64,000 nucleotides of DNA from Centroberyx gerrardi (lineage: Eukaryota; Chordata; Actinopteri; Beryciformes; Berycidae). A model generated the notes under the pieces. The model made no database searches and was not told the origin of the DNA. It saw only the letters and a list, made by a program, of their open reading frames with translations. How positions within the stretch are numbered: position 1 is the first letter of the stretch; every line of letters starts with the position of its first letter. This document shows, in pieces, positions 1 through 64,000 of the stretch. Where the stretch lies: assembly GCF_048128805.1 (NCBI RefSeq), contig NC_136002.1, forward strand, positions 34,053,542 through 34,117,541, written 5' to 3'. The position numbers and the translations under genes were made by a program.

Positions 1-186
1 GCTGCTACTACTACTACTGCTGCTACCACTGTTGCTACTTCTACTGTTTCTAATACTGATAGTCCAAATGCTACTACTACTGCTAATTATATTACTTCTA
101 CTACTGATATTACAACTGCAGCTTTTACTACAGCCCATACTACTACAACCTTTAAAAACATCATTACCTATCCTTCCATGTATTGA
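1..186 (+). repeat. Degenerate ACT/GCT triplet repeat with an open Thr/Ala/Ser-rich frame
   Basis: Triplets of ACT, GCT, TCT and ATT dominate from base 1 to about 150. Frame 1 is open from the window edge to a TGA at 184-186 and would read as a Thr/Ala/Ser-rich, mucin-like tail of 61 residues. No start codon lies inside the window. It could be the end of a mucin-like gene that starts to the left, but a decaying trinucleotide microsatellite explains the same pattern and is more likely. Confidence 0.55.
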
Positions 187-1010
187 TAACTAGAGGACTT
201 TTGACTGTCAAATAAATTGCTTAAGTCAAATTTTAAAGACATTGAAACTTCTTCAAATTACTTCAAAATTTAGCCTTCTGTAGTTCATTTCAGTCTGCCA
301 ACTCACGTAAACAGATTATTGAGAATGAATGCAAATGTAGTTTAGTATGGCGTCTAGGCTCTGATCCTGTCACTACCTGCGAGCATGCACCTAGCTAGCC
401 TAAGAGAGGGGGAACTTCCCCCCCGGGGGAGACCTAGAATCACAGCCTACAGGTGGATGCTGGGGTGGAGGTGGGGATGATGAAATGATGTATGGTTAGC
501 AGCGGCAATAACTGAGCAGCAGTAACCAGCAGTCTGAGCAGCGTAGCAGCAGCATGGCAATGCGAAGGTGTGTTAGCAGGTGCGGGAAGCTTAAATAGAC
601 CGCCTTATTGAGAGGGGGGCGCTTGATAAGAGTTGTATGTGTGTATCACGTGACCGCAGCGCAACTCGAGTTGTCTGCCTGAACTAGCTTCGCAGGCTTC
701 GCTCCATTTATTTGTTTATTTTGTCAGCGACCATGTACAAAAACATTAATCTCAGTTAATGAGGAGATGTTTTACACCAGATTTAGCTACTAGCTAAGTT
801 CCATCTGTAGTCCTTTAGGCAGGTAGATAAAAATTGTGCAAAACACTTAAAATAAAAAAAATTCAGATTAGTAGGGAGCTTATTCCGATGAAAAAACTCT
901 TGCTGAACCAATGAAGCGGAACATACCATTCAAGAAAGAGGAGGGTGGAAAAGTCCAAGTGAGGTTGGCCTTTTTAGCAGCTGCCCAAAAGGCCTATAGC
1001 CAATAGCCCC
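187..1010. other. Non-coding stretch, no gene seen
   Basis: An AT-rich part (187-340) is followed by a more GC-rich part (about 360-700) with CAG/GCAG runs near 500-560 and an E-box-like CACGTG near 648. No convincing reading frame is visible. The GC-rich block looks repeat-like, but I cannot assign it to a family. It shows no visible match to the LTR-like sequence at 4.7-5.2 kb, so I do not call it a 5' LTR. Confidence 0.4.
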
Positions 1011-1450
1011 TTGGTCCATCCAAAACAATCTAATCGTACTAAACCAGATTCTGCGCAGACTTGCCATTACTGTCATGGACTGGGTCACTGGAAGGATGAA
1101 TGCCCTGTCCTTAGGTCCAAGTCTAGCTTTTCGGGCTATGGTAAACCTGGTTCTCAGGGTAGATTTGCTCCTGCTCCTGTGTTGTTCTGCTCTAGTGTCT
1201 CTCACTGCGGTGAGCCCGGCTGTGAGGTGGTGGAAACTGACAGCTATGATGATTTTAAACCTTTCATCACTGAGGGGTTTGTGTCAATGTGCGGCAGTGG
1301 GGAGAAGGTGCCGATTAAAATTTTGTGTGACACAGGGTCGAGATACTCGTTTGTGTTGGAATCTGTGTTGCCGTTTACATCAGAGTCGGCTACGGGGGAT
1401 ACTATTCTGATGAGAGGGATGGGGATGCGTGTGTTGTACCTATCCATAAA

Positions 1451-4400
1451 TTGTGGCTTGGTTCCAAGTTGGTGCAGGGGGAGGTTGGTGTTGGTGTGCG
1501 TCCCGCGCTGCCTGTTGAGGGGGTGGCTTTGATCCTCGGTAATGATCTGGCTGGCAGTAAAGTTTGGCCTGATGTGCCAACGCCTCCTGTGGTTACTGCT
1601 ACGCCGCTGCTGTCAGGGGAGCCGGATGATAGCGCAGTTACGCACCCAGAGGTGTTTTCGGCATGCGCCATGACACGCGCTCAGAGTCGTGCTGAGGTTG
1701 AGTCACCTCCAGCTGTGCCAGAGCCAAGTAAGAATCCGGACTTGGATGTTATGGTTTCACTGTCTGATCTCCCTTTGTCTGTCTCCCGCAGTGAGTTGGT
1801 GGAGGAGCAACGCGCTGATCCGTCTCTTGCGGGGATGTTTGATCTTGTTCGTCTGGTGGGCGAGTTGAAAAGTGTTCAGGGGTATTTTCTTCAGGAGGAG
1901 CTTCTGGTAAGGAAATGGGTACCCTGCGGGGTCAGTTTTGTGGGCGACCCAATTGTTCAGGTGGTGGTGCCAACTAAATTCTGTGAGGCGGTGTTAAAAG
2001 TGTCTCATGATCAAGCAGGACACCTTGGGGTGCGGAAGACGTACGACCGCATTTTGCGGTATTTTTTTTGGCCTCGGTTAAAGCGTGATGTTGCTGCTTA
2101 CATCAGAACGTGTCATACCTGTCAACTTACAGGGAAGCCGAACCAGAAAATTAAGCCGGCTCCCCTGGTGTCAATTCCAGCGGTTGGTAAGCCTTTTGAC
2201 CATTTTTTCATCGACTGTGTAGGCCCTCTCCCTCGCTCTAAGGCTGGCAGTGTGTATTTGTTAACTGTGATGTGTCAGAGCACAAGGTATCCTGCGGCTT
2301 ATCCATTACGCACGGTAACCACCAAGTCTGTAGTGAAGGCGCTAACCCAATTCATTTCTATTTTTGGCATTCCTTCAGTAGTGCAGAGCGATCAAGGCTC
2401 TAACTTCACTTTTCGCATGTTTTCACAGGTTCTGAAACAGCTGCGTATCAAACACCATCGTGCGTCCGCATACCACGCACAAAGTCAAGGTGCATTGGAG
2501 CGGTTTCATCAGACGCTCAAATCGCTGTTGCGTGCCTATTGTACGGAGATGGACCGAGACTGGGAAGAGGGTTTGCCATGGCTCATGCTATCCGCTAGAG
2601 AGGTAATACAGGAGAGCACGGGGTTCAGCCCAAACGATCTCGTGTTCGGGCACACAGTGCGCGGCCCGCTTGCGGTTTTACAGGTGGATTGGAAAGAGGC
2701 TGACCCGCCTGTAAGTCTTTTGGATTATGTGAATGGGTTTAGGCAGCACCTTTACGCAGCAGGCGAGTTAGCGCGGGAGAACTTGGCAACTGCACAGTCA
2801 AAAATTAAAAAACTTTATGATCGTAGGGCAGAGCGTCGTGAGTTTAGCCCTGGAGATCAGGTTTTGGCTCTCCTCCCTATTGTGGGCTCTCCGTTCCAGG
2901 CAAAGTTTAGGAGTCCTTACTCTATTTTGAATAAATTTTCCGAACAAAACTACGTGATTGCAACTCCTGATCGCAGAAAAGTTACTCAGCTGTGTCATGT
3001 AAATTTGTTGAAGCCGTACTACTCCCGTGCTGTGAGTGATGCTGCCGGACTGTGCGTGGGGGGTTCCGGGGTACAGACTAGTCCTGCTCTTGCAGTGGGG
3101 ACCGGGTCGAGTGCCCAGGGGCACACTGTGGCAGAGCGTGATGGGGAGGATGCCCGGGGTTTGGACGATCCTATTGTGTGCGGTCAGTTAAAAAATTCTG
3201 AATCTCTGCGTAATTTGGATGCATTGGTGGGGCATTTGCCCGCGCCCAGGCGAAGTGAATTGGTCGACCTGATTAACAAATATCCCTCTTTGTTTGGGGA
3301 TACGCCGTCTCGCACTCATTTGTTGAAGCATGATATTGATGTGGGGAATGCTAAACCAATTCGGCAGCGTTTTTACAGAGTGTCATCTGAGAAACGTAAG
3401 GTGTTAGATGCTGAGGTAGACTACATGTTGCGAAATAACATTGCTGTGCCTTCTTCCTCCAGTTGGGCATCTCCCAGTCTGCTTGTCGAAAAATCAGATA
3501 AAACTCCACGTTTTTGCAATGACTACCGCAAAGTAAATGACATCACTAAGCCTGATTCTTTTCCTCTGCCGCGCATGGAGGACTGTATAGATCAAGTGGG
3601 TCCTGCAAAGTTTGTGAGTAAATTTGATTTGTTAAAAGGGTATTGGCAGGTCCCACTCTCTGTGCGTGCACGTGAAATTTTGGCTTTCATTACTCCATCC
3701 GGGCTGTACGAGTATACGGTAATGAGTTTTGGACTCAGGAATGCGCTGGCAACCTTCCAACGTTTGATGAACATGGTGGTCTCGGGGTTGGAGGGGTGCG
3801 CGGTATATTTGGATGACGTGGTGATTTACAGCGACTCGTGGGATGCTCATGTTCGGCGGATTAGGGCCCTGTTCGATCGCCTGGCCGAGGCGCGTCTCAC
3901 TGTTAATCTGACAAAGTGTGAGTTTGCCAAGGCGACAGTGACTTATCTTGGCAGGGTGGTCGGACAGGGTCAGGTGCGTCCTGTGCGCGAAAAGGTGTGG
4001 GCAGTGGAGGAGTGTACTCCCCCCACGACTATGAAGGAATTGATGCGGTTTCTTGGCCTTGTTGGCTATTACCGTAGTTTTTGTAAGAATTTTTCCACCG
4101 TGGTTGCGCCGTTAACTGATCTGCTTAAAAGCACTGCGAAATTTGTGTGGTCCCCCAAGTGTCAAAGTGCATTTGCGAACGTTAAAATCTTGTTGTGTTC
4201 GGCCCCTGTGCTGGCTGCACCGCGCCTGGATGATCCTTTCAACCTCCAGGTGGATGCCAGTAATGTGGGTGCCGGGGCAGTTTTGTTGCAGGAAGGCGAG
4301 GATGGCATTGATAGATCTGTTTGCTACTTCTCAAGGAAATTTAATTCCTATCAGCTTAACTATTCAGTGATTGAGAAGGAGGCTTTGGCTCTGATTTGGG

Positions 4401-4591
4401 CTTTACAGTATTTCGAAGTTTACATTGGCACAGGAGGTAGGCCTGTGGTGGTCTATACCGACCACAATCCCTTGACCTTCTTGAAGCCGCGTTGGGCTCT
4501 GTTGCTCCAGGCCTATAGGTTGGATATTAGATACATTAGGGGTAAAGAGAATATTGTGGCAGACGCCTTGTCCCGTGCCCCAGTGGGTTAA
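1451..4591 (+). CDS. Pol-like frame of the Gmr1-like relic: integrase, then RT and RNase H
   Basis: The frame is open for 1,046 codons. The integrase zinc finger (H-H-C-C) lies at about 2003-2125. The integrase core follows with its acidic residues in FFIDCVGPLP (about 2210), VVQSDQGSNF (about 2388) and GALERFHQ (about 2494), then a C-terminal module to about 2940. RT begins near 3250, with FCNDYRKVN (about 3512) and the catalytic YLDDVVIY (about 3806). RNase H follows, with VDASNVGAG (about 4250), EKEALALIWAL and TDHNPL, ending at DALSRAPVG. In a live element this polyprotein copies RNA to cDNA and inserts it. The clade call rests on domain order plus gypsy-type motifs. Treated as part of a fossil, not a host gene. 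Confidence 0.85.
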   Translation: MWLGSKLVQGEVGVGVRPALPVEGVALILGNDLAGSKVWPDVPTPPVVTATPLLSGEPDDSAVTHPEVFSACAMTRAQSRAEVESPPAVPEPSKNPDLDVMVSLSDLPLSVSRSELVEEQRADPSLAGMFDLVRLVGELKSVQGYFLQEELLVRKWVPCGVSFVGDPIVQVVVPTKFCEAVLKVSHDQAGHLGVRKTYDRILRYFFWPRLKRDVAAYIRTCHTCQLTGKPNQKIKPAPLVSIPAVGKPFDHFFIDCVGPLPRSKAGSVYLLTVMCQSTRYPAAYPLRTVTTKSVVKALTQFISIFGIPSVVQSDQGSNFTFRMFSQVLKQLRIKHHRASAYHAQSQGALERFHQTLKSLLRAYCTEMDRDWEEGLPWLMLSAREVIQESTGFSPNDLVFGHTVRGPLAVLQVDWKEADPPVSLLDYVNGFRQHLYAAGELARENLATAQSKIKKLYDRRAERREFSPGDQVLALLPIVGSPFQAKFRSPYSILNKFSEQNYVIATPDRRKVTQLCHVNLLKPYYSRAVSDAAGLCVGGSGVQTSPALAVGTGSSAQGHTVAERDGEDARGLDDPIVCGQLKNSESLRNLDALVGHLPAPRRSELVDLINKYPSLFGDTPSRTHLLKHDIDVGNAKPIRQRFYRVSSEKRKVLDAEVDYMLRNNIAVPSSSSWASPSLLVEKSDKTPRFCNDYRKVNDITKPDSFPLPRMEDCIDQVGPAKFVSKFDLLKGYWQVPLSVRAREILAFITPSGLYEYTVMSFGLRNALATFQRLMNMVVSGLEGCAVYLDDVVIYSDSWDAHVRRIRALFDRLAEARLTVNLTKCEFAKATVTYLGRVVGQGQVRPVREKVWAVEECTPPTTMKELMRFLGLVGYYRSFCKNFSTVVAPLTDLLKSTAKFVWSPKCQSAFANVKILLCSAPVLAAPRLDDPFNLQVDASNVGAGAVLLQEGEDGIDRSVCYFSRKFNSYQLNYSVIEKEALALIWALQYFEVYIGTGGRPVVVYTDHNPLTFLKPRWALLLQAYRLDIRYIRGKENIVADALSRAPVG

Positions 4592-4687
4592 TTGCCTATG
4601 CCCTTTTTGGGGTCTCCATCAGTACCTGTGTTGTTTTGCGCTCTCTCTCTCCCTCTTAATTTGCTTCTAGGATCCAGTTGCTGAGGT

Positions 4688-5176
4688 GTCAGGAGGGTGG
4701 TGGGACGGTGTGGGTAATGTGGAGTTTTCCGTGTGTTGGGTATGGGTAATTGTTGTTGACCACTCATTGTGCTGCATTTAGGGTTAGGGTTAGGGTTAGG
4801 GTTAGTTAGCTAACCCTAACCTAACATCAGTGTCAACTGGGAACACCTGGGCCCGGTGTCTCCAGTCTGTATCTGGGTTAACGTCTCTCTCTCTCTCCCC
4901 CTCTCTCTCCCTCTTTTTCCCTGCAGGCTTCCGGTTGGCTGTGGCTCAGTTTTCTCTTTAGTTCTTTCTTTTACTTTGTTTATATGCACCTCTTAACACT
5001 CACACACTACCTGCACTCATGCACACCCTACACTACTGACTCCACTGACCTCCACACTCCATATGCTTTTGTATGAGTTTAATTGGTTTCAGTTTGATAA
5101 AATAAATTACTTTGTTTAACTTTCGAAAACGGTGTGTCTCCCGCTTTGTCATGGCCTTACGAGCCAGGTTGTGACA
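4688..5176 (+). repeat. Probable 3' LTR of the Gmr1-like relic
   Basis: After the RNase H there is a purine-rich tract (about 4690-4708), then non-coding sequence with pyrimidine runs, an AATAAA signal near 5099-5104 and an end resembling TGTGACA at 5170-5176, consistent with an LTR terminus. The left edge is approximate because no second LTR is visible for comparison. Confidence 0.5.
4778..4824. repeat. Interstitial telomere-like TTAGGG repeat with inverted partner
   Basis: Four to five tandem TTAGGG units (4778-4806) are followed within about 10 bp by two units in the opposite orientation (CTAACCCTAACC), so the tract can fold back. It lies inside the LTR-like 3' end of the Gmr1-like relic. 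A short slippage-derived tract is the simplest reading. Confidence 0.8.
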
Positions 5177-5229
5177 AGGTACATTGTGGGTAAGTCTAGG
5201 TAAGTATTAATATCTGATTGACAGGTAAA

Positions 5230-5290
5230 GGCCTTTGATAATGAGGTGGGACTGACCTGGTATGTTTCTCCTGTCTTGAAAAGGTATAAA
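5230..5290 (+). promoter_or_regulatory. OR1 promoter: homeodomain-type box plus TATA
   Basis: GGCCTTTGATAATGAGGT (5230-5247) holds a TAATGA core of the kind bound by Lhx2/Emx homeodomain factors at OR promoters. A TATAAAG box follows at 5285-5291. Box, TATA and spacing recur upstream of OR2 and OR3. The start codon lies about 360 bp downstream, leaving room for a 5' leader, possibly spliced. The factor assignment is inferred. Confidence 0.65.
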
Positions 5291-5646
5291 GCAGCAGACA
5301 TTGCTGCGGTCTACAGTTAGACATGATTACAGCTGTGTACAGGACAGCAGATGACGAATGTTAAATTGTGTGTAACATGTAAACTTTGCTGCGTGGGTAG
5401 GGGAGTGAATTGTAAGTTTGGGTTGCTTCTCACATTTGTTAATTTTCTTTACATTGATAATCATTTCTAAACGAAAGCTCAGCAAAGCAGTGTTAGTAGA
5501 TTGTCAGTTTAAAGCTTAGCAAATATGTGAAAGTGGTGTTGCTTTTTCCAAGTGTTTAACTTTGAGATAAATAATGAGAAGCATTAATTCAAATTATTTC
5601 ATCATGTGCACACTAGTTATTGTTTTGTGAACTAAAAACAAGGATA

Positions 5647-6570
5647 ATGGTCAATTCTACTCTATCTTATTTCATTCTTGGGGCTTATATGCATGTTGGA
5701 CCTTTGAAATACTTTTATTTTATGATAACTGCATTGTTATACATTACAATTGTTTTTTCCAACACAGCACTCATTGTGATTATCTGTATGAAGAGAAGCT
5801 TACATGAACCTATGTATCTTTTTCTGTGCAGCCTGTTTGTAAATGAACTGTATGGTAGTGCAGGGTTGTTTCCATTCCTTCTGGTTCAGATAATCTCTGA
5901 CACTCACACAGTTTCTGCCTCATTTTGTTTTTTGCAGATTTACTGTTTATATACATATGCCTCCGTAGAGTTTTGCAGCTTAGCCCTTATGTCTTATGAC
6001 AGGTACCTTGCTATCTGTTATCCTCTACAATATAATACACGTATGACATCTAACAAGGTGGCTGTCTTTATTGTTGTGATTTGGTTGTACTCTTTTCTCA
6101 AATTCCTGATCACTCTATCCTTGAACATTCGTTTGACACTGTGTAGAAACATCATAAACAGTGTGTTTTGCCACAACTACCTGGTTGCTAAGCTGGCATG
6201 CTCTGACTCCAGAGTAAATAACATCTATGGACTCTTTGGCATTGTTGTCACCATCTTAGCCCCTCTAATTCCAATCCTTTTTTCTTACATGAAGATTCTT
6301 AAAGTTTGTTTTGCTGGTTCAAAAGAGACCAGACAAAAAGCTGTTAGTACCTGCACACCTCACCTTGCTTCCCTTCTGAACTTTTCCTTTGGGTGCTGCT
6401 TTGAAATATTGCAGAGCAGATTTGACATAACCAGTGTGCCCAGTGTGTTGCGCATTATCTTATCACTGTATTTTTTAATAATCCAACCGCTTTTCAATCC
6501 TATCATGTATGGAATGCGAATGTCCAAAATACGAAAGATATGTAAAAGTCTGGTCTATTGTAAAATGTAG
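5647..6570 (+). CDS. Odorant receptor OR1, intact single-exon GPCR
   Basis: A 307-residue seven-transmembrane receptor that would couple odor binding to G protein in olfactory neuron cilia. Family marks: N-glycosylation site NST at residues 3-5, LHEPMY at 52-57, conserved Cys94, MSYDRYLAIC at 115-124, KAVSTCTPH before TM6 and NPIMYG in TM7. An in-frame ATG lies 27 bases upstream, but I chose 5647 because paralogs OR2 and OR3 begin MVNST at this position. Almost identical to OR2. The C-terminus ends YCKM, where OR2 stops two codons earlier. The fish OR subgroup (delta-like) is only a recollection. Confidence 0.93.
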   Translation: MVNSTLSYFILGAYMHVGPLKYFYFMITALLYITIVFSNTALIVIICMKRSLHEPMYLFLCSLFVNELYGSAGLFPFLLVQIISDTHTVSASFCFLQIYCLYTYASVEFCSLALMSYDRYLAICYPLQYNTRMTSNKVAVFIVVIWLYSFLKFLITLSLNIRLTLCRNIINSVFCHNYLVAKLACSDSRVNNIYGLFGIVVTILAPLIPILFSYMKILKVCFAGSKETRQKAVSTCTPHLASLLNFSFGCCFEILQSRFDITSVPSVLRIILSLYFLIIQPLFNPIMYGMRMSKIRKICKSLVYCKM

Positions 6571-6741
6571 GCTAGTTACAGGGTTCCTGTGTAGGTGTAG
6601 TAAGTCTGGAAAAGTACCGGAAAATAAATTGATATTATCTAGTCTTGAAAAGTTTGGTGATTTCACAAAAAGAAAAAGAAAAATAATGGAAAAATGATCC
6701 TGATAGTGCCTCACTGTCATTGACTTTATTTGGATTGTGGT

Positions 6742-7153
6742 AGAAAGGAACTTTTCTTGCTGCAAAGAACCATGACTAATTCCACTTTCCTGGAAAGAAC
6801 TGCAAAACTATAAACTATTTATTGGAAAAATAAGACGCAGAGGCTGAAGACTTTATACACGACAAGCATCTCTACCTGGCCCACTTCCCCGTCTATGCCC
6901 ACATCTCCAGCTCCTGAAGACGCCCCTGTGTGGTTAGGATGTATACCTGTTTCTGGTGCTAGTTCTCCCCACCAGCCGATTCCAACCGTAAATTACTCAC
7001 AGTCCACACATTAGTAAAACACCACAAAGGCCTATTATACACAACCCTGTTATGATTCCCCTTGTTTCTAATATTACTGTGAAATATGCCGAGGGTAAGA
7101 AAAACCTTGACCACCTACAAAGCCTCTTAAATCTGCTGTTTTGATTAATATAC
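6742..7153. other. Non-coding spacer, no gene seen
   Basis: AT-rich sequence after OR1. From about 6840 the composition becomes more mixed, and it may be the decayed 5' part of the LINE fragment that becomes recognisable near 7150. No independent gene or RNA is visible. Confidence 0.4.
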
Positions 7154-8625
7154 GTGTTTGATAAAAACGTCACTTTTAGGATTACTCCCAGAACTACTAA
7201 TCTAAACTCAAAGCACTCTGCAAAGTCCTCAAACCTAATAACAGTCCCTCTTCAGCCTACTGTCTCTCTACCTCTTGAAATTGATTCCACCTCGATTTGC
7301 CTAGATAATCCTCTTGCTCTTAAATCAAGAAATGGTATGGGGTTTCTTCATTTAAATATTAGAAGCTTGCATCAACATCAGAAGTTAGACCATTTGAATT
7401 TGCTAGTTTTGCAGGCGGACACTGATATCTCTACTGAAACATGGCTTAAGAAGAGTATCAATGACTCCAACGTTTGTGTAGAGCTGACAGAACTGGAAGA
7501 GGTGGTGGGGTAGCTCTATATGTGAAATAACGATTTTCAGTCACAGTTCTACATGCTGTTTCTATTCCAAAACACTTGAAGGCACTTGAAGCCCTGAAGG
7601 TCGGTTTTGGACCTAACAATACAATTATTGCTGTTGGTGTATATAGACCTCCTTCAGCTGCCCCCTCTGCTATAGATAGCTTGCTCAATATGGTAATTAA
7701 ATTCAGAGATGCTAGTTATGGGAGACTTTAACCTTGACTGGCTGACGTGTCCCACCATCTGAAAGGTATGTGTAGCAATCTCAATTTTTCCCAATTAATT
7801 ATTGACCCTACTGGGCCAAACCTGAAAGATAATTAAAGGTCAACCCTAATAGACGTAATCTTTTCTAATAGAAAAGATAAATTATTACTTATGGGATTTT
7901 CGATCTTGGAGTAAGTGACCATTGTCCAACAGCTTGCATCAGGAGCCCTCGTATGGAAAAAACACAATCGCAGGTTGTATTGAGGCATAATTTAATTTTT
8001 TTTATTGAACATACCTTTTTATATAATCTTATGTGAAGTGATATACATTACAGTTGTCAAATTCATGATACTGAATTGGCTTTGGATTATTTTATAAAGA
8101 CGCTCCTTTCAATCATTAACAAACATGCACCCTTCAAAAATGTTTTAATTAAAGACAGATATAGTCCCTGGTTTTCTATAGAACTTTCTGAGCTACTTAA
8201 AGGAACACTTTGCCGATTTTCAACCATATCTCTATCTATCCGAAATCGGGATATAGTGTGATACTGTGTCTCTGGGGCGCAGCTTCAAAATCTGTTGTAC
8301 TTCCGCGAACCAGTAACGTCATTGGTCCTCGGAAGAACAACAGATTTTGAAGCTGCGCCGGCTCGCATGGCTGTTATTCGAACTACAGATTGTACTTACT
8401 CATTTTTGTACGCCCGCATCCACGGACAGTCGGATCGAGAGCCATGCGAGCCGGCAAGTTTCTGCCAGCAAATGAACGGGGAGCTCTCGGTGCAGGCAAC
8501 ATGGAGGGAAGGTAAACATTTTTTAATTTGCATATACTACCGACACTGTAATGATACAAAGCTGGTTGAAAATTGGCAAAGTGTTCCTTTAAAGAGAGGA
8601 ATAAAGCCTGAACCCTATCCAGGCG
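7154..8625 (+). mobile_element. LINE fragment (jockey/L2-like endonuclease region), interrupted by a MITE
   Basis: Translations carry pieces of an AP-endonuclease: FLHLNIRSLHQ and ETWLKKS at about 7340-7460, GVYRPPSAAPS near 7640, a degraded MGDFNLDWL-like stretch near 7715, then SDHCPTA near 7915 and the linker HAPFKNV / DRYSPWF near 8128-8175. Stops and frameshifts make it non-functional. The frame ELLK / KERNKA is split exactly by the TTAA element at 8201-8588. The L2/Rex-like clade is inferred from motif style. Confidence 0.75.
8201..8588. mobile_element. TTAA-site MITE (piggyBac/Kolobok-like), 388 bp
   Basis: Terminal inverted repeats begin AGGAACACTTTGCC and extend to about 26 bp (TTTTCAACCA). 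The element is flanked by TTAA at 8197-8200 and 8589-8592. It sits inside the LINE fragment, whose reading frame resumes on the far side. No transposase is encoded. TTAA targets are used by piggyBac, Kolobok and some others, so the superfamily is not settled. Confidence 0.85.
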
Positions 8626-8879
8626 CACTGGTGATCCATGTACACCATATTGGATTTTCCGCCATTATGAATTTTTTCACTTTTTTCGCAACTCCTCCTA
8701 GGCCGTTCATCCAATTCACACAAAACTTGGTGTGGACAATCTTGGGACCGTCCTCTTTAAAAGTTGTATGATGGTAATTGATAGGTGAAATGGTTTGGCT
8801 TTTATCGATCAATAAACTTTTAACGAAACACGCCCTAACACTAAATTAAAAAGCACTGCGCTCCTCATTTCAGTGGACT
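8626..8879. other. Unassigned repeat-like sequence
   Basis: AT-rich, non-coding, between the LINE fragment and the L2 copy. No terminal repeats or frame recognised. Confidence 0.35.
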
Positions 8880-8959
8880 TATACTATCCTTCCTCTTTCA
8901 CACCTCTTAATATCCTCTTTTGAATTCCATGCTGTTTTTGTATCTCTACCTACCAAGCT

Positions 8960-10505
8960 GTGTTGGGAGACATGAATGCCAAGATTGGAATGGATAACAA
9001 CGACTGGAAAGGAACAGAAGGTCTGGGACAGATGAATGAGAACGGGCTTCTCTTTGCAGGCTTTTGTGCCCTCAACGAGCTAGTGATTGGAGGCAGTCTC
9101 TTCCCACACAAACAAACCCACAAAGCTACATGGATATCCCCGGACCACCGCACCGAGAATCAGATCGACCACATCGCAATAGACAGGAAATGGAGGAGAG
9201 TTCTCCTTGATGTCAGAGTCAAGAGGGGAGCCGATATAGACTCAGACCACCATCTTCTCGTGGGAGAACTCCGGATGAAGTTGGCAGTAAAAAAGAAAGC
9301 TGGAAACAGGGTACAGAGAAGATTTGAGACAAGAAAACTAAAATACATCAAGGTACGGCAGGAATGGGGAATTCTGCTTTGAAACCGGTTCCAAGACCTA
9401 GCAGAGGGAGAAAACATAAATGACAAATGGGAAAGATGCAAGAAGGCTATCACTAACACTTGCAAAACTGTCCTGGGGCACAGAGACCCCAGAAGAAAAG
9501 ATTGGATCACTGATGCAACATGGAGAGAGATTGAAGCCAGGCGAGACATCAAATTGAAACTCAACAGAGAGACAGACAGCAATAAGAAGGAAGGCCTCCG
9601 ACAAGTCTACCAACAAAATAACAGAGTGGTCAGTAAGAGCTGCAAGAAGGACAAGAAAGCACAGGCAGAGGAGCTCGCCAACGAAGCGGAGGCAGCAGCC
9701 AGGCAGAACAATGCTAAGGAATTGTACAAAATCACCCAACAGTTGGTTGGTAAGAACAAGAGCTTTAGCCGACCTATCAGAGACAAACAGGGAAACCTTC
9801 TCACTAAAGAGTCCCAACAACTAGAGCGCTGGAAGGAACACTGTCTGGGGAAGTCCTGAACAGACCTTCCCCAGACACCCCCCCAGATATTGAAGAAGCG
9901 AGACAAGACTTAAACATCAACTGTGATAGGATATCAAAGGAAGAAATAAAGACAGCCAGCAAAAAGTTGAAGCTGGGCAGGGCACCACGAAATGACAACA
10001 TCCCCCCTGATGTGCTGAAAGCAGACATCAGTGCCACCGCTGACATCCTACAATTTTTAACTCAAATGTAAAATCTGTCCTACTCTATGGCTGTGAAACC
10101 TGGAAAACCACAAAAACAATCATGCAAGTGTTCATTAACAACTGCCTCCGATACATACTGAGGATATGGTGGCCTAACAAAATAACAAATGTAGACCTGT
10201 GGAAACAGACAAACCAGGAGCGAATCAACAATCAAATCAAAAATAGAAAGTAGAGATGGATCGGACATACACTCAGAAAGGAATCAACCAACATAACAAG
10301 ACAGGCTCTGGACTACAACCCACAAGGAAAGAGGAAGCCAGGGAGACCAAAAACTAACTGGAGGCGGTCCACGCTCGATGAGCTAGATAAGATGGGGACC
10401 TCCTGGCAAGAATCAAAGACCATTGCGCAGAAGAGAGTGAGGTGGAGATCCATGGTGGACACCCTATGCTCCCAAGGGGGCCAAGAGGATTAAGTCAAGT
10501 AAGTC
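8960..10505 (+). mobile_element. 5'-truncated, internally deleted LINE inserted into the L2 copy
   Basis: Flanked by a 12-bp direct repeat ACCTACCAAGCT (8948-8959 and 10506-10517). It opens in the endonuclease domain with GDMNAKIG, ENGLLFAGF, TENQIDHI and SDHHLL (to about 9260). A linker follows with RPIRDKQGNLLTKE (about 9770). The RT domain starts near 9960 but is cut near 10055. Sequence resumes with the C-terminal end NVKSVLLYGCETW, RWIGHTLRK and KRKPGRPK, ending near 10494. Most of the RT, including the catalytic YADD region, is missing. The style suggests an RTE- or Nimb-like clade; I cannot decide which. Confidence 0.8.
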
Positions 10506-11424
10506 ACCTACCAAGCTACACATTGTGGTGATCTACTGCCCCCCTGGTCAGCTTGGTGACTTCCTTGATGAGATGGATGTCCTTCTCTCCTTCTTTCCTG
10601 AAGATGGCACTTATGGTGACTTAAACATCCAGCCAGAGAAATTGCAGTCTCTGGCCTTCCTTAACTTTTTCTCGTCTTTTGACCATACCCTTTCTCAATC
10701 TCCTCTGACTCACAAGGCAGTGATCCTACTTGACCTTATCTTCACTAGATCCTGCTGCACCTCCAACCTTACGGTCCTTCTTGACTTGTCTGCTGCTTTT
10801 GACACAGTTGACCACCAATTCCTTCTCTCCATCCTATCTGAACTGGGCATTACTGGATCTGCACACTCCTGGTTTGCATCCTATCTGTCTTACCGCTCAT
10901 ACCAGGTCTCATGGAGAGGATCTCTGTCCAGACCTTGCATACTTGACATCGGTGTCCCTCGAAGCTCAGTCCTGGGCCCCATGCTATTCTCTCTGTATAC
11001 TAAATCCCTCGGCCATGTGATCTCCTCTCATGGCTTCTCCTATCACTGTTATGCTGATAACACTCAGCTCTACCTCTCCTTCCTCAGAAACACAAATTGA
11101 TGGGTGCATCTCCGCATGTCTTAAAGACATCAGTGCTTGGATGTCTGTGCACCACCTCAAGCTCAATCTTGACAAGATGGAGCTACTCTTTCTCCCTGAG
11201 AAAGATTGCCCTCTCACAGACCTCTCCATCACCATTGACAACACCACTGTGTTGCCCTCTCAGACTGCCAAGAACCTCGGGGTGATCCTGGACAACCAGC
11301 TGTCCTGCTCTCCCTACATTGCAGCGACAACCCACTCCTGTAGGTTCTCCCTCTATAACATCTGCAAAATATTCCCATTCCTTACGAGGGAAGCGGCACA
11401 ATTCCTGGTAAAGGCACTTGAGGC

Positions 11425-11862
11425 CGTCACTGTGTCACTTGCCGGAAGCCAGAAGTCGGAAGCGCTGCTGTTTACGGTGTGTGTGTGGTCGGAGGGCTCC
11501 TTGTCTCTTGTCCACTGCCTGGCTAATCGGTTTCTCCTTTCTGGCTGCCTCCCTCTTACAACCTAGCTTAACTGTAACTCATCACTTGCAGTTGGGCTAA
11601 AACGTAACCGGGTGCCGGCTGTGTGAGGCGATCTAACTGTCGTCTCGCCCCAGCTGGCTGTGCAGTACCGGGGGGGGAACTAGCCGCTCTGGCCAGGTAA
11701 GTGAGCAGAGGCGGGGTGTGTCCTACCGGCTGCACCACACTCGTTTGAGTAGTTGTTTTACCGATTTTATCCATTTGTTTTAAACTTTTATCACTCTCCT
11801 CCTTTTAATTGACGGACACACATCCGATTGTTTTAGCCATGACGCCGCACAGCTCTCTGGCC
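11425..11862. other. Block of unknown origin inside the L2 copy
   Basis: L2 reverse-transcriptase coding stops matching after KAL at about 11422 and resumes at DY-CNLLPG near 11865. The 440 bases between are GC-rich with no long frame. It is presumably an insertion. I see no terminal repeats and no obvious target duplication. Confidence 0.5.
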
Positions 11863-12440
11863 GATGCAGAGATTACTTGTAATCTCCTGCCTGGCACACT
11901 GCAACACTCTTCTGGCCAGGCGACCCACCTCTGCCATCAGACCTTTACAGCACACCAAAATTCTCTCACGTCACTCCCCTCTTCCGGTCACTTCACTGGC
12001 TTCCCATCTCTGCTCGTATAAAATTTAAGACTCTGGTACTCTCCTACAGGGCAGAACATCAGACTGCTCCTCCCCATCTGCAATCTCTGGTCAGGTTCCA
12101 AACCCCGCCTTGCTCGCTCCACTCCTCCACCCTTGCAGGTCGCCTCGCCCCTCCATCGCTACGTGGTGTCATAAGTCGCTCATCCCGGCCGCAACTCTTC
12201 TCATTCCTGGCACCACAATGGTGGAACGAGCTCCGCCCTTCTGTCAGAACGTCTGAATCACTGATCATCTTTCACTGGAGACTGAAGACACATCTCTTCA
12301 GGTTACACCTGGACCCCACTTCAACTAACCTATCATGTAACGATCTTCTTCCCCTTCTACTCTAGTAAAAATTTTGATTTTACAAATGCTACTTATTCCT
12401 ATTAAAAGGCTTAGCTGATGAATACTGAGATACACAATTG

Positions 12441-13345
12441 TGTTTCCAATTGAATAGAATTGACTGGATTTGTTCATATAGCTTTGTTAATATGGTTATT
12501 ATGGTCGGGAGGTGCAGCTGGGGCATTGATGGTGTTGCGGACTGCTGTCTCTGTTTCGGCTGTTCTGTTCTTCGGACTTTCTGTCCATCGGGGAGTCCTC
12601 CGTGTGCAGCGGTGGTGGCTTTGCGGACCTTGGGCGTTCTGGCTGTCGGGTTCTTGGGATGTTCGGGTTGTGTTGTGCGGGGGGTGGCCTTCGCCTCTCG
12701 GGGCGGCAGTTGACTGGTGGGTTTTGCGGGGGCGGGTGCTGTCTCTGGTGGATTGGCCGGCGCGGTTGCCTGGTGCCTGCGGGCCGGTCGCGCCTGTGTC
12801 GGGTGCTGCAGGGTACATGGTGCGGGGCTTCCCCTGGATGTCTCGGGGGCTTGGCGGCTGGAGTGCCTGGGGTCTGCGGGGCTGTCATTGCTGTGCGTGG
12901 GGTATTCTTGATGGGCGGGGGGTTTGGGGAGTGGAGCAGTTGTTTGGAGTGGAGGCAGTGGTTTGTGGCATTGTCATATGGAGTTTTCTCAGGGGCTCCA
13001 AACTTTTAAACTTTTAAGCTTTTGAACTTTTGAATGGCAGTGTATCTCCTTTTTATTTGTTTGTTTATTGTGTTTCTTCTTCACGTTCACTTTTATCTGT
13101 TTACAGCTGTGTTTAGTTGCATGTCTGTTCGTTTTCTAGTTGTATCCATTTATTCCCTGTATTACCTTTTATTCCTTTTTTGTTATTTTTTATTTATTTA
13201 TGTTTATTATTCAACTGTTTTATTTATTTGATTGTGGTAAATTCTGCATCATTGTTTTTTGGGGGTTTTATTGTATGTAAAGCACTTTGTAAACTTTGCT
13301 TTTAGAAAAATGCTATACAAATAAAGTTATTATTAAGTTATTATT
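12441..13345 (+). mobile_element. Retroposon 3' end: G/T-biased block plus TTATTA tail
   Basis: From about 12500 to 12965 the plus strand is very rich in G and T and poor in A. It is followed by T-rich sequence and the tail GTAAAGCACTTTGTAAAC .. AATAAAGTTATTATTA (about 13277-13345). Similar tails occur at 25195-25300 and 28390-28470 and are typical of non-LTR retroposon 3' ends in fish. The long frames in the G/T block are composition artefacts. The coding part of the parent element is absent. Confidence 0.5.
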
Positions 13346-14154
13346 ATCAGTAGACTTATAAATGAATTGAAACACATTTTGTTGTTAATATGAGGTCTGT
13401 AATTAAAGTGATTTTGCATGAAAAATTAAACTTTCGAAGTAGAAATCACTTCAGCTTATCTGCCTTCACACATCGTACCAAAGAACAAATTCAGCTAATT
13501 CACAAATTAGTTACAACTCACATTTACATCAGCTATGACAAATATCTACCATGTTAACTGAGTGCCATTTAATCTAACTTATATAGCAGCCATACCTTAT
13601 TAATATTAGACATTCATCTAACATTCATCTAACTAAATAAACATATGAATATTTAGGTAATCATGTTAGGTTAAGTGGCATTCCGTTAACATGGTAGCTA
13701 AAGTGAGATGTGGCTAAAATAGCTAACACTAATAAAATGGCTAAACATACCGGTAACTAATATGTTCCTCTTAGCTACAATCAGTGAGAAAAGTAAGTAA
13801 ATTATCTACTAACTTGTGACAAAGTGTCTCCGCAAACAGTTATTATTTGATAACTGCCAGTCTTTCCCAATTCCAACATGAATCGGCCTCTTCAGCAGGT
13901 TTATCAGGCCAGCAGCAGCACTTTATTGCTCCAGGTCTCTTCTTGCTTTTATTTTTTGCCCAGGTCTCTTTGTTTATTTGCCTGCTCTGCCTTACCTGAT
14001 GGAAACTGAAAGAATCCCAATCCATTTTCCCTTGAAATTCTCTGTTTGCACCCCAAACACATTTTTCAGTTATTTTGCTCCAGTGTAAACTTCAGCCAGT
14101 GTCAAGTTAGAAAAAGAATCCAAAAGTGCCTGAAGCATAGTTGTTTACACTGCA
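13346..14154. other. AT-rich spacer, no gene seen
   Basis: Contains scattered copies of words such as AACATTCATCTAAC and GTTAACATGGTAGC, suggesting an old repeat around 13550-13700. No frame or RNA gene recognised. Confidence 0.4.
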
Positions 14155-14177
14155 TGAATATCTGATTGACAGGTAAA

Positions 14178-14238
14178 GGCCTTTGATAATGAGGTGGGAC
14201 TGACCTGGTAGGTTTCTCCTGTCTTGAAAAGGTATAAA
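14178..14238 (+). promoter_or_regulatory. OR2 promoter: homeodomain-type box plus TATA
   Basis: GGCCTTTGATAATGAGGT at 14178-14195 and TATAAA at 14233-14238, with the same 37-bp gap as in OR1. The start codon lies about 420 bp downstream. Confidence 0.65.
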
Positions 14239-14659
14239 GCAGCAGACATTGCTGCGGTCTACAGTTAGACATGATTACAGCTGTGTACAGGACAACAGAT
14301 GACGAATGTTAAATTGTGTGTAACATGTAAACTTTGTTGTGTCATTTATAAACTTGTATTGAAAGGTTCCTGGATATTCTGCGTGGGTAGGGGAGTGAAT
14401 TGTAAGTTTGGGTTGCTTCTCACATTTGTTAATTTTCTTTACACTTGATGATCATTTCTAAATGAAAGCTCAGCAAAGCAGTGTTAGTAGAGTGTCAGTT
14501 TAAAGCTTAGCAAATATGTGAAAGTGGTGTTGCTTTTTCCAAAATGCTGTCTTTGAAAACTATACCAAATGTTTAACTTTGAGATAAATAATGAGAAGCA
14601 TTAATTCAAATTAATTCATGTGCACACTAATTATTGTTTTGTGAACTAAATCAAGGATA

Positions 14660-15577
14660 ATGGTCAATTCTACTCTATCTTATTTCATTCTTGGGGCTTA
14701 TATGCATGTTGGACCTTTGAAATACTTTTATTTTATGATAACTGCATTGTTATACATTACAATTGTTTTTTCCAACACAGCACTCATTGTGATTATCTGT
14801 ATGAAGAGAAGCTTACATGAACCTATGTATCTTTTTCTGTGCAGCCTGTTTGTAAATGAACTGTATGGCAGTGCAGGGTTGTTTCCATTCCTTCTGGTTC
14901 AGATAATCTCTGACACTCACACTGTTTCTGCCTCATTTTGTTTTTTGCAGATTTTCTGTTTATATACATATGCACATATAGAGTTTTGCAACTTAGCCCT
15001 CATGTCTTATGACAGGTACCTTGCTATCTGTTGTCCTCTACAATATAATACACGTATGACATCTAACAAGGTGGCTGTCTTTATTGTTGTGATATGGTTG
15101 TACTCTTTTCTCAAATTCCTGATCACTCTATCCTTGAGCATTCGTTTGACATTGTGTAGAAACATCATAAACAGTGTGTTTTGCCACAACTACCTGGTTG
15201 CTAAGCTGGCATGCTCTGACACCACTGTAAATAACATCTATGGGATATTTGGCACTGTTGTCACCATCTTAGTCCCTCTAATTCCAATCCTTTTCTCTTA
15301 CATGAAGATTCTTAAAGTTTGTTTTGCTGGTTCAAAAGAGACCAGACAAAAAGCTGTTAGTACCTGCACACCTCACCTTGCTTCCCTTCTGAACTTTTCC
15401 TTTGGGTGCTGCTTTGAAATATTGCAGAGCAGATTTGACATGACCAGTGTGCCCAGTGTGTTGCGCATTATTTCATCACTGTATTTTTTAATAATCCAAC
15501 CGCTTTTCAATCCTATCATGTATGGAATGCAAATGTCCAAAATACGAAAGATATGTAAAAGTCTGGTCTATTGTTAA
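14660..15577 (+). CDS. Odorant receptor OR2, intact single-exon GPCR
   Basis: A 305-residue receptor, near-identical paralog of OR1 and product of the direct duplication. It begins MVNST. Marks are LHEPMY, MSYDRYLAIC, KAVSTCTPH and NPIMYG. Changes from OR1 cluster in the TM3 start (FCLYTYAHIEFCN against YCLYTYASVEFCS), in the third extracellular half and near TM5. TM3 and TM5 include ligand-pocket positions in ORs generally, so the two copies may differ in odor tuning; this is inference. No disabling change is seen. Confidence 0.93.
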   Translation: MVNSTLSYFILGAYMHVGPLKYFYFMITALLYITIVFSNTALIVIICMKRSLHEPMYLFLCSLFVNELYGSAGLFPFLLVQIISDTHTVSASFCFLQIFCLYTYAHIEFCNLALMSYDRYLAICCPLQYNTRMTSNKVAVFIVVIWLYSFLKFLITLSLSIRLTLCRNIINSVFCHNYLVAKLACSDTTVNNIYGIFGTVVTILVPLIPILFSYMKILKVCFAGSKETRQKAVSTCTPHLASLLNFSFGCCFEILQSRFDMTSVPSVLRIISSLYFLIIQPLFNPIMYGMQMSKIRKICKSLVYC

Positions 15578-15763
15578 ATGTAGGCTGGTTCCAGGGTTCC
15601 TGTGTAGGTGTAGTAAGTCTGGAAGAGTACCGGAAAATAAATATATAAATAAAAATAATATTTTGTAGTCTTGAAAAGTTTGTTGATTTCACAAAAAAAG
15701 CAAAATAATGGAAAAATTATCCCGATAGTGCCCCACTGTCATTTACTTTATTTGGATTGTGGT

Positions 15764-16079
15764 CTGGTGAAATAAAAGTTCAGTAAATTCAGTGAATTTA
15801 AACAAAATATGAATAAGTTAGGTAACATTTTTTTCAGGGTGAGTGAGTGTAGGCAGTGCAAATAACTACAACATAATTTCATGTTTTCTTCTTCCTCCTT
15901 TCTTCTTCCTCTTCCTCTATTTTCCCTATAATTAGTACTTAATGTCATGGTTCTTTCCAGGAAACTTAACAGTTTAACAGAAACTCCACTTCTCCACTTC
16001 TTGTATTAATATCTTACCATCTCCCATTTTTACAATGAAATGTCAAACTATTAACGACTCTGTTTATATTCTTTTATAG
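15764..16079. other. Non-coding 3' spacer
   Basis: AT-rich, with a pyrimidine run of TTCTTCCTCC type at about 15887-15920. No gene seen. Confidence 0.45.
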
Positions 16080-16099
16080 TAATGATTCTAATAAAAATA

Positions 16100-16500
16100 T
16101 ACCCAAAGTCAGATTTTTGTGCAAAACAAAATCATAAATTAGAAAACAACAAATACAAAATCAAAACAGCATTTTAAGAAACAAAACACCAAATTGGAAA
16201 ACAAAACCATGAATCAGAATACAAAACAAAAAATAAGAAATGAAAACAATATTTAAAAAAACAGAACCCAAAATCGCAAAACAAAACCATGAATCAGAAA
16301 ACAAAACAACAAATAAGAAATCAAAACATTTTAAAAAACAAAACAAAATTGCAAAACAAAAACACAAAATCACAAAGCCAAACAACAAATCAGAGAACCA
16401 TACAGCAATTCAAAAAATACAAATCAAAATCAGAAGGCAAAACAATTAATCAGAAAACACAACACAAAGTCATGAAGCAAAACAACCAATAGCAAAACAC
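16100..16500. repeat. A-rich minisatellite
   Basis: Degenerate tandem array built from CAAAACAAAA and AATCAGAAAAC words. The phrase AAAACCATGAATCAG recurs exactly 80 bp apart (16203 and 16283), indicating an approximately 80-bp higher-order unit made of shorter subunits. Apparent Lys/Asn/Gln-rich frames are composition artefacts. Confidence 0.8.
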
Positions 16501-17829
16501 TCCTCAAGCAGGCTGGTGTGTAGGGCTGGACCATAGTTTGAGGGTATGGGGGGGTTAGGCCTGTACCATTGCCTGGAGGGAGTAGCCCCAAAGGAACGCT
16601 AGATGGCTTTGATTTTTACGTGCCATTACTAGTGTCCCAAAGACTTCTATACAAAAAGACCTACCAGGCACTTCATTTTGTGGCTGCTCTTTGGTGGCTC
16701 AAACATTCACCCAGGGTGCGAATTGCCGGGGGGGATGGGGGGGATGGGGGGGATGGGGGGGATTTCCCTCCCTCTGCTTTTGATATCCCCCCCTCCGGTC
16801 ATCCATTTTTATCGCCGGTGGGGATACGTTTTATCCCTGCTTCTGGTCAGACTGAATTAAATAAATGCATTTCCTATGCCCGACAGTTAGATTGCGCAGT
16901 GAAATGCAATCGCAGGTGGGGACACGCTTTCCCCTACTCTCTGGCATGTTTTATTCTGTCAGTAAATTAAATGTACCAATAAGACAGTACATGGCGCAAA
17001 CAACTTCCAAAAAAACCCGCATGGATTATAGAAGGTGCGTTCTTTCCAGCTCATAAATTTGCAGAGCTGTGGATAAGAGAAGGGCGACCAAGTGTAAAAA
17101 GAAAAGGAGGTCCGTCATCAACACTAATTGTTTTGCTAAAAGAACGGTATGTGAGAAATCTTTCTTCCTTTCGTCAGCATCGCTGCTGTCCACAAACACG
17201 CGCTGACTGGCACACAGCTGGCATCACCTGCAGGCCAGACGCATAAAACTGGAGATTCAAGCCAAAGCAGCCACTGTATTACGCACAGCCATTACGCACC
17301 GGCACCGCTGTATATTTTGACCCATAATGGCCCGATTGATCACACCAGTAGGTCTGATTTATTATCTGATGTGCGTTATTCCTATTCCCACATTACTGTA
17401 CGATATGGTGACAATATGTAAACCTATTTACTCCACTAGAATAGAAATCAGGCATGTAGAAAAGGGATGTTAACGCACGCAAAAATAAAATGTCGCACAA
17501 ATTCCCTCTTTTATATTATCCATCTCTTTGCCACATAGCTATATCACACTCACCGGGAGCTGACACAAGCATGCATGAGTGTATGCATGCTTGCATGGAG
17601 GTATGCAAGCATGCATACACGGCATTCTCCTACTCAGAATCTCTCTCTCTCCCTGTGTGGCTCATATATGACATACGGATATGGTCATGATATATATTGA
17701 CATATATAGATAGAATTCGTTGGGGAACAATAATATGTGTATGATAGGGGTTTGCACTTGTATTTTTCATTTTCACGCCTCCTTGTGTAAAATATCACCC
17801 GGCAAAAATGCATTCCAAAAATATCCCTC
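16501..17829. other. Non-coding stretch with a G-run microsatellite
   Basis: GGGGGGAT-type units repeat four times at about 16728-16764. A short palindromic TGCATGC-rich patch lies at about 17570-17625. Otherwise I see no gene, RNA or recognised repeat. Confidence 0.45.
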
Positions 17830-19094
17830 TGTTTTTTTTACAAATCGCACTCTGCGTTCACCGTTCCTGCTTGGCCATAGTATCATGGACACGTTACCAT
17901 AAAAGTTCTAATAAAGTCATCCGTTTTCACAAAACGCAGCTTGTGGGAGCTAATGCTACTATGCTTATGACACTGATGATGACAACTATGGTGATCAGAT
18001 GCCCAGAACTTACCAGCAAATTCAACCTAAAAGTACTGATTGAGCACATTGTGAGGAAAACATAAGAAGGACAGAAGGCCATTGAAACCACCAGACCAGG
18101 TGGTGTGGTTGCATTAATTAGAATTGTCCCATTTGTATGCACCTTCTGGCTCAGATGGTAAGATCATGAAGATACTAGAAGTAAATGAAGAAGCTACCAC
18201 TCCCTGGGACTACACCATGCAGAGGACCTGCAGTGAACCACTACAGGGCTTCTACCTTTACTTGAGTGACTCCGTTGCTGTTGGCACTCCTCTGTCAGTT
18301 GTGACTGTCCAAGTATGATCACTCCCAACAACAGCATGGTCCAAGGAGCTAAACACCATGGATGCAAATGGTACAGAGGGAATGTAGCAACAGCTCAGCA
18401 TTTTACGTGAAGAACCTGGCTACACAGCTCCCACCCATTGAGGTGCACACACTACAGGATTTGAGACAACACAGCTTAACTATTTGCAATGTGGCCACAG
18501 TGGTGGAAATCTTCTTGCCAGCAACCATGCTCAGTGATCCAGATGGAGCTGCTCTCAACTTCAGTCTCAGAGTAACTAAAGCACTTAAGAGAACTTAAGA
18601 ACTTCAAATGTCTTAGAGAAGAGGTCCAGAAGAAGAGAGATGAGGTGTATACTCATGGTGAAATTGGGTGCACAGCTTTGGTGCATGGACTCAACAAACC
18701 TACATGTACCTATGGGAGAAGACGGACGGATACATGTGGCATCCCAGACCATCTCAATGGATATGGAAAATGTGGAAATGTGGATAGATGAGAAACCCTA
18801 TGCTCAGGGGAAAACAACCTCACCTGCTGATCAAGAACAGGTCCAAGTCCATCCCTGCAGCACTGAACCCCATGCAGGGGGAACTGCAGATCATGAAAGA
18901 GCTGATGTAATTGTTCTCCTCAGATGAACCAGGAGAAAGCATTGCCCTCCGGACAATGGATACCTGAGCCCATGCAATGTAAGGAGGCTGATATTGCATT
19001 GCTCAAGTAGACATGGCAGCAATGGTAACTATCACAGATTTGGATTTAGAGGTAACCGGTGAAACCATGACAATCATGGGATTGACTACAGAAA
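17830..19094 (+). other. Degenerate, unassigned coding-like sequence
   Basis: Balanced base composition and several 60-95 codon open stretches on the plus strand (18124-18318, 18362-18598, 18640-18927) set this apart from its AT-rich surroundings. Frames shift repeatedly, as in a decayed coding sequence. I do not recognise a domain. Candidates are an old transposon ORF or a retrocopy of a host gene. Confidence 0.3.
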
Positions 19095-19480
19095 AACTAT
19101 GATACCGCAGCTCCACCCTCACCCCATTGGGCAATGGATAAATTACCCTATGGATCCAAATCTAAAATGGGACATCAACACCACCACCATCATGAAGAAG
19201 GCCCAGCAGCAACTGTATTTCCTGAGGCAACTGAGGAAGTACAGGGTCAAACAACGCCTGCAGGTCCGATTCTACACCGCCATCATTCAGTACATACTCA
19301 CTTCAGTGAGTATGCTCACTGAAGTGCCCCCCCCCCCCCCCCCCCCCCATTATGTATTTATTGTTGGGAAGGGGGGTAAATGTAGATATGTTTAATTCAG
19401 AGCTGAAACACTGTACTGAAATCAAATACCACCAACCTGGTTGTGTGGCAATAAAGTATCTTGTATCTTGTATCCTCTCC
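19095..19480 (+). mobile_element. LINE 3' fragment (RT C-terminal end) with short repeated tail
   Basis: The translation of 19150-19300 contains DINTTTIMKKAQQQLYFLRQ and VRFYTAIIQYILTS, the region after the RT catalytic core of fish LINEs. A poly-C run follows (19327-19348), then AT-rich sequence ending CAATAAAGTATCTTGTATC with TTGTATC repeated, consistent with a LINE 3' terminus. Confidence 0.65.
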
Positions 19481-19950
19481 TGCATCCTTGAAGAGGTTGG
19501 AGACATGGAGTCGGAATGTGTTCAAAACTTCTGTCGTCGAAGTGGCTGCAAGGAGCTGTAACCAGAAGGTGGTCGGTGCTTGTCATGGCGGGAACCTAAG
19601 AACCCACTGATGAACACCAGTGGGGAAGGAGGTTGCCAAGCTGAAGAAGGAGGTCTTCTGGGCCTGGTTGGCATGAAGGACTGCTGACTCAGCAGAGATG
19701 TAATGGCATACCAGTAGTTGCAGAAGGGAAAGCCTGTGTGTAGGAGTAGTTTGTAGGAGGCTAAGGAGAATGACATTCAGGTGGCCTCAAAGAGCTTCTG
19801 GAAAATGATTCAGCAAGGAGGGGAATGCAGGACATGACAAAGTCTGTTCTCAGCACAGACAGAGAAATGCTGACCTTGACTGGGAACATTACCAGAAAGT
19901 GGAAGGACTTTGAGGAACTCCCAAACCCAAGTCTGAGCTGAGGCATCAGC
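19481..19950 (+). mobile_element. LINE fragment (linker before RT), decayed
   Basis: Translations at about 19790-19935 show SFWKMIQQ followed, in shifted frames, by a VLSTD..MLTLTGNI..KWKDFEELPNPS-like stretch, matching the FWQTIR .. LLTSTGEI .. RWKEYFEELLNP linker of fish LINEs. Several frameshifts. It lies just downstream of another LINE 3' end and may be a different copy. Confidence 0.5.
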
Positions 19951-20014
19951 TAATGGTGATCCTAACAAAGATCTTTGGCACTCTAAAGCAGGTTTTCCTC
20001 AGGAATTTGCTTGT

Positions 20015-20440
20015 ATTTGGCTTCACATGCTGATGCTGCCACCACCATCCTTCATGGTAGGGCAGGTGTTAGATGGGTGATGAGCTGTGCCTGGTTTCTG
20101 CCCAACGTAGCACTTTGTATCACAGCTGAAGAGTTCTGTTTTGGTTTTATTATAATTTGATAATTTGATTATAATTGATAATTTATTATTATCTTTTGCC
20201 TCAGTCTTGCACTGCCTTTTTGCAAACTCCAGGCTGCTGTCATGTACCTTTCTTCAGGAAAGGCTTCCTTCTGGCCACTCTGCCATACAAACTTAATGAG
20301 TGAAGTGCTGCACTGACTTTCGTCCTTCCAGCATGATCTCCCATCACAGCCAAGGAACAGAGTGGTCCTTCCCGGTCTCTTCTCTGACCAGGTGACCTTG
20401 CCCAGTTAGCTTTTTCTTTATATTTGTCTCGTGCCTTGCC
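20015..20440 (-). mobile_element. Tc1/mariner transposase fragment
   Basis: The plus strand reads as the antisense of a fish Tc1 transposase: GATGCTGCCACCACCATC, then GATGAGCTGTGCCTGGTTTC, then GCAAACTCCAGGCTGCTGTC and a TTCTGGCCACTCTGCCAT-type stretch. The order matches salmonid-type Tc1 copies. About 50 bp of AT-rich sequence interrupts it near 20150-20200. Non-functional fragment without visible terminal repeats. Confidence 0.8.
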
Positions 20441-21047
20441 TGAAATCACTTTGCCTTGAGTGTTCCTATCAGTAACACAAGGCTCCCGACAACATAGCTC
20501 CCAGGGTCACTGGGGCATGCAAACCCCTTCCAGCACGATAATGTTGCGATCTCTTTATAGCAGGTACGGCCGACTGGGAGGAAACCCTAACAGACCCTGG
20601 CATGCTGGAAGGCGGTGCCTTACATCATACTGAATTATGTGTGCATGATCAATGTCGTTGTGCATTCTTGCACTAAACTCAAACCTACTAGCAGACTCCA
20701 GTTAACATGAGGTTACACTTTTATTTTTTATTGTTACTGTTATATGCCTATCAACACAAATTCTAAATTATTTTACTTGAAAATACATAAACCAATACAG
20801 AGAGTCTTTGATTCTGTACTATTTACTACTAGTCAAAACAATGTGTATGATCATACTTAGAGTGACCTAGAGACTTCTTGTGTGACAGGGAGAGTGTTTC
20901 ACATTCACTGTCACATAAGTTTACATTTTTAGCTTAAGTCACTTGGTTGGTCAGCCGGTCGGTTGGTCCCAAAAAAAAACAACTTTACTGCGCATGTGCC
21001 ACCATGATACACAGTTATAAAGACACTATGAGCTCAATTGCCACGTC
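20441..21047. other. Non-coding spacer
   Basis: No frame, RNA or recognised element. A motif resembling a GCATGCTGG palindrome partner occurs near 20600. Confidence 0.4.
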
Positions 21048-21130
21048 ACTTTCAGTTTAGCACGGTTGGTAAATCATATGCTAGGTTTGCCACGCGAGAC
21101 TGAGACTGGAGTTCAAATCCTGGGTGTCAA
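21048..21130 (+). repeat. tRNA-derived SINE head
   Basis: An A-box-like TAGCACGGTTGG (21058-21069) is followed about 45 bp later by a B-box-like GAGTTCAAATCC (21110-21121), the internal RNA polymerase III promoter arrangement of tRNAs. There is no clean cloverleaf and the sequence continues without tRNA ends, so a SINE head or tRNA relic fits better than a working tRNA. Confidence 0.5.
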
Positions 21131-21264
21131 TTTAGAAAGTCTAAACTAGTTACAGTTTATCACGGATTACATCCTCGGTTAGATATCAGGTAGAATAGGT
21201 TGGTCTGTCAGTTCATCAGTCCTTCCCAAAAATTTCAAAAGAATATGTGCTGGTTTTCAGCATC

Positions 21265-21990
21265 TATAGCTATTGATCCCGAACTCGCATTGACATGAGT
21301 GATGGCTTATCAGACTCGGGAAAGAGTTCCCTATCAATTGGTGCTGTCATTCAAGCCCCTCTCCCTTTTCTGATTGGCTGTATGGATCCTGAAGCTACAC
21401 TGAGATGTGTGATGGTTTATTTGACTCATGAGAGTGTCCTATTGATTAGTGATGTCATTTAAGCCCCTGCGTCTTTCTTAATTGGCTGTTTTTTCATCAT
21501 CCGTTGGTTATCTCAGAAATTTAAAAAGAATTTGTTTTGCTTTTCATCGTCTTTATCTATTGATCCCCAAGTTTTATTGTTTAATCATTTTTATCTGGGT
21601 GATCCTAAAGTTGCACTGGCATGAGTGGGAGTTTGTCGGACTCGGGACAGATATTTGCATTGATTCTTTTATGTCTCTAACCTTTTCCTGATTGTCAGTT
21701 TTTTTATGGTCGATATGTATTGCTCCCAAAGTTGCACTGACAAGAGTGATGCTCGTCAGACTCGGGAGACTCCTATTGAGTGGTGATGTCATTTAAGCCC
21801 GTCCCCTTTCCTGATTGGCTGGTTCTCCATTGTTTATTTTTATTCATCCCAAATTCGCACTCAGGAGAGAATATCCTGTCTATTGGTGATTTCATTTAAG
21901 CCCCTCCCCCTTTCCTGATTGGCTGTTGATTGTCTATTGATTTTGATGCCACATTGAGATGTGTGACAGCTCATTTGACTAATTAAGGCC
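21265..21990. repeat. Degenerate tandem array, about six units of 110-125 bp
   Basis: Each unit has the order TGATCC-like start, a GCACTGACATGAG-like phrase, GACTCGGGA, GATGTCATTTAAGCCC and TTTCCTGATTGGCTG. The ATTGGCTG phrase falls near 21370, 21479, 21815 and 21918, with a decayed copy near 21690. Copies differ by many substitutions and short indels, so the array is old. Confidence 0.75.
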
Positions 21991-22757
21991 CCATTAAGGA
22001 TTTCTTGGTAAAATCCTTCAAACTTTCAATACAGTTATACAAACAGTTATCTCTCGCTACCACTTGGGACTGCCAAAATGCAAAGTTTTCTAGTGCAGCT
22101 TTAAACAAATTTAAAACTCAAAGCTCAATGGCTCATTTAAGACTACTCACAGCAGAAAAAAGATGAGTGAGTGTTGTTGTTGTAAATGAATCTTAGACAC
22201 CATGCCATAAATTGTAGATCTCTTGTCCTAGGGGTGTCAGGGTGAAGAAATACACCAAAGCAACTGTTAAAAAATATTTCATTTTCATTTTGGATGCACA
22301 TAATTTATTCTTGACCCACATTAAGCCATCGTTGTCAAAATTAGAAAATCACAATGAAAATCCAACATTATGTAAGTCTCTCACAAATTATACTTTTAGG
22401 TTACTCTTGTTCTGTGCAACCATCCATACAAGTGTTTGGTAACAACAGCAAAAAAACAACCATGTATATACGCTGCTTGCCAAAACCACACCTTGCATGC
22501 ACCAGTATGCTCTACGAAAACCAGGCGAAACAGAGTGAAAATATAGACAGCCTCTCCTCAAGAGCAGCTGGAGGAAGTTGCTTGAAGCCACCTGTAATGC
22601 AGCCCAATATATTATCCTGAAGCCGTACTGTAAACTATGAGGCTTAAAGGCACAGGAAGAAACCATTCCTTTTGTCTTTAAAATTGCCTTTACTGAGCTA
22701 TCCATTTAAAATTACAATAAGTGGGTGGCCTATGAAGTTTTCAATAACCCTTAGTGG
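21991..22757. other. Non-coding spacer upstream of OR3
   Basis: AT-rich. A 60-100 codon frame at 22242-22620 has no recognisable domain and I do not call it. No repeat family recognised. Confidence 0.4.
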
Positions 22758-22823
22758 GGCCTTTGATAATGAGGTCAGACTGCCATGATAGCCATGGCGT
22801 TCCCTGTATTGAAGAGGTATAAA
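22758..22823 (+). promoter_or_regulatory. OR3 promoter: homeodomain-type box plus TATA
   Basis: GGCCTTTGATAATGAGGT (22758-22775) is identical to the OR1 and OR2 box although most surrounding sequence differs. TATAAAGGAG starts at 22818, 43 bp beyond the box end. Conservation against a diverged background supports function. The start codon lies about 455 bp downstream. Confidence 0.7.
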
Positions 22824-23278
22824 GGAGCGACAGTGTTTCAGCCAGCTCAGTTAAAAGTGACTCACAGTATGACTGCAGCAGTCTACAGGATAGCAGATGA
22901 ATGCTAGGATTCACACAATGGTATAAACATTGTTTTGTCATTTCTAAGCTGAAATAATATTGATAGATGTATGGATATATTGTGAGTTTACATAATGGAA
23001 TGATAAGGTTGGTTATTTGTCACATTCGATTGTTTTCTTGATAATGAAGTTGTTTACTGTAGTAAGCTGAATAATGTTGCTGTCTGCTTAGTGCTTTAGC
23101 TGCACATTGTCCCAAACAAGCATATGAAACACAGGTGCACTCGTTTAAACTTTTACAAATATGTAACAAATGTAAAATAATAATACGAACGTTTCATTTT
23201 GAGGCAAATTAGAATGGTTATTCAAATTATTTCATCATGTGCACACTAATTATTGCTTTGTGAACCAATGGGAGGATC

Positions 23279-24199
23279 ATGGTAAATTCTACACAGTTTT
23301 CATATTTCGTACTTAGTGCCTACTTCAACAGTGGGCCTTTGAAATACTTATTTTTCATGATTGTTATATCTTTATATATTCTAATTGTTTTTAACAATTT
23401 TTTGCTCATTGCGATTATCTGTATGAATAGAAGCTTACATGAACCTATGTATCTTTTTCTGTGCAGCCTGTTTGTAAATGAACTGTATGGCAGTGCAGGG
23501 TTGTTTCCATTCCTTCTGGTTCAGATAATCTCCGACACTCACACTGTTTCTGCTTCATTATGTTTCCTGCAGATATTCTGTTTGTACTCTTATGCATGTG
23601 TTGAGTTTTGCAACTTAGCCCTCATGTCTTATGACAGGTACCTTGCTATCTGTTGCCCTCTACAATATAATACACGTATGACATCTAACAAGGTGGCTGT
23701 CTTTATTGCTGTGATTTGGTTGTACTCTTTTCTAGAATGTCTTGTCTCTATATCCTTGAGTGTCCCTTTACAACTGTGTGGGAACATCATTAACAAAGTG
23801 TACTGTGACAACTACCCCATCGTCAAGCTGGCATGCTCTGACACCAGAGTAAATAACATCTATGGGCTCTTTGGCACTGTTCTTGCAGTCTTAGTCCCTC
23901 TAATTCCAATAATTTTCTCTTACATGAAGATTCTTCAGATTTGTTTTGCCGGTTCAAAAGAGACCAGACAAAAAGCTGTTAGTACCTGCACACCTCACCT
24001 TGCTTCCCTTCTGAACTTTTCTTTTGGGTGCTGCTTTGAAATATTGCAGAGCAGATTTGACATGACCAGTGTGCCCAGTGTGTTGCGCATTATCTTTTCA
24101 TTATACTTTCTTACATGCCAACCACTATTCAACCCTATATTATATGGACTGAGGATGTCGAAAATCCGTAACATATGTAGAAGTCTGATCTATTGTTAA
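23279..24199 (+). CDS. Odorant receptor OR3, intact single-exon GPCR
   Basis: A 306-residue paralog of OR1 and OR2. Family marks: NST at residues 3-5, LHEPMY, MSYDRYLAIC, KAVSTCTPH and NPILYG. Protein and DNA are nearly identical to OR2 from LHEPMY through the TM3 entry, around DRY to intracellular loop 2, and from TM6 to extracellular loop 3. TM1, TM4 with the second extracellular loop, and the C-terminus are clearly diverged. The start ATG is supported by the shared MVNST opening. No disabling change. Confidence 0.93.
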   Translation: MVNSTQFSYFVLSAYFNSGPLKYLFFMIVISLYILIVFNNFLLIAIICMNRSLHEPMYLFLCSLFVNELYGSAGLFPFLLVQIISDTHTVSASLCFLQIFCLYSYACVEFCNLALMSYDRYLAICCPLQYNTRMTSNKVAVFIAVIWLYSFLECLVSISLSVPLQLCGNIINKVYCDNYPIVKLACSDTRVNNIYGLFGTVLAVLVPLIPIIFSYMKILQICFAGSKETRQKAVSTCTPHLASLLNFSFGCCFEILQSRFDMTSVPSVLRIIFSLYFLTCQPLFNPILYGLRMSKIRNICRSLIYC

Positions 24200-25194
24200 A
24201 TGTAGACTTTCAATGTCAACGGTCAACAGATTTGCTCAGCTTGACTTACAAGAAAAAACTGAATGAACAGAAGCTGTTTACTACTGTAGTGTCAACAGTA
24301 ATGAGATGATGTCTCTGGTTAAATGTATGAATAAAACAATATTAAACATGAAACCTTAGAGGCAAAGATAAAGAAACTGTTGCTGTAGATTTTCATCTGT
24401 CCAAAGACTCAAAACAAATGACTGTACATTATTTTATCTGTATGCGGTCAGTGAAAGATGATGCAAATTTCAGGGTAGGAACTGTTCATATAACGTTTTT
24501 TCAATTTATAGCTTAGTAATTCTATGTCTAATCTTTCATTTTGAACAAAGGGATGGTCTGACATCTGACACTCTTGTCCTGTTCATCTTGATCAACTCAA
24601 TGCTAACAGATTATTTATTAATGCTAACATATTGATAAAAAACGAATTGTAAAGTTGCACAGAAAAAAAAAAAACTGGAAATATATGTCATGTGAAAGAA
24701 TGTAATAAATCTAAATTTAATCAGTTAAACAGTTCACCCACGAAAGATATACAGTTATTTCATGCAGGTACAATGTGATTCTCAGTAAATTTGTTGTGTT
24801 GGAAGGAAATTTACATTGCAGTTTATTTGTTTTTGTTTGCTCATTTTGAATCCTAATCATGCCTGTGCTACTGAGGATAATAATGGGGCGTTTAAGTTGC
24901 TTGTGGTGTTTATCATAAGAGCAAAAATCTAGTACAGTGGGAACTTTCTATTATAGGAAAAGGTTTTAATATCAGTGTTACAAATCCAGTCCCTGAGGGC
25001 CATGGCTATTTCACAATACTCTGCCTAAAGCTTGGACTGCTGTGGAGCTCTGAGCTGTGAGGACGGCCGCACTGTTATTGGGGTTTGGACACTAGAAAGG
25101 GTGAAAATCACAAATCTGTCCAATCACAATGCCTTTACCTTTATTACAATGTTAAGTGAAAACCCAACGTAAAGCTGCACAGGTTTTATCTTTT
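24200..25194. other. Non-coding spacer downstream of OR3
   Basis: AT-rich, with an A-run at 24662-24673. No frame over 60 codons, no RNA and no clear repeat boundary. Confidence 0.45.
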
Positions 25195-25300
25195 CTTGTA
25201 AAACACTTTGTAACTTTGTTTTGAAAAGTGTTCCATAAATAGAGTTATTATCATTATTATTATTATTATCATTATTGTTATTATTATTAATAATAATAAA
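25195..25300 (+). repeat. Retroposon 3' tail with TTATTA microsatellite
   Basis: GTAAAACACTTTGTAACTTT .. TTCCATAAATAGAG is followed by a (TTA/TCA)n tract at 25248-25300. The same module ends the element at 13345 and the one at 28470. The body upstream of it here is not recognisable. Confidence 0.65.
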
Positions 25301-25359
25301 GTCACAATGAAACTGCAATTTGAGAGCACCTTGCTTCCTGAATGTGATGTATTTCCTGT

Positions 25360-25580
25360 TGAAACAGGATGTTGGGGCGGGACATAACACAGGGAGGGAT
25401 CATTCAAAAGTGTAAACCAATGGGAGATCAGTTAGGGAGAAAAAGGCAGTTTTATTGGATGGGAGGGGCGGAGGGGCGGGATTGTTCAAAAATCTGTGAT
25501 GTTTTATTGGTCGGAGTTTGTATTTACGACTCCTGGTGCAGCGTGATGTCATCATCAGAGATACTCTGTTTCCCAGAAAG
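25360..25580. other. CCAAT- and GC-box-rich patch
   Basis: Contains CCAATGGGA (25418), ATTGGATGGGAGGGGCGG (25456), a second GGGGCGGG and ATTGGTCGG (25507) within about 100 bp. The pattern resembles a TATA-less promoter, such as the 5' end of a mobile element, but no downstream gene is visible. Confidence 0.3.
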
Positions 25581-27018
25581 GAAAAGTCATGACAAATAGA
25601 TATAAAAACACGAGGCATAAATTGTCAAATAAGTGTATGGTATGATCGTTAGAATGAGCTAATAAGGTGAAAAGGTCATTTTTTATTTCAGTGTGACTTT
25701 AAACAGAATTCATTACTACGTGTTATTGATTGACTTTACATAGGAAGATTTGACTTTACATCTATTATTCCCGTGATCTTAGACTGGAGGCTGTGCAAAG
25801 TAGGGCCTGTGGTCCAAATTTGTCCCTCCACAAAATAACTTCTGGCCCTCTGAAGGGCTTCAGAAAGGGAAGCTTGTTATGATGCAATTATAACTGAGGA
25901 GTTATTTTTTCACAAACTTGCTTATTACAAGGTATATGAAGAAACACCATGTTAATTCCAACATTTTGAAATAATCCATGTCCAATCACATGTTTTGGCC
26001 CACAACCCATGTTTGGGTTCGGTCCTTGTCAGAGAGTTTCGGCAGCTCTGCCTTTTCCCTTTCCTCATATTTGCAACGCTGTAACGCTTGGAGAGGAAGA
26101 ACGACTCCAGAACAGTTTTAACAAGCAGCTTACACCATCTAGTGTCAGACTGGGAAACTTTTTAATTTAATACTGGAATGAAATACATACCAGAAGGGGG
26201 ATAAAGCCTTTCCTGAACTAAATGTAATTAAATGTAATAATCAGAGCCATAAAATCAAAAGCGATTCCTAATCAGACATTCAAAAACAACAGATCCCCTC
26301 TCTCACTGTTGTCGTGGCGCTGAGAAACCAAGCTGCTCGTCTCGGCTTTGAAAGAAAGAACTTTTAGCTTAAGTTTTCATTTCTTTCTTTTGGGCCTTTC
26401 AGATACAAATTCAGCTAATTTGTCTGGGTCACCAGGTCCTTTAACGGTGAGATAAACCCAGAGAATTTATGTGTCTATGATGATCTTCCCAGGCTCTACA
26501 TTGAATAATTATTTTATAAAGCACACCAACAGTCTTCCATCTATATTAAAGATGTACATACAGTGCTGAGAAAGGGAATCACTCCAACAAAACTTAGATA
26601 CACAGCAGCCAAACACTTCCCAGACAGAGAAACGCCTTATGATCACGCTGCTGTTCTGGGACGGGTTCAACAACTTCATAGTTACTTTTGTTTAGCGTTC
26701 CTTGTTAGAACTGCCTCCTCTTAACTGTTATTGATTTCACATGCAAGCCATATGAAGTCACATGATGACCCTCATGCTGCCAATATTATCAATATTCCAC
26801 ACACTTCTGTTGTGTTTGTCTACAGCTGTGTCGCTTGGCAACAGTGTGCAGTGATCTGCCTCCTGCTCTGTGTGGGCAGGTTCCTCTTCTCTAACACAGC
26901 ATCATCTGTCATGTGATAGCCGTGTGCTGCAGGGTCTGACAGATGGCCTTGGTTTGTCTGCAGTATGGGAACAATGACATCCTACAGCTCTCACACACTG
27001 TAAGACCTTCAGGCATCT
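25581..27018. other. Non-coding spacer with a possible hAT scrap
   Basis: The phrase GGCCTGTGGTCCAAATTTG near 25804 loosely resembles the TGTGGCCCGCGGGCC end of a hAT element (compare 37110). No transposase, gene or RNA is visible in the rest. Confidence 0.35.
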
Positions 27019-27317
27019 GTAGTAACATGCAAAAGTTTGGACCCACCTGATTATAGCCAATTAAAGCCATTTTGATCTAAAGGCTTCTGTTTAAATGCTT
27101 GAAATGAGTTTCTTAGACAAATATAAATAGTGAAGTTGATCCTATGCATGAATTTCTTTCCAAAGCCTTCGCCTTTCCATCAAGGCAAAGAATCTAAAAT
27201 ATAAGATAGTTTTGATTTGTTTGATGCTGTGTTGATTTGTGTTATTTCATAGTTTTGATGAAAAATAGTAAAAATAAAGAAAAATGTGTGTGTCCAAACG
27301 TTTGACTGGTAGTGTAT
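27019..27317. mobile_element. Non-autonomous Tc1/mariner MITE, about 300 bp
   Basis: The left end reads AAAAGTTTGGACCCACCTGA and the right end GTGTCCAAACGTTTGACTGG followed by TAGTGTATA. These are the inverted ends of a widespread fish Tc1-like family (AGTTTGGACACACCT type). The interior is AT-rich and non-coding. Confidence 0.75.
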
Positions 27318-28159
27318 ATAACGACATTTTTGGTAAATGACCCCAGTTTTGTGGGCCCTGTACCTCCGAGAGTTTAGATGGAAGGCATCAGTAAGTTTTG
27401 TTGGATAATGGTCAAAACTTTCCACAGTTGTAATGCAGTGCAGGGGGAATTCAGAAGCTAATGAGTCGGGCTTGTAAACATGGTGGATTACTCACTGGCT
27501 CATTACATAACGGGTCATTAGTGCACTGTACTGCTCTCAGTCCCCGGGGGGCGGTTAAGAAGCTGTCACTCAGCAGTGAGACAGGGCCTGGTAGACACTG
27601 CTCAGTGTGTCGCAACACAGATGATGACCTCAATGAAAACAAGCTTGGTTCAGAAAACAAACATGTTGGTTGTTTTGCGACTTTGGATCAGCAGTGGTTA
27701 AAGACTCGGCCTGTGCTTTCTTGTCTGGTCAAAGCAAATCCTCAGCACCTCTAGTCAGTATCCTTCCACACAGGCCAGCAGGGATGCGATGAATGAAAAT
27801 ATCCTCTCAGTGCCGGAGCGGCTAACCGGGAGAATCAGGAAGATTCCCGGTGGGCCGCTGAGAGTGCTGACCTAAGAAAGTATTCTGTACACACTATTAA
27901 TAGGGAGTCCAAATGTGTATTTTGAATTACAGTTTTAAAAAAAAATCTATTTCATAGGATTAAAGTGACAGATTGAAAAAAAACTGGTTCATGTTTATGA
28001 ATTAAAAATCTGAAATAATAAACAATCTTTAAATAATTCAGGCCTATATTCACTATCGGGTTCCTCACTGACTTGCTCGACCTTCAGTCAGTTTTAATAG
28101 AGATTATATTTCAGACATTTTGCTTTATTGGGCAGCTTTCACTGAAGTGCGGCAGAAAG
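27318..28159. other. Non-coding spacer
   Basis: A 97-codon frame at 27461-27754 and its antisense mate show no domain and are not called. Nothing else recognised. Confidence 0.4.
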
Positions 28160-28164
28160 ACGGA

Positions 28165-28250
28165 CGACAGGCAGCTACAGTCCTGAGCCGGACTCGAACC
28201 CGTGAGCTTCACTCATGTGACCGGCTCCTTCGGCCACTGTGATTTATTTT
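28165..28250 (-). repeat. tRNA-derived SINE head, minus strand
   Basis: Read on the minus strand, TGGCCGAAGGAG (A-box-like) is followed by GGGTTCGAGTCC (a consensus B box). The usual tRNA acceptor ends are not both present. A SINE head or tRNA relic is the best fit. Confidence 0.5.
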
Positions 28251-28259
28251 AACTTATTT

Positions 28260-28436
28260 TATTCTATTTTCTTTTATATTGTTGTATTCCATTTCACTGT
28301 ATTCCTTCTTTTAGATGGTGTTCTTTTATATTTTAAGTCCTTCATCTCATATGATGTTTTATTGAAATTTTAAACTCTATTTTTCTTGTTGTAAAGCTCT
28401 TTGTAACTCATTTTGAAAAGTGCTTAATAAATAAAG

Positions 28437-28468
<32 letters not shown>

Positions 28469-28470
28469 CA
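28260..28470 (+). repeat. Retroposon 3' tail with TTATTA microsatellite
   Basis: T-rich sequence is followed by TTGTAAAGCTCTTTGTAACT, TTGAAAAGTGCTTAATAAAT and (TTA)n at 28438-28469. Third copy of the module seen at 13277 and 25195. Confidence 0.65.
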
Positions 28471-29235
28471 AACTTAACTTGTAAATCCCATTTGTGTTTC
28501 CGTCTTTGTGTTTTGTTTTTCCTCTCTCACTTTCCCCATGTTTGCATGGAGAAAATCCCAGCTTCAGTTGTAGAGTCGATACGCCGACAAGTGGAGAATT
28601 GTGTTACTGTAAGTTGTTTCATGTGGCGCTCGGCCCTCATCCTGCACACTGCTGCCGAAGGTAAACAGCTCATAGCAGTGAAGGGCCGGTTCCACAGTGT
28701 GTGTGCTGGGCTGAACACAAGGTTCCCATGTAGGAAATCAAACTAGCTAACTAAAGCGAAATGTCCACTGGTCAAGGCAGGTGAATAAAGAGGTTTAGTC
28801 CGAAATCTCCACCATTTGAATAAAGTAACACGTACTGTTACAAAATGATTGACAGCACAAATTTGAAATGTATCATGATACTTTTTAATGTATCACAAAA
28901 CAGCACATAACTTACATCTTTGTTTGACGAAACGTTTTTATTTCAGGCAATGAGTTTATTTCCATTACCATTGTGGAATTAAACATTTCATATGTAGGTT
29001 TACTGACTTGCTTACTTAAAGACTGGGCCATGTCTGCTCTGCTGTGTTTATTCCCACTGAAACAGACCGGATTCAAACCTGCAGCGCCCCCACCGAGCAG
29101 ATGAACTAATGGGCCACAGCAGACATCTAGCAGTGCCCGGCTGGTAGCTGGTGTCTTCCTGTCTGCCGCGGTGCTGCGGTCGGATCCTGGCTGCTGCCAC
29201 ACTGACAGACTTCTGAAACCTTGAATTACCGTGAA
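28471..29235. other. Non-coding spacer
   Basis: Short open stretches exist on both strands but have no domain. This is the 3' flank of OR4, which reads leftward. Confidence 0.4.
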
Positions 29236-30180
29236 TTATAGTGGTCCTGCCAAAATCCCTCTCTGGATGACTTTTGTAATAGATCTCCTTATCTCTTCTG
29301 TCCTGATCCCGTAAACAAGTGGATGCAGTAATGGAGGGAAAAATATGAACTGTGCTGAAATGAGATGGTTAACATATTTAGACACTGTGCTGTGCCTGTT
29401 GTAGACAACAGAGAAGAGGATGCTCACAGAGAAATTGATGAAGACAATCAAATGCGGGGCACATGTACTTAGCGCTTTCTTCTGGGACTCCTTTGATGCC
29501 CTCAAGCTCACATGTAATATTTTCATATATGACAGCAGGACTAGAAAAAACGGCAAAACCACCAGACTTGCAGTAATGAATAAACCATAAATGTTTCCCA
29601 GGGCACTTTTAACACAGGACAGCTTCACAACCGACAGGTTATCACAGAAAAGCTTGTTGATTACAAACCTGCACAAAGGGAGTTGTGATGTTAGATAAAC
29701 TTGAAAAGACAGAAGGGTGACAGGAATGAAATATACAACAGTCAATAATAGTTTCACTTTGGAAGGCGTTACAATGGTGTGATACTGCAGCGGCTTGCAA
29801 ATTGAGACGTATCTGTCATATGCCATAACAGCCAAGATTGCATAAGCATTCAATGCATACACATTGATAAAAAGCACCTGCAATAAACATCCTCCATAAG
29901 AGATGCTTTGGGCGTCTCTGAGAAGATTGTCCATGACATTAGGACACACAGCTGAGCATCCAATCAGACCGTTCACCGCCAAGTTTAGCAGGAATATGTA
30001 CATTGGCTTGTGTAAGCTAGAATCCATATAAATGACAAGTATCAGAATCAGGTTTGCTAATATAGTAAAGACATAAAGGAAAAAAGTAAGCATGAAGAAG
30101 ACACAGTTTAGTGGGCCTGGGGGATCGTAGGCAGTGAGCAGCACAGCAGTATTTATGAAACTTTGGTTCATATTTCCCAA
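29236..30180 (-). CDS. Odorant receptor OR4, intact single-exon GPCR
   Basis: A 314-residue receptor of a second OR group shared with OR5-7. Marks: LHKPMYIFLLNLA at the TM1/TM2 junction, MAYDRYVSIC at the end of TM3, KALSTCAPH before TM6 and HPLVYGIRT in TM7. In this group HP replaces the more usual NP. It starts MGNMNQS; the second Met (30171) lines up better with OR5-7 and may be the real start. An N-glycosylation site NQS lies just after it. It is clearly diverged from OR5-7 (DPPGPLN against GPPGPYN at TM1 entry), so it is an older paralog. No disabling change. Confidence 0.93.
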   Translation of the reverse strand: MGNMNQSFINTAVLLTAYDPPGPLNCVFFMLTFFLYVFTILANLILILVIYMDSSLHKPMYIFLLNLAVNGLIGCSAVCPNVMDNLLRDAQSISYGGCLLQVLFINVYALNAYAILAVMAYDRYVSICKPLQYHTIVTPSKVKLLLTVVYFIPVTLLSFQVYLTSQLPLCRFVINKLFCDNLSVVKLSCVKSALGNIYGLFITASLVVLPFFLVLLSYMKILHVSLRASKESQKKALSTCAPHLIVFINFSVSILFSVVYNRHSTVSKYVNHLISAQFIFFPPLLHPLVYGIRTEEIRRSITKVIQRGILAGPL

Positions 30181-30392
30181 TAATAAAGACCTTATTATCT
30201 AAAAATTGAACCTCAGGACCTGCAACTTGCGGCCTGTTGCCTCAGTGGTCAATGATGAAAACTAACATTAAAAATATCAAACATGCAGTAAATGATTACC
30301 TGTGAGGTGAGAGATAGTACTAGTTGAAGTCTATCCTGCTACAATAATGGCACTATGAAAGCTTGATGAATAATTGTTGCTGTAGTTTGAGC

Positions 30393-30399
30393 TCTTATA
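30393..30399 (-). promoter_or_regulatory. Possible OR4 TATA box
   Basis: Minus-strand GTATAAGAGC lies about 215 bp upstream of the start codon. A CAG/GTAATC donor-like site at 30300 would allow a spliced leader. It is a single copy without comparative support. Confidence 0.3.
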
Positions 30400-32109
30400 C
30401 TGTCTGGTGCAGCACAGTACGGGTCTGTCAGGTGACCAGGTATCTAGAGAGGCATCCCAAGACTGAGGGAATTGAAGATTGTTGTGATGTGTACAGTGAA
30501 GTACAAGTTTTTTGATTCAAGCTTAATGCCACTTTTTTATTGTTTATACTGATTCAGATTATTGTCTGATTATTAAAAGCTTTCTAGTTTCTCTTCAGTT
30601 ACTAGACAGCTTCTAATAATCCATGTGTATGGATGCACTCTGCTGGGATCGTTATTGTTGCTGTACCAGATGTTTGACTTCTGCAGCAATACCAGTGAAA
30701 ATTTCAGCAAAAAATCCAACAGAAATACCTTTGCATATTTTACTTAACAAAAGATTTTGCAAAAGGTTTTGCGGTATAATTTAATATTTCATTTTGAGTT
30801 CATGGCAACCTTGGTTGCATTAATTTACGTCAGCGGATTGGATCGCATAATATTGTTCCCACTTTCTAATGTCTTGTCCAGGGTTTTAGGCAATTTTAGC
30901 GTGCACCAGCAAGATACAGATACTCAGTACTAGATCAGTGCATCCCTACCTGTTAGAGACACAAAAACAACCCAAAACTACAAGAGAAGGCTGAGCAGCG
31001 CTTCTCACTGCAGGCAAACAAACCTGTTGGGAGAACAAGTACCATCTATCCATTTCCTCTCTGACAGAAGAAAAACTAGTGAGGTACTAGTGTCTGTTAG
31101 ATCCTCTGTTAAACAGTGTTTTAAATGGGGATAAGCAAGTCACTGCTGACAAACACCACATACAGTATCTACAAAGTAAGGTTTGTCAGGATCAAAGAAA
31201 ACTTTAGAATTCTACAATGGGGTTTTAAAAGGGCAGTAAGCAATTTATGACTTTTATCAGCCTCCATCTAGCCTCCCTTTATCAGCGACCATCTACACTC
31301 TGCTTGTATAAAAGTATAAAAGTTACATTTTCCCATTGTAGAGGAGTAAACTAGTTAATTAGAGAAGAGAGCTAACAGAAGTGTTTAGAAAATGTATATG
31401 GGGGGTTGAGAGTGTCGTGAAACTCCAGGAGTTTTTTGTTGCAGAGTATGGGCAGGAAAGTTGAAAAGTCAGAAATAAGCCTGCTGTGCTTTTGGAACAT
31501 TATTTAGTTGCAGTAACAGATTACGTCACTGTGTGGCGCTCCTTGTTTTACTGAGATGGAGTTACAGCAACAGGTATTGAGTTCTACTCCCAGTCTGTCT
31601 CCCGACCAGTAGCTTTAAGTCTCTTCAGTAACGAGTTGGTACGTGTTACACTATATCAATCTACACATGTATGTTTAGAGAATATATTGCCGTGGAGACC
31701 AGGCTTTGTATGGTTGACAAGTAGAGTTGAATAAAGCGGAAATGTGAAAATCCCAACTACGCTGTCATCCGGCTCTGTCAAGTTATCCAGGAGCATTTTG
31801 CTAAAGCTAATATAGGCCAAGACACGGCCAAACATGTTACAAAGTGAGTTTTGAAATCTCTGCACCTTGCCAAGTCATCGTTGAGTCATTGGTTTTGATG
31901 AACAACCCTTTCAGTCCCCGCAGATATATTATGGTCATTTTGTGCTATGGGACAGTTAATAGTCATGAAACTCACTCAGCATAATTACCATGGAAACTTC
32001 ACACTCAAGGAATAAAAATAAAAACACAAAAATTGTAGTTAGATTTTTGTGGGACAGCAGTGATACAACTGTCTATATAAGGCCAGTTTAATATGGAGGT
32101 GAGAGATTT
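30400..32109. other. Non-coding spacer
   Basis: The phrase CTCAGTACTAGATCAGTGCA followed by TCCCTA near 30925 resembles the end of a transposon whose relative ends near 47590. AAAAGGGCAGTAAGCAATTT near 31227 looks like another transposon end. No gene or RNA gene is recognised. Confidence 0.4.
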
Positions 32110-32289
32110 CTAGTTCAGTAACATATTCCATGCGTAAGGGGACTGATCCATGCGGTCAGGTGACATGGATAATTCTGTAAGACAAACTACCTTTGGGCAG
32201 CTGCACACAGCAGGAAAGCACAGCTGCTGTGGGGCAGCTGTGGAAACTGTGGGTAGGACCAGCTGACCCGCACAGCAGGAATTGTAAGA

Positions 32290-33112
32290 TGGAGCCATGC
32301 TTGCTAAGATACATGGGGTCATGACTATCCAGGCACAGTTGGCCAATGCCATGGTGTCACTTTATCAATGCCAGCTAATGCATGGCCTGGGGGCCTTAGG
32401 TCTGGTCTCTGAACTGCACCTGATCTCATCATTCATGGCCCGGGTCATGAAGGAGCAAGCTGTGGCCCAGCGGATCTCAGATCCTACTTGGAAATAAGCT
32501 GGTGAGGCAAGAGTCAACGCCATGGCTAGCAGGGTGGCAAAGCTCAGCTCAAGGGCTGCTGTAGCCCCCGCATCGTTCCTGACCATGTCTCTTACCCAGC
32601 CACCCTTTGCCCCATGTCAGCATGCTTCACAGCCTGGGTAACATTGTCCGGAAGCCTCTAGATGCCATCTACCATGACCCAGGGGTGTGCCCACAAAGCT
32701 CCATTGACACGGTTTGCGACTGTTTCAGCAGTGGCAAACCCAGATTACAGAGAGGTGCTGTGTTGGGAAATCTCTCTGCTGGCCAAAGGAGCTGCTCAGG
32801 AAGTAATGCAAGGCAGTCGATGGCCAGGTTCTATTCCAGGTGCTTCCTCATCCCCAAGTGGGATGGGAGCTTCACCCCATTGTAGACCTAAGGGGGCTCA
32901 ACGGGTATCTTTGCCTCTTACGGTGCAAGATGCTAACACTCCTGAGGGTGAGACAAACCACCTGCAGAGGCAACTGCTTGACTGCCGTTGACCTGAAAGA
33001 CACTTACTTGCAGATATCTATTTGGGAAGAGCACAGGCAGTTCCTGAGGTTTGTGTTTTCGAAGGCAAGGCCTCCCCTTGGCCCCCCCGCACCTTTACCA
33101 GGTGCGGAGGTT
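32290..33112 (+). mobile_element. DIRS-like retrotransposon relic (RT region)
   Basis: Short translated pieces spread over several frames resemble the reverse-transcriptase start of fish DIRS elements: SLLAKGAAQEV, RFYSRCFLIPK, VDLKDTYLQISIWE and QFLRFVF. The preceding 400 bp may be the upstream ORF. Both ends, the RNase H and the tyrosine recombinase are not seen. It is broken in several places and is a fossil abutting a Tc1 copy on its right. Confidence 0.65.
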
Positions 33113-34150
33113 TTTTTTCCACATTTTGTTGCGTTACAGCCTCAATTCAAAATTAAGATTAAACATTAAATTAAGATCTTTTGTGACTGATAACCCATAA
33201 TGTCAAAGTATATTATTTTATCTACAAACATGTACAAATTAATTAAAAAAGAAAAGCAGAAATGTTTTGAGTGAATGAGTATTCAGCCTCTTGGCAGTGG
33301 CACCCCAAATTGAGTAAAAGTGCATCCAAATTCTTTTGAATGTCCTTGAGATGTTTCTACAACTTGATTGGAGTGCACTTGTGGTCAATTCAATTGACTG
33401 GACATGATTTAGAAGTAAGTACATCTGTCTATAAAGCCCCACAGATGACAGAAACTCTACCAGACAGCACTATGAGGAGGCACAGATCTGGAGAAGATAT
33501 AAAACAATTTATAGTGTTGAGAGCACAGCAAGCTCTACCATTAAAGCCAGACTGTTCCTAGAGCTGGTTGTCAACTGGGCAAGAAGAACCAGGTCAGGAG
33601 CCCAGGAAGACTAGCTGTGCTTTAGGGCAAAGCTAATGGGGATCCTAACAAATAAACAAATAAACAAACCAGGTCAGGAGGAGACCAAGAAGCCAACGAA
33701 CATCTGACTGAAGCACAGAGTCCTTTGTCAGTGATGAGAGATCCTTCTGGAAGGACAGCAGTGAGTACAGCACTAATCTGGGAAGAGAAGGAAGAAGGAA
33801 GCCACTGCTAAAAAAAAGCCACATGGCAGCAAAATGCCATGTCCAATTCATGCTGTTGGCACAGAATCCAATTTGTGGTGGAGGAACATAAGTTTAAAAT
33901 AATTTGCGTCCACAGCACTTAAGTCTGAGTTTCCGACTTCGTGCTCATTTCACAAATTTTTATGAGATCATGCTAACTTGTAAAGATAGGGGTAACAATG
34001 AATGGAGACAAATACAGGCAAATTCTGGAGGAGAACCTGCTTCAGAGACCCAACGACCTTAGATTGGTGCCACAATTTCTGTTCCAACAGGACAATGACC
34101 CTCAGCCACATCCAACTCCACTCCTGGAGACCTAAACAGTCCAGTGCAAA
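33113..34150 (+). mobile_element. Tc1/mariner element relic
   Basis: The left part reads CACATTTTGTTGCGTTACAG, the inner terminal repeat of a salmonid-type Tc1. GCACAGATCTGGAGAAG (33480) and ACTGTTCCTAGAGCTGG (33550) are transposase N-terminal coding. ACCTGCTTCAGAGACCCAACG (34036) and the DDE-region CCAACAGGACAATGACCC (34084) are C-terminal. The frame is broken many times. An internal phrase containing AACCAGGTCAGGAG is duplicated (33588 and 33666). Confidence 0.8.
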
Positions 34151-34405
34151 AATGCAAAAGAGCAACATTACTAAGCACATGAGTCACTGGCTGGTGTTAA
34201 CTAATGTACCAACAACAAGATACTTGATAGTTTGTTGTATAAACATTGTTCTTTCTTTTGTTTATTTCTTTAACTGACATTAACCTGGGCTGATTTTGTC
34301 AAGCTATAATTACTGTGTATCCAGTAAGTTTATTACTGAATAACTGAATGATATTCTGATGTCAGGAACCCAAAGGAAAAAGGCCAAGGATAGAAATCAC
34401 TTCTC

Positions 34406-34499
34406 TATAAAAAGGAAGTACCTGATCCAAGTTCATAGGAGGAGGAGGAGGAGGAGGAGGAGGAGGAGGAGGAGGAGGAGGAGGAGGAGGAGGAGGAGG
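34406..34499 (+). promoter_or_regulatory. OR5 TATA box with expanded GGA microsatellite in the leader
   Basis: TATAAAAA at 34406-34413 lies in a leader block shared with OR6 and OR7 (GAAGTACCTGATCCAAGTTC follows in all three). About 25 bp downstream the OR5 copy carries roughly 21 GGA units (34437-34499). OR6 and OR7 have only about three units there. The start codon is about 450 bp beyond the TATA. Confidence 0.7.
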
Positions 34500-34855
34500 G
34501 ATCGGGATCAAACCTATATTCAAATAAATCACAACATTTGGTAAATACACAGACTGGGAAATTAACACCAGTCAACAGAGAAATGCTGATACATTTTGGC
34601 TGTGGCTGGTAAATTTGTCTATTTTACCAGCCAATTTAGCAGGTAACCAACAATCTTCCAGAGTTTTTTTCTGCATCGTGACAATGAGAATCGGTTGGTA
34701 AACCAGTGAAACAGACTTGTGTATTTTGGAATCCATCAGTCACTTTGGCTGGTGGATGAAAATGTCAGTTATCTGTGCTCTAAATTAATTGTTTGAGATT
34801 ACTGCTGTTATCAATGTTTGTTTGTATAATGGTGTGACAGTTTTAATGTCCCACT

Positions 34856-35788
34856 ATGAACAATTCTGTTTCCACAGTCACTGTCATCTTCACAGTATAT
34901 GGACCACCTGGTCCATATAATTTAGCATTTTTTATATTCATCTTTGTTCTGTACATGTCAATATTGTGTATTAACCTTTTTCTTGTGCTGGTTATTTGTA
35001 TTGAGTCGAGCCTTCACAGACCTATGTACATCCTTTTGGTCAACTTGGCCATAAGTGGAGTGATAGGTAGTTCATCTGTCTGTCCACCTATCATGAAATA
35101 TCTTCTTATGGAAAAGCAGGAAAGTTCTCTTGAAGGATGTTTAACACAGGTATTTTTCAGCAATGTCTATGGCTGCTGGGTGTATTGCATCTTAGCTCTG
35201 ATGGCCTATGACAGATATGTTTCTATTTGTAAGCCCTTGCAGTACCACTCCATAATGACACCTACTAAAGTCAAGCTTTTACTGGCAGTGGTATATTTAA
35301 TTCCATGCTCATTTTCAGCATTCCAGGTATATATGATTTCAAGAATTCAACTGTGCAAACACACAATTAATAAGCTTTTATGTGATAGCAGTGCAGTTGT
35401 GAATCTTTCCTGTGTGAAAAGCACTTTTCTCAGTGTGTATGGTCTACTCTTAGCCACCTGTCTGATTATTCTACCTTTCCTTCTAGTTGTTCTTTCATAT
35501 GTCCATATTTTAATGGTCAGCCTTAAAACCTCAAAGGAGTCTCAAAAGAAAGCATTACGCACATGCACTTCTCATCTAGTGACATTTATTAATTTCTCTG
35601 TAGCCACTTTCTTTGGTGTGATTTATAATCGTTTAAGTCTTAGTCTTCCAAGAGCGGTGAATATATTTATATCTATGCATTTTTTTGTCATTCCTCCTTT
35701 ACTGCATCCAATAATTTATGGTATTAAAACACAAGAGATCTGGCGTAGTATAAACAAAATTGTAAGAAGGAAAATCATACAATTGTGA
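34856..35788 (+). CDS. Odorant receptor OR5, intact single-exon GPCR
   Basis: A 310-residue receptor. It starts MNNSVSTV with an N-glycosylation site. Marks: LHRPMYILL at 54-61, MAYDRYVSIC at 117-125, KALRTCTSH before TM6 and HPIIYGIKT in TM7. Residues 1-152 are identical to OR7, and the upstream 300 bp is almost identical too. From residue 153 onward the two differ at many sites, including the second extracellular loop and TM5. The Ser in CTSH replaces the Pro of CTPH found in OR7. No disabling change. Confidence 0.93.
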   Translation: MNNSVSTVTVIFTVYGPPGPYNLAFFIFIFVLYMSILCINLFLVLVICIESSLHRPMYILLVNLAISGVIGSSSVCPPIMKYLLMEKQESSLEGCLTQVFFSNVYGCWVYCILALMAYDRYVSICKPLQYHSIMTPTKVKLLLAVVYLIPCSFSAFQVYMISRIQLCKHTINKLLCDSSAVVNLSCVKSTFLSVYGLLLATCLIILPFLLVVLSYVHILMVSLKTSKESQKKALRTCTSHLVTFINFSVATFFGVIYNRLSLSLPRAVNIFISMHFFVIPPLLHPIIYGIKTQEIWRSINKIVRRKIIQL

Positions 35789-36050
35789 ATTTTTTTTGCA
35801 GATATATCTGGGGATGGATACAGATATTACAAGCTGCTGTTTATGTTTTACACAAAATAGTTTAGTTTGTATTTACGCACTGTTTTTTCAGTCAAAGGAC
35901 AGGATATCTTTCCATCAGTGTTTTGTCTGTGTTTTGACATATTATAGCAATATTTTTTTCCAACGCATACCAATAAATAACATTGACTATTGATTATGAT
36001 CATGAATGCATCACATTTTTGTAAGGGGAATTTAGGCACAGGCCAAATTG
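35789..36050. other. Non-coding 3' flank of OR5
   Basis: AT-rich. The segment near 35965-36015 (CCAATAAATAACATTGACTA and CATCACATTTTTG) resembles the 3' flanks of OR6 and OR7, marking the extent of shared ancestry. Confidence 0.45.
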
Positions 36051-36059
36051 GGTCAAATA

Positions 36060-37000
36060 TTGCAAATCATTGTGTTTGTTTTGCCCTCTTCTCAGGCTCT
36101 ACCCATAGCCGAGGTCATGCCCTGGATTTGGTTTTCACTCTGGGGCTTACGCTCAACTCCCTGTACATGGTGGACTTTCTTTCAGATCATAAACCTAATT
36201 CTCATTTCCAGACAGCTGTTGCACCTCAAAAAGTACACTATACGATCTTGCATCTTTAATGAGCACTCTGCTGAGAAATTGCCATTTCTCTTTAACAAGC
36301 TCAATACCGAATTTCTCTCACATCAATGATATCGTGAGCTCCTTCAATGATATATGCTCTTCAGCATCATATGCTATTGTCCTGCTCAAAACTGGGCTAG
36401 TACCATTGGTAAAGTCATCCCTGTGGATCAATGATGGCATTCGCTGCCTAAAAAGTGAATACAAAAATGCTGAGCATAGGTGGAAAAAAACGAAACTCCA
36501 TTTTCATTATTTATATGATGGAGTTATTGACCTCGCTAAATGACAAAATTAAATATGCGAGAGTCAATTACTGCAAACAAACTTAATTCCAGGTTTCTGT
36601 TCAGTATGGATCATCTTGTACATCTCACCCCTCCTTCAGCCACCTGCACTAAGGACTAGTACCCATCTCTACCTGCGTTCCCTCTCCAATTTCTCAGCAA
36701 AACCTTATAGACACCGTGTCTCATATGCAAGTATCCTCTAGTTCCCTGGATGTAATACCCTTACAGTTCCTTAAAGAGATCCTAGGAACAATTGGCCCTC
36801 GTCTGCTGTCCACTGTAAATTAATCCCTAATCTCTGGTCATGTACCTGACTTTTTTAAATCGGCCATTGTGCAGACCCACCTAAAAGTGACCTTTTATTG
36901 CCACAATGAAAACTTGATTACTGATCAACTTCTTGAAGTGGTTGAGAGAAACATCTGATAATTTTCAGTCTCGTTTTCGCCAAATGCACATAACTGAAAC
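36060..37000 (+). mobile_element. LINE fragment (end of endonuclease, linker, start of RT)
   Basis: SRGHALDLVFTLGL and DFLSDHKPN (about 36100-36200) are the end of the endonuclease. SLWINDGIRCLKSEYKNAE (about 36415) is the linker typical of fish L2/Rex-like elements. Decayed pieces resembling LIPNLWSCT..F..GHCADP follow. Frames are broken several times. Confidence 0.7.
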
Positions 37001-37097
37001 TGCACTTTTTCTTTCAATTATCTTTATTTGAGCAATTTAACAGAAATCCATATATAATGATATAACGCTCTTTTATAACAGATAAACATGTAAGTCA

Positions 37098-38060
37098 TGG
37101 GCTCTCAAAGTGTGGCCCGCGGGCCAATTGCGGCCCTCGGAAACGTGATGAGTTAAGGTGACATGATGAAATGCATGCGTTATATTTGGTCCGGTTCCAA
37201 TAATACAGTTTTAAACCAACCTACATCACACAGTACAGTACTTTGCTTTTAAGAAGGGTAAAACTGCGCCCCCTGGGCTAAACTGTCAAGTTAGGAATGG
37301 TTGCATGGCAACTAGGCAACTCGCGAGTCGTGTATGACTCGCGAGACAGATTACGTCTTCATTGCAGCTATGTACGTTAGCCGGTTAGGGAGATGGAGGA
37401 GCCGTCGTGCAAAAAACGTTGTGTCAGTGAGGAGAAAAGGAAGTTTCAGGAAAAATGGAGCAAAGCTTTCTTCGTTGTACCTCACGGGTCGGATAAAGTG
37501 ATGTGCCTAATCTGCAAGCAGGTGAATGCAGTGCGCAAGGAGTTTAACATAAAACGCCATTATGATACCAATCATAAAATGTACGACAAGTTCACGGGCG
37601 AGGAGCGCACAACTAAGCTTGAACAATTTCAAAGAGGCTTAACTGCCCAGCAGTCAGTTTTCACAAATCTGGCAAAATCCAGTGAAGCTGTAACACAGGC
37701 TAGCTATGTGGTAGCTCAAGAAATTGCCAGGCGGAGCAAGCCGATCAGTGATGGAGAATTGGTGCGAGACTGCATTTTGAAAGTGGCTGACATTGTACGC
37801 CCTGTTCGCCAACATGCCATCAGAATGGCCTCTATGTTCGGAAGCACATACATTTGTGAGAAAACCTTCTCTACCATGGCCATCAACAAATCCAAGCTGA
37901 GGTCCAGGCTGACGGATGCCCAGTTACATGCTGTCAATCCCACTTTCAACGTCATTCTGCTGAATGAAATAATAGTAAAATTAGACTATTCCACATTTTG
38001 CTGGAGACTGCTATGGGAACTGGCCTAAATACATGACAGTATAGATATGTAGGCTAATCT
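37098..38060 (+). mobile_element. hAT transposon, internally deleted
   Basis: The left end carries GGGCTCTCAAAGTGTGGCCC and GCGGGCC, a terminal motif seen in vertebrate hAT elements. The encoded ORF joins a BED-type zinc finger directly to a hAT dimerisation domain. I cannot find the matching right-hand inverted repeat before the next ORF, so the right end may be deleted. Confidence 0.65.
37393..38028 (+). CDS. Shortened hAT transposase: BED finger fused to dimerisation domain
   Basis: A 211-codon open frame. Residues about 25-66 form a BED-like zinc finger: FFVVPHGSDKVMCLICK, then H and H in RHYDTNHK. Residues to about 137 are the normal N-terminal region of GTF2IRD2- and ZBED-like transposases. 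The catalytic core is absent. From about residue 138 the frame continues with MASMFGSTYICEKTFS and SKLRSRLTDAQL, the C-terminal hATC dimerisation domain. Such a product could bind DNA and dimerise but not cut. It may be a deletion derivative or a repressor-like relic. No stop interrupts the frame, which is unusual among the transposons in this window. Confidence 0.7.
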   Translation: MEEPSCKKRCVSEEKRKFQEKWSKAFFVVPHGSDKVMCLICKQVNAVRKEFNIKRHYDTNHKMYDKFTGEERTTKLEQFQRGLTAQQSVFTNLAKSSEAVTQASYVVAQEIARRSKPISDGELVRDCILKVADIVRPVRQHAIRMASMFGSTYICEKTFSTMAINKSKLRSRLTDAQLHAVNPTFNVILLNEIIVKLDYSTFCWRLLWELA

Positions 38061-38089
38061 TTGAAATTGTGTATTTCAGGGAGTTAGTC

Positions 38090-38640
38090 ATGACAGGTGA
38101 CCGTAGACCAAGAAAGAAAAACTTCACGCATGAAGAAATTATTATCCTCCTCAAAAAATACAAACAAAACAAAGAAGCTTTGGAGTCCAAATTCAACACT
38201 TTCACAACAAATAAAAGAAAACAGCAAATATGGGAAGACATTACAGAGGCCATAAATGCAAAGGGAGTGGAACACAGAGAAATTAAAGATATAGGGAAGA
38301 AATGGAGCGACCTGAAAATGCAAGCTGTTGAGGATTTTCCACGTGCCAACAGGAGGTGGACCAAAACCTGACATGGGGCCATATTCAACACTGGTCCTAG
38401 ACATTGTTGGGGAAGACTCCCCCTCTGTCATTGGTATTGTACGTGGTCCTGAGAGAGAGCCTGCAGAGAACATACAGCAGCCCTCCAGAGAAGCTCCAAC
38501 ACCCCTGCTTTCAGCAGAGACCCTCCTTGCTCCACCTACAGCACCCCTTTCACCTCCAGCATCGGCAGCACCCCTCTTACCAGAGATGGATGTAGATGAC
38601 AGTGCTCATCCTCAAGCACTGTCATCACAGGATAGGTTTT
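38090..38640 (+). pseudogene. Harbinger-type Myb/SANT-like DNA-binding ORF, frameshifted
   Basis: It starts MTGDRRPRKKNFTHEEI, directly after an acceptor-like TTTCAG/G at 38078-38079. Residues to about 90 form a Myb/SANT trihelix (FTHEEIIILLKKYK, QQIWEDITEAINA, DIGKKWSDLKMQA), as in the second ORF of PIF/Harbinger transposons and the related NAIF1 family. One extra base near 38350 shifts the frame. The downstream frame continues TGGGPKPDMGPYSTLVLDI and IGIVRG, matching the family's Gly/Pro-rich linker. A domesticated host gene is possible, but the frameshift argues for a relic. Confidence 0.6.
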
Positions 38641-38642
38641 TT

Positions 38643-38731
38643 AAAAATATAACCACGAGGAAGAAAATATTTAAAAAGCCTTTATTGTATTTTTTTTTTT
38701 TTAATATTTTCTTCCTCGTGGTTATATTTTT
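38643..38731. repeat. Perfect inverted repeat, 29-bp arms
   Basis: Arms at 38643-38671 and 38703-38731 are exact reverse complements around the core ATAACCACGAGGAAGAAAAT, separated by a 31-bp T-rich loop. A transcript would form a strong hairpin. It lies just 3' of the Myb-like ORF and may be a transposon end or a secondary foldback. Confidence 0.85.
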
Positions 38732-38769
38732 ATATTTGGAGTGCCTGAATTGTCCTTTTGTTTGTAGCA

Positions 38770-40290
38770 CTATTTTTCCCCGTTTTCCAAGAGCACCCGA
38801 TACATTTTTGATCCCAGTTTGACAATATAGAGCAACCAGTCATTTCCTTTTTTCAGAGCCTGGAAAGTGTTGACTCTTGCATTACAAAACAAGTCACTTG
38901 CACTACACCACCTAGGTATTTTAAGCAATATCCGCATACAATCATTATAGGCAACCTGAAGCTTATGTATGCTCACCTTTTTAAACTTAGCCCACAAGGG
39001 GGCAGTATAGAGAGGAGTGCAATATGCTCTAAAGAGACTTATCTTAACATGGTCTGAACACATGTAGACTTTTCTTGCCAACATGTTAGCTTGAGCATAT
39101 AATATACGGCGCTGCCTATACATGTCATCGTCATCAGACATTTGATCTGTAATGAAGTGCCCCAGATATTTTGTTTTATTACAAACACATAGCACTTGCC
39201 CTGACCAATAAAAATCTGGAAAGTTGAGGTCTTTATCCCGTTTTGTTCTACATATCATGACAACACTCTTTTTAGCATTGTATTGCACATCATGTTTGAT
39301 CCCATAATCAGAACATATATTCAGCAGCTGTTGAAACCCAGCACTGCTCGGAGAAAGAACAGCCAGATCGTCGGCATACATAAGATGGTTTATTAGGGTG
39401 TTACCAATCATACAGCCAGTTTTGCAGCCTCTTAGTTGGTCAGATAAATCATTCATATACACGTTAAAGAGGGCTGGTGAAAGTATCCCCCCCTGTCGTA
39501 CTCCATTACCAACGCCAAAGGGAGCGGAGACTCTATTGCCCCATTTGACCTGCATACTCTGGTTGGCATACCAGTATGCCAAGATTCTTATCATGCTGTC
39601 AGGCACGCCCCTTTGACTCAATTTCATAAACAACTTTTGGTGATTAACTCGGTCAAAAGCCTTAGAGGCATCAATAAAGCTGATTAGAACAGAGGAGTTC
39701 TGCCTTCTGTACATTTCAATTACTTCTTTCACGGCAGAGATACATAAATCAGTACCATGCTTAGCCTTGAAGCCAAACTGGTTGTCTGTGGTACCAATAT
39801 ATTCACATAAACGATCTAATAGAATCCTTTCCAGAACTTTGGATACACACTGGCTAGTGCAATTGGCCTGTAATTATCCAGGCTCCCAACCTTGCCAGCT
39901 TTGTTCTTGATGACAGGCACAAGAGTAACGGACGACATAGAGTCTGGCAACAGTCCATGAGTCATAAGGCCAGTAAAACAAATGGCAAGAAGCGCTGCAA
40001 CTTTGGGCTTGCAAACTTAAGGTGCTCTGCAGTGATTTGATCTAAGCCACTTGCTTTATTATCAGATAGCTGTGCTATTGCTTGATAGACCTCAATGGTT
40101 GTGATTCCCAATGTGTCACTGTTGGCAATATTGTCCACTTTGTAGGGGTCCCTTTTAACACAGTTAAATAAAGCAGAGTAATGTTGCCTCCACAACTCAG
40201 CTATATTATCGGCTCCAGAAACTCCCTCTACAGTGCATGGTAACAATGTGTTGTCCCTGTTCAGAGCTCTCACCTCCTTCCAAAAAGTTT
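38770..40290 (-). mobile_element. LINE fragment with near-intact RT domain
   Basis: The minus strand has a 320-codon open frame (39732-38770) with ISFIDASKAFDRVNH, GVRQGGILSPALFNVYMND, the catalytic LMYADDLAVLSPS and the thumb-region LYAQANMLARKVYMCS, SLFRAYCTPLYTA. Upstream, 40273-39962 has LWRQHYSALFNC and LSDNKASGLDQITAEHLK. The two parts lie in different frames, so at least one frameshift exists. The motif style resembles fish Expander/RTE-like elements. The endonuclease is absent, and the piece ends close to the palindrome boundary at 40295. Confidence 0.8.
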
Positions 40291-40294
40291 AGTC

Positions 40295-40900
40295 AGCTTT
40301 TAAACTAGTCTCTCCTCATTGAACTGGTGTTGACTCGTTTGTCTGCCTGCTGGCCAAAACTGTCTAAAAGATAGGACTTGAACCAGTCGAGAGGTGTTCC
40401 AGTGACACGTACCCAGTGCTCAAGATGGCCAAGGAGGACAGCATGGTCAACTGTATCAAACGCTGCAAGAAGAGCTAGGAGGACCAGAATAGAGGGGAGC
40501 CCTCACCTGATGATAATAAATCGTTCATATCCCTGAAGAGGGAGCAGTTTCAGAACTGTGGTGGGCCCTAAAACCTGACTCAAGTTTTCACTAAAAAAAA
40601 CACAGAATTTTTGAAGGACCTTTGCTAGGAAGGGGAGTCTCAAATTGAAGAGCTGGCTTTTTTAATAGGTTGAACAAGAGCATTTTTGAATGTAGGAACA
40701 GCACCTGTGGAAAGAGAACAATTTATAGCTTGCAGAATAAAAGGACTGACTGTGTTAGAAACTTCTAAAAAACTTCTAAAAAAAAACATTAAACAGCACT
40801 TTGGGGTCGGAATGATTATTCTCAATGAGGTTGGCAAAATAAGCAGATCTGGAATTTTTAACCTCTGCATTATAGCGTTTGATTACATTTGGATGTTAAT
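40295..40900 (-). mobile_element. LINE fragment in left arm
   Basis: Minus-strand translation includes NAEVKNSRSAYFANLIENN (about 40890-40830), VPTFKNALVQPIKKAS (about 40705-40650) and AAFDTVDHAVLLGHLEHW, parts of a fish L2/Rex-like LINE around the RT start. The right-arm counterpart is 55715-56314. The LINE is cut at the arm boundary in both. Confidence 0.7.
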
Positions 40901-41358
40901 ATGATATGAGAATACTGTGATGAGGACATGGGTCATATGAACAGATTGTTTTCTATTAAAGGATACTTGGCTGGAATGGATTATTCTCATAATCAGAGTA
41001 AGGGAAGACATTAATAGGCTATACAAGTAAATATGTGGAGTTGTTGTTTTCTTATAATTTCGAAATCTTATTTGTCACAGATCTGGTGATAATTAGGTAT
41101 GAAGTATTATTAGATGTTAGGGGTAGGGTTTGGGTTAGATCGGTATGAAACAGAAAAGACACAAAAGCACACAAATATACACAAAAAACATGAAAATGTG
41201 ATACATTTGTCACCATGTCAATAATGGTATTTATTGGTAAAGCACAATGGAAACAAACAATTTCTGTAATATATTGTGAAAAGACAGATTCATAGCTGCA
41301 AAGGTAAACAAACTAGTGGTTTGACTTCAATCACTACAGATATGATGGGCAAAACACT

Positions 41359-42291
41359 TCAAAACTGTCTAAATTTCCTTGTTATTATTTTGTATATGCT
41401 ACATCGGATCTCTTGTGTTTTGATACCATAAATTATTGGGTGCAATAAAGGAGGAATGACAACAAAGTTCATAGTTATAAATATATTTACCACTCTTGGA
41501 AGACTAAGACTTAAACGATTATAAATTACACCAAAAAAAGAAGCCACAGAGAAATTAATAAATGTCACCAGGTGAGGAGTGCATGTGCCTAATGCTTTCT
41601 TTTGAGACTCCTTTGAGGTTTTAAGGCTGACTATTAAAATATGAACATACGAAAGAACAACTATAAGAAAAGGTAGAATAATCAGACAGAATATTAAAAA
41701 TAGACCATAGACATTGATAACAGTGCTTTTTTCACAGGAAAGATTCACAACTGCAAGGTTATCACATAAAAGCTTATCAATTGTGTGTTTGCACAGTTGA
41801 ATTCTTGAAGTCAGATATACCTGGACTGCTATAAATGAGCATGGAATTAAATATACCACTGCCAGTTAAAGCTTGACTTTAGTAGGTGTCATTATGGAGT
41901 GGTACTGCAAGGGCTTACAAATAGAAACATATCTGTCATAGGCCATCAGAGCTAAGATGCAATACACCCAGCAGCCATAGACATTGCTGAAAAATACCTG
42001 TGTTAAACATCCTTCAAGAGAACTTTCCTGCTTTTCCATAAGAAGATATTTCATGATAGGTGGACAGACAGATGAACTACCTATCACTCCACTTATGGCC
42101 AAGTTGACCAAAAGGATGTACATAGGTCTGTGAAGGCTCGACTCAATACAAATAACCAGCACAAGAAAAAGGTTAATACACAATATTGACATGTACAGAA
42201 CAAAGATGAATATAAAAAATGCTAAATTATATGGACCAGGTGGTCCATATACTGTGAAGATGACAGTGACTGTGGAAACAGAATTGTTCAT
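41359..42291 (-). pseudogene. Odorant receptor OR6, single nonsense codon
   Basis: Left-arm partner of OR7. It begins MNNSVSTV at 42291 and is identical to OR5 and OR7 for 141 residues, including LHRPMYILL and MAYDRYVSIC. At codon 142 TTA (Leu) has become TAA (41868-41866). The frame then continues without other damage to KFRQF at 41359, with KALGTCTPH and HPIIYGIKT intact. Besides the stop, only seven residues differ from OR7. It may be a very recent or segregating pseudogene; read-through is possible but not evident. Confidence 0.9.
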
Positions 42292-42665
42292 AGTGGGACA
42301 TTAAAACTGTCACACCATTATACAAACAAACATTGATAACAGCAGTAATCTCAAACACTTAATTTAGAGCACAGATAACTGACATTTTCATCCACCAGCC
42401 AAAGTGACTGATGGATTCCAAAATACACAAGTCTGTTTCACTGGTTTACCAACCGATTCTCATTGTCACGATGCAGAAAAAAAACTCTGGAAGATTGTTG
42501 GTTACCTGCTAAATTGGCTGGTAAAATAGACAAATTTACCAGCCACAGCCAAAATGTATCAGCATTTCTCTGTTGACTGGTGTTAATTTCCCAGTCTGTG
42601 TATATGGGTGAATATAGGTTTGATCCCGATCCCCTCCTCCTCTGAACTTGGATCAGGTACTTCCC

Positions 42666-42672
42666 TTTTATA
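42666..42672 (-). promoter_or_regulatory. OR6 TATA box
   Basis: Minus-strand CACTATAAAAGGGAAGTACC, identical to the OR7 leader, about 375 bp upstream of the start codon. The leader downstream has only about three GGA units. Confidence 0.6.
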
Positions 42673-42913
42673 GTGAAGCGATTTATATTCCTGGCTTTTT
42701 TCCTTTGGGCTTCTGACATCAGAATATCATTCAGTTATTCAGTCACAAACTTACTGGATACACAGGTAAAGGTTAGAGGTAAAAAACAAAAAAAGAGTAA
42801 AAAACAGTTTATCCATAGTATTCGCAAAAGTATTCACAAAACCTAGAAATACAAAAGCACTGTCATATTCTTAGCATGCACAACAGTAACATCACTTTGG
42901 TTGCACTACAGCA

Positions 42914-42947
42914 GATAACTTTGCAAATGAACATTTGCAAAGTTATC
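42914..42947. repeat. Near-perfect 34-bp palindrome (left-arm copy)
   Basis: GATAACTTTGCAAATG and its exact reverse complement are separated by two bases. The right arm has the same palindrome at 53621-53654. It contains an ATTTGCAAA octamer-like core on both strands. Confidence 0.85.
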
Positions 42948-42959
42948 ATGCCAAACTTA

Positions 42960-44480
42960 GTGAATTAATTGAAGCGGAAATATGAAAAAAAGATTTAAAT
43001 GAAGGTCTGGATCCCTACAAGATCGATAAAGCTAGTCTACGTCGAGATATGTGAACTAGGAAAACAATCCACAAAAATTGGAAAGCTTTTGTTATTTTCT
43101 TCCCTGGCGTGAAATCAAAGCAAAGACACCACCAGTTTTTAGGTGAAACAAATTTTGGCAGAATTTCTAATGATAAAAGAACGTTAAAAACAGTTCAGGG
43201 GATTACAAAGAATGAAAGTGTTTGTTCATCAAAATTTGGAATCACATGAGAATACATTTTCATGAACATTATGTTGTGTTGTAAAGATAAGGTGCCTCTA
43301 GCACCGTATGCCTTAAAAGCGGGTCGACTATACAAATATTTTGTGTTCCCCATAGTGATAAAAAGATCACTACATTTCATCCCTCAGGTAGGACAGCCAA
43401 AGCGGGGTCTTTTGTGAGTCAAGGTGCAACTGCAGGCAACGGTGCAAGTTCATGGCACTAGCTCACTTGGGTGTGACCAACAGATTTTTAGAAATTTCAG
43501 AACCAGCGGTGCTGGTGCAGCGGGGGCACACCAGTGGTGCAGTTGTAAAAGGGATTGGATTAGCAGGAATACATTATCAGTACGTGTGGTAGGGGCTGGT
43601 GTTAAAGGTTACATTTGTAAAATTTCTGCTTTACTGAAGCATAATATGACTAGTTAATATCAGCTGGTTGCCGAATGGTAGTGAGTGAAACAAAGTGAAC
43701 AGCTGGCACACGGCAGGAGATTTCTGCATTCAAAAACACAGGAGCGGCCAAGCCTTGATTTGTTGCTGTAATGACATCGCTGACAATGGAGGTCAGCATT
43801 GGACCAGAAATTACCCATGGACCCTTTGATCAGGGCTCCCCTTAAATCAGCTCCCCTTATTCCCTTTAAAAGCCATGCGCTCGCCAACTTTTTAAGATGA
43901 ATTCACGATTGTGGAGATAGTGAAATCCTTGTCCAAGACCATTTCTTGCTATATGCAGACTACGCAGGTGCGTTGGGTCCCCGCGACCGCTAGGGGGCCC
44001 TGTTGTGCCATTTTTTTTCTCCTTGAATATAAATGGACACTTTTGGTAACCAAGCGTCCTCATGTGTTGATCTAAAACACATACATTATAAGCTCACAAT
44101 GGCTAAAATAAAATGCATATATTGTATGTTTGATAGATCAATAAGCAGCTTTTCTTCCGAGAGCTCTTTGCTTTACAAGCAAACCAATTTCAAAGTCATC
44201 ATCAGATTCTCACGTATTGATGTACTACGTTGTTGATGGCCTTTGGACAGATTACTATTCAGTATCTCACAGACACACTATGGCGTCCAAAAGGACGTAT
44301 CCTTCGTTTTTATGGAGAATGTATTTCTACCAGTCAGCAATCAGTGTAAAGTTACCTGAACCACTGGCTAGCTAACATTAGCTAGGTACGAGCCAGCTAT
44401 CTAGACGTAGCTAGCTAGCTAACCCTAATACGCATTACGTTTTCAGAGCTGGCTAGGCTAGCTAACATGATCTATGGTAT
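42960..44480. other. Left-arm spacer without a supported gene
   Basis: Short frames of 61-77 codons at 43195-44063 are mirrored identically in the other arm, but conservation at this identity level reflects recent duplication, not selection. The last 100 bp (44370-44470) is rich in TAGC words and self-complementary. Confidence 0.45.
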
Positions 44481-45300
44481 CATGGGGTGCATTCCATTTG
44501 ACCAAAATGCGTCCTCTCCTCCGTCCTCGCATCCTCGTCTCCTCGCTGACTCGGCATCCAAAAATGAGCCGCCATCATGAAGGACGTTCCAGTTGGTCAA
44601 AAAACACATGAAGGATCTTTCACGTCTCCTCGGGTGCATTGTTTTGTGTCTCCTCCTCCTTCTTTGCGACTTCGTCTCCTCGCTGACCCGGCATCCAAAA
44701 ATGAGTGATGTTCCAATTGGTTAAAAGACGCATGAAGGATCCTTCAAGTCTCCTCGCCTCCGTCCTCCAATAAGGCGTGGTCGGAGGATACTCAGGTGTA
44801 TCCTAGGTGTATCCTCAGGTGTAGGTGCGGAAATAATGAGTGAAGTCAATTAACCATTGGCATGTGCGGATATAAGCCCGCCTCCATACCATCAGAAAAC
44901 GTGCGGACATTGGCAGAAAAAAAATTCACAGGTGTAAGTAGCCCCAACTTGTTATATTCTTCAAACAGAAATAGCATAGGTTTTAAATGTTAGCCGAACA
45001 TTTGTTAATGAAGGGTTATACGTTAAATGTTCCTATACTGACAGATCTGTGGTAGTTGTAGGATGTCAAACTTTTCCCAAATAGGCATCAGTAAATGAGC
45101 TTAAGGCTTGAATGTGATTATAGGGACAGAGGAGACGCACCAGCTGATCCTCCAGCGCATAGAGAGGGTGAGTGGGGGGCAAGTAGGTAGAAGGTCTACG
45201 ACCAAAATGTCGCTACATTAAATTGTGATTTGCAAGAGGATGGTGTGCGGGAGCCATATATATTTTTACGTTTTTTTTTTCTCCCAGCACCCATGACTGA
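44481..45300. other. Palindrome spacer: imperfect tandem repeat of unknown family
   Basis: CGTCTCCTCGCTGAC, CGGCATCCAAAAATGAG and CATGAAGGATC phrases occur in the same order twice (about 44545-44635 and 44670-44755), giving a two-unit repeat of about 125 bp. The rest up to 45300 has no gene. It could be the end of a DNA transposon. Confidence 0.4.
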
Positions 45301-47415
45301 GCAAACTTTATTCAATGACTGCGACTGCGTGTCATTCTGCGTGTCACCCTTACACTACTGAGGAAGCCAACAAGCGCTCTGCTGCCCCGAGCAAGAAGTC
45401 ACATACTTCCTGCGTATTCGTGTTTTACACTTGAGTGACGGAATCTACCTGTACCATGCCCCCACTTACCTCGCCACTGAAGTGTAGGAGTTGTCTCAGC
45501 CTAAGCCAAAAGGTTGCTGAACTGGAAAGCAGAATCTCCATTCTCTACCAACTTCAGAAAGAGGAAGAGGTCCTAGACTCTATGGTAGCATCTCTGCATG
45601 GCACAGGTGGCCTCGACTCCACAGTCCCTTGGATGGGGTGCTCCACCAGGCAGAGTAACCCATCACCTCCTCCAGTTCAGGCTGATATGGAGCCATGGGA
45701 AAACCTTGGGGCAAAGCCCAAGTCCTGGCCCTGCTCGACTCCCCGTGCACCTGAGCCCTGGTCCATGGTTGTGGCTGTCAAGCGATATGGAAAATGTAGA
45801 ACAAATTCCCGATCTCCTCCACCTCAAAATTTCCACCTTAGCAACAGGTTCCATGTGTTAGACGGGCTGCCTACATCCAATCCAACCGTAAGCCCCTCTC
45901 CCTCTGCGACTGCTGTCTATCCCCCTGGGATTCCTAGGAACAAAGCCGGGCTTTCAGCTTGCCCCCCCAGGGCTTTCTCCTCCACAGTCAGGACGATCGT
46001 CACCGAGGTCGGGCACTCCGGCCGTCTCGCGGGCCCCTTCGCAGATGCCTCCGCAGTCGGACCGACCAACACCGAGGCCGGGCGGGAAATCTGCCATACG
46101 AGGCGCTGTCTAATCGCGGATGCTGTCTCAGTTAGGCCGTACGGCTGCCTTGCAGGAAACAGCTCCCCCACGGTCATCGGTTCTCCTCCATCCACCCCCA
46201 GCTACCCTGGTCATCGGGGACTCCATCGTCCGGGACATTAGGTACGAACATGCAGTCACACATTCCTTCCCTGGTGCTACAGTGCCCGACATCCTGGAGA
46301 AACTTCCAGGCTTACTAGATAGTTTTTCATCCATTAAGAGAGTGATTGTACATGTGGGCACAAACGACACTAGTCGACAACAGTCTGAGTTGACGAAAGA
46401 TGATTTTATCCGCCTTTTTAATTTCTTGAAAAGTTGTGGAAAATCTGCTTTCATCTCCGGTCCAATCCCCACTTTAGCAGGATTCTTAGCCTCCACACTT
46501 GGCTTCAGTACACATGCAGCACAACCTAGGCTAAATTGACAATTTCAATTTAGTTTGGGATCACTCTTCCTTGTTTGGAAGAGACGGGTTGCACCCAAAC
46601 AAGCTGGGTACTCGCATGCTAGCGGCTAACCTGTTCCACACTATACTGTCTTCCCCACGTGATTGACTGTTTACATCAAATGTCACTTCTTCTACTGTGC
46701 CCACATCTCCTGTTGGCGCAAGCTCCCCCATCACGCCTGGATGTGTCAAAGTGTCTCCCATAACCACTGTCGTCACGGTTCGTAAGTCAGCTAAATATCA
46801 CCCCTCCCGTGTCAATTCCAGAACTCTGATCCATATTCCCTGCAAACGATTGCAGTCTATACAGCCTTCCCCCTGTGGGAAATTTGCACTTTTTAACGCC
46901 AGATCGCTTTTAAATAAGACTTTTATATTGAATGACTTTATTACTTCTACATTCTTTTGACTTGACTCAATTTGTAAATGAGCCTACTCACAAATTTGGT
47001 CACACATTAGATTTAGTGCTATCAAAAAATATTGACATTTATGTTTCAAAAGTTGCTGATATGGCCATCTCTGATCACTTTTGTGTCTCTTTTGATGCTA
47101 CAGTACATCCCACCAAGAATAAGGTTTTGCTTACTGTTAAGAAACATCATCTGGATGCCTCTGCTGTGACTAAGTTTTCTAATATTATAAATCATCCTGA
47201 TAAGTCCCTTCCTTCTGGTGGCTCTATACATGATCTGGTTGATAATTTTAATAGTCAGCTTACAGGTGCACTTGACACCGTTGCACCTTTAAGAGAGAAT
47301 AAACTGTTCTCTAAACATTCTGTCCCTTGGAAAAGCAGCTCTCTCCGTGAATTAAAAAGAGAATGTAGGAAAGCAGACTTAAGCAGACTTATTGAAATGC
47401 AATGGCCTGTATAAT
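45300..47415 (+). mobile_element. L2/CR1-type LINE with esterase-type ORF1, decayed
   Basis: ORF1 starts near 45435 with a Cys-containing N-terminus and a short coiled-coil-like stretch. A Pro/Ser-rich region and then an SGNH esterase domain follow in another frame (46205-46490): LVIGDSIVRDI carries the nucleophile-type GDS and VIVHVGTNDTS the GxND block. ORF2 begins FALFNARSLLNK near 46880, then jumps by internal deletion to FDLTQFVNEPTHKFGHTLDL (about 46955) and SDHFCVSFDA. The element ends without RT. An esterase ORF1 is known from CR1 and zebrafish L2 elements. Confidence 0.75.
45435..46241 (+). pseudogene. LINE ORF1, N-terminal part
   Basis: A 268-codon open frame with CRSCLSLSQKVAELESRISI (CxxC plus a short heptad-like helix), then a low-complexity Pro/Ser/Thr region. 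Family ORF1 proteins continue into an esterase domain. Here that domain is in a different frame from about 46200, so at least one frameshift has broken the ORF. It is not a host gene. Confidence 0.6.
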
Positions 47416-47594
47416 ATGGTCAAATTAATAAAAAGAATTGGCACACTTGTTCCTGTAATTATTATTAGAGGCCATTAGCCTACTAGATGGCATAAATGAC
47501 TATTTATTGAAATGTACTTGGATCGGCCGATCCACTTGATCAAGTACTCAGTACTCGGATCGGTTCTCAAAAAATGGTATCGGTGCGTCCCTAA
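47416..47594. other. Probable DNA-transposon end
   Basis: A GGATCGGCCGATCC palindrome (47520-47533) and GTACTCAGTACTCGGATCGG then TATCGGTGCGTCCCTA (47577-47592) resemble the terminal region of a widespread fish transposon. A related end is at 30925. Confidence 0.4.
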
Positions 47595-48376
47595 TTTTAA
47601 CCGTTTCAGTCTGGTTTTAGATGCTTCCAAAACAGGATTTGGCGCAGTACTATACCATGGAGGGAAACTCTGGGTCATCGCCTACGGGCCAGAACACTGA
47701 CTATATTTACATGGACAGCAATAATCTAATATTAACCTGATTAAAACAATTATTACCTTAACCTGAATAAAGTCATATTCAGAGTAAGCACAATTGCATT
47801 AAGATGATACATGTGGAGTCAGTGCCGGTTCTGACCACCAGGGGGCCTAAGCAAAAACAAAAAAGTGCCACACAGGATAATGACGCTACCGGCTGATGTC
47901 ACCTGTCCGGAGCTAGTTAGTTTGGTTTCATACAGACAGCTTGACACATGGATACAGACCAGCTAACCAGCTAATCGGCATTACCTAGCTAGACAGTGCC
48001 ATATCATTTGCACCTAACTACACCTACTTACAATTAAACACCTGCTAGCTAATTAATGAAAATATTGCTGTCCAAGTAAACGTAGTCACTGTCGCAAAAA
48101 CAAATTGCAACTTGCACTCTCAAGTTACTAGCCTTAAAGTGGACTGTGTGTAGAGAAATTCAGAGATTACCTCTTATATGCGCTCCATTTTAGATCAACA
48201 ATCCTAGAGCTCCCATGAATAGCATTATCTCCAGCTTACTCCACATAGAGCCAAGCAAAGTCTTTGAGTACACACTGGTTTTTGTAAATAATTTCAGCAG
48301 ATTTACACAAGTCTATCCTACCCGAAATAAGTCCGGAAAGACTGCTGCAGAGAGGGACTTTGATGATTTCATCCCT
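47595..48376 (+). mobile_element. Ty3/gypsy fossil pieces (RNase H and integrase)
   Basis: About 100 bp (47595-47697) reads FSLVLDASKTGFGAVLYHGG, the RNase H start. A second piece (48205-48376) reads [20 protein letters not shown] and [11 protein letters not shown], an integrase core segment. About 500 bp of unrelated sequence separates them. This is a fragmentary fossil of a gypsy element unrelated to the Gmr1-like copy at the left of the window. Confidence 0.6.
47700..47815. repeat. MITE-like fragment within the gypsy fossil
   Basis: TATTTACATGGACAGCAATA and the following AATCTAATATTAACCTGATTA stretch resemble a common fish MITE end that starts TTTACATG. The matching right end is not clear. 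Confidence 0.35.
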
Positions 48377-49058
48377 GGGTTTTGTGAATACTTTTGTGAA
48401 TACTATGGATAGGCTGTTTTTCCCACGGCGCAGCTGAGGGCATCACGAGGCAAATTCAGGTCAGTCAGTCATTCAGTCAGTCAGGTAACGCTTAGTGAGA
48501 TGATGCGCTTCGTCAGATGGTCTCTAGAGGGCGTTTTTGACTGTGAGATGCAGTGTTTCCCATACAGAGGCACAAAATCAAAAGTTGGTCAGTGTAAAGG
48601 AATGGATCTAAATCGATCTCTAATGCACCTGATGTCGCATCATGTCATGTCTGTAATTTGGAGATGTACAGACAGCAGACCAGCAGACTGAACTCAGTCC
48701 ACAGACAAAAGTGAAACTTAACATTGCAGTTAGTAACAGGGATTTGCAGACAGTAACTCGTCTTCGCTGCCCTACAAACTTTAACGGTAGGTGATGTCAT
48801 CTTGCGGTAATTAAGTAACGTTAGTGGAATTAGGCAATTTAACCGTGTTGCAGTGCTTCAGTACATAGAATTGAACACACGCCGTGGGTCTGTACAAGAT
48901 CTGTGTTTGTTTACTGTCTTATACAATATATACTGTAAGATAGGCTATAGGAAATATGAGATGCCTGCAATATTTTATGTAATAAAGTATACAATAAAAC
49001 GTCAAAAAAAAATGCCGTGATGACGGTAATAAGGTCAACCCCGCGGTAGGTGTCACAT
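48377..49058. other. Non-coding spacer
   Basis: The first 50 bp (GGTTTTGTGAATAC .. GAATACTATGGATA) recurs in both palindrome arms (near 42800 and 53725), so a small repeat is shared. The stretch 49005-49058 with GCGGTA words belongs to an outer repeat that continues after 49906. No gene seen. Confidence 0.4.
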
Positions 49059-49066
49059 GACCGGGG

Positions 49067-49898
49067 CAGTGTCGGCGCTAGAACAAATATCCAGGGGGGG
49101 CAAGAGGCTTATAGCGGGGGGGGGGCACCAAATTACTGGCAAGTGGCAACGTAGTTGTGCATAGTGAAACCATTCGGTGGTATGCTCCCCAGGAGAAATT
49201 TTTAAGAAAAAAAAACACAAAAATAGTGCATTCTCATCGCTTTCATAATAATCTGACTAAAAACACAAGGAGAAATCGCTTAGCTAAGTTAGGTGTAAAT
49301 AAATGCAAGGACACGCACGTTTTACATTGACCGAAATGTTTTACTCAAAACACACATAAGGTAACACATAACGAGGTCACAGCAAACTGACAACACAGAC
49401 AAAATATCCAAATAATCTCACTGTGTTCGTATTTGCGGACTGAATGTTAAATAAAAAGAACACTCTCCCAGGGGCATGGATTTTCATGGATTTGCATATA
49501 CCAAATAATTACGCCAGTCAGTGGCCAGTATGCACACGATAACAATGTTATTTAGGCCTATACAGGCTTACATAAAAGTTCACTTAAGTAGAAAATGCAT
49601 TACCATTAGAAGAGCTGTAGTCTGTGACTGGAGGTGCTGAATTTGCGCAGCACAAGGTCCTTCCAACTCAAAACATAAAACGTAAAACGACGACGTAAAA
49701 ACGTAAAGCGTTAGGTCAAAGCGTTGTAAAAGCTTTACAGTGGATTTCAGATTTTCAGTCATTTACAATGGATTTCAGACATCGCTAGAGTTACACTGAT
49801 GGGAGAAAACATTGACATGCTTTTATACAAGTGAGGGGGCACAGTGAATGAAGTGGGGGGGCACTGCCCCCTGGTGCCCCCTCGTAAAGCCGACACTG
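49067..49898. mobile_element. Non-autonomous hAT element, 832 bp, with 8-bp target duplication
   Basis: Ends are CAGTGTCGGC and GCCGACACTG, inverted. The flanks are GACCGGGG at 49059-49066 and again at 49899-49906, an exact 8-bp target duplication as expected for hAT. The interior is non-coding with G-runs near both ends (GGGGGGCA type). It sits inside an older repeat (GCGGTAATGCGGTAACCGTC to CAGCCCTAG, 49915-49940). Confidence 0.85.
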
Positions 49899-49906
49899 GA
49901 CCGGGG

Positions 49907-50744
49907 TATTGCGGTAATGCGGTAACCGTCACAGCCCTAGTTGTTGCCTACCAAATTTCCCCTTAAGTAGCTTTAAAAATACTCTTTCCATACTGTAGGA
50001 CAATGTTATATATTCTGTATCTGCTCGTTCCAACACATCATTGAAGCTGTAACTGCTTATACTGAGTGAAATATTAAAACCCAAGATGGCATTTTTTATG
50101 GCTGCGCCATTACATCAAATGGAAAAATCCAGATGTCTTGTGCATCATTTATACATATTTCTATATATATATTACATATTTGGAAACCTTTTGATCTTGA
50201 CTATCATTAAACGTGCATTTAATGATAAACCTGCATGAGGGACCTTAGGGTAGAAATTTATGGACAAGTAAATATTCCCCCCTCCCGTCAACAACCACTG
50301 CCATAACTAAATTGTCAACCTGTGGGAAACACTTAAGGGGTTAAAATGCAAGCTGTTGCTGAATTTACCAGAACACCCTATCAGTTAGTAAAAAAGTCTC
50401 TCTTTTTTGCTGATAAGTAATGCAGAAAGAAATTGCCAGATGTTTGAACGGACCTTCGCCTACCGTTCCCCCATTATTCACATGACATTATTCACCATAA
50501 TCTGGATATAATCTTGGATATGTTTAACACACGCAGTTATATTGTGTGCTTCTCAGGGTTAAGGAGACACGGTCTCTTTAAGAAAGTCTGGTTTTCTGAG
50601 TGACGTCAGCTCGACGTAATGTTGTTGTGTTTTTGGGCAGCGCGATGTAAATAGTCTTGCTCTGTGGGTTTCAAATAAATGACACACGAGTTGGTGTAGT
50701 CAACAAGAGAAGTTATCCGTCTCCACATTCCTGCCACTTCTAGA
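49907..50744. other. Spacer to the right arm; possible solo LTR
   Basis: 49907-49940 is the end of the repeat hosting the hAT element. From about 50560 to 50740, GACACGGTCTCTTTAAG, TTTCAAATAAATGACACACG and TCCGTCTCCACATTCC resemble a fish gypsy LTR, but neither end is clean. No gene is visible. Confidence 0.35.
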
Positions 50745-51195
50745 ATACCATAGATCATGTTAGCTAGCCTAGCCAGCTCTGAAAACGTAATGCGTGTTAG
50801 GGTTAGCTAGCTAGCTAAGTAGATAGCTGGCTCGTACCTAGCTAATGTTAGCTAGCCAGTGGTTCAGGCAACTTTACACCGATTGCTGACTGGTAGAAAT
50901 ACATTCTCCATAAAAACAGGTTATAAGTTTAATTAATATGTCTTGCCTTTGTTGTGCAAGCGTTGTTTTTCCTCGGCTTTCTTCCGTTTTCTTTTTTCAT
51001 TTCCCGAAGGATACGTCCTTTTGGACGCCATAGTGTGTCTGTGAGATACTGAATAGTAATCTGTCCAAAGGCCATCAACAACGTAGTACATCAATACGTG
51101 AGAATCTGATGATGACTTTGAAATTGGTTTGCTTGTAAAGCAAAGAGCTCTCGGAAGAAAAGCTGCTTATTGATCTATCAAACATACAATATATG

Positions 51196-51607
51196 TAGGG
51201 CTGCAGCTATCGATTATTTTAGTAATCGAGTATTCTACCGATTATTCCATCGATTAATCGAGTAATCGGATAAGAAATACTTTTGCTTTATTAAAGAGCA
51301 ATAGTAAATATACAAAAGAGAAAAGCTGTCCATACGACACTGTGGTTTACTGAAAACGAGGTGAAATAATAATTATTATTGATATTTATTACTAGGCCTA
51401 AATATCATACAAGTTCATAAGACTGGCTAATGTACATTTATTTGCTATGTTGAAGGGTTGCCCTACACCTGCTGACCCTACTCACTGCAATCAAACTAAA
51501 CTGAATATACCTGCTGTATTGGACTGGTGCATTTTAGGCTCCAATTGCTACTTACACCACCTGATATTTTGCTTTCTGGGGTATTTTATGCATCACTGTG
51601 AGGGGAG

Positions 51608-51652
<45 letters not shown>

Positions 51653-52444
51653 CTATCATAATAATAACATGAATGAAGCTCAGGCTTTCACAAATTGACT
51701 GCAGCATTTTATTTTCTGTGGTTATTTTCTTGAGCAAAACTTAGCTAACTTAGGGACATCATAACTAGCCACCATATTGATTTACGTTCTTAACTAGCCA
51801 TTACATATAGCCATAATTCACGTGCATTCTTTACTAGCCTTCATCTCATCCCGTTTTAATATTAAGTGCTGACTCCGCCCACCCGGGCCAGTTTCGGCGT
51901 ACGCCGGTAGCAATTACAAGTGGACCCTATCCTACAGTCCCTGCTCTCAGCGGAGGGAGGGAGCTACGCTGTGTGTGGGAAGCGCTGTGATCGTCAGACC
52001 TCTCTGGATTAGACAAGCAAGTAGAGAAAACCGGCATCAGCCGAACCAATTTATTGCCAAATGCTTTGGGATTCAACACATTAACATTGCTTCCCATGGT
52101 CAGAAAAAATCGGCAGATTTGTCGCTAGTCGCTTTTGAGAAATAAAGTCGCCAGGGGGGTCTGAAAAGTCGCTAAGTCTAGCGACAAAGTCGCCAAGTTG
52201 GCAACACTGGATCCGAAACTTTGGACACTTTCTGTCGTTTTCTCTGGCCTGTCTCTTCTCTTCGCCCCTCGCTATTTTCTCTCTCTTTCTCCAGCGCGTT
52301 GTGCAACAGTAATAATCATCCGTGCAAAACACTGAGTGTGTATATAGTTATATGGATTAAACGAAGCTTCGATGCAAAGAATTTGCATCGATGATTTTTA
52401 GTAATCGAGTTACTCGAGTTTCTCGAGGAATCGTTTCAGCCCTA
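51196..52444. mobile_element. hAT element, 1,249 bp, with 8-bp target duplication and preserved empty site
   Basis: Ends are TAGGGCTGCAGC and TTTCAGCCCTA with sub-terminal TAATCGAGTA/ACTCGAGT words. The flanks are AATATATG at 51188-51195 and 52445-52452. The left arm (about 44110-44130) shows the uninterrupted target with a single AATATATG. No transposase is visible. The interior has a GT microsatellite (51610-51651) and a GTCGC-rich patch near 52120-52200. Confidence 0.9.
51610..51651. repeat. GT dinucleotide microsatellite
   Basis: About 21 GT units inside the hAT element. The Cys/Val-repeat frame across it is an artefact. Confidence 0.95.
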
Positions 52445-52452
52445 AATATATG

Positions 52453-53620
52453 CATTTTATTTTAGCCATTGTGAGCTTATAATGTATGTGTTTTAGATCA
52501 ACACATGAGGACGCTTGGTTACCAAAAGTGTCCATTTATATTCAAGGAGAAAAAAAATGGCACAACAGGGCCCCCTAGCGGTCGCGGGGACCCAACGCAC
52601 CTGCGTAGTCTGCATATAGCAAGAAATGGTCTTGGACAAGGATTTCACTATCTCCACAATCGTGAATTCATCTTAAAAAGTTGGCGAGCGCATGGCTTTT
52701 AAAGGGAATAAGGGGAGCTGATTTAAGGGGAGCCCTGATCAAAGGGTCCATGGGTAATTTCTGGTCCAATGCTGACCTCCATTGTCAGCGATGTCATTAC
52801 AGCAACAAATCAAGGCTTGGCCGCTCCTGTGTTTTTGAATGCAGAAATCTCCTGCCGTGTGCCAGCTGTTCACTTTGTTTCACTCACTACCATTCGGCAA
52901 CCAGCTGATATTAACTAGTCATATTATGCTTCAGTAAAGCAGAAATTTTACAAATGTAACCTTTAACACCAGCCCCTACCACACGTACTGATAATGTATT
53001 CCTGCTAATCCAATCCCTTTTACAACTGCACCACTGGTGTGCCCCCGCTGCACCAGCACCGCTGGTTCTGAAATTTCTAAAAATCTGTTGGTCACACCCA
53101 AGTGAGCTAGTGCCATGAACTTGCACCGTTGCCTGCAGTTGCACCTTGACTCACAAAAGACCCCGCTTTGGCTGTCCTACCTGAGGGATGAAATGTAGTG
53201 ATCTTTTTATCACTATGGGGAACACAAAATATTTGTATAGTCGACCCGCTTTTAAGGCATACGGTGCTAGAGGCACCTTATCTTTACAACACAACATAAT
53301 GTTCATGAAAATGTATTCTCATGTGATTCCAAATTTTGATGAACAAACACTTTCATTCTTTGTAATCCCCTGAACTGTTTTTAACGTTCTTTTATCATTA
53401 GAAATTCTGCCAAAATTTGTTTCACCTAAAAACTGGTGGTGTCTTTGCTTTGATTTCACGCCAGGGAAGAAAATAACAAAAGCTTTCCAATTTTTGTGGA
53501 TTGTTTTCCTAGTTCACATATCTCGACGTAGACTAGCTTTATCGATCTTGTAGGGATCCAGACCTTCATTTAAATCTTTTTTTCATATTTCCGCTTCAAT
53601 TAATTCACTAAGTTTGGCAT
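52453..53620. other. Right-arm spacer without a supported gene
   Basis: Mirror of 42950-44110. Short frames at 52505-53373 are identical to the left-arm ones and have no recognisable domain. Confidence 0.45.
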
Positions 53621-53654
53621 GATAACTTTGCAAATGTTCATTTGCAAAGTTATC
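53621..53654. repeat. Near-perfect 34-bp palindrome (right-arm copy)
   Basis: Same GATAACTTTGCAAATG palindrome as at 42914-42947. Confidence 0.85.
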
Positions 53655-53949
53655 TGCTGTAGTGCAACCAAAGTGATGTTACTGTTGTGCATGCTAAGAA
53701 TATGACAGTGCTTTTGTATTTCTAGGTTTTGTGAATACTATGGATAAACTGTTTTTTACTCTTTTTTATTTTTACCGCACATAGCAACATCAGCTGAAAA
53801 ACTTTGAGCACACTCAAGGTTGGCAAGTTGTCAAAATGTATTCTTCTTAACTTTACCTGTGTATCCAGTAAGTTTGTGACTGAATAACTGAATGATATTC
53901 TGATGTCAGAAGCCCAAAGGAAAAAAGCCAGGAATATAAATCGCTTCAC

Positions 53950-53956
53950 TATAAAA
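53950..53956 (+). promoter_or_regulatory. OR7 TATA box
   Basis: CACTATAAAAGGGAAGTACC in the leader block shared with OR5 and OR6, about 375 bp upstream of the OR7 start codon. GATATTCTGATGTCAG about 50 bp upstream is conserved in all three copies and may be a factor site. Confidence 0.6.
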
Positions 53957-54330
53957 GGGAAGTACCTGATCCAAGTTCAGAGGAGGAGGGGATCGGGATC
54001 AAACCTATATTCACCCATATACACAGACTGGGAAATTAACACCAGTCAACAGAGAAATGCTGATACATTTTGGCTGTGGCTGGTAAATTTGTCTATTTTA
54101 CCAGCCAATTTAGCAGGTAACCAACAATCTTCCAGAGTTTTTTTTCTGCATCGTGACAATGAGAATCGGTTGGTAAACCAGTGAAACAGACTTGTGTATT
54201 TTGGAATCCATCAGTCACTTTGGCTGGTGGATGAAAATGTCAGTTATCTGTGCTCTAAATTAAGTGTTTGAGATTACTGCTGTTATCAATGTTTGTTTGT
54301 ATAATGGTGTGACAGTTTTAATGTCCCACT

Positions 54331-55263
54331 ATGAACAATTCTGTTTCCACAGTCACTGTCATCTTCACAGTATATGGACCACCTGGTCCATATAATTTAG
54401 CATTTTTTATATTCATCTTTGTTCTGTACATGTCAATATTGTGTATTAACCTTTTTCTTGTGCTGGTTATTTGTATTGAGTCGAGCCTTCACAGACCTAT
54501 GTACATCCTTTTGGTCAACTTGGCCATAAGTGGAGTGATAGGTAGTTCATCTGTCTGTCCACCTATCATGAAATATCTTCTTATGGAAAAGCAGGAAAGT
54601 TCTCTTGAAGGATGTTTAACACAGGTATTTTTCAGCAATGTCTATGGCTGCTGGGTGTATTGCATCTTAGCTCTGATGGCCTATGACAGATATGTTTCTA
54701 TTTGTAAGCCCTTGCAGTACCACTCCATAATGACACCTACTAAAGTCAAGCTTTTACTGGCAGTGGTATATTTAATTCCATGCTCATTTATAGCAGTCCA
54801 GGTATATCTGACTTCAAGAATTCAACTGTGCAAACACACAATTGATAAGCTTTTATGTGATAACCTTGCAGTTGTGAATCTTTCCTGTGAAAAAAGCACT
54901 GTTATCAATGTCTATGGTCTATTTTTAATATTCTGTCTGATTATTCTACCTTTTCTTCTAGTTGTTCTTTCATATATCCATATTTTAATGGTCAGCCTTA
55001 AAACCTCAAAGGAGTCTCAAAAGAAAGCATTAGGCACATGCACTCCTCACCTGGTGACATTTATTAATTTCTCTGTGGCTTCTTTTTTTGGTGTAATTTA
55101 TAATCGTTTAAGTCTTAGTCTTCCAAGAGCGGTAAACATATTTATATCTATGAACTTTGTTGTCATTCCTCCTTTATTGCATCCAATAATTTATGGTATC
55201 AAAACACAAGAGATCCAATGTAGCATATACAAAATAATAACATGGAAATTTAGACAGTTTTGA
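54331..55263 (+). CDS. Odorant receptor OR7, intact single-exon GPCR
   Basis: A 310-residue receptor, the intact right-arm partner of OR6. It has LHRPMYILL at 54-61, MAYDRYVSIC at 117-125, KALGTCTPH before TM6 and HPIIYGIKT in TM7. It is identical to OR5 over residues 1-152. Downstream it shares the OR6 version of the second extracellular loop (IDKLLCDNLAVVNLSCEKS), but matches OR5 against OR6 at several later sites (FLLVVLSY, HILMVSLK, PRAVNIFIS). That mosaic suggests gene conversion. No disabling change. Confidence 0.93.
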   Translation: MNNSVSTVTVIFTVYGPPGPYNLAFFIFIFVLYMSILCINLFLVLVICIESSLHRPMYILLVNLAISGVIGSSSVCPPIMKYLLMEKQESSLEGCLTQVFFSNVYGCWVYCILALMAYDRYVSICKPLQYHSIMTPTKVKLLLAVVYLIPCSFIAVQVYLTSRIQLCKHTIDKLLCDNLAVVNLSCEKSTVINVYGLFLIFCLIILPFLLVVLSYIHILMVSLKTSKESQKKALGTCTPHLVTFINFSVASFFGVIYNRLSLSLPRAVNIFISMNFVVIPPLLHPIIYGIKTQEIQCSIYKIITWKFRQF

Positions 55264-55714
55264 AGTGTTTTGCCCATCATATCTGTAGTGATTGAAGTCA
55301 AACCACTAGTTTGTTTACCTTTGCAGCTATGAATCTGTCTTTTCACAATATATTACAGTAATTGTTTGTTTCCATTGTGCTTTACCAATAAATACCATTA
55401 TTGACATGGTGACAAATGCATCACATTTTCGTGTTTTTTGTGTGTATTTGTGTGCTTTTGTGTCTTTTCTGTTTCATACCGATCTAACCCAAACCCTCCC
55501 CCTAACATCTAATAATACTTAAATAAAGTTTCGAAAATTAGATTTCGAAATTATAAGAAAACAACAACCCCACATATTTACTTGTATAGCCTATTAATGT
55601 CTTCCCTTACTCTGATTATGAGAATAATCCATTCCAGCCAAGTATCCTTTAATAGAAAACAATCTGTTCATATGACCCATGTCCTCATCACAGTATTCTC
55701 ATATCATATTAACA
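55264..55714. other. 3' flank of OR7
   Basis: AT-rich, mirrored in the left arm at about 40900-41358. No gene. Confidence 0.45.
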
Positions 55715-56314
55715 TCCAAATGTAATCAAACGCTATAATGCAGAGGTTAAAAACTCCAGATCTGCTTATTTTGCCAACCTCATTGAGAATAATCATTCCG
55801 ACCCCAAAGTGCTGTTTAATGTTTTTTTTTTAGAAGTTTTTTAGAAGTTTCTAACACAGTCAGTCCTTTTATTCTGCAAGCTATAAATTGTTCTCTTTCC
55901 ACAGGTGCTGTTCCTACATTCAAAAATGCTCTTGTTCAACCTATTAAAAAAGCCAGCTCTTCAATTTGAGACTCCCCTTCCTAGCAAAGGTCCTTCAAAA
56001 ATTCTGTGTTTTTTTTAATGAAAACTTGAGTCAGGTTTTAGGGCCCACCACAGTTCTGAAACTGCTCCCTCTTCAGGGATATGAACGATTTATTATCATC
56101 AGGTGAGGGCTCCCCTCTATTCTGGTCCTCCTAGCTCTTCTTGCAGCGTTTGATACAGTTGACCATGCTGTCCTCCTTGGCCATCTTGAGCACTGGGTAC
56201 GTGTCACTGGAACACCTCTCGACTGGTTCAAGTCCTATCTTTTAGACAGTTTTGGCCAGCAGGCAGACAAACGAGTCAACACCAGTTCAATGAGGAGAGA
56301 CTAGTTTAAAAGCT
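55715..56314 (+). mobile_element. LINE fragment in right arm
   Basis: NAEVKNSRSAYFANLIENN (about 55735), VPTFKNALVQPIKKAS (about 55910) and AAFDTVDHAVLLGHLEHW (about 56140) mark an L2/Rex-like LINE around the RT start. It ends at the arm boundary. Mirror copy at 40295-40900. Confidence 0.7.
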
Positions 56315-57600
56315 TTAATGAATCAAAACATTGATCAAAACTTTGGCGTAGACTCCATCTGAAGCTATTCCTGATTACGGGAAGAAGAACCCCATAAATG
56401 GGCCAAAAATGATGAAACGCCTCCTGGGGCTGAAGATATACAGTATCTCTGCATGGGTATCTAAATGGAGCCTTGATGCTGGTAGGGGAGGGGGGGAGGG
56501 GGGGGGGCGCAACTGAAATGATGGCAACATACAGAAACAGTTGGGGGCCTCGTTCAAAGCTTGCACCGTAGCAAAACAGTTTTCCGGGTTTTGCTCCCAA
56601 CATTGTTAAACGTTTTGCAGCAGTCTTTGTGGTCCATTTGATCCCGTTCTGGGTGAGTCTGGCTACGTACAAATGCTCAGAGAATTCTTCAGGAGGACGC
56701 ACAGAATCGCCTTCCCAGCCAGCACAACAACCTCTAACAAATGCTTTGCAAAAGGATGTTGCAAAACACACTACCATTTACTTTTAAACTTCCTGTTTGC
56801 TATGTGTTGGGGCTACTGAACGTGACACTGATTGAGGTAATAAAGTGTGCATCGATTTGTGATTGGTTCCCGAATGGGTGTGAGAAAACCAGGGCCTCGA
56901 TGGCCACCTGGGGGCCACTGGAAGATATAATCAGGGGTATCAGTGGAACGCACAAAAGAGACTGTTTGGCCAAGCATGAGCGAGGACATCCATCCCAACT
57001 GTGGTGCAGTGCTCTAACCAAAGTGCTAGCAATCTAGGAATCCTAACTGTGGCCATACCACAGAATCCATTTCAGAATGTCTAGTGTTCTGGGGGGCAAT
57101 GGCTAACTAGTTGGGTAACCAGGCTGGTATTCCCACACTAGCTCATTAGAAGGGTAACTCTTTGGCTGGACGGGGCCGTTGGTCAACAGTTACGCAGGTA
57201 GGCTGGCTATCTAACTTCAGCTAGCTAGTCTGTGAAATCTGAGCGACATCTGTGGCCGGACCACAGAATGTGATTTGGAATGTCTAGCGGTTGGACAAAT
57301 TTTTTGAAAAATAACAGCTAGCTAATTAAGGTGGCAGGCATGCTGGTGAGCAAGCCATCACAAGACAAAACGTTCAAAGTCCTCCATCATAGGAAAGGCA
57401 AGGTAGGATACCTCATCAATCACAGCCTTAGAGGGTGAAGAACACACTCTGACTGTAGTCACAGGTGTGTGGACAGACTTGGATATTATTAACTGAAATT
57501 CAGGAGTGGACAACACAAGAAGGACCCTCCCTTCTCTTTCTCCCTCTCTCCCATTCTCCCTTCTTTCTCCTGTCCAACCAGAGCTAGCCAATGTTTGCTA
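56315..57600. other. Non-coding spacer
   Basis: A G-run lies near 56485-56510. Frames such as 56301-56777 (minus) and 56741-57037 show no domain. GCTAGCTA words occur near 57220 and 57310. Nothing assignable. Confidence 0.4.
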
Positions 57601-57604
57601 ACTC

Positions 57605-57668
57605 ACCTGTGCTAAGATAAGATAGCACAGCACTTTATTAATCCCCTTGGGGAAATTCACGAATTAAA
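57605..57668 (-). repeat. Retroposon-end-like motif
   Basis: GCTAAGATAAGATAGCAC followed by CTTTATTAATCCCCTTGGGG and AAATTC matches a motif that ends many fish non-LTR retroposons, here with the tail on the left, so the element would read on the minus strand. Confidence 0.4.
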
Positions 57669-57673
57669 TTACC

Positions 57674-58267
57674 TTGATCACCTATGCACAGTATAAAAGT
57701 CCTCCTAACCAACATGCCAAATGCTTTGCACAGCCAAGCAATCATTATGAGCTGAAGCCTTTCAAACATATATTTACCATGGATCCTCTGGACCTCGAAG
57801 TCTCACATCCATACCCCCGTCCCTTCCTGTCTTCTGCTGGAGGATGCTCCCCAGCTCGCACACTGAGGCTGGACATGCCCCCCCCCCCCCCCCAGAAGCA
57901 CCCCTTGTGCTCTACTTGCCTCAGAGCTTCCCATCGTTGCTCCGCTACACCTCCCCAGCCCCCACCAACTACCCAAACTTCTGCTCTTCTCAAACACCTG
58001 CTCCCTCCTTCCTCATCTAAATCTGCTCCCACTTCCACCTCTGATTGGACTGTCGCCATGCTCCAAGCCAAACTTAAAGAGAGGGGTATCTGCTTCCATA
58101 GGTTGCACATTAAGATCCAGCTTTTCCGAGTCTACACTGAATTCAACAAAAGTGCCCGTAGACCCACTCTTCCCCATGAAGATGGGCTCAATAGCCACCA
58201 GCCATTGGTTCCTCCTGCTACCGTAAACACGTTCTGCCACTGGCTTCATCCAGACTCAGCCAAATAG
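57674..58267 (+). CDS. 197-codon ORF with SAP-like motif, unrecognised
   Basis: An open frame with a Pro-rich middle (a PPPPP run caused by a poly-C tract at 57879-57893), a short CSTCLRASHRC Cys cluster and, at about residues 124-160, WTVAMLQAKLKERGICFHR followed by a helix, resembling a SAP DNA-binding fold. The second Met (57779, MDPLDLEV) may be the better start. The style recalls accessory ORFs of fish mobile elements more than a host gene. No partner ORF is visible, and function is unknown. Confidence 0.4.
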   Translation: MITYAQYKSPPNQHAKCFAQPSNHYELKPFKHIFTMDPLDLEVSHPYPRPFLSSAGGCSPARTLRLDMPPPPPQKHPLCSTCLRASHRCSATPPQPPPTTQTSALLKHLLPPSSSKSAPTSTSDWTVAMLQAKLKERGICFHRLHIKIQLFRVYTEFNKSARRPTLPHEDGLNSHQPLVPPATVNTFCHWLHPDSAK

Positions 58268-58789
58268 CCACAGAATCTGCTTTGGTCTCCTGACCCTCCT
58301 CACCACACGCTTCCCCTTTTCTAAACTTCCATTGAAATCCCTGCTGCCCATGCACTGTTGTCCCGTTACTCGTTCGAGTGTTGTCAGCCTTGTGAATAAC
58401 AATATAAAGTAGCTGACTGCTAACATGAGCATGAGCTACCCTCATGGATAGATGAACCACTTACGTGACCAGATCTTCAAAATCATGGATTTTCCCTAAT
58501 TCACAAATCTAGTTTCTGTAACCTTTGATTTGGACTTTCTTAGGTAATTTGGCCTCCAGCTCTGTTCACTACTCAACAATGTCGAAGGACAATTTTGGTG
58601 TATATTTTGTCCAGCTACCACTAGGCACACCTAGTCTTGTCTTCCTACAACTCGAGGAACCGGAATACAGTTGGACTAAATCTTTTGCCCGTTATTTGCT
58701 GAATAGAACAAAAATAATGCAATGCACAAGTAACCCATTGAAAATATGACTTATGTTCAATCTCTTGTTAACTCAGCTGCTCAGAGGGC
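58268..58789. other. Non-coding spacer
   Basis: No gene, RNA or repeat boundary recognised; the short frame at 58525-58749 has no domain. Confidence 0.4.
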
Positions 58790-59130
58790 ATGTTGCTTTA
58801 TAGCTCAATGAGTAGATTAAGGCACTAACACTGCCAGGGTTAGGGGTTCTATTCCCACTCAAGGAAGCAATACTAAGAATGCATTTGTGGTATCTTCTTC
58901 CTCTACTTGCTCCTGTTACATTTCGATTATCCATGATTATTCTAGGGTTACAGGAATATTTGTTCCATCTATTGTCTTGGTGCTGTGACCTCTGACCCTT
59001 GATCTCCTTACTATGAGTTGTTGTAATGTTGGTGATCTGGAACTGAAGTTTATTCTACTGTTGGCCTCACCCTAAATCTCTCTGGATAGGAATGCCAGCT
59101 AAATGCCTAAAATGTGAATGTAATGTCATT
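58790..59130 (+). repeat. tRNA-derived SINE with L2-like tail
   Basis: The head has TAGCTCAATGAGTAG (A-box-like, 58801) and GGGGTTCTATTCCC (B-box-like, about 58842). The 3' end reads CTCTGGATAGGAATGCCAGC, then TAAATGCCTAAAATGTGAAT, a tail shared by several fish SINEs and thought to be recognised by L2-type LINE machinery. Confidence 0.7.
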
Positions 59131-59293
59131 TCTTTTTGTCTGTTCTCCTGTAAAGACAAATTTCCAAAGTGTGGGGATAATCATAGGCCTAATTTGTGTC
59201 AAATGCAGTATGTTTAGTCAGTATAGAAACAGCTGACACAGATCACTTATCAATTTGTTGTAGTGAAAACATACCCTTTCATCTTTTCTATTA

Positions 59294-60317
59294 TATACTG
59301 AGCAAAAATATAAACGCAACACTTTTGTTTTTGCTCCCATTTTGAAATAAAAGATCTAAGACTTTTTCTATGCACACAAAAGGCTTATTTCTCTCAAATT
59401 TTGTTGACAAATTTGTTTAAATCCGTGTTAGTGAGCACTTCTCCTTTGCCAAGATCATCCATCCACCTGACAGGTGTGGCATATCAAGATGCTGATTAAA
59501 CAGCATGATTATTGCACAGGTGTGCCTTGGGCTGCTCACAATAAAAGGCCACTCTAAAATGTGCAGTTTTATCACACAACACAATGCCACAGATGTCGCA
59601 AGTTTTGAGGGAGCGTGCAGTTGGCATGCTGACTGCAGGAATGTCCACCAGAGCTCATGTTGCAGCATGATAATGCACGGCCCCATGTTGCAAGGATCTG
59701 TACACAGTTCCTGGAAGCTGAAAACATCCCAGTTTTTGCACGGCCTGCATACTCACCAGACATGTCACCCATTGAGCATGCTTGGGACGCTCTGGATCGG
59801 CGTGTACGACAGCGTGTTCCACTTCCTGCCGATATCCAGCAACTTCGCACAGCCATTGAAGAGGAGTGGACCGACACTCCACAGGCCACAATCAACAACC
59901 TGATCAACTCTATGTGAAGGAGATGTGTCGCACTGCATGAGGCAAATGGTGGTCACACCAGATACTGACCGGTTTTCAAAAAATGCATATCTGTAGCCCA
60001 AGTCATGTGAGATCCATAGTTCAGTGCCTAATAAGTGTCTTTTTTCAAGATAAAACTGCATAGTGACCAGCCCAAGGCACACCTGTGCAATAATCATGCT
60101 GTTTAATCAGCATCTTGATATGCCACACCTGTCAGGTGGATGGATTATCTTGGCAAAGGAGAAGTGCTCACTAACACAGATTTAAACAAATTTGTGAACA
60201 AAATTTGAGAGAAATAAGCCTTTTGTGTGCATAGAAAAAGTCTTAGATCTTTTATTTCAACTCATGAAAAATAGGAGCAAAACCAAAAGTGTTGCGTTTA
60301 TATTTTTGTTCAGTGTA
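59294..60317 (+). mobile_element. Tc1/mariner element with about 240-bp terminal inverted repeats, internally deleted
   Basis: The left end TACTGAGCAAAAATATAAAC and the right end, reversed, TACACTGAACAAAAATATAA match. The inverted repeats extend to CACAGGTGTGCCTTGGGCTG (59517-59536 and 60069-60088). The middle retains the start and end of a Tc1 transposase. About 1 kb in total, against about 1.6 kb for complete relatives. TA flanks fit Tc1 targeting. Confidence 0.9.
59657..59917 (+). pseudogene. Tc1 transposase, C-terminal part
   Basis: 86 codons with HDNARPHVAR (second catalytic Asp region) and YSPDMSPIEHAWDALDRRVR (third acidic residue region), ending at the natural stop. An N-terminal remnant (ATDVASFEGACSWHADCRN in another frame) lies at 59585-59650. 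The DNA-binding domain and first catalytic Asp are deleted, so it cannot transpose by itself. Confidence 0.85.
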
Positions 60318-60471
60318 ATATGGAAATATAAATCATCCATTTATTTTCTAATGTACACAATTAAACATTTTTAAACAATGTAGGGGAACTGTTTAGCACA
60401 TTTCAATCAAAAGCAAAAACTTTTAGCTTGCTGAGATCAATGTTTGGGATAATAATAACCTGAATTTATTT

Positions 60472-60735
60472 CAGTGGTTAGCACTCTCACCTCACAGCAA
60501 CAAGGTGCTGGGTTTGAATCACGGCCCTGGCCCTTTCTGTGTGGAGTTTAGCCCAAACACATGGAAGTCACATGAATTGGAGACTCTAATGAATGTGAAT
60601 GTGTTTGTCTGTCTGTGTTCGCCCAGTGATGGACTGGCATCCAGAGTGTTTCCCTGCCTTCTACCCAGTGCATGCTGGGATAGGCCAGCCCCTCGCCCTC
60701 CCCCCAATCTGTGTTTCAGAGTTCATGAGCATTTC
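60472..60735 (+). repeat. tRNA-derived SINE (common fish type)
   Basis: AGTGGTTAGCACTCTCACCT with CTGGGTTTGAATCACGG form A- and B-box-like parts. The body contains CCTTTCTGTGTGGAGTTTAG, GTGATGGACTGGCATCCAGA and CATGCTGGGATAGGCCAGCC, phrases typical of a widespread fish SINE. Confidence 0.75.
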
Positions 60736-61440
60736 ATGAAATTTTATTAGACTGTGATGAGAGTGTCAGAAAGAAGGCAGACAGGGACTGACATACATAC
60801 GGAGAACCAGATATGAACCGTAACCCTAACTAACCCTAACCCTAACTAATCCTAACCCCTGAAGATCTCAATTACAAGATGTGTGCCGTCACTCACTGTG
60901 TGAAATGGACTGTTGTACAAAGAACAAGGAGGAACTCTTCCAGGAGAAACAAACAACAACAGAGTATTTCCTTTTCTATGGCCACTACACAGGAGCATAA
61001 TCACAGAAAGCAAAGGCCTGAAGCTGCTCTGTGTCACTAGTAGCCATGGTGATGGCACAGAGAGGTCTTCCCATGATTCATGGCTGCAGGGTCTGCTAAT
61101 TGGCCTCTTGGTAAAGCTGTTTAGTGCCTCCTGAGTGTCCATTTGTCCACATAGAGGCCTCTAGGGTCTGGCCTGTGCATGTTACTGTAAATGAGTGGAT
61201 GGAAATAGCTACTGATGCAGCAAATAAGACTGGAGTTCCTCAGGGACTCATTACTGTAAAACTAACTGAGAACATGGTAAACATGATGAAATCACACATC
61301 TGAGTCCCTCACACAATATGACACTTTATTTAAAAAAGAACAAAATGAAATATGTTAAAATGTATGAAACATAAGAAATATGAAATGACATAGGAAATTC
61401 AGAAGAATAAATAACTGAGAAACCCAGACACAAAGTAATG
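60736..61440. other. Non-coding spacer with CCCTAA-like tract
   Basis: 60821-60858 has degenerate telomere-like AACCCTAACT/AACCCTAACC units, the second such tract in the window. No gene seen in the rest. Confidence 0.45.
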
Positions 61441-61910
61441 ATGGAACCTTAAAGGACTACTCCGACTTTTTAGGAGTTTGGCCTGTTGGTCACTATGCCC
61501 AACATGTGACAGGAGGACGGGCACCAAAATCATCCCTGTGTCTCCAGTAGATATCTCTGTCCAGTGCGCATGCTAATGCTTTAGCATACAGTATGTTAAG
61601 TAATCATAGGCGACTACTGGTGGGATTGGTAAAATAGACACAAACATTGCATTTCAATGAAGATCTCTCTTCCAGCTAGCCCTGTTGGGACTGACACAAC
61701 ACTGCATGGGGTGTCAGTCCCGGGTCCCTGCATTAGAAACCTAGCATGTAGATGGAACAGAAAATTTCCGGCGTACCCGCCAAGGTTCACAAATCGAATT
61801 TTGCCAATCTGACAAGCTTTCTGGATTCCTTGAACCCTTATCTGTTAGGACGGTGGATCATATTGTGTGAAAGTATTTGCAATAATGTATAAAATCTCAC
61901 CTTTGTGTGG
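61441..61910. repeat. Unassigned MITE-like repeat
   Basis: Starts CCTTAAAGGACTACTCCGAC and continues TTTAGGAGTTTGGCCTGTTG, a phrase I associate with a common fish MITE that uses a TTAA-like site. The right end is not identified, and the region may hold two elements. Confidence 0.4.
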
Positions 61911-61913
61911 CTT

Positions 61914-62184
61914 GTCCTGGTTGTTTTCGTATGCATGTCTTAGAAATGGCTGCCACTCTTGTTCTACGCTTTTTGCCTGTGCGGCGAGCTGGAAAACATC
62001 CATTGCTGCCCCCTCTGGCCCCTAAACAACAGGTTAGCTCTGGTGAAACAGGATGCAACGGGTGTTTTTTTTCCAGCGACCAGAGGGGGCAGTAAAGGAC
62101 GTTTTCCAGCTCGCCGCACAGGCAAGAAGCGTAGAACAAGAGTGGCAGCCATTTCTAAGACATGCATACGAAAACAGCCAGGAC
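61914..62184. mobile_element. Foldback element, 105-bp inverted arms
   Basis: Arms 61914-62018 and 62080-62184 are nearly exact reverse complements: GTCCTGGTTGTTTTCGTATG at the left, CATACGAAAACAGCCAGGAC at the right. The loop is 61 bp. No ORF of its own and no clear target duplication. It lies exactly at the 5' break of the OR8 fragment. Confidence 0.8.
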
Positions 62185-62185
62185 G

Positions 62186-62743
62186 TTGGCGCTTTCCAGT
62201 CCACATTGTTAGTGTGGATGGCGCTGGATCGCTACTTCGCCATCTGCATGCCGCTCTGCTGCCACAAGTACATGGCTTTACCAGGCTTCCTCAGATTCGT
62301 GATCCCCCCTTTGATCAGAAATTTTCTTCTGAACACCTTGATGGTGAGTCTGGCGGGAACGCTGTCGTTCTGCCTCAGGAACGTGATGGATCACTGTTTC
62401 TGCGAGCACATGGCCTTAGTGCAGCTGGCCTGCGGAAACACCTCCGCCAACAACCTGGTGGGGCTGCTGACCGCCTTCCTCATCCCCGTGGCTGACTTTA
62501 TCTTCATCGCCGCGTCTTATGTGATCATATTCAGCTCCGTGTTCAGGTCTGGGAGGTCGGGGGTCAAAGCCCTCCACACCTGTGTGACTCACATCGTCGT
62601 CATCACCGTCAGCCTCACCTTTGCGCTGACCGTTTTCCTGTCGTATCGAATCAGAAACGGCCTCTCTCCGGCCAGCCGGGTCTTTCTCAGCACAATGTAT
62701 TTGCTCTTCCCAAGTTGTTTTAACCCCATTATCTACGGCATAG
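62186..62743 (+). pseudogene. Odorant receptor OR8 fragment, TM3 to TM7
   Basis: Receptor coding from AFQSTLLVWMALDRYFAIC (DRY at about 62226) through the TM4/TM5 region, KALHTCVTH before TM6 and NPIIYGI in TM7. TM1, TM2 and the start are missing, replaced by the foldback element. The C-terminal tail is replaced by a hAT insertion right after YGI. It is of a third OR group with GC-rich codons, unlike the AT-rich OR1-7. The frame between the breaks is open, so the damage may be fairly recent. Confidence 0.85.
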
Positions 62744-64000
62744 GTTCCCAAACTTTTCAGCCCCCGACCCCCAAATTAATGGTGCCAGAGACTCGCGACC
62801 CCCACTGTCCCCGGAGGTGGTTGAAGCATACAAACGTTCGCACGCACACGCACTAATAGGCCTAGGCTATTCAAACACGGGCATAACGACAACACAAAAG
62901 AACACAATAGCCTAACAACCATAATATTAATTTATATAGCAATTTAATTTAGTAACGTTAAACTTACCTAATGAGATGGGTGGGCACTATGCTTGGAGCA
63001 CAAGTCCAGTCTGGGTTTAATTTTGGAGACGACCACTCGGAGATCATCCTCCACGTTCAGTCGCGATCTGTACTTATTTTTAATGTACGTCAGTGCTGAG
63101 AAAGTCTTTTCACATAAGTAGGTAGATCCAAATGGCATCAGTACATCCATTGCGGCCTTGGATAGCTGTGGGTATTCCCTCTCGACTGAAATCCAGAACT
63201 CAGCCAGCGTCTTGGAATGAAACGCTGTCTTTAAGGTTCGATCGCTTGACAGTTCAACCAATGCGTCCTCCGGGTCGGATGACAGGTGTTGTACGGTCGT
63301 TACAGTGAATGGTGATCTTATCCAGTCATATTGTTCCGGAGCTGTTTCCTCTGGGAAATACTTGTTAAAGCATGCCAGGAGGGCTTGAAGGTGGGTAGTG
63401 ATAGACTTCTTCACTGTGTTAACACTCAGTTCATTTTCCTCCATGAATTCGTCCAGCTCAGGAAACATATCAATCCTACCATTTCAACTCCAACGTCCAA
63501 CGTTCGACTTTCCTCGTGAATGTGTGGATTTTATCATTCATCGACAGGATGCTTGTGTTTTCACCTTGCAATGACATATTAAGTCCATTCAGTTTATCAA
63601 ATATGCAAGATAAATACGCTAGCCTTGTTAACCAGTCAGGGTCAGTCAGGTGGTCAGCGAGCTGGGACCCATTCTCCATCAGAAATAAGCGCACCTCATC
63701 CCGCAGCTCATACAGGCGGGTGAGAACATTTCCTCGTGAAAGCCACCTCACCTCAGTATGGAACAGCAGGCCCTCATGCTCCGAGCCCAGTTTGTTGCAG
63801 AGAGTGACAAACAGCCTGGTGTTTAGTGGATGCGATTTTATGTAGTTGACCATTTTTGTCGCAGTGTCAAGAACACTTTTAAGCTCTGGGTCAAGTGTTT
63901 TGCTTGCAAGAGCTTCTCTGTGTATAATACAGTGGGTGAAGTTTACGTGAGGCGCCACTTGTAAGACTCTTGCTTTCAGTCCTTTCTTTTTCCCCAGCAT
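62741..64000 (-). mobile_element. hAT (ZBED5/FAM200-like) transposon, runs off the window
   Basis: The end reads AGGTTCCCAAACTTTTC with CCCCCGACCCCCAA and CGCGACCCCCACTG just inside, a known hAT terminus style. The minus strand encodes a transposase: 64000-63476 has HCIIHREALASK, FHTEVRWLSRGNVL and LAYLSCIFDKLNGLNMSLQG; 63468-62968 has MPFGSTYLCEKTFSALTYIK, the hATC dimerisation domain. The two parts are in different frames, so at least one frameshift near 63470 exists. The N-terminal BED finger would lie beyond the window. Confidence 0.85.

Follow-up and report, generated by a model that had tools for sequence, protein, structure and literature searches.

Gene-conversion mosaics in olfactory receptor clusters were reportedly described by Sharon et al. 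1999. Three described systems come closest to the locus that we examined in the window (the whole stretch of 64,000 nucleotides of DNA that was analyzed). Olfactory receptor clusters can contain gene-conversion mosaics (PMC1995454), and the window likewise carries tracts common to neighboring receptors, a recent pseudogene included, but here one pair of receptors sits in inverted arms. Sex-chromosome palindromes undergo arm-to-arm gene conversion (PMC3403216) and resemble the locus in being inverted repeats with homogenized stretches. In contrast, the arms described here, on C6, are patchy (0 to 2.3% divergence), and one gene copy is broken. Human fold-back inverted duplications have spacers of 766-70,466 bp, with a median of 3,428 bp (PMC3907307). 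The locus shares with them the arrangement of inverted copies around a kilobase-scale single-copy spacer, in this case 6.3 kb. However, the human examples are large and are found in patients beside terminal deletions or other rearrangements, whereas the present arms are a few kilobases long, interstitial, and old enough for up to ∼2% divergence. No report of palindromes in fish receptor clusters was present among the literature matches listed.

The explanation that we favor, and consider likely, is that a segment of an olfactory receptor cluster, probably that of a fish, was recently duplicated in inverted orientation, with later interlocus gene conversion, which is a known kind of event. Duplication and exchange of this sort are ordinary for the olfactory receptor family, and they are easy to read at this locus.

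Structure of the arms and their receptor genes

The following features define the palindrome and the receptor subfamily.

40295..44480, minus strand: arm 1, which probably arose by insertion of the inverted copy (inverted match to arm 2; dispersed repeats stop at both edges)
44481..50744, no strand: spacer of 6,264 bp; repeat R1 continues here at 49952-50472, and a high-copy element of 259 bp lies at 50484-50742
50745..56314, plus strand: arm 2, which carries a hAT-like insertion and is probably the resident copy (inverted match; R1 and R2 continue across its edges)
54331..55263, plus strand: intact olfactory receptor gene of arm 2, 310 amino acids (open reading frame; Pfam 7tm_4, E 1.3e-47)
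41359..42291, minus strand: olfactory receptor pseudogene of arm 1, 933 bp, with one nonsense codon at codon 142 (copy comparison; the genome search also shows one TAA inside)
34856..35788, plus strand: third receptor copy (c3), intact, 310 amino acids, outside the palindrome (open reading frame; Pfam 7tm_4, E 6e-48)
29236..30171, minus strand: next most similar receptor among the matches listed, 59% protein identity (open reading frame; Pfam; genome search)

The first-pass annotation had placed reverse-complement arms of more than 4 kb and very high identity at 40295-44480 and 50745-56314, around a 6.3-kb spacer. Alignment in three pieces recovers exactly these intervals, with 42 mismatches in 4,158 aligned bases, a length and identity that exclude a chance match, and the measured spacer agrees as well. 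The locus is a large inverted repeat, or palindrome, with a spacer. Self-BLAST of the window divides the inverted match into four parts: 40295-42777/56314-53845 (98.27%), 42778-44123/53776-52445 (98.89%), 44116-44306/51195-51005 (100%), and 44306-44480/50917-50745 (96.57%). Eighteen of the 42 mismatches fall in two short scrambled patches, at 41069-41101 and 42772-42788. The arms are unequal in length mainly because the 1,249-bp hAT-like insertion (51196-52444) and a stretch of 88 bp (50917-51004) are present in arm 2 alone.

An olfactory receptor gene had been claimed for each arm. This is correct for arm 2, where a full-length 7tm_4 domain lies in an open frame, as it does in c3. The arm 1 copy is instead stopped at codon 142, which is TAA where arm 2 and c3 have TTA.

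At E 0.01, six-frame searches found nothing in Pfam for 44124-50744, which takes in the whole spacer (stops read as X), or for 40001-41350, and the three minus frames of 40295-40560 gave no match at E 1. There was no Rfam match at the gathering score, no tRNA genes were found, and the query had no match in E. coli genomes. Separately, the region 40295-40560 shows a 31-residue similarity, at 52%, to a reverse transcriptase open reading frame of the window (E 7.7e-5 against a very small database).

Distribution of differences between the arms

Substitutions between the arms are clustered, so that identity comes in tracts and is not evenly spread. None occur in 41868-42771 or in 42789-44342, whereas there are 17 in 758 bp (2.2%) over 41111-41868 and 4 in the innermost 174 bp (2.3%), at 44307-44480. 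When each scrambled patch was counted as a single event, the longest event-free gap was matched in 36 of 200,000 random placements of the arm differences. The homogenized part is as follows.

41868..44342, no strand: homogenized inner arm part, with zero substitutions outside the scrambled patch at 42772-42788; it includes the hAT site as well as gaps of 66, 12, and 88 bp

This pattern in one genome suggests that gene conversion has likely taken place between the arms, although a young age of the duplication could explain part of the near-identity seen in the inner arms. Taken further, the arms might be merely very young and their diverged patches imported by conversion from another receptor, in which case arm-to-arm exchange would be unnecessary. 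Most of the differences do lie within ∼800 bp around the 3′ half of the receptor, but the innermost 174 bp are diverged too. Moreover, a protein search of the genome for receptors (128 of 315 candidates scored, 119 matches listed) returned three copies at 91-100% identity, one at 59%, and others at 42% or below. With the nearest further receptor so distant, no additional donor copy close enough for conversion was found among these candidates or among the 40 of 372 scored in a DNA search. We consider such an import unlikely, while granting it some weight.

Repeats at the arm edges and the hAT-like element

Two dispersed repeats and one mobile element bear on the order in which the arms arose.

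43939..44485, no strand: dispersed repeat R1, which breaks off at arm 1's inner edge (genome repeat searches)
56283..56543, no strand: dispersed repeat R2, which spans the outer limit of arm 2 (of this repeat, arm 1 has just the first ∼32 bp)
51196..52444, minus strand: hAT-like element, 1,249 bp, arm 2 only (bounded by the 8-bp target duplication CATATATT; arm 1 has the unoccupied site, at 44116-44123)

Arm 2 is probably the resident copy and arm 1 the inserted one, since dispersed repeats continue past arm 2 at either end but break off where arm 1 begins and ends. In arm 2, R1 covers 51187-50745 and runs on at 50472-49952; in arm 1 it stops at 44480-44485. Both parts of R1 are side by side in 12 of the 15 R1 copies listed, and the spacing in copies L004, L005, and L008 agrees with the presence of the 88 bp that are absent from arm 1. 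The inner edge of arm 2 is not clean, because the 259-bp element replaces ∼100 bp of R1 there, no more than 5 bp from the arm 1 breakpoint. For R2, 12 of the 14 listed matches cross the outer edge at 56314, and 8 of those 12 start at 56283-56287. Polarity at this edge depends on a short stretch, because the arm contains only ∼32 bp of R2, and among the 12 crossing matches there are 4 that reach just 7-10 bp into it.

The element at 51196-52444 is bounded by its 8-bp target site duplication, and copies that share its ends occur elsewhere in the genome, including 38 other near-full-length copies at 92-98% identity (40 of 1,550 candidates scored). It is probably young, and its ends and the length of the duplication suggest that it is of the hAT type.

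An assembly artifact, in which two haplotypes, one of them inverted, were joined end to end, could also produce arms that differ by only 1-2%, as alleles could. In addition, contig C101 has receptors whose scores equal those of receptors on C11, so uncollapsed haplotypes may exist elsewhere in the assembly. However, the repeats stop on one side only, the sequences flanking the two arms differ, and the window contains no N. In the genome of 779 Mb, a search with the arm core (42800-44100) matched the two arms at full length and no third copy among the candidates scored (40 of 867 at first look). An artifact of this kind is very unlikely.

Exchange with a third copy and receptor clusters genome-wide

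Outside the palindrome, c3 shares the following tract with both arms.

34545..35314, plus strand: 770-bp conversion tract common to c3 and both arms (c3 differs from arm 2 twice and from arm 1 three times)

Near-identity is bounded on two sides, with flanks that diverge by ∼10% and ∼13%. Codons 1-153 are the same in c3 and arm 2; arm 1 departs from them in its stop codon alone. Over codons 1-153, none of 101.7 synonymous sites has changed, a dS of 0; over codons 154-310 there are 21 synonymous changes in 106.7 sites, a dS of 0.23. A single unequal crossover is ruled out as the origin of the tract because both of its flanks have diverged. Purifying selection is ruled out as its cause because the upstream noncoding sequence is near-identical and synonymous sites are identical.

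Gene conversion is thus well supported, but it is not specific to the palindrome. Exchange does not require the palindrome, given that c3 shares the tract from outside and that receptors in direct orientation within the window are also mosaics. The first-pass annotation had proposed that the palindrome promotes arm-to-arm conversion and inversion of the spacer; the clustered differences support the exchange itself, but not a need for inverted arms. Its further suggestion, that receptor alleles are preserved in this way, conflicts with the nonsense codon that arm 1 carries within the tract common to c3.

Under the favored history, which is built on one assembly of one individual, the segment that today occupies 50745-56314, at that time lacking the hAT-like insertion, would have been copied in reverse to 40295-44480, leaving 6.3 kb between, perhaps by template switching or fold-back repair. 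The arms would then have diverged by ∼2%, before interlocus gene conversion homogenized their inner ∼2.4 kb and also the 770-bp tract (upstream side and codons 1-153) with the nearby third copy. The stop codon in the arm 1 receptor and the entry of the hAT-like element into arm 2 would be later still. If so, the locus is a compact record of a receptor that was duplicated in reverse and homogenized with its neighbors, after which one copy was broken. The competing explanations are partly compatible with this history, and their likelihoods need not sum to one.

Receptor clusters of this genome gave no excess of opposite orientation, with 58 parallel and 17 opposite neighbor pairs from 83 of the 119 rows; the count omits 9 C101 rows, 9 short or broken receptors, 12 weak ones, and 6 at C11:12.48-12.52 Mb. 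That selection keeps the palindrome as a device for preserving or spreading receptor alleles and flipping the spacer is very unlikely, for although arm-to-arm exchange is likely and the genome has other receptor palindromes, exchange also involves a copy outside the palindrome and direct-orientation genes, the receptor of one arm is broken, and the proportion of parallel pairs lies within the 72-94% given for vertebrate tandem genes (PMC2547482).

A broader proposal, which we regard as distinctly doubtful, is that receptor clusters of this genome repeatedly form palindromes and that exchange in this subfamily covers the upstream region and 5′ half while codons 154-310 are left to diverge. The cluster would then retain shared promoters and 5′ halves and diversify the 3′ halves. 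Together with the locus described here, two more receptor palindromes seen in this genome make it possible to ask whether inverted receptor pairs convert more than direct ones. One of the two has 12.9-kb arms, and their spacers are about 3.4 and 3.2 kb.

The palindrome and its receptor copies

The palindrome is real. The window is C6:34053542-34117541 in a genome of 778,876,752 bases and 278 contigs, whose receptor types and repeats suggest a fish. When the window was compared with itself by BLAST, the inverted repeat reported in the first-pass annotation was recovered with the same limits. The relevant features are as follows.

40295-44480 (-): arm 1, with a receptor pseudogene at 41359-42291
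44481-50744: spacer
50745-56314 (+): arm 2, with an intact receptor at 54331-55263
51196-52444: hAT-like element, 1,249 bp, arm 2 only
34856-35788 (+): c3, a third receptor copy, outside the palindrome
34545-35314: 770-bp tract at c3 that is common to both arms

The arms were aligned as three segments to bypass the large insertions and have 42 mismatches over 4,158 common positions. Gaps of 1, 14, 66, 12, and 2 bp are present, and arm 2 alone has the 1,249-bp insertion and a further 88 bp. There are no N bases in the window. Among the 40 of 867 candidates that were scored, the arm core (42800-44100) has full-length genome matches in the two arms alone, and every other match listed covers just a short piece; the same is true of the outer arm at 40295-41330 (25 of 25 scored). 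The receptor stretch has one extra near-full-length match, which is c3 (40 of 372 scored). We also observed a seam between the arms (42767-42788 / 53776-53857), where a 66-bp gap and scrambled bases lie within ∼20 bp of the end of similarity to c3 (42765/53857).

The expectation of an OR gene in each arm holds in that both arms carry a receptor copy, but the copy in arm 1 is broken. It is equal in length to the others, and its codon 142 is TAA, whereas arm 2 and c3 have TTA. The receptors of arm 2 and c3 are open over 310 aa and give near-full-length Pfam 7tm_4 matches. A protein search of the genome, in which 128 of 315 candidates were scored, listed 119 matches. Identity above 42% is seen in just four of them: the three copies (100, 97, and 91%) and, at 59%, the receptor at 29236-30171. 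An (AGG)21 run is located in the 5′ flank of c3 (34437-34499), and the corresponding arm run is 53 bp shorter.

Exchange with and without inverted orientation

Within 34545-35314, c3 and arm 2 differ at two places, by one substitution and by a single-base gap within a T run; arm 1 differs from c3 additionally by its stop codon. The upstream flank (34313-34544) carries 16 substitutions and gaps of 53 and 17 bp (∼10% of aligned bases), and the downstream flank (35315-35810) carries 63 substitutions (∼13%). In 200,000 random placements, a stretch of this length with at most one substitution never arose. Codons 1-153 show no synonymous divergence (0 over 101.7 sites), against 0.228 for codons 154-310. 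Because both flanks have diverged, a single crossover fails to account for this tract, and a conversion tract does explain the sequence pattern. At the 12 receptor sites that differ between the arms, c3 agrees with arm 2 at eight and with arm 1 at four.

Substitutions between the arms are similarly uneven. None is found in 41868-42771 or 42789-44342, and the values elsewhere are 3/766 (0.4%) in 40295-41060, 17/758 (2.2%) in 41111-41868, and 4/174 (2.3%) in 44307-44480. With each of two scrambled patches counted as one event (26 events), the longest event-free gap was equalled in 36 of 200,000 random placements.

Receptors in direct orientation (5647-6570, 14660-15577, and 23279-24199) are mosaic as well. 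Compared with the other two, the third alternates between near-identical and strongly diverged sequence, its 50-bp stretches being from 0 to ∼40% different. Of 200,000 random placements, 5 and 455 equalled the longest identical run in the two comparisons that include this gene, as did 4,342 for the closest pair. Purifying selection may contribute to these runs, since the test took in coding sequence only. Conversion in the cluster thus does not seem to require inverted orientation. The proposal that the palindrome promotes conversion is supported with respect to exchange between its arms, but the palindrome is unnecessary for exchange, in which c3 and the direct-orientation receptors also appear to take part.

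A review (PMC1995454) treats both gene conversion and the mosaic make-up of clustered receptors as established, and so does PMC3464592. For fish receptor families, PMC1325023 raises conversion as a possibility only, and possible conversion events are reported in a study of catfish OlfC receptors (PMC6588630). Among the best-ranked matches in the open-licence literature, we noticed no paper that describes a palindrome in a fish receptor cluster.

Probable resident and inserted arms, and probable later events

Dispersed repeats termed R1 and R2 are located at the arm edges. R1 spans the inner edge of arm 2, where 51187-50745 is followed by a 259-bp high-copy element (50484-50742; at least 24 copies among the matches listed) and then by 50472-49952. 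With 40 of 500 candidates scored, 15 listed copies of R1 match the first part, and in 12 of these the second part adjoins it; this side-by-side arrangement was confirmed for two R1 copies, L004 and L005. In arm 1, R1 ends at 44480-44485. The 88 bp missing from arm 1 correspond to a gap of about the same size relative to L004, L005, and another copy, L008, so arm 1 probably lost this segment.

R2 extends from about 56283 to 56543 at the outer edge of arm 2. With 40 of 110 candidates scored, 12 of 14 listed matches cross 56314, eight of them beginning at 56283-56287 and four at 56305-56308. In arm 1, R2 is limited to its first 32 bp, and BLAST gave no match between the outer flank of arm 1 and the flank of arm 2. 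Both edges indicate that arm 2 is probably resident and arm 1 inserted, although the outer-edge evidence is short and the 259-bp element disrupts arm 2 at its inner edge.

The hAT-like element is bordered by 8-bp duplications (CATATATT), and arm 1 has the exact empty site; at least 38 other near-full-length copies (92-98%) are found among the candidates scored. The element lies inside the homogenised stretch. The stop codon of arm 1, at 41867, adjoins this stretch and is inside the tract common with c3. From these positions, we infer that both changes probably occurred after the last exchange there.

Inverted copies a few kilobases apart would fit template switching or fold-back repair. For a human fold-back class, one study describes spacers at all 21 sequenced junctions, <15 kb in 20 of 21 (PMC3907307), and another model for inverted variants is outlined in PMC10766186.

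Other palindromes, gene orientation, and additional elements

Two more receptor palindromes were found on contig C10, and these are a non-random sample, their sites having been chosen for similar receptors on opposite strands. One has 12.9-kb arms (C10:2711457-2724319 and 2727745-2740602) that align with 55 mismatches and 13 gaps over 12,810 positions. Both arms carry 315-aa receptor ORFs, and a further receptor lies in the ∼3.4-kb spacer. The mirrored order seems to continue outward, given the receptors beyond this palindrome at 2709496 (-) and 2741517 (+). The other has 3.6-kb arms of 96.3% identity (C10:2629766-2633369 and 2636600-2640147), each with an open 343-aa receptor ORF. Two receptors of similar score are located nearby, at 2649130 (+) and 2656745 (-).

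Of the 75 pairs of neighbouring receptors counted, 58 have the same orientation. This falls within the 72-94% given for vertebrate tandem genes in PMC2547482, so no excess of inverted neighbours was found among these pairs.

Within the window, a 271-bp stretch (61914-62184) matches its own reverse complement (84%) and extends over the beginning of a receptor ORF (62053-62856), whose 7tm_4 match starts only at profile position 80. An unbroken 973-aa ORF (1670-4591) has integrase domains before reverse transcriptase and RNase H. The usual Ty3/Gypsy domain order differs from this arrangement, and Gmr1-like elements share it, having integrase ahead of reverse transcriptase and RNase H. Elsewhere in the genome, receptors on contig C101 have scores equal to one on contig C11 (C11:1.48-1.62 Mb); C101 is possibly an uncollapsed haplotype or an additional tandem array.
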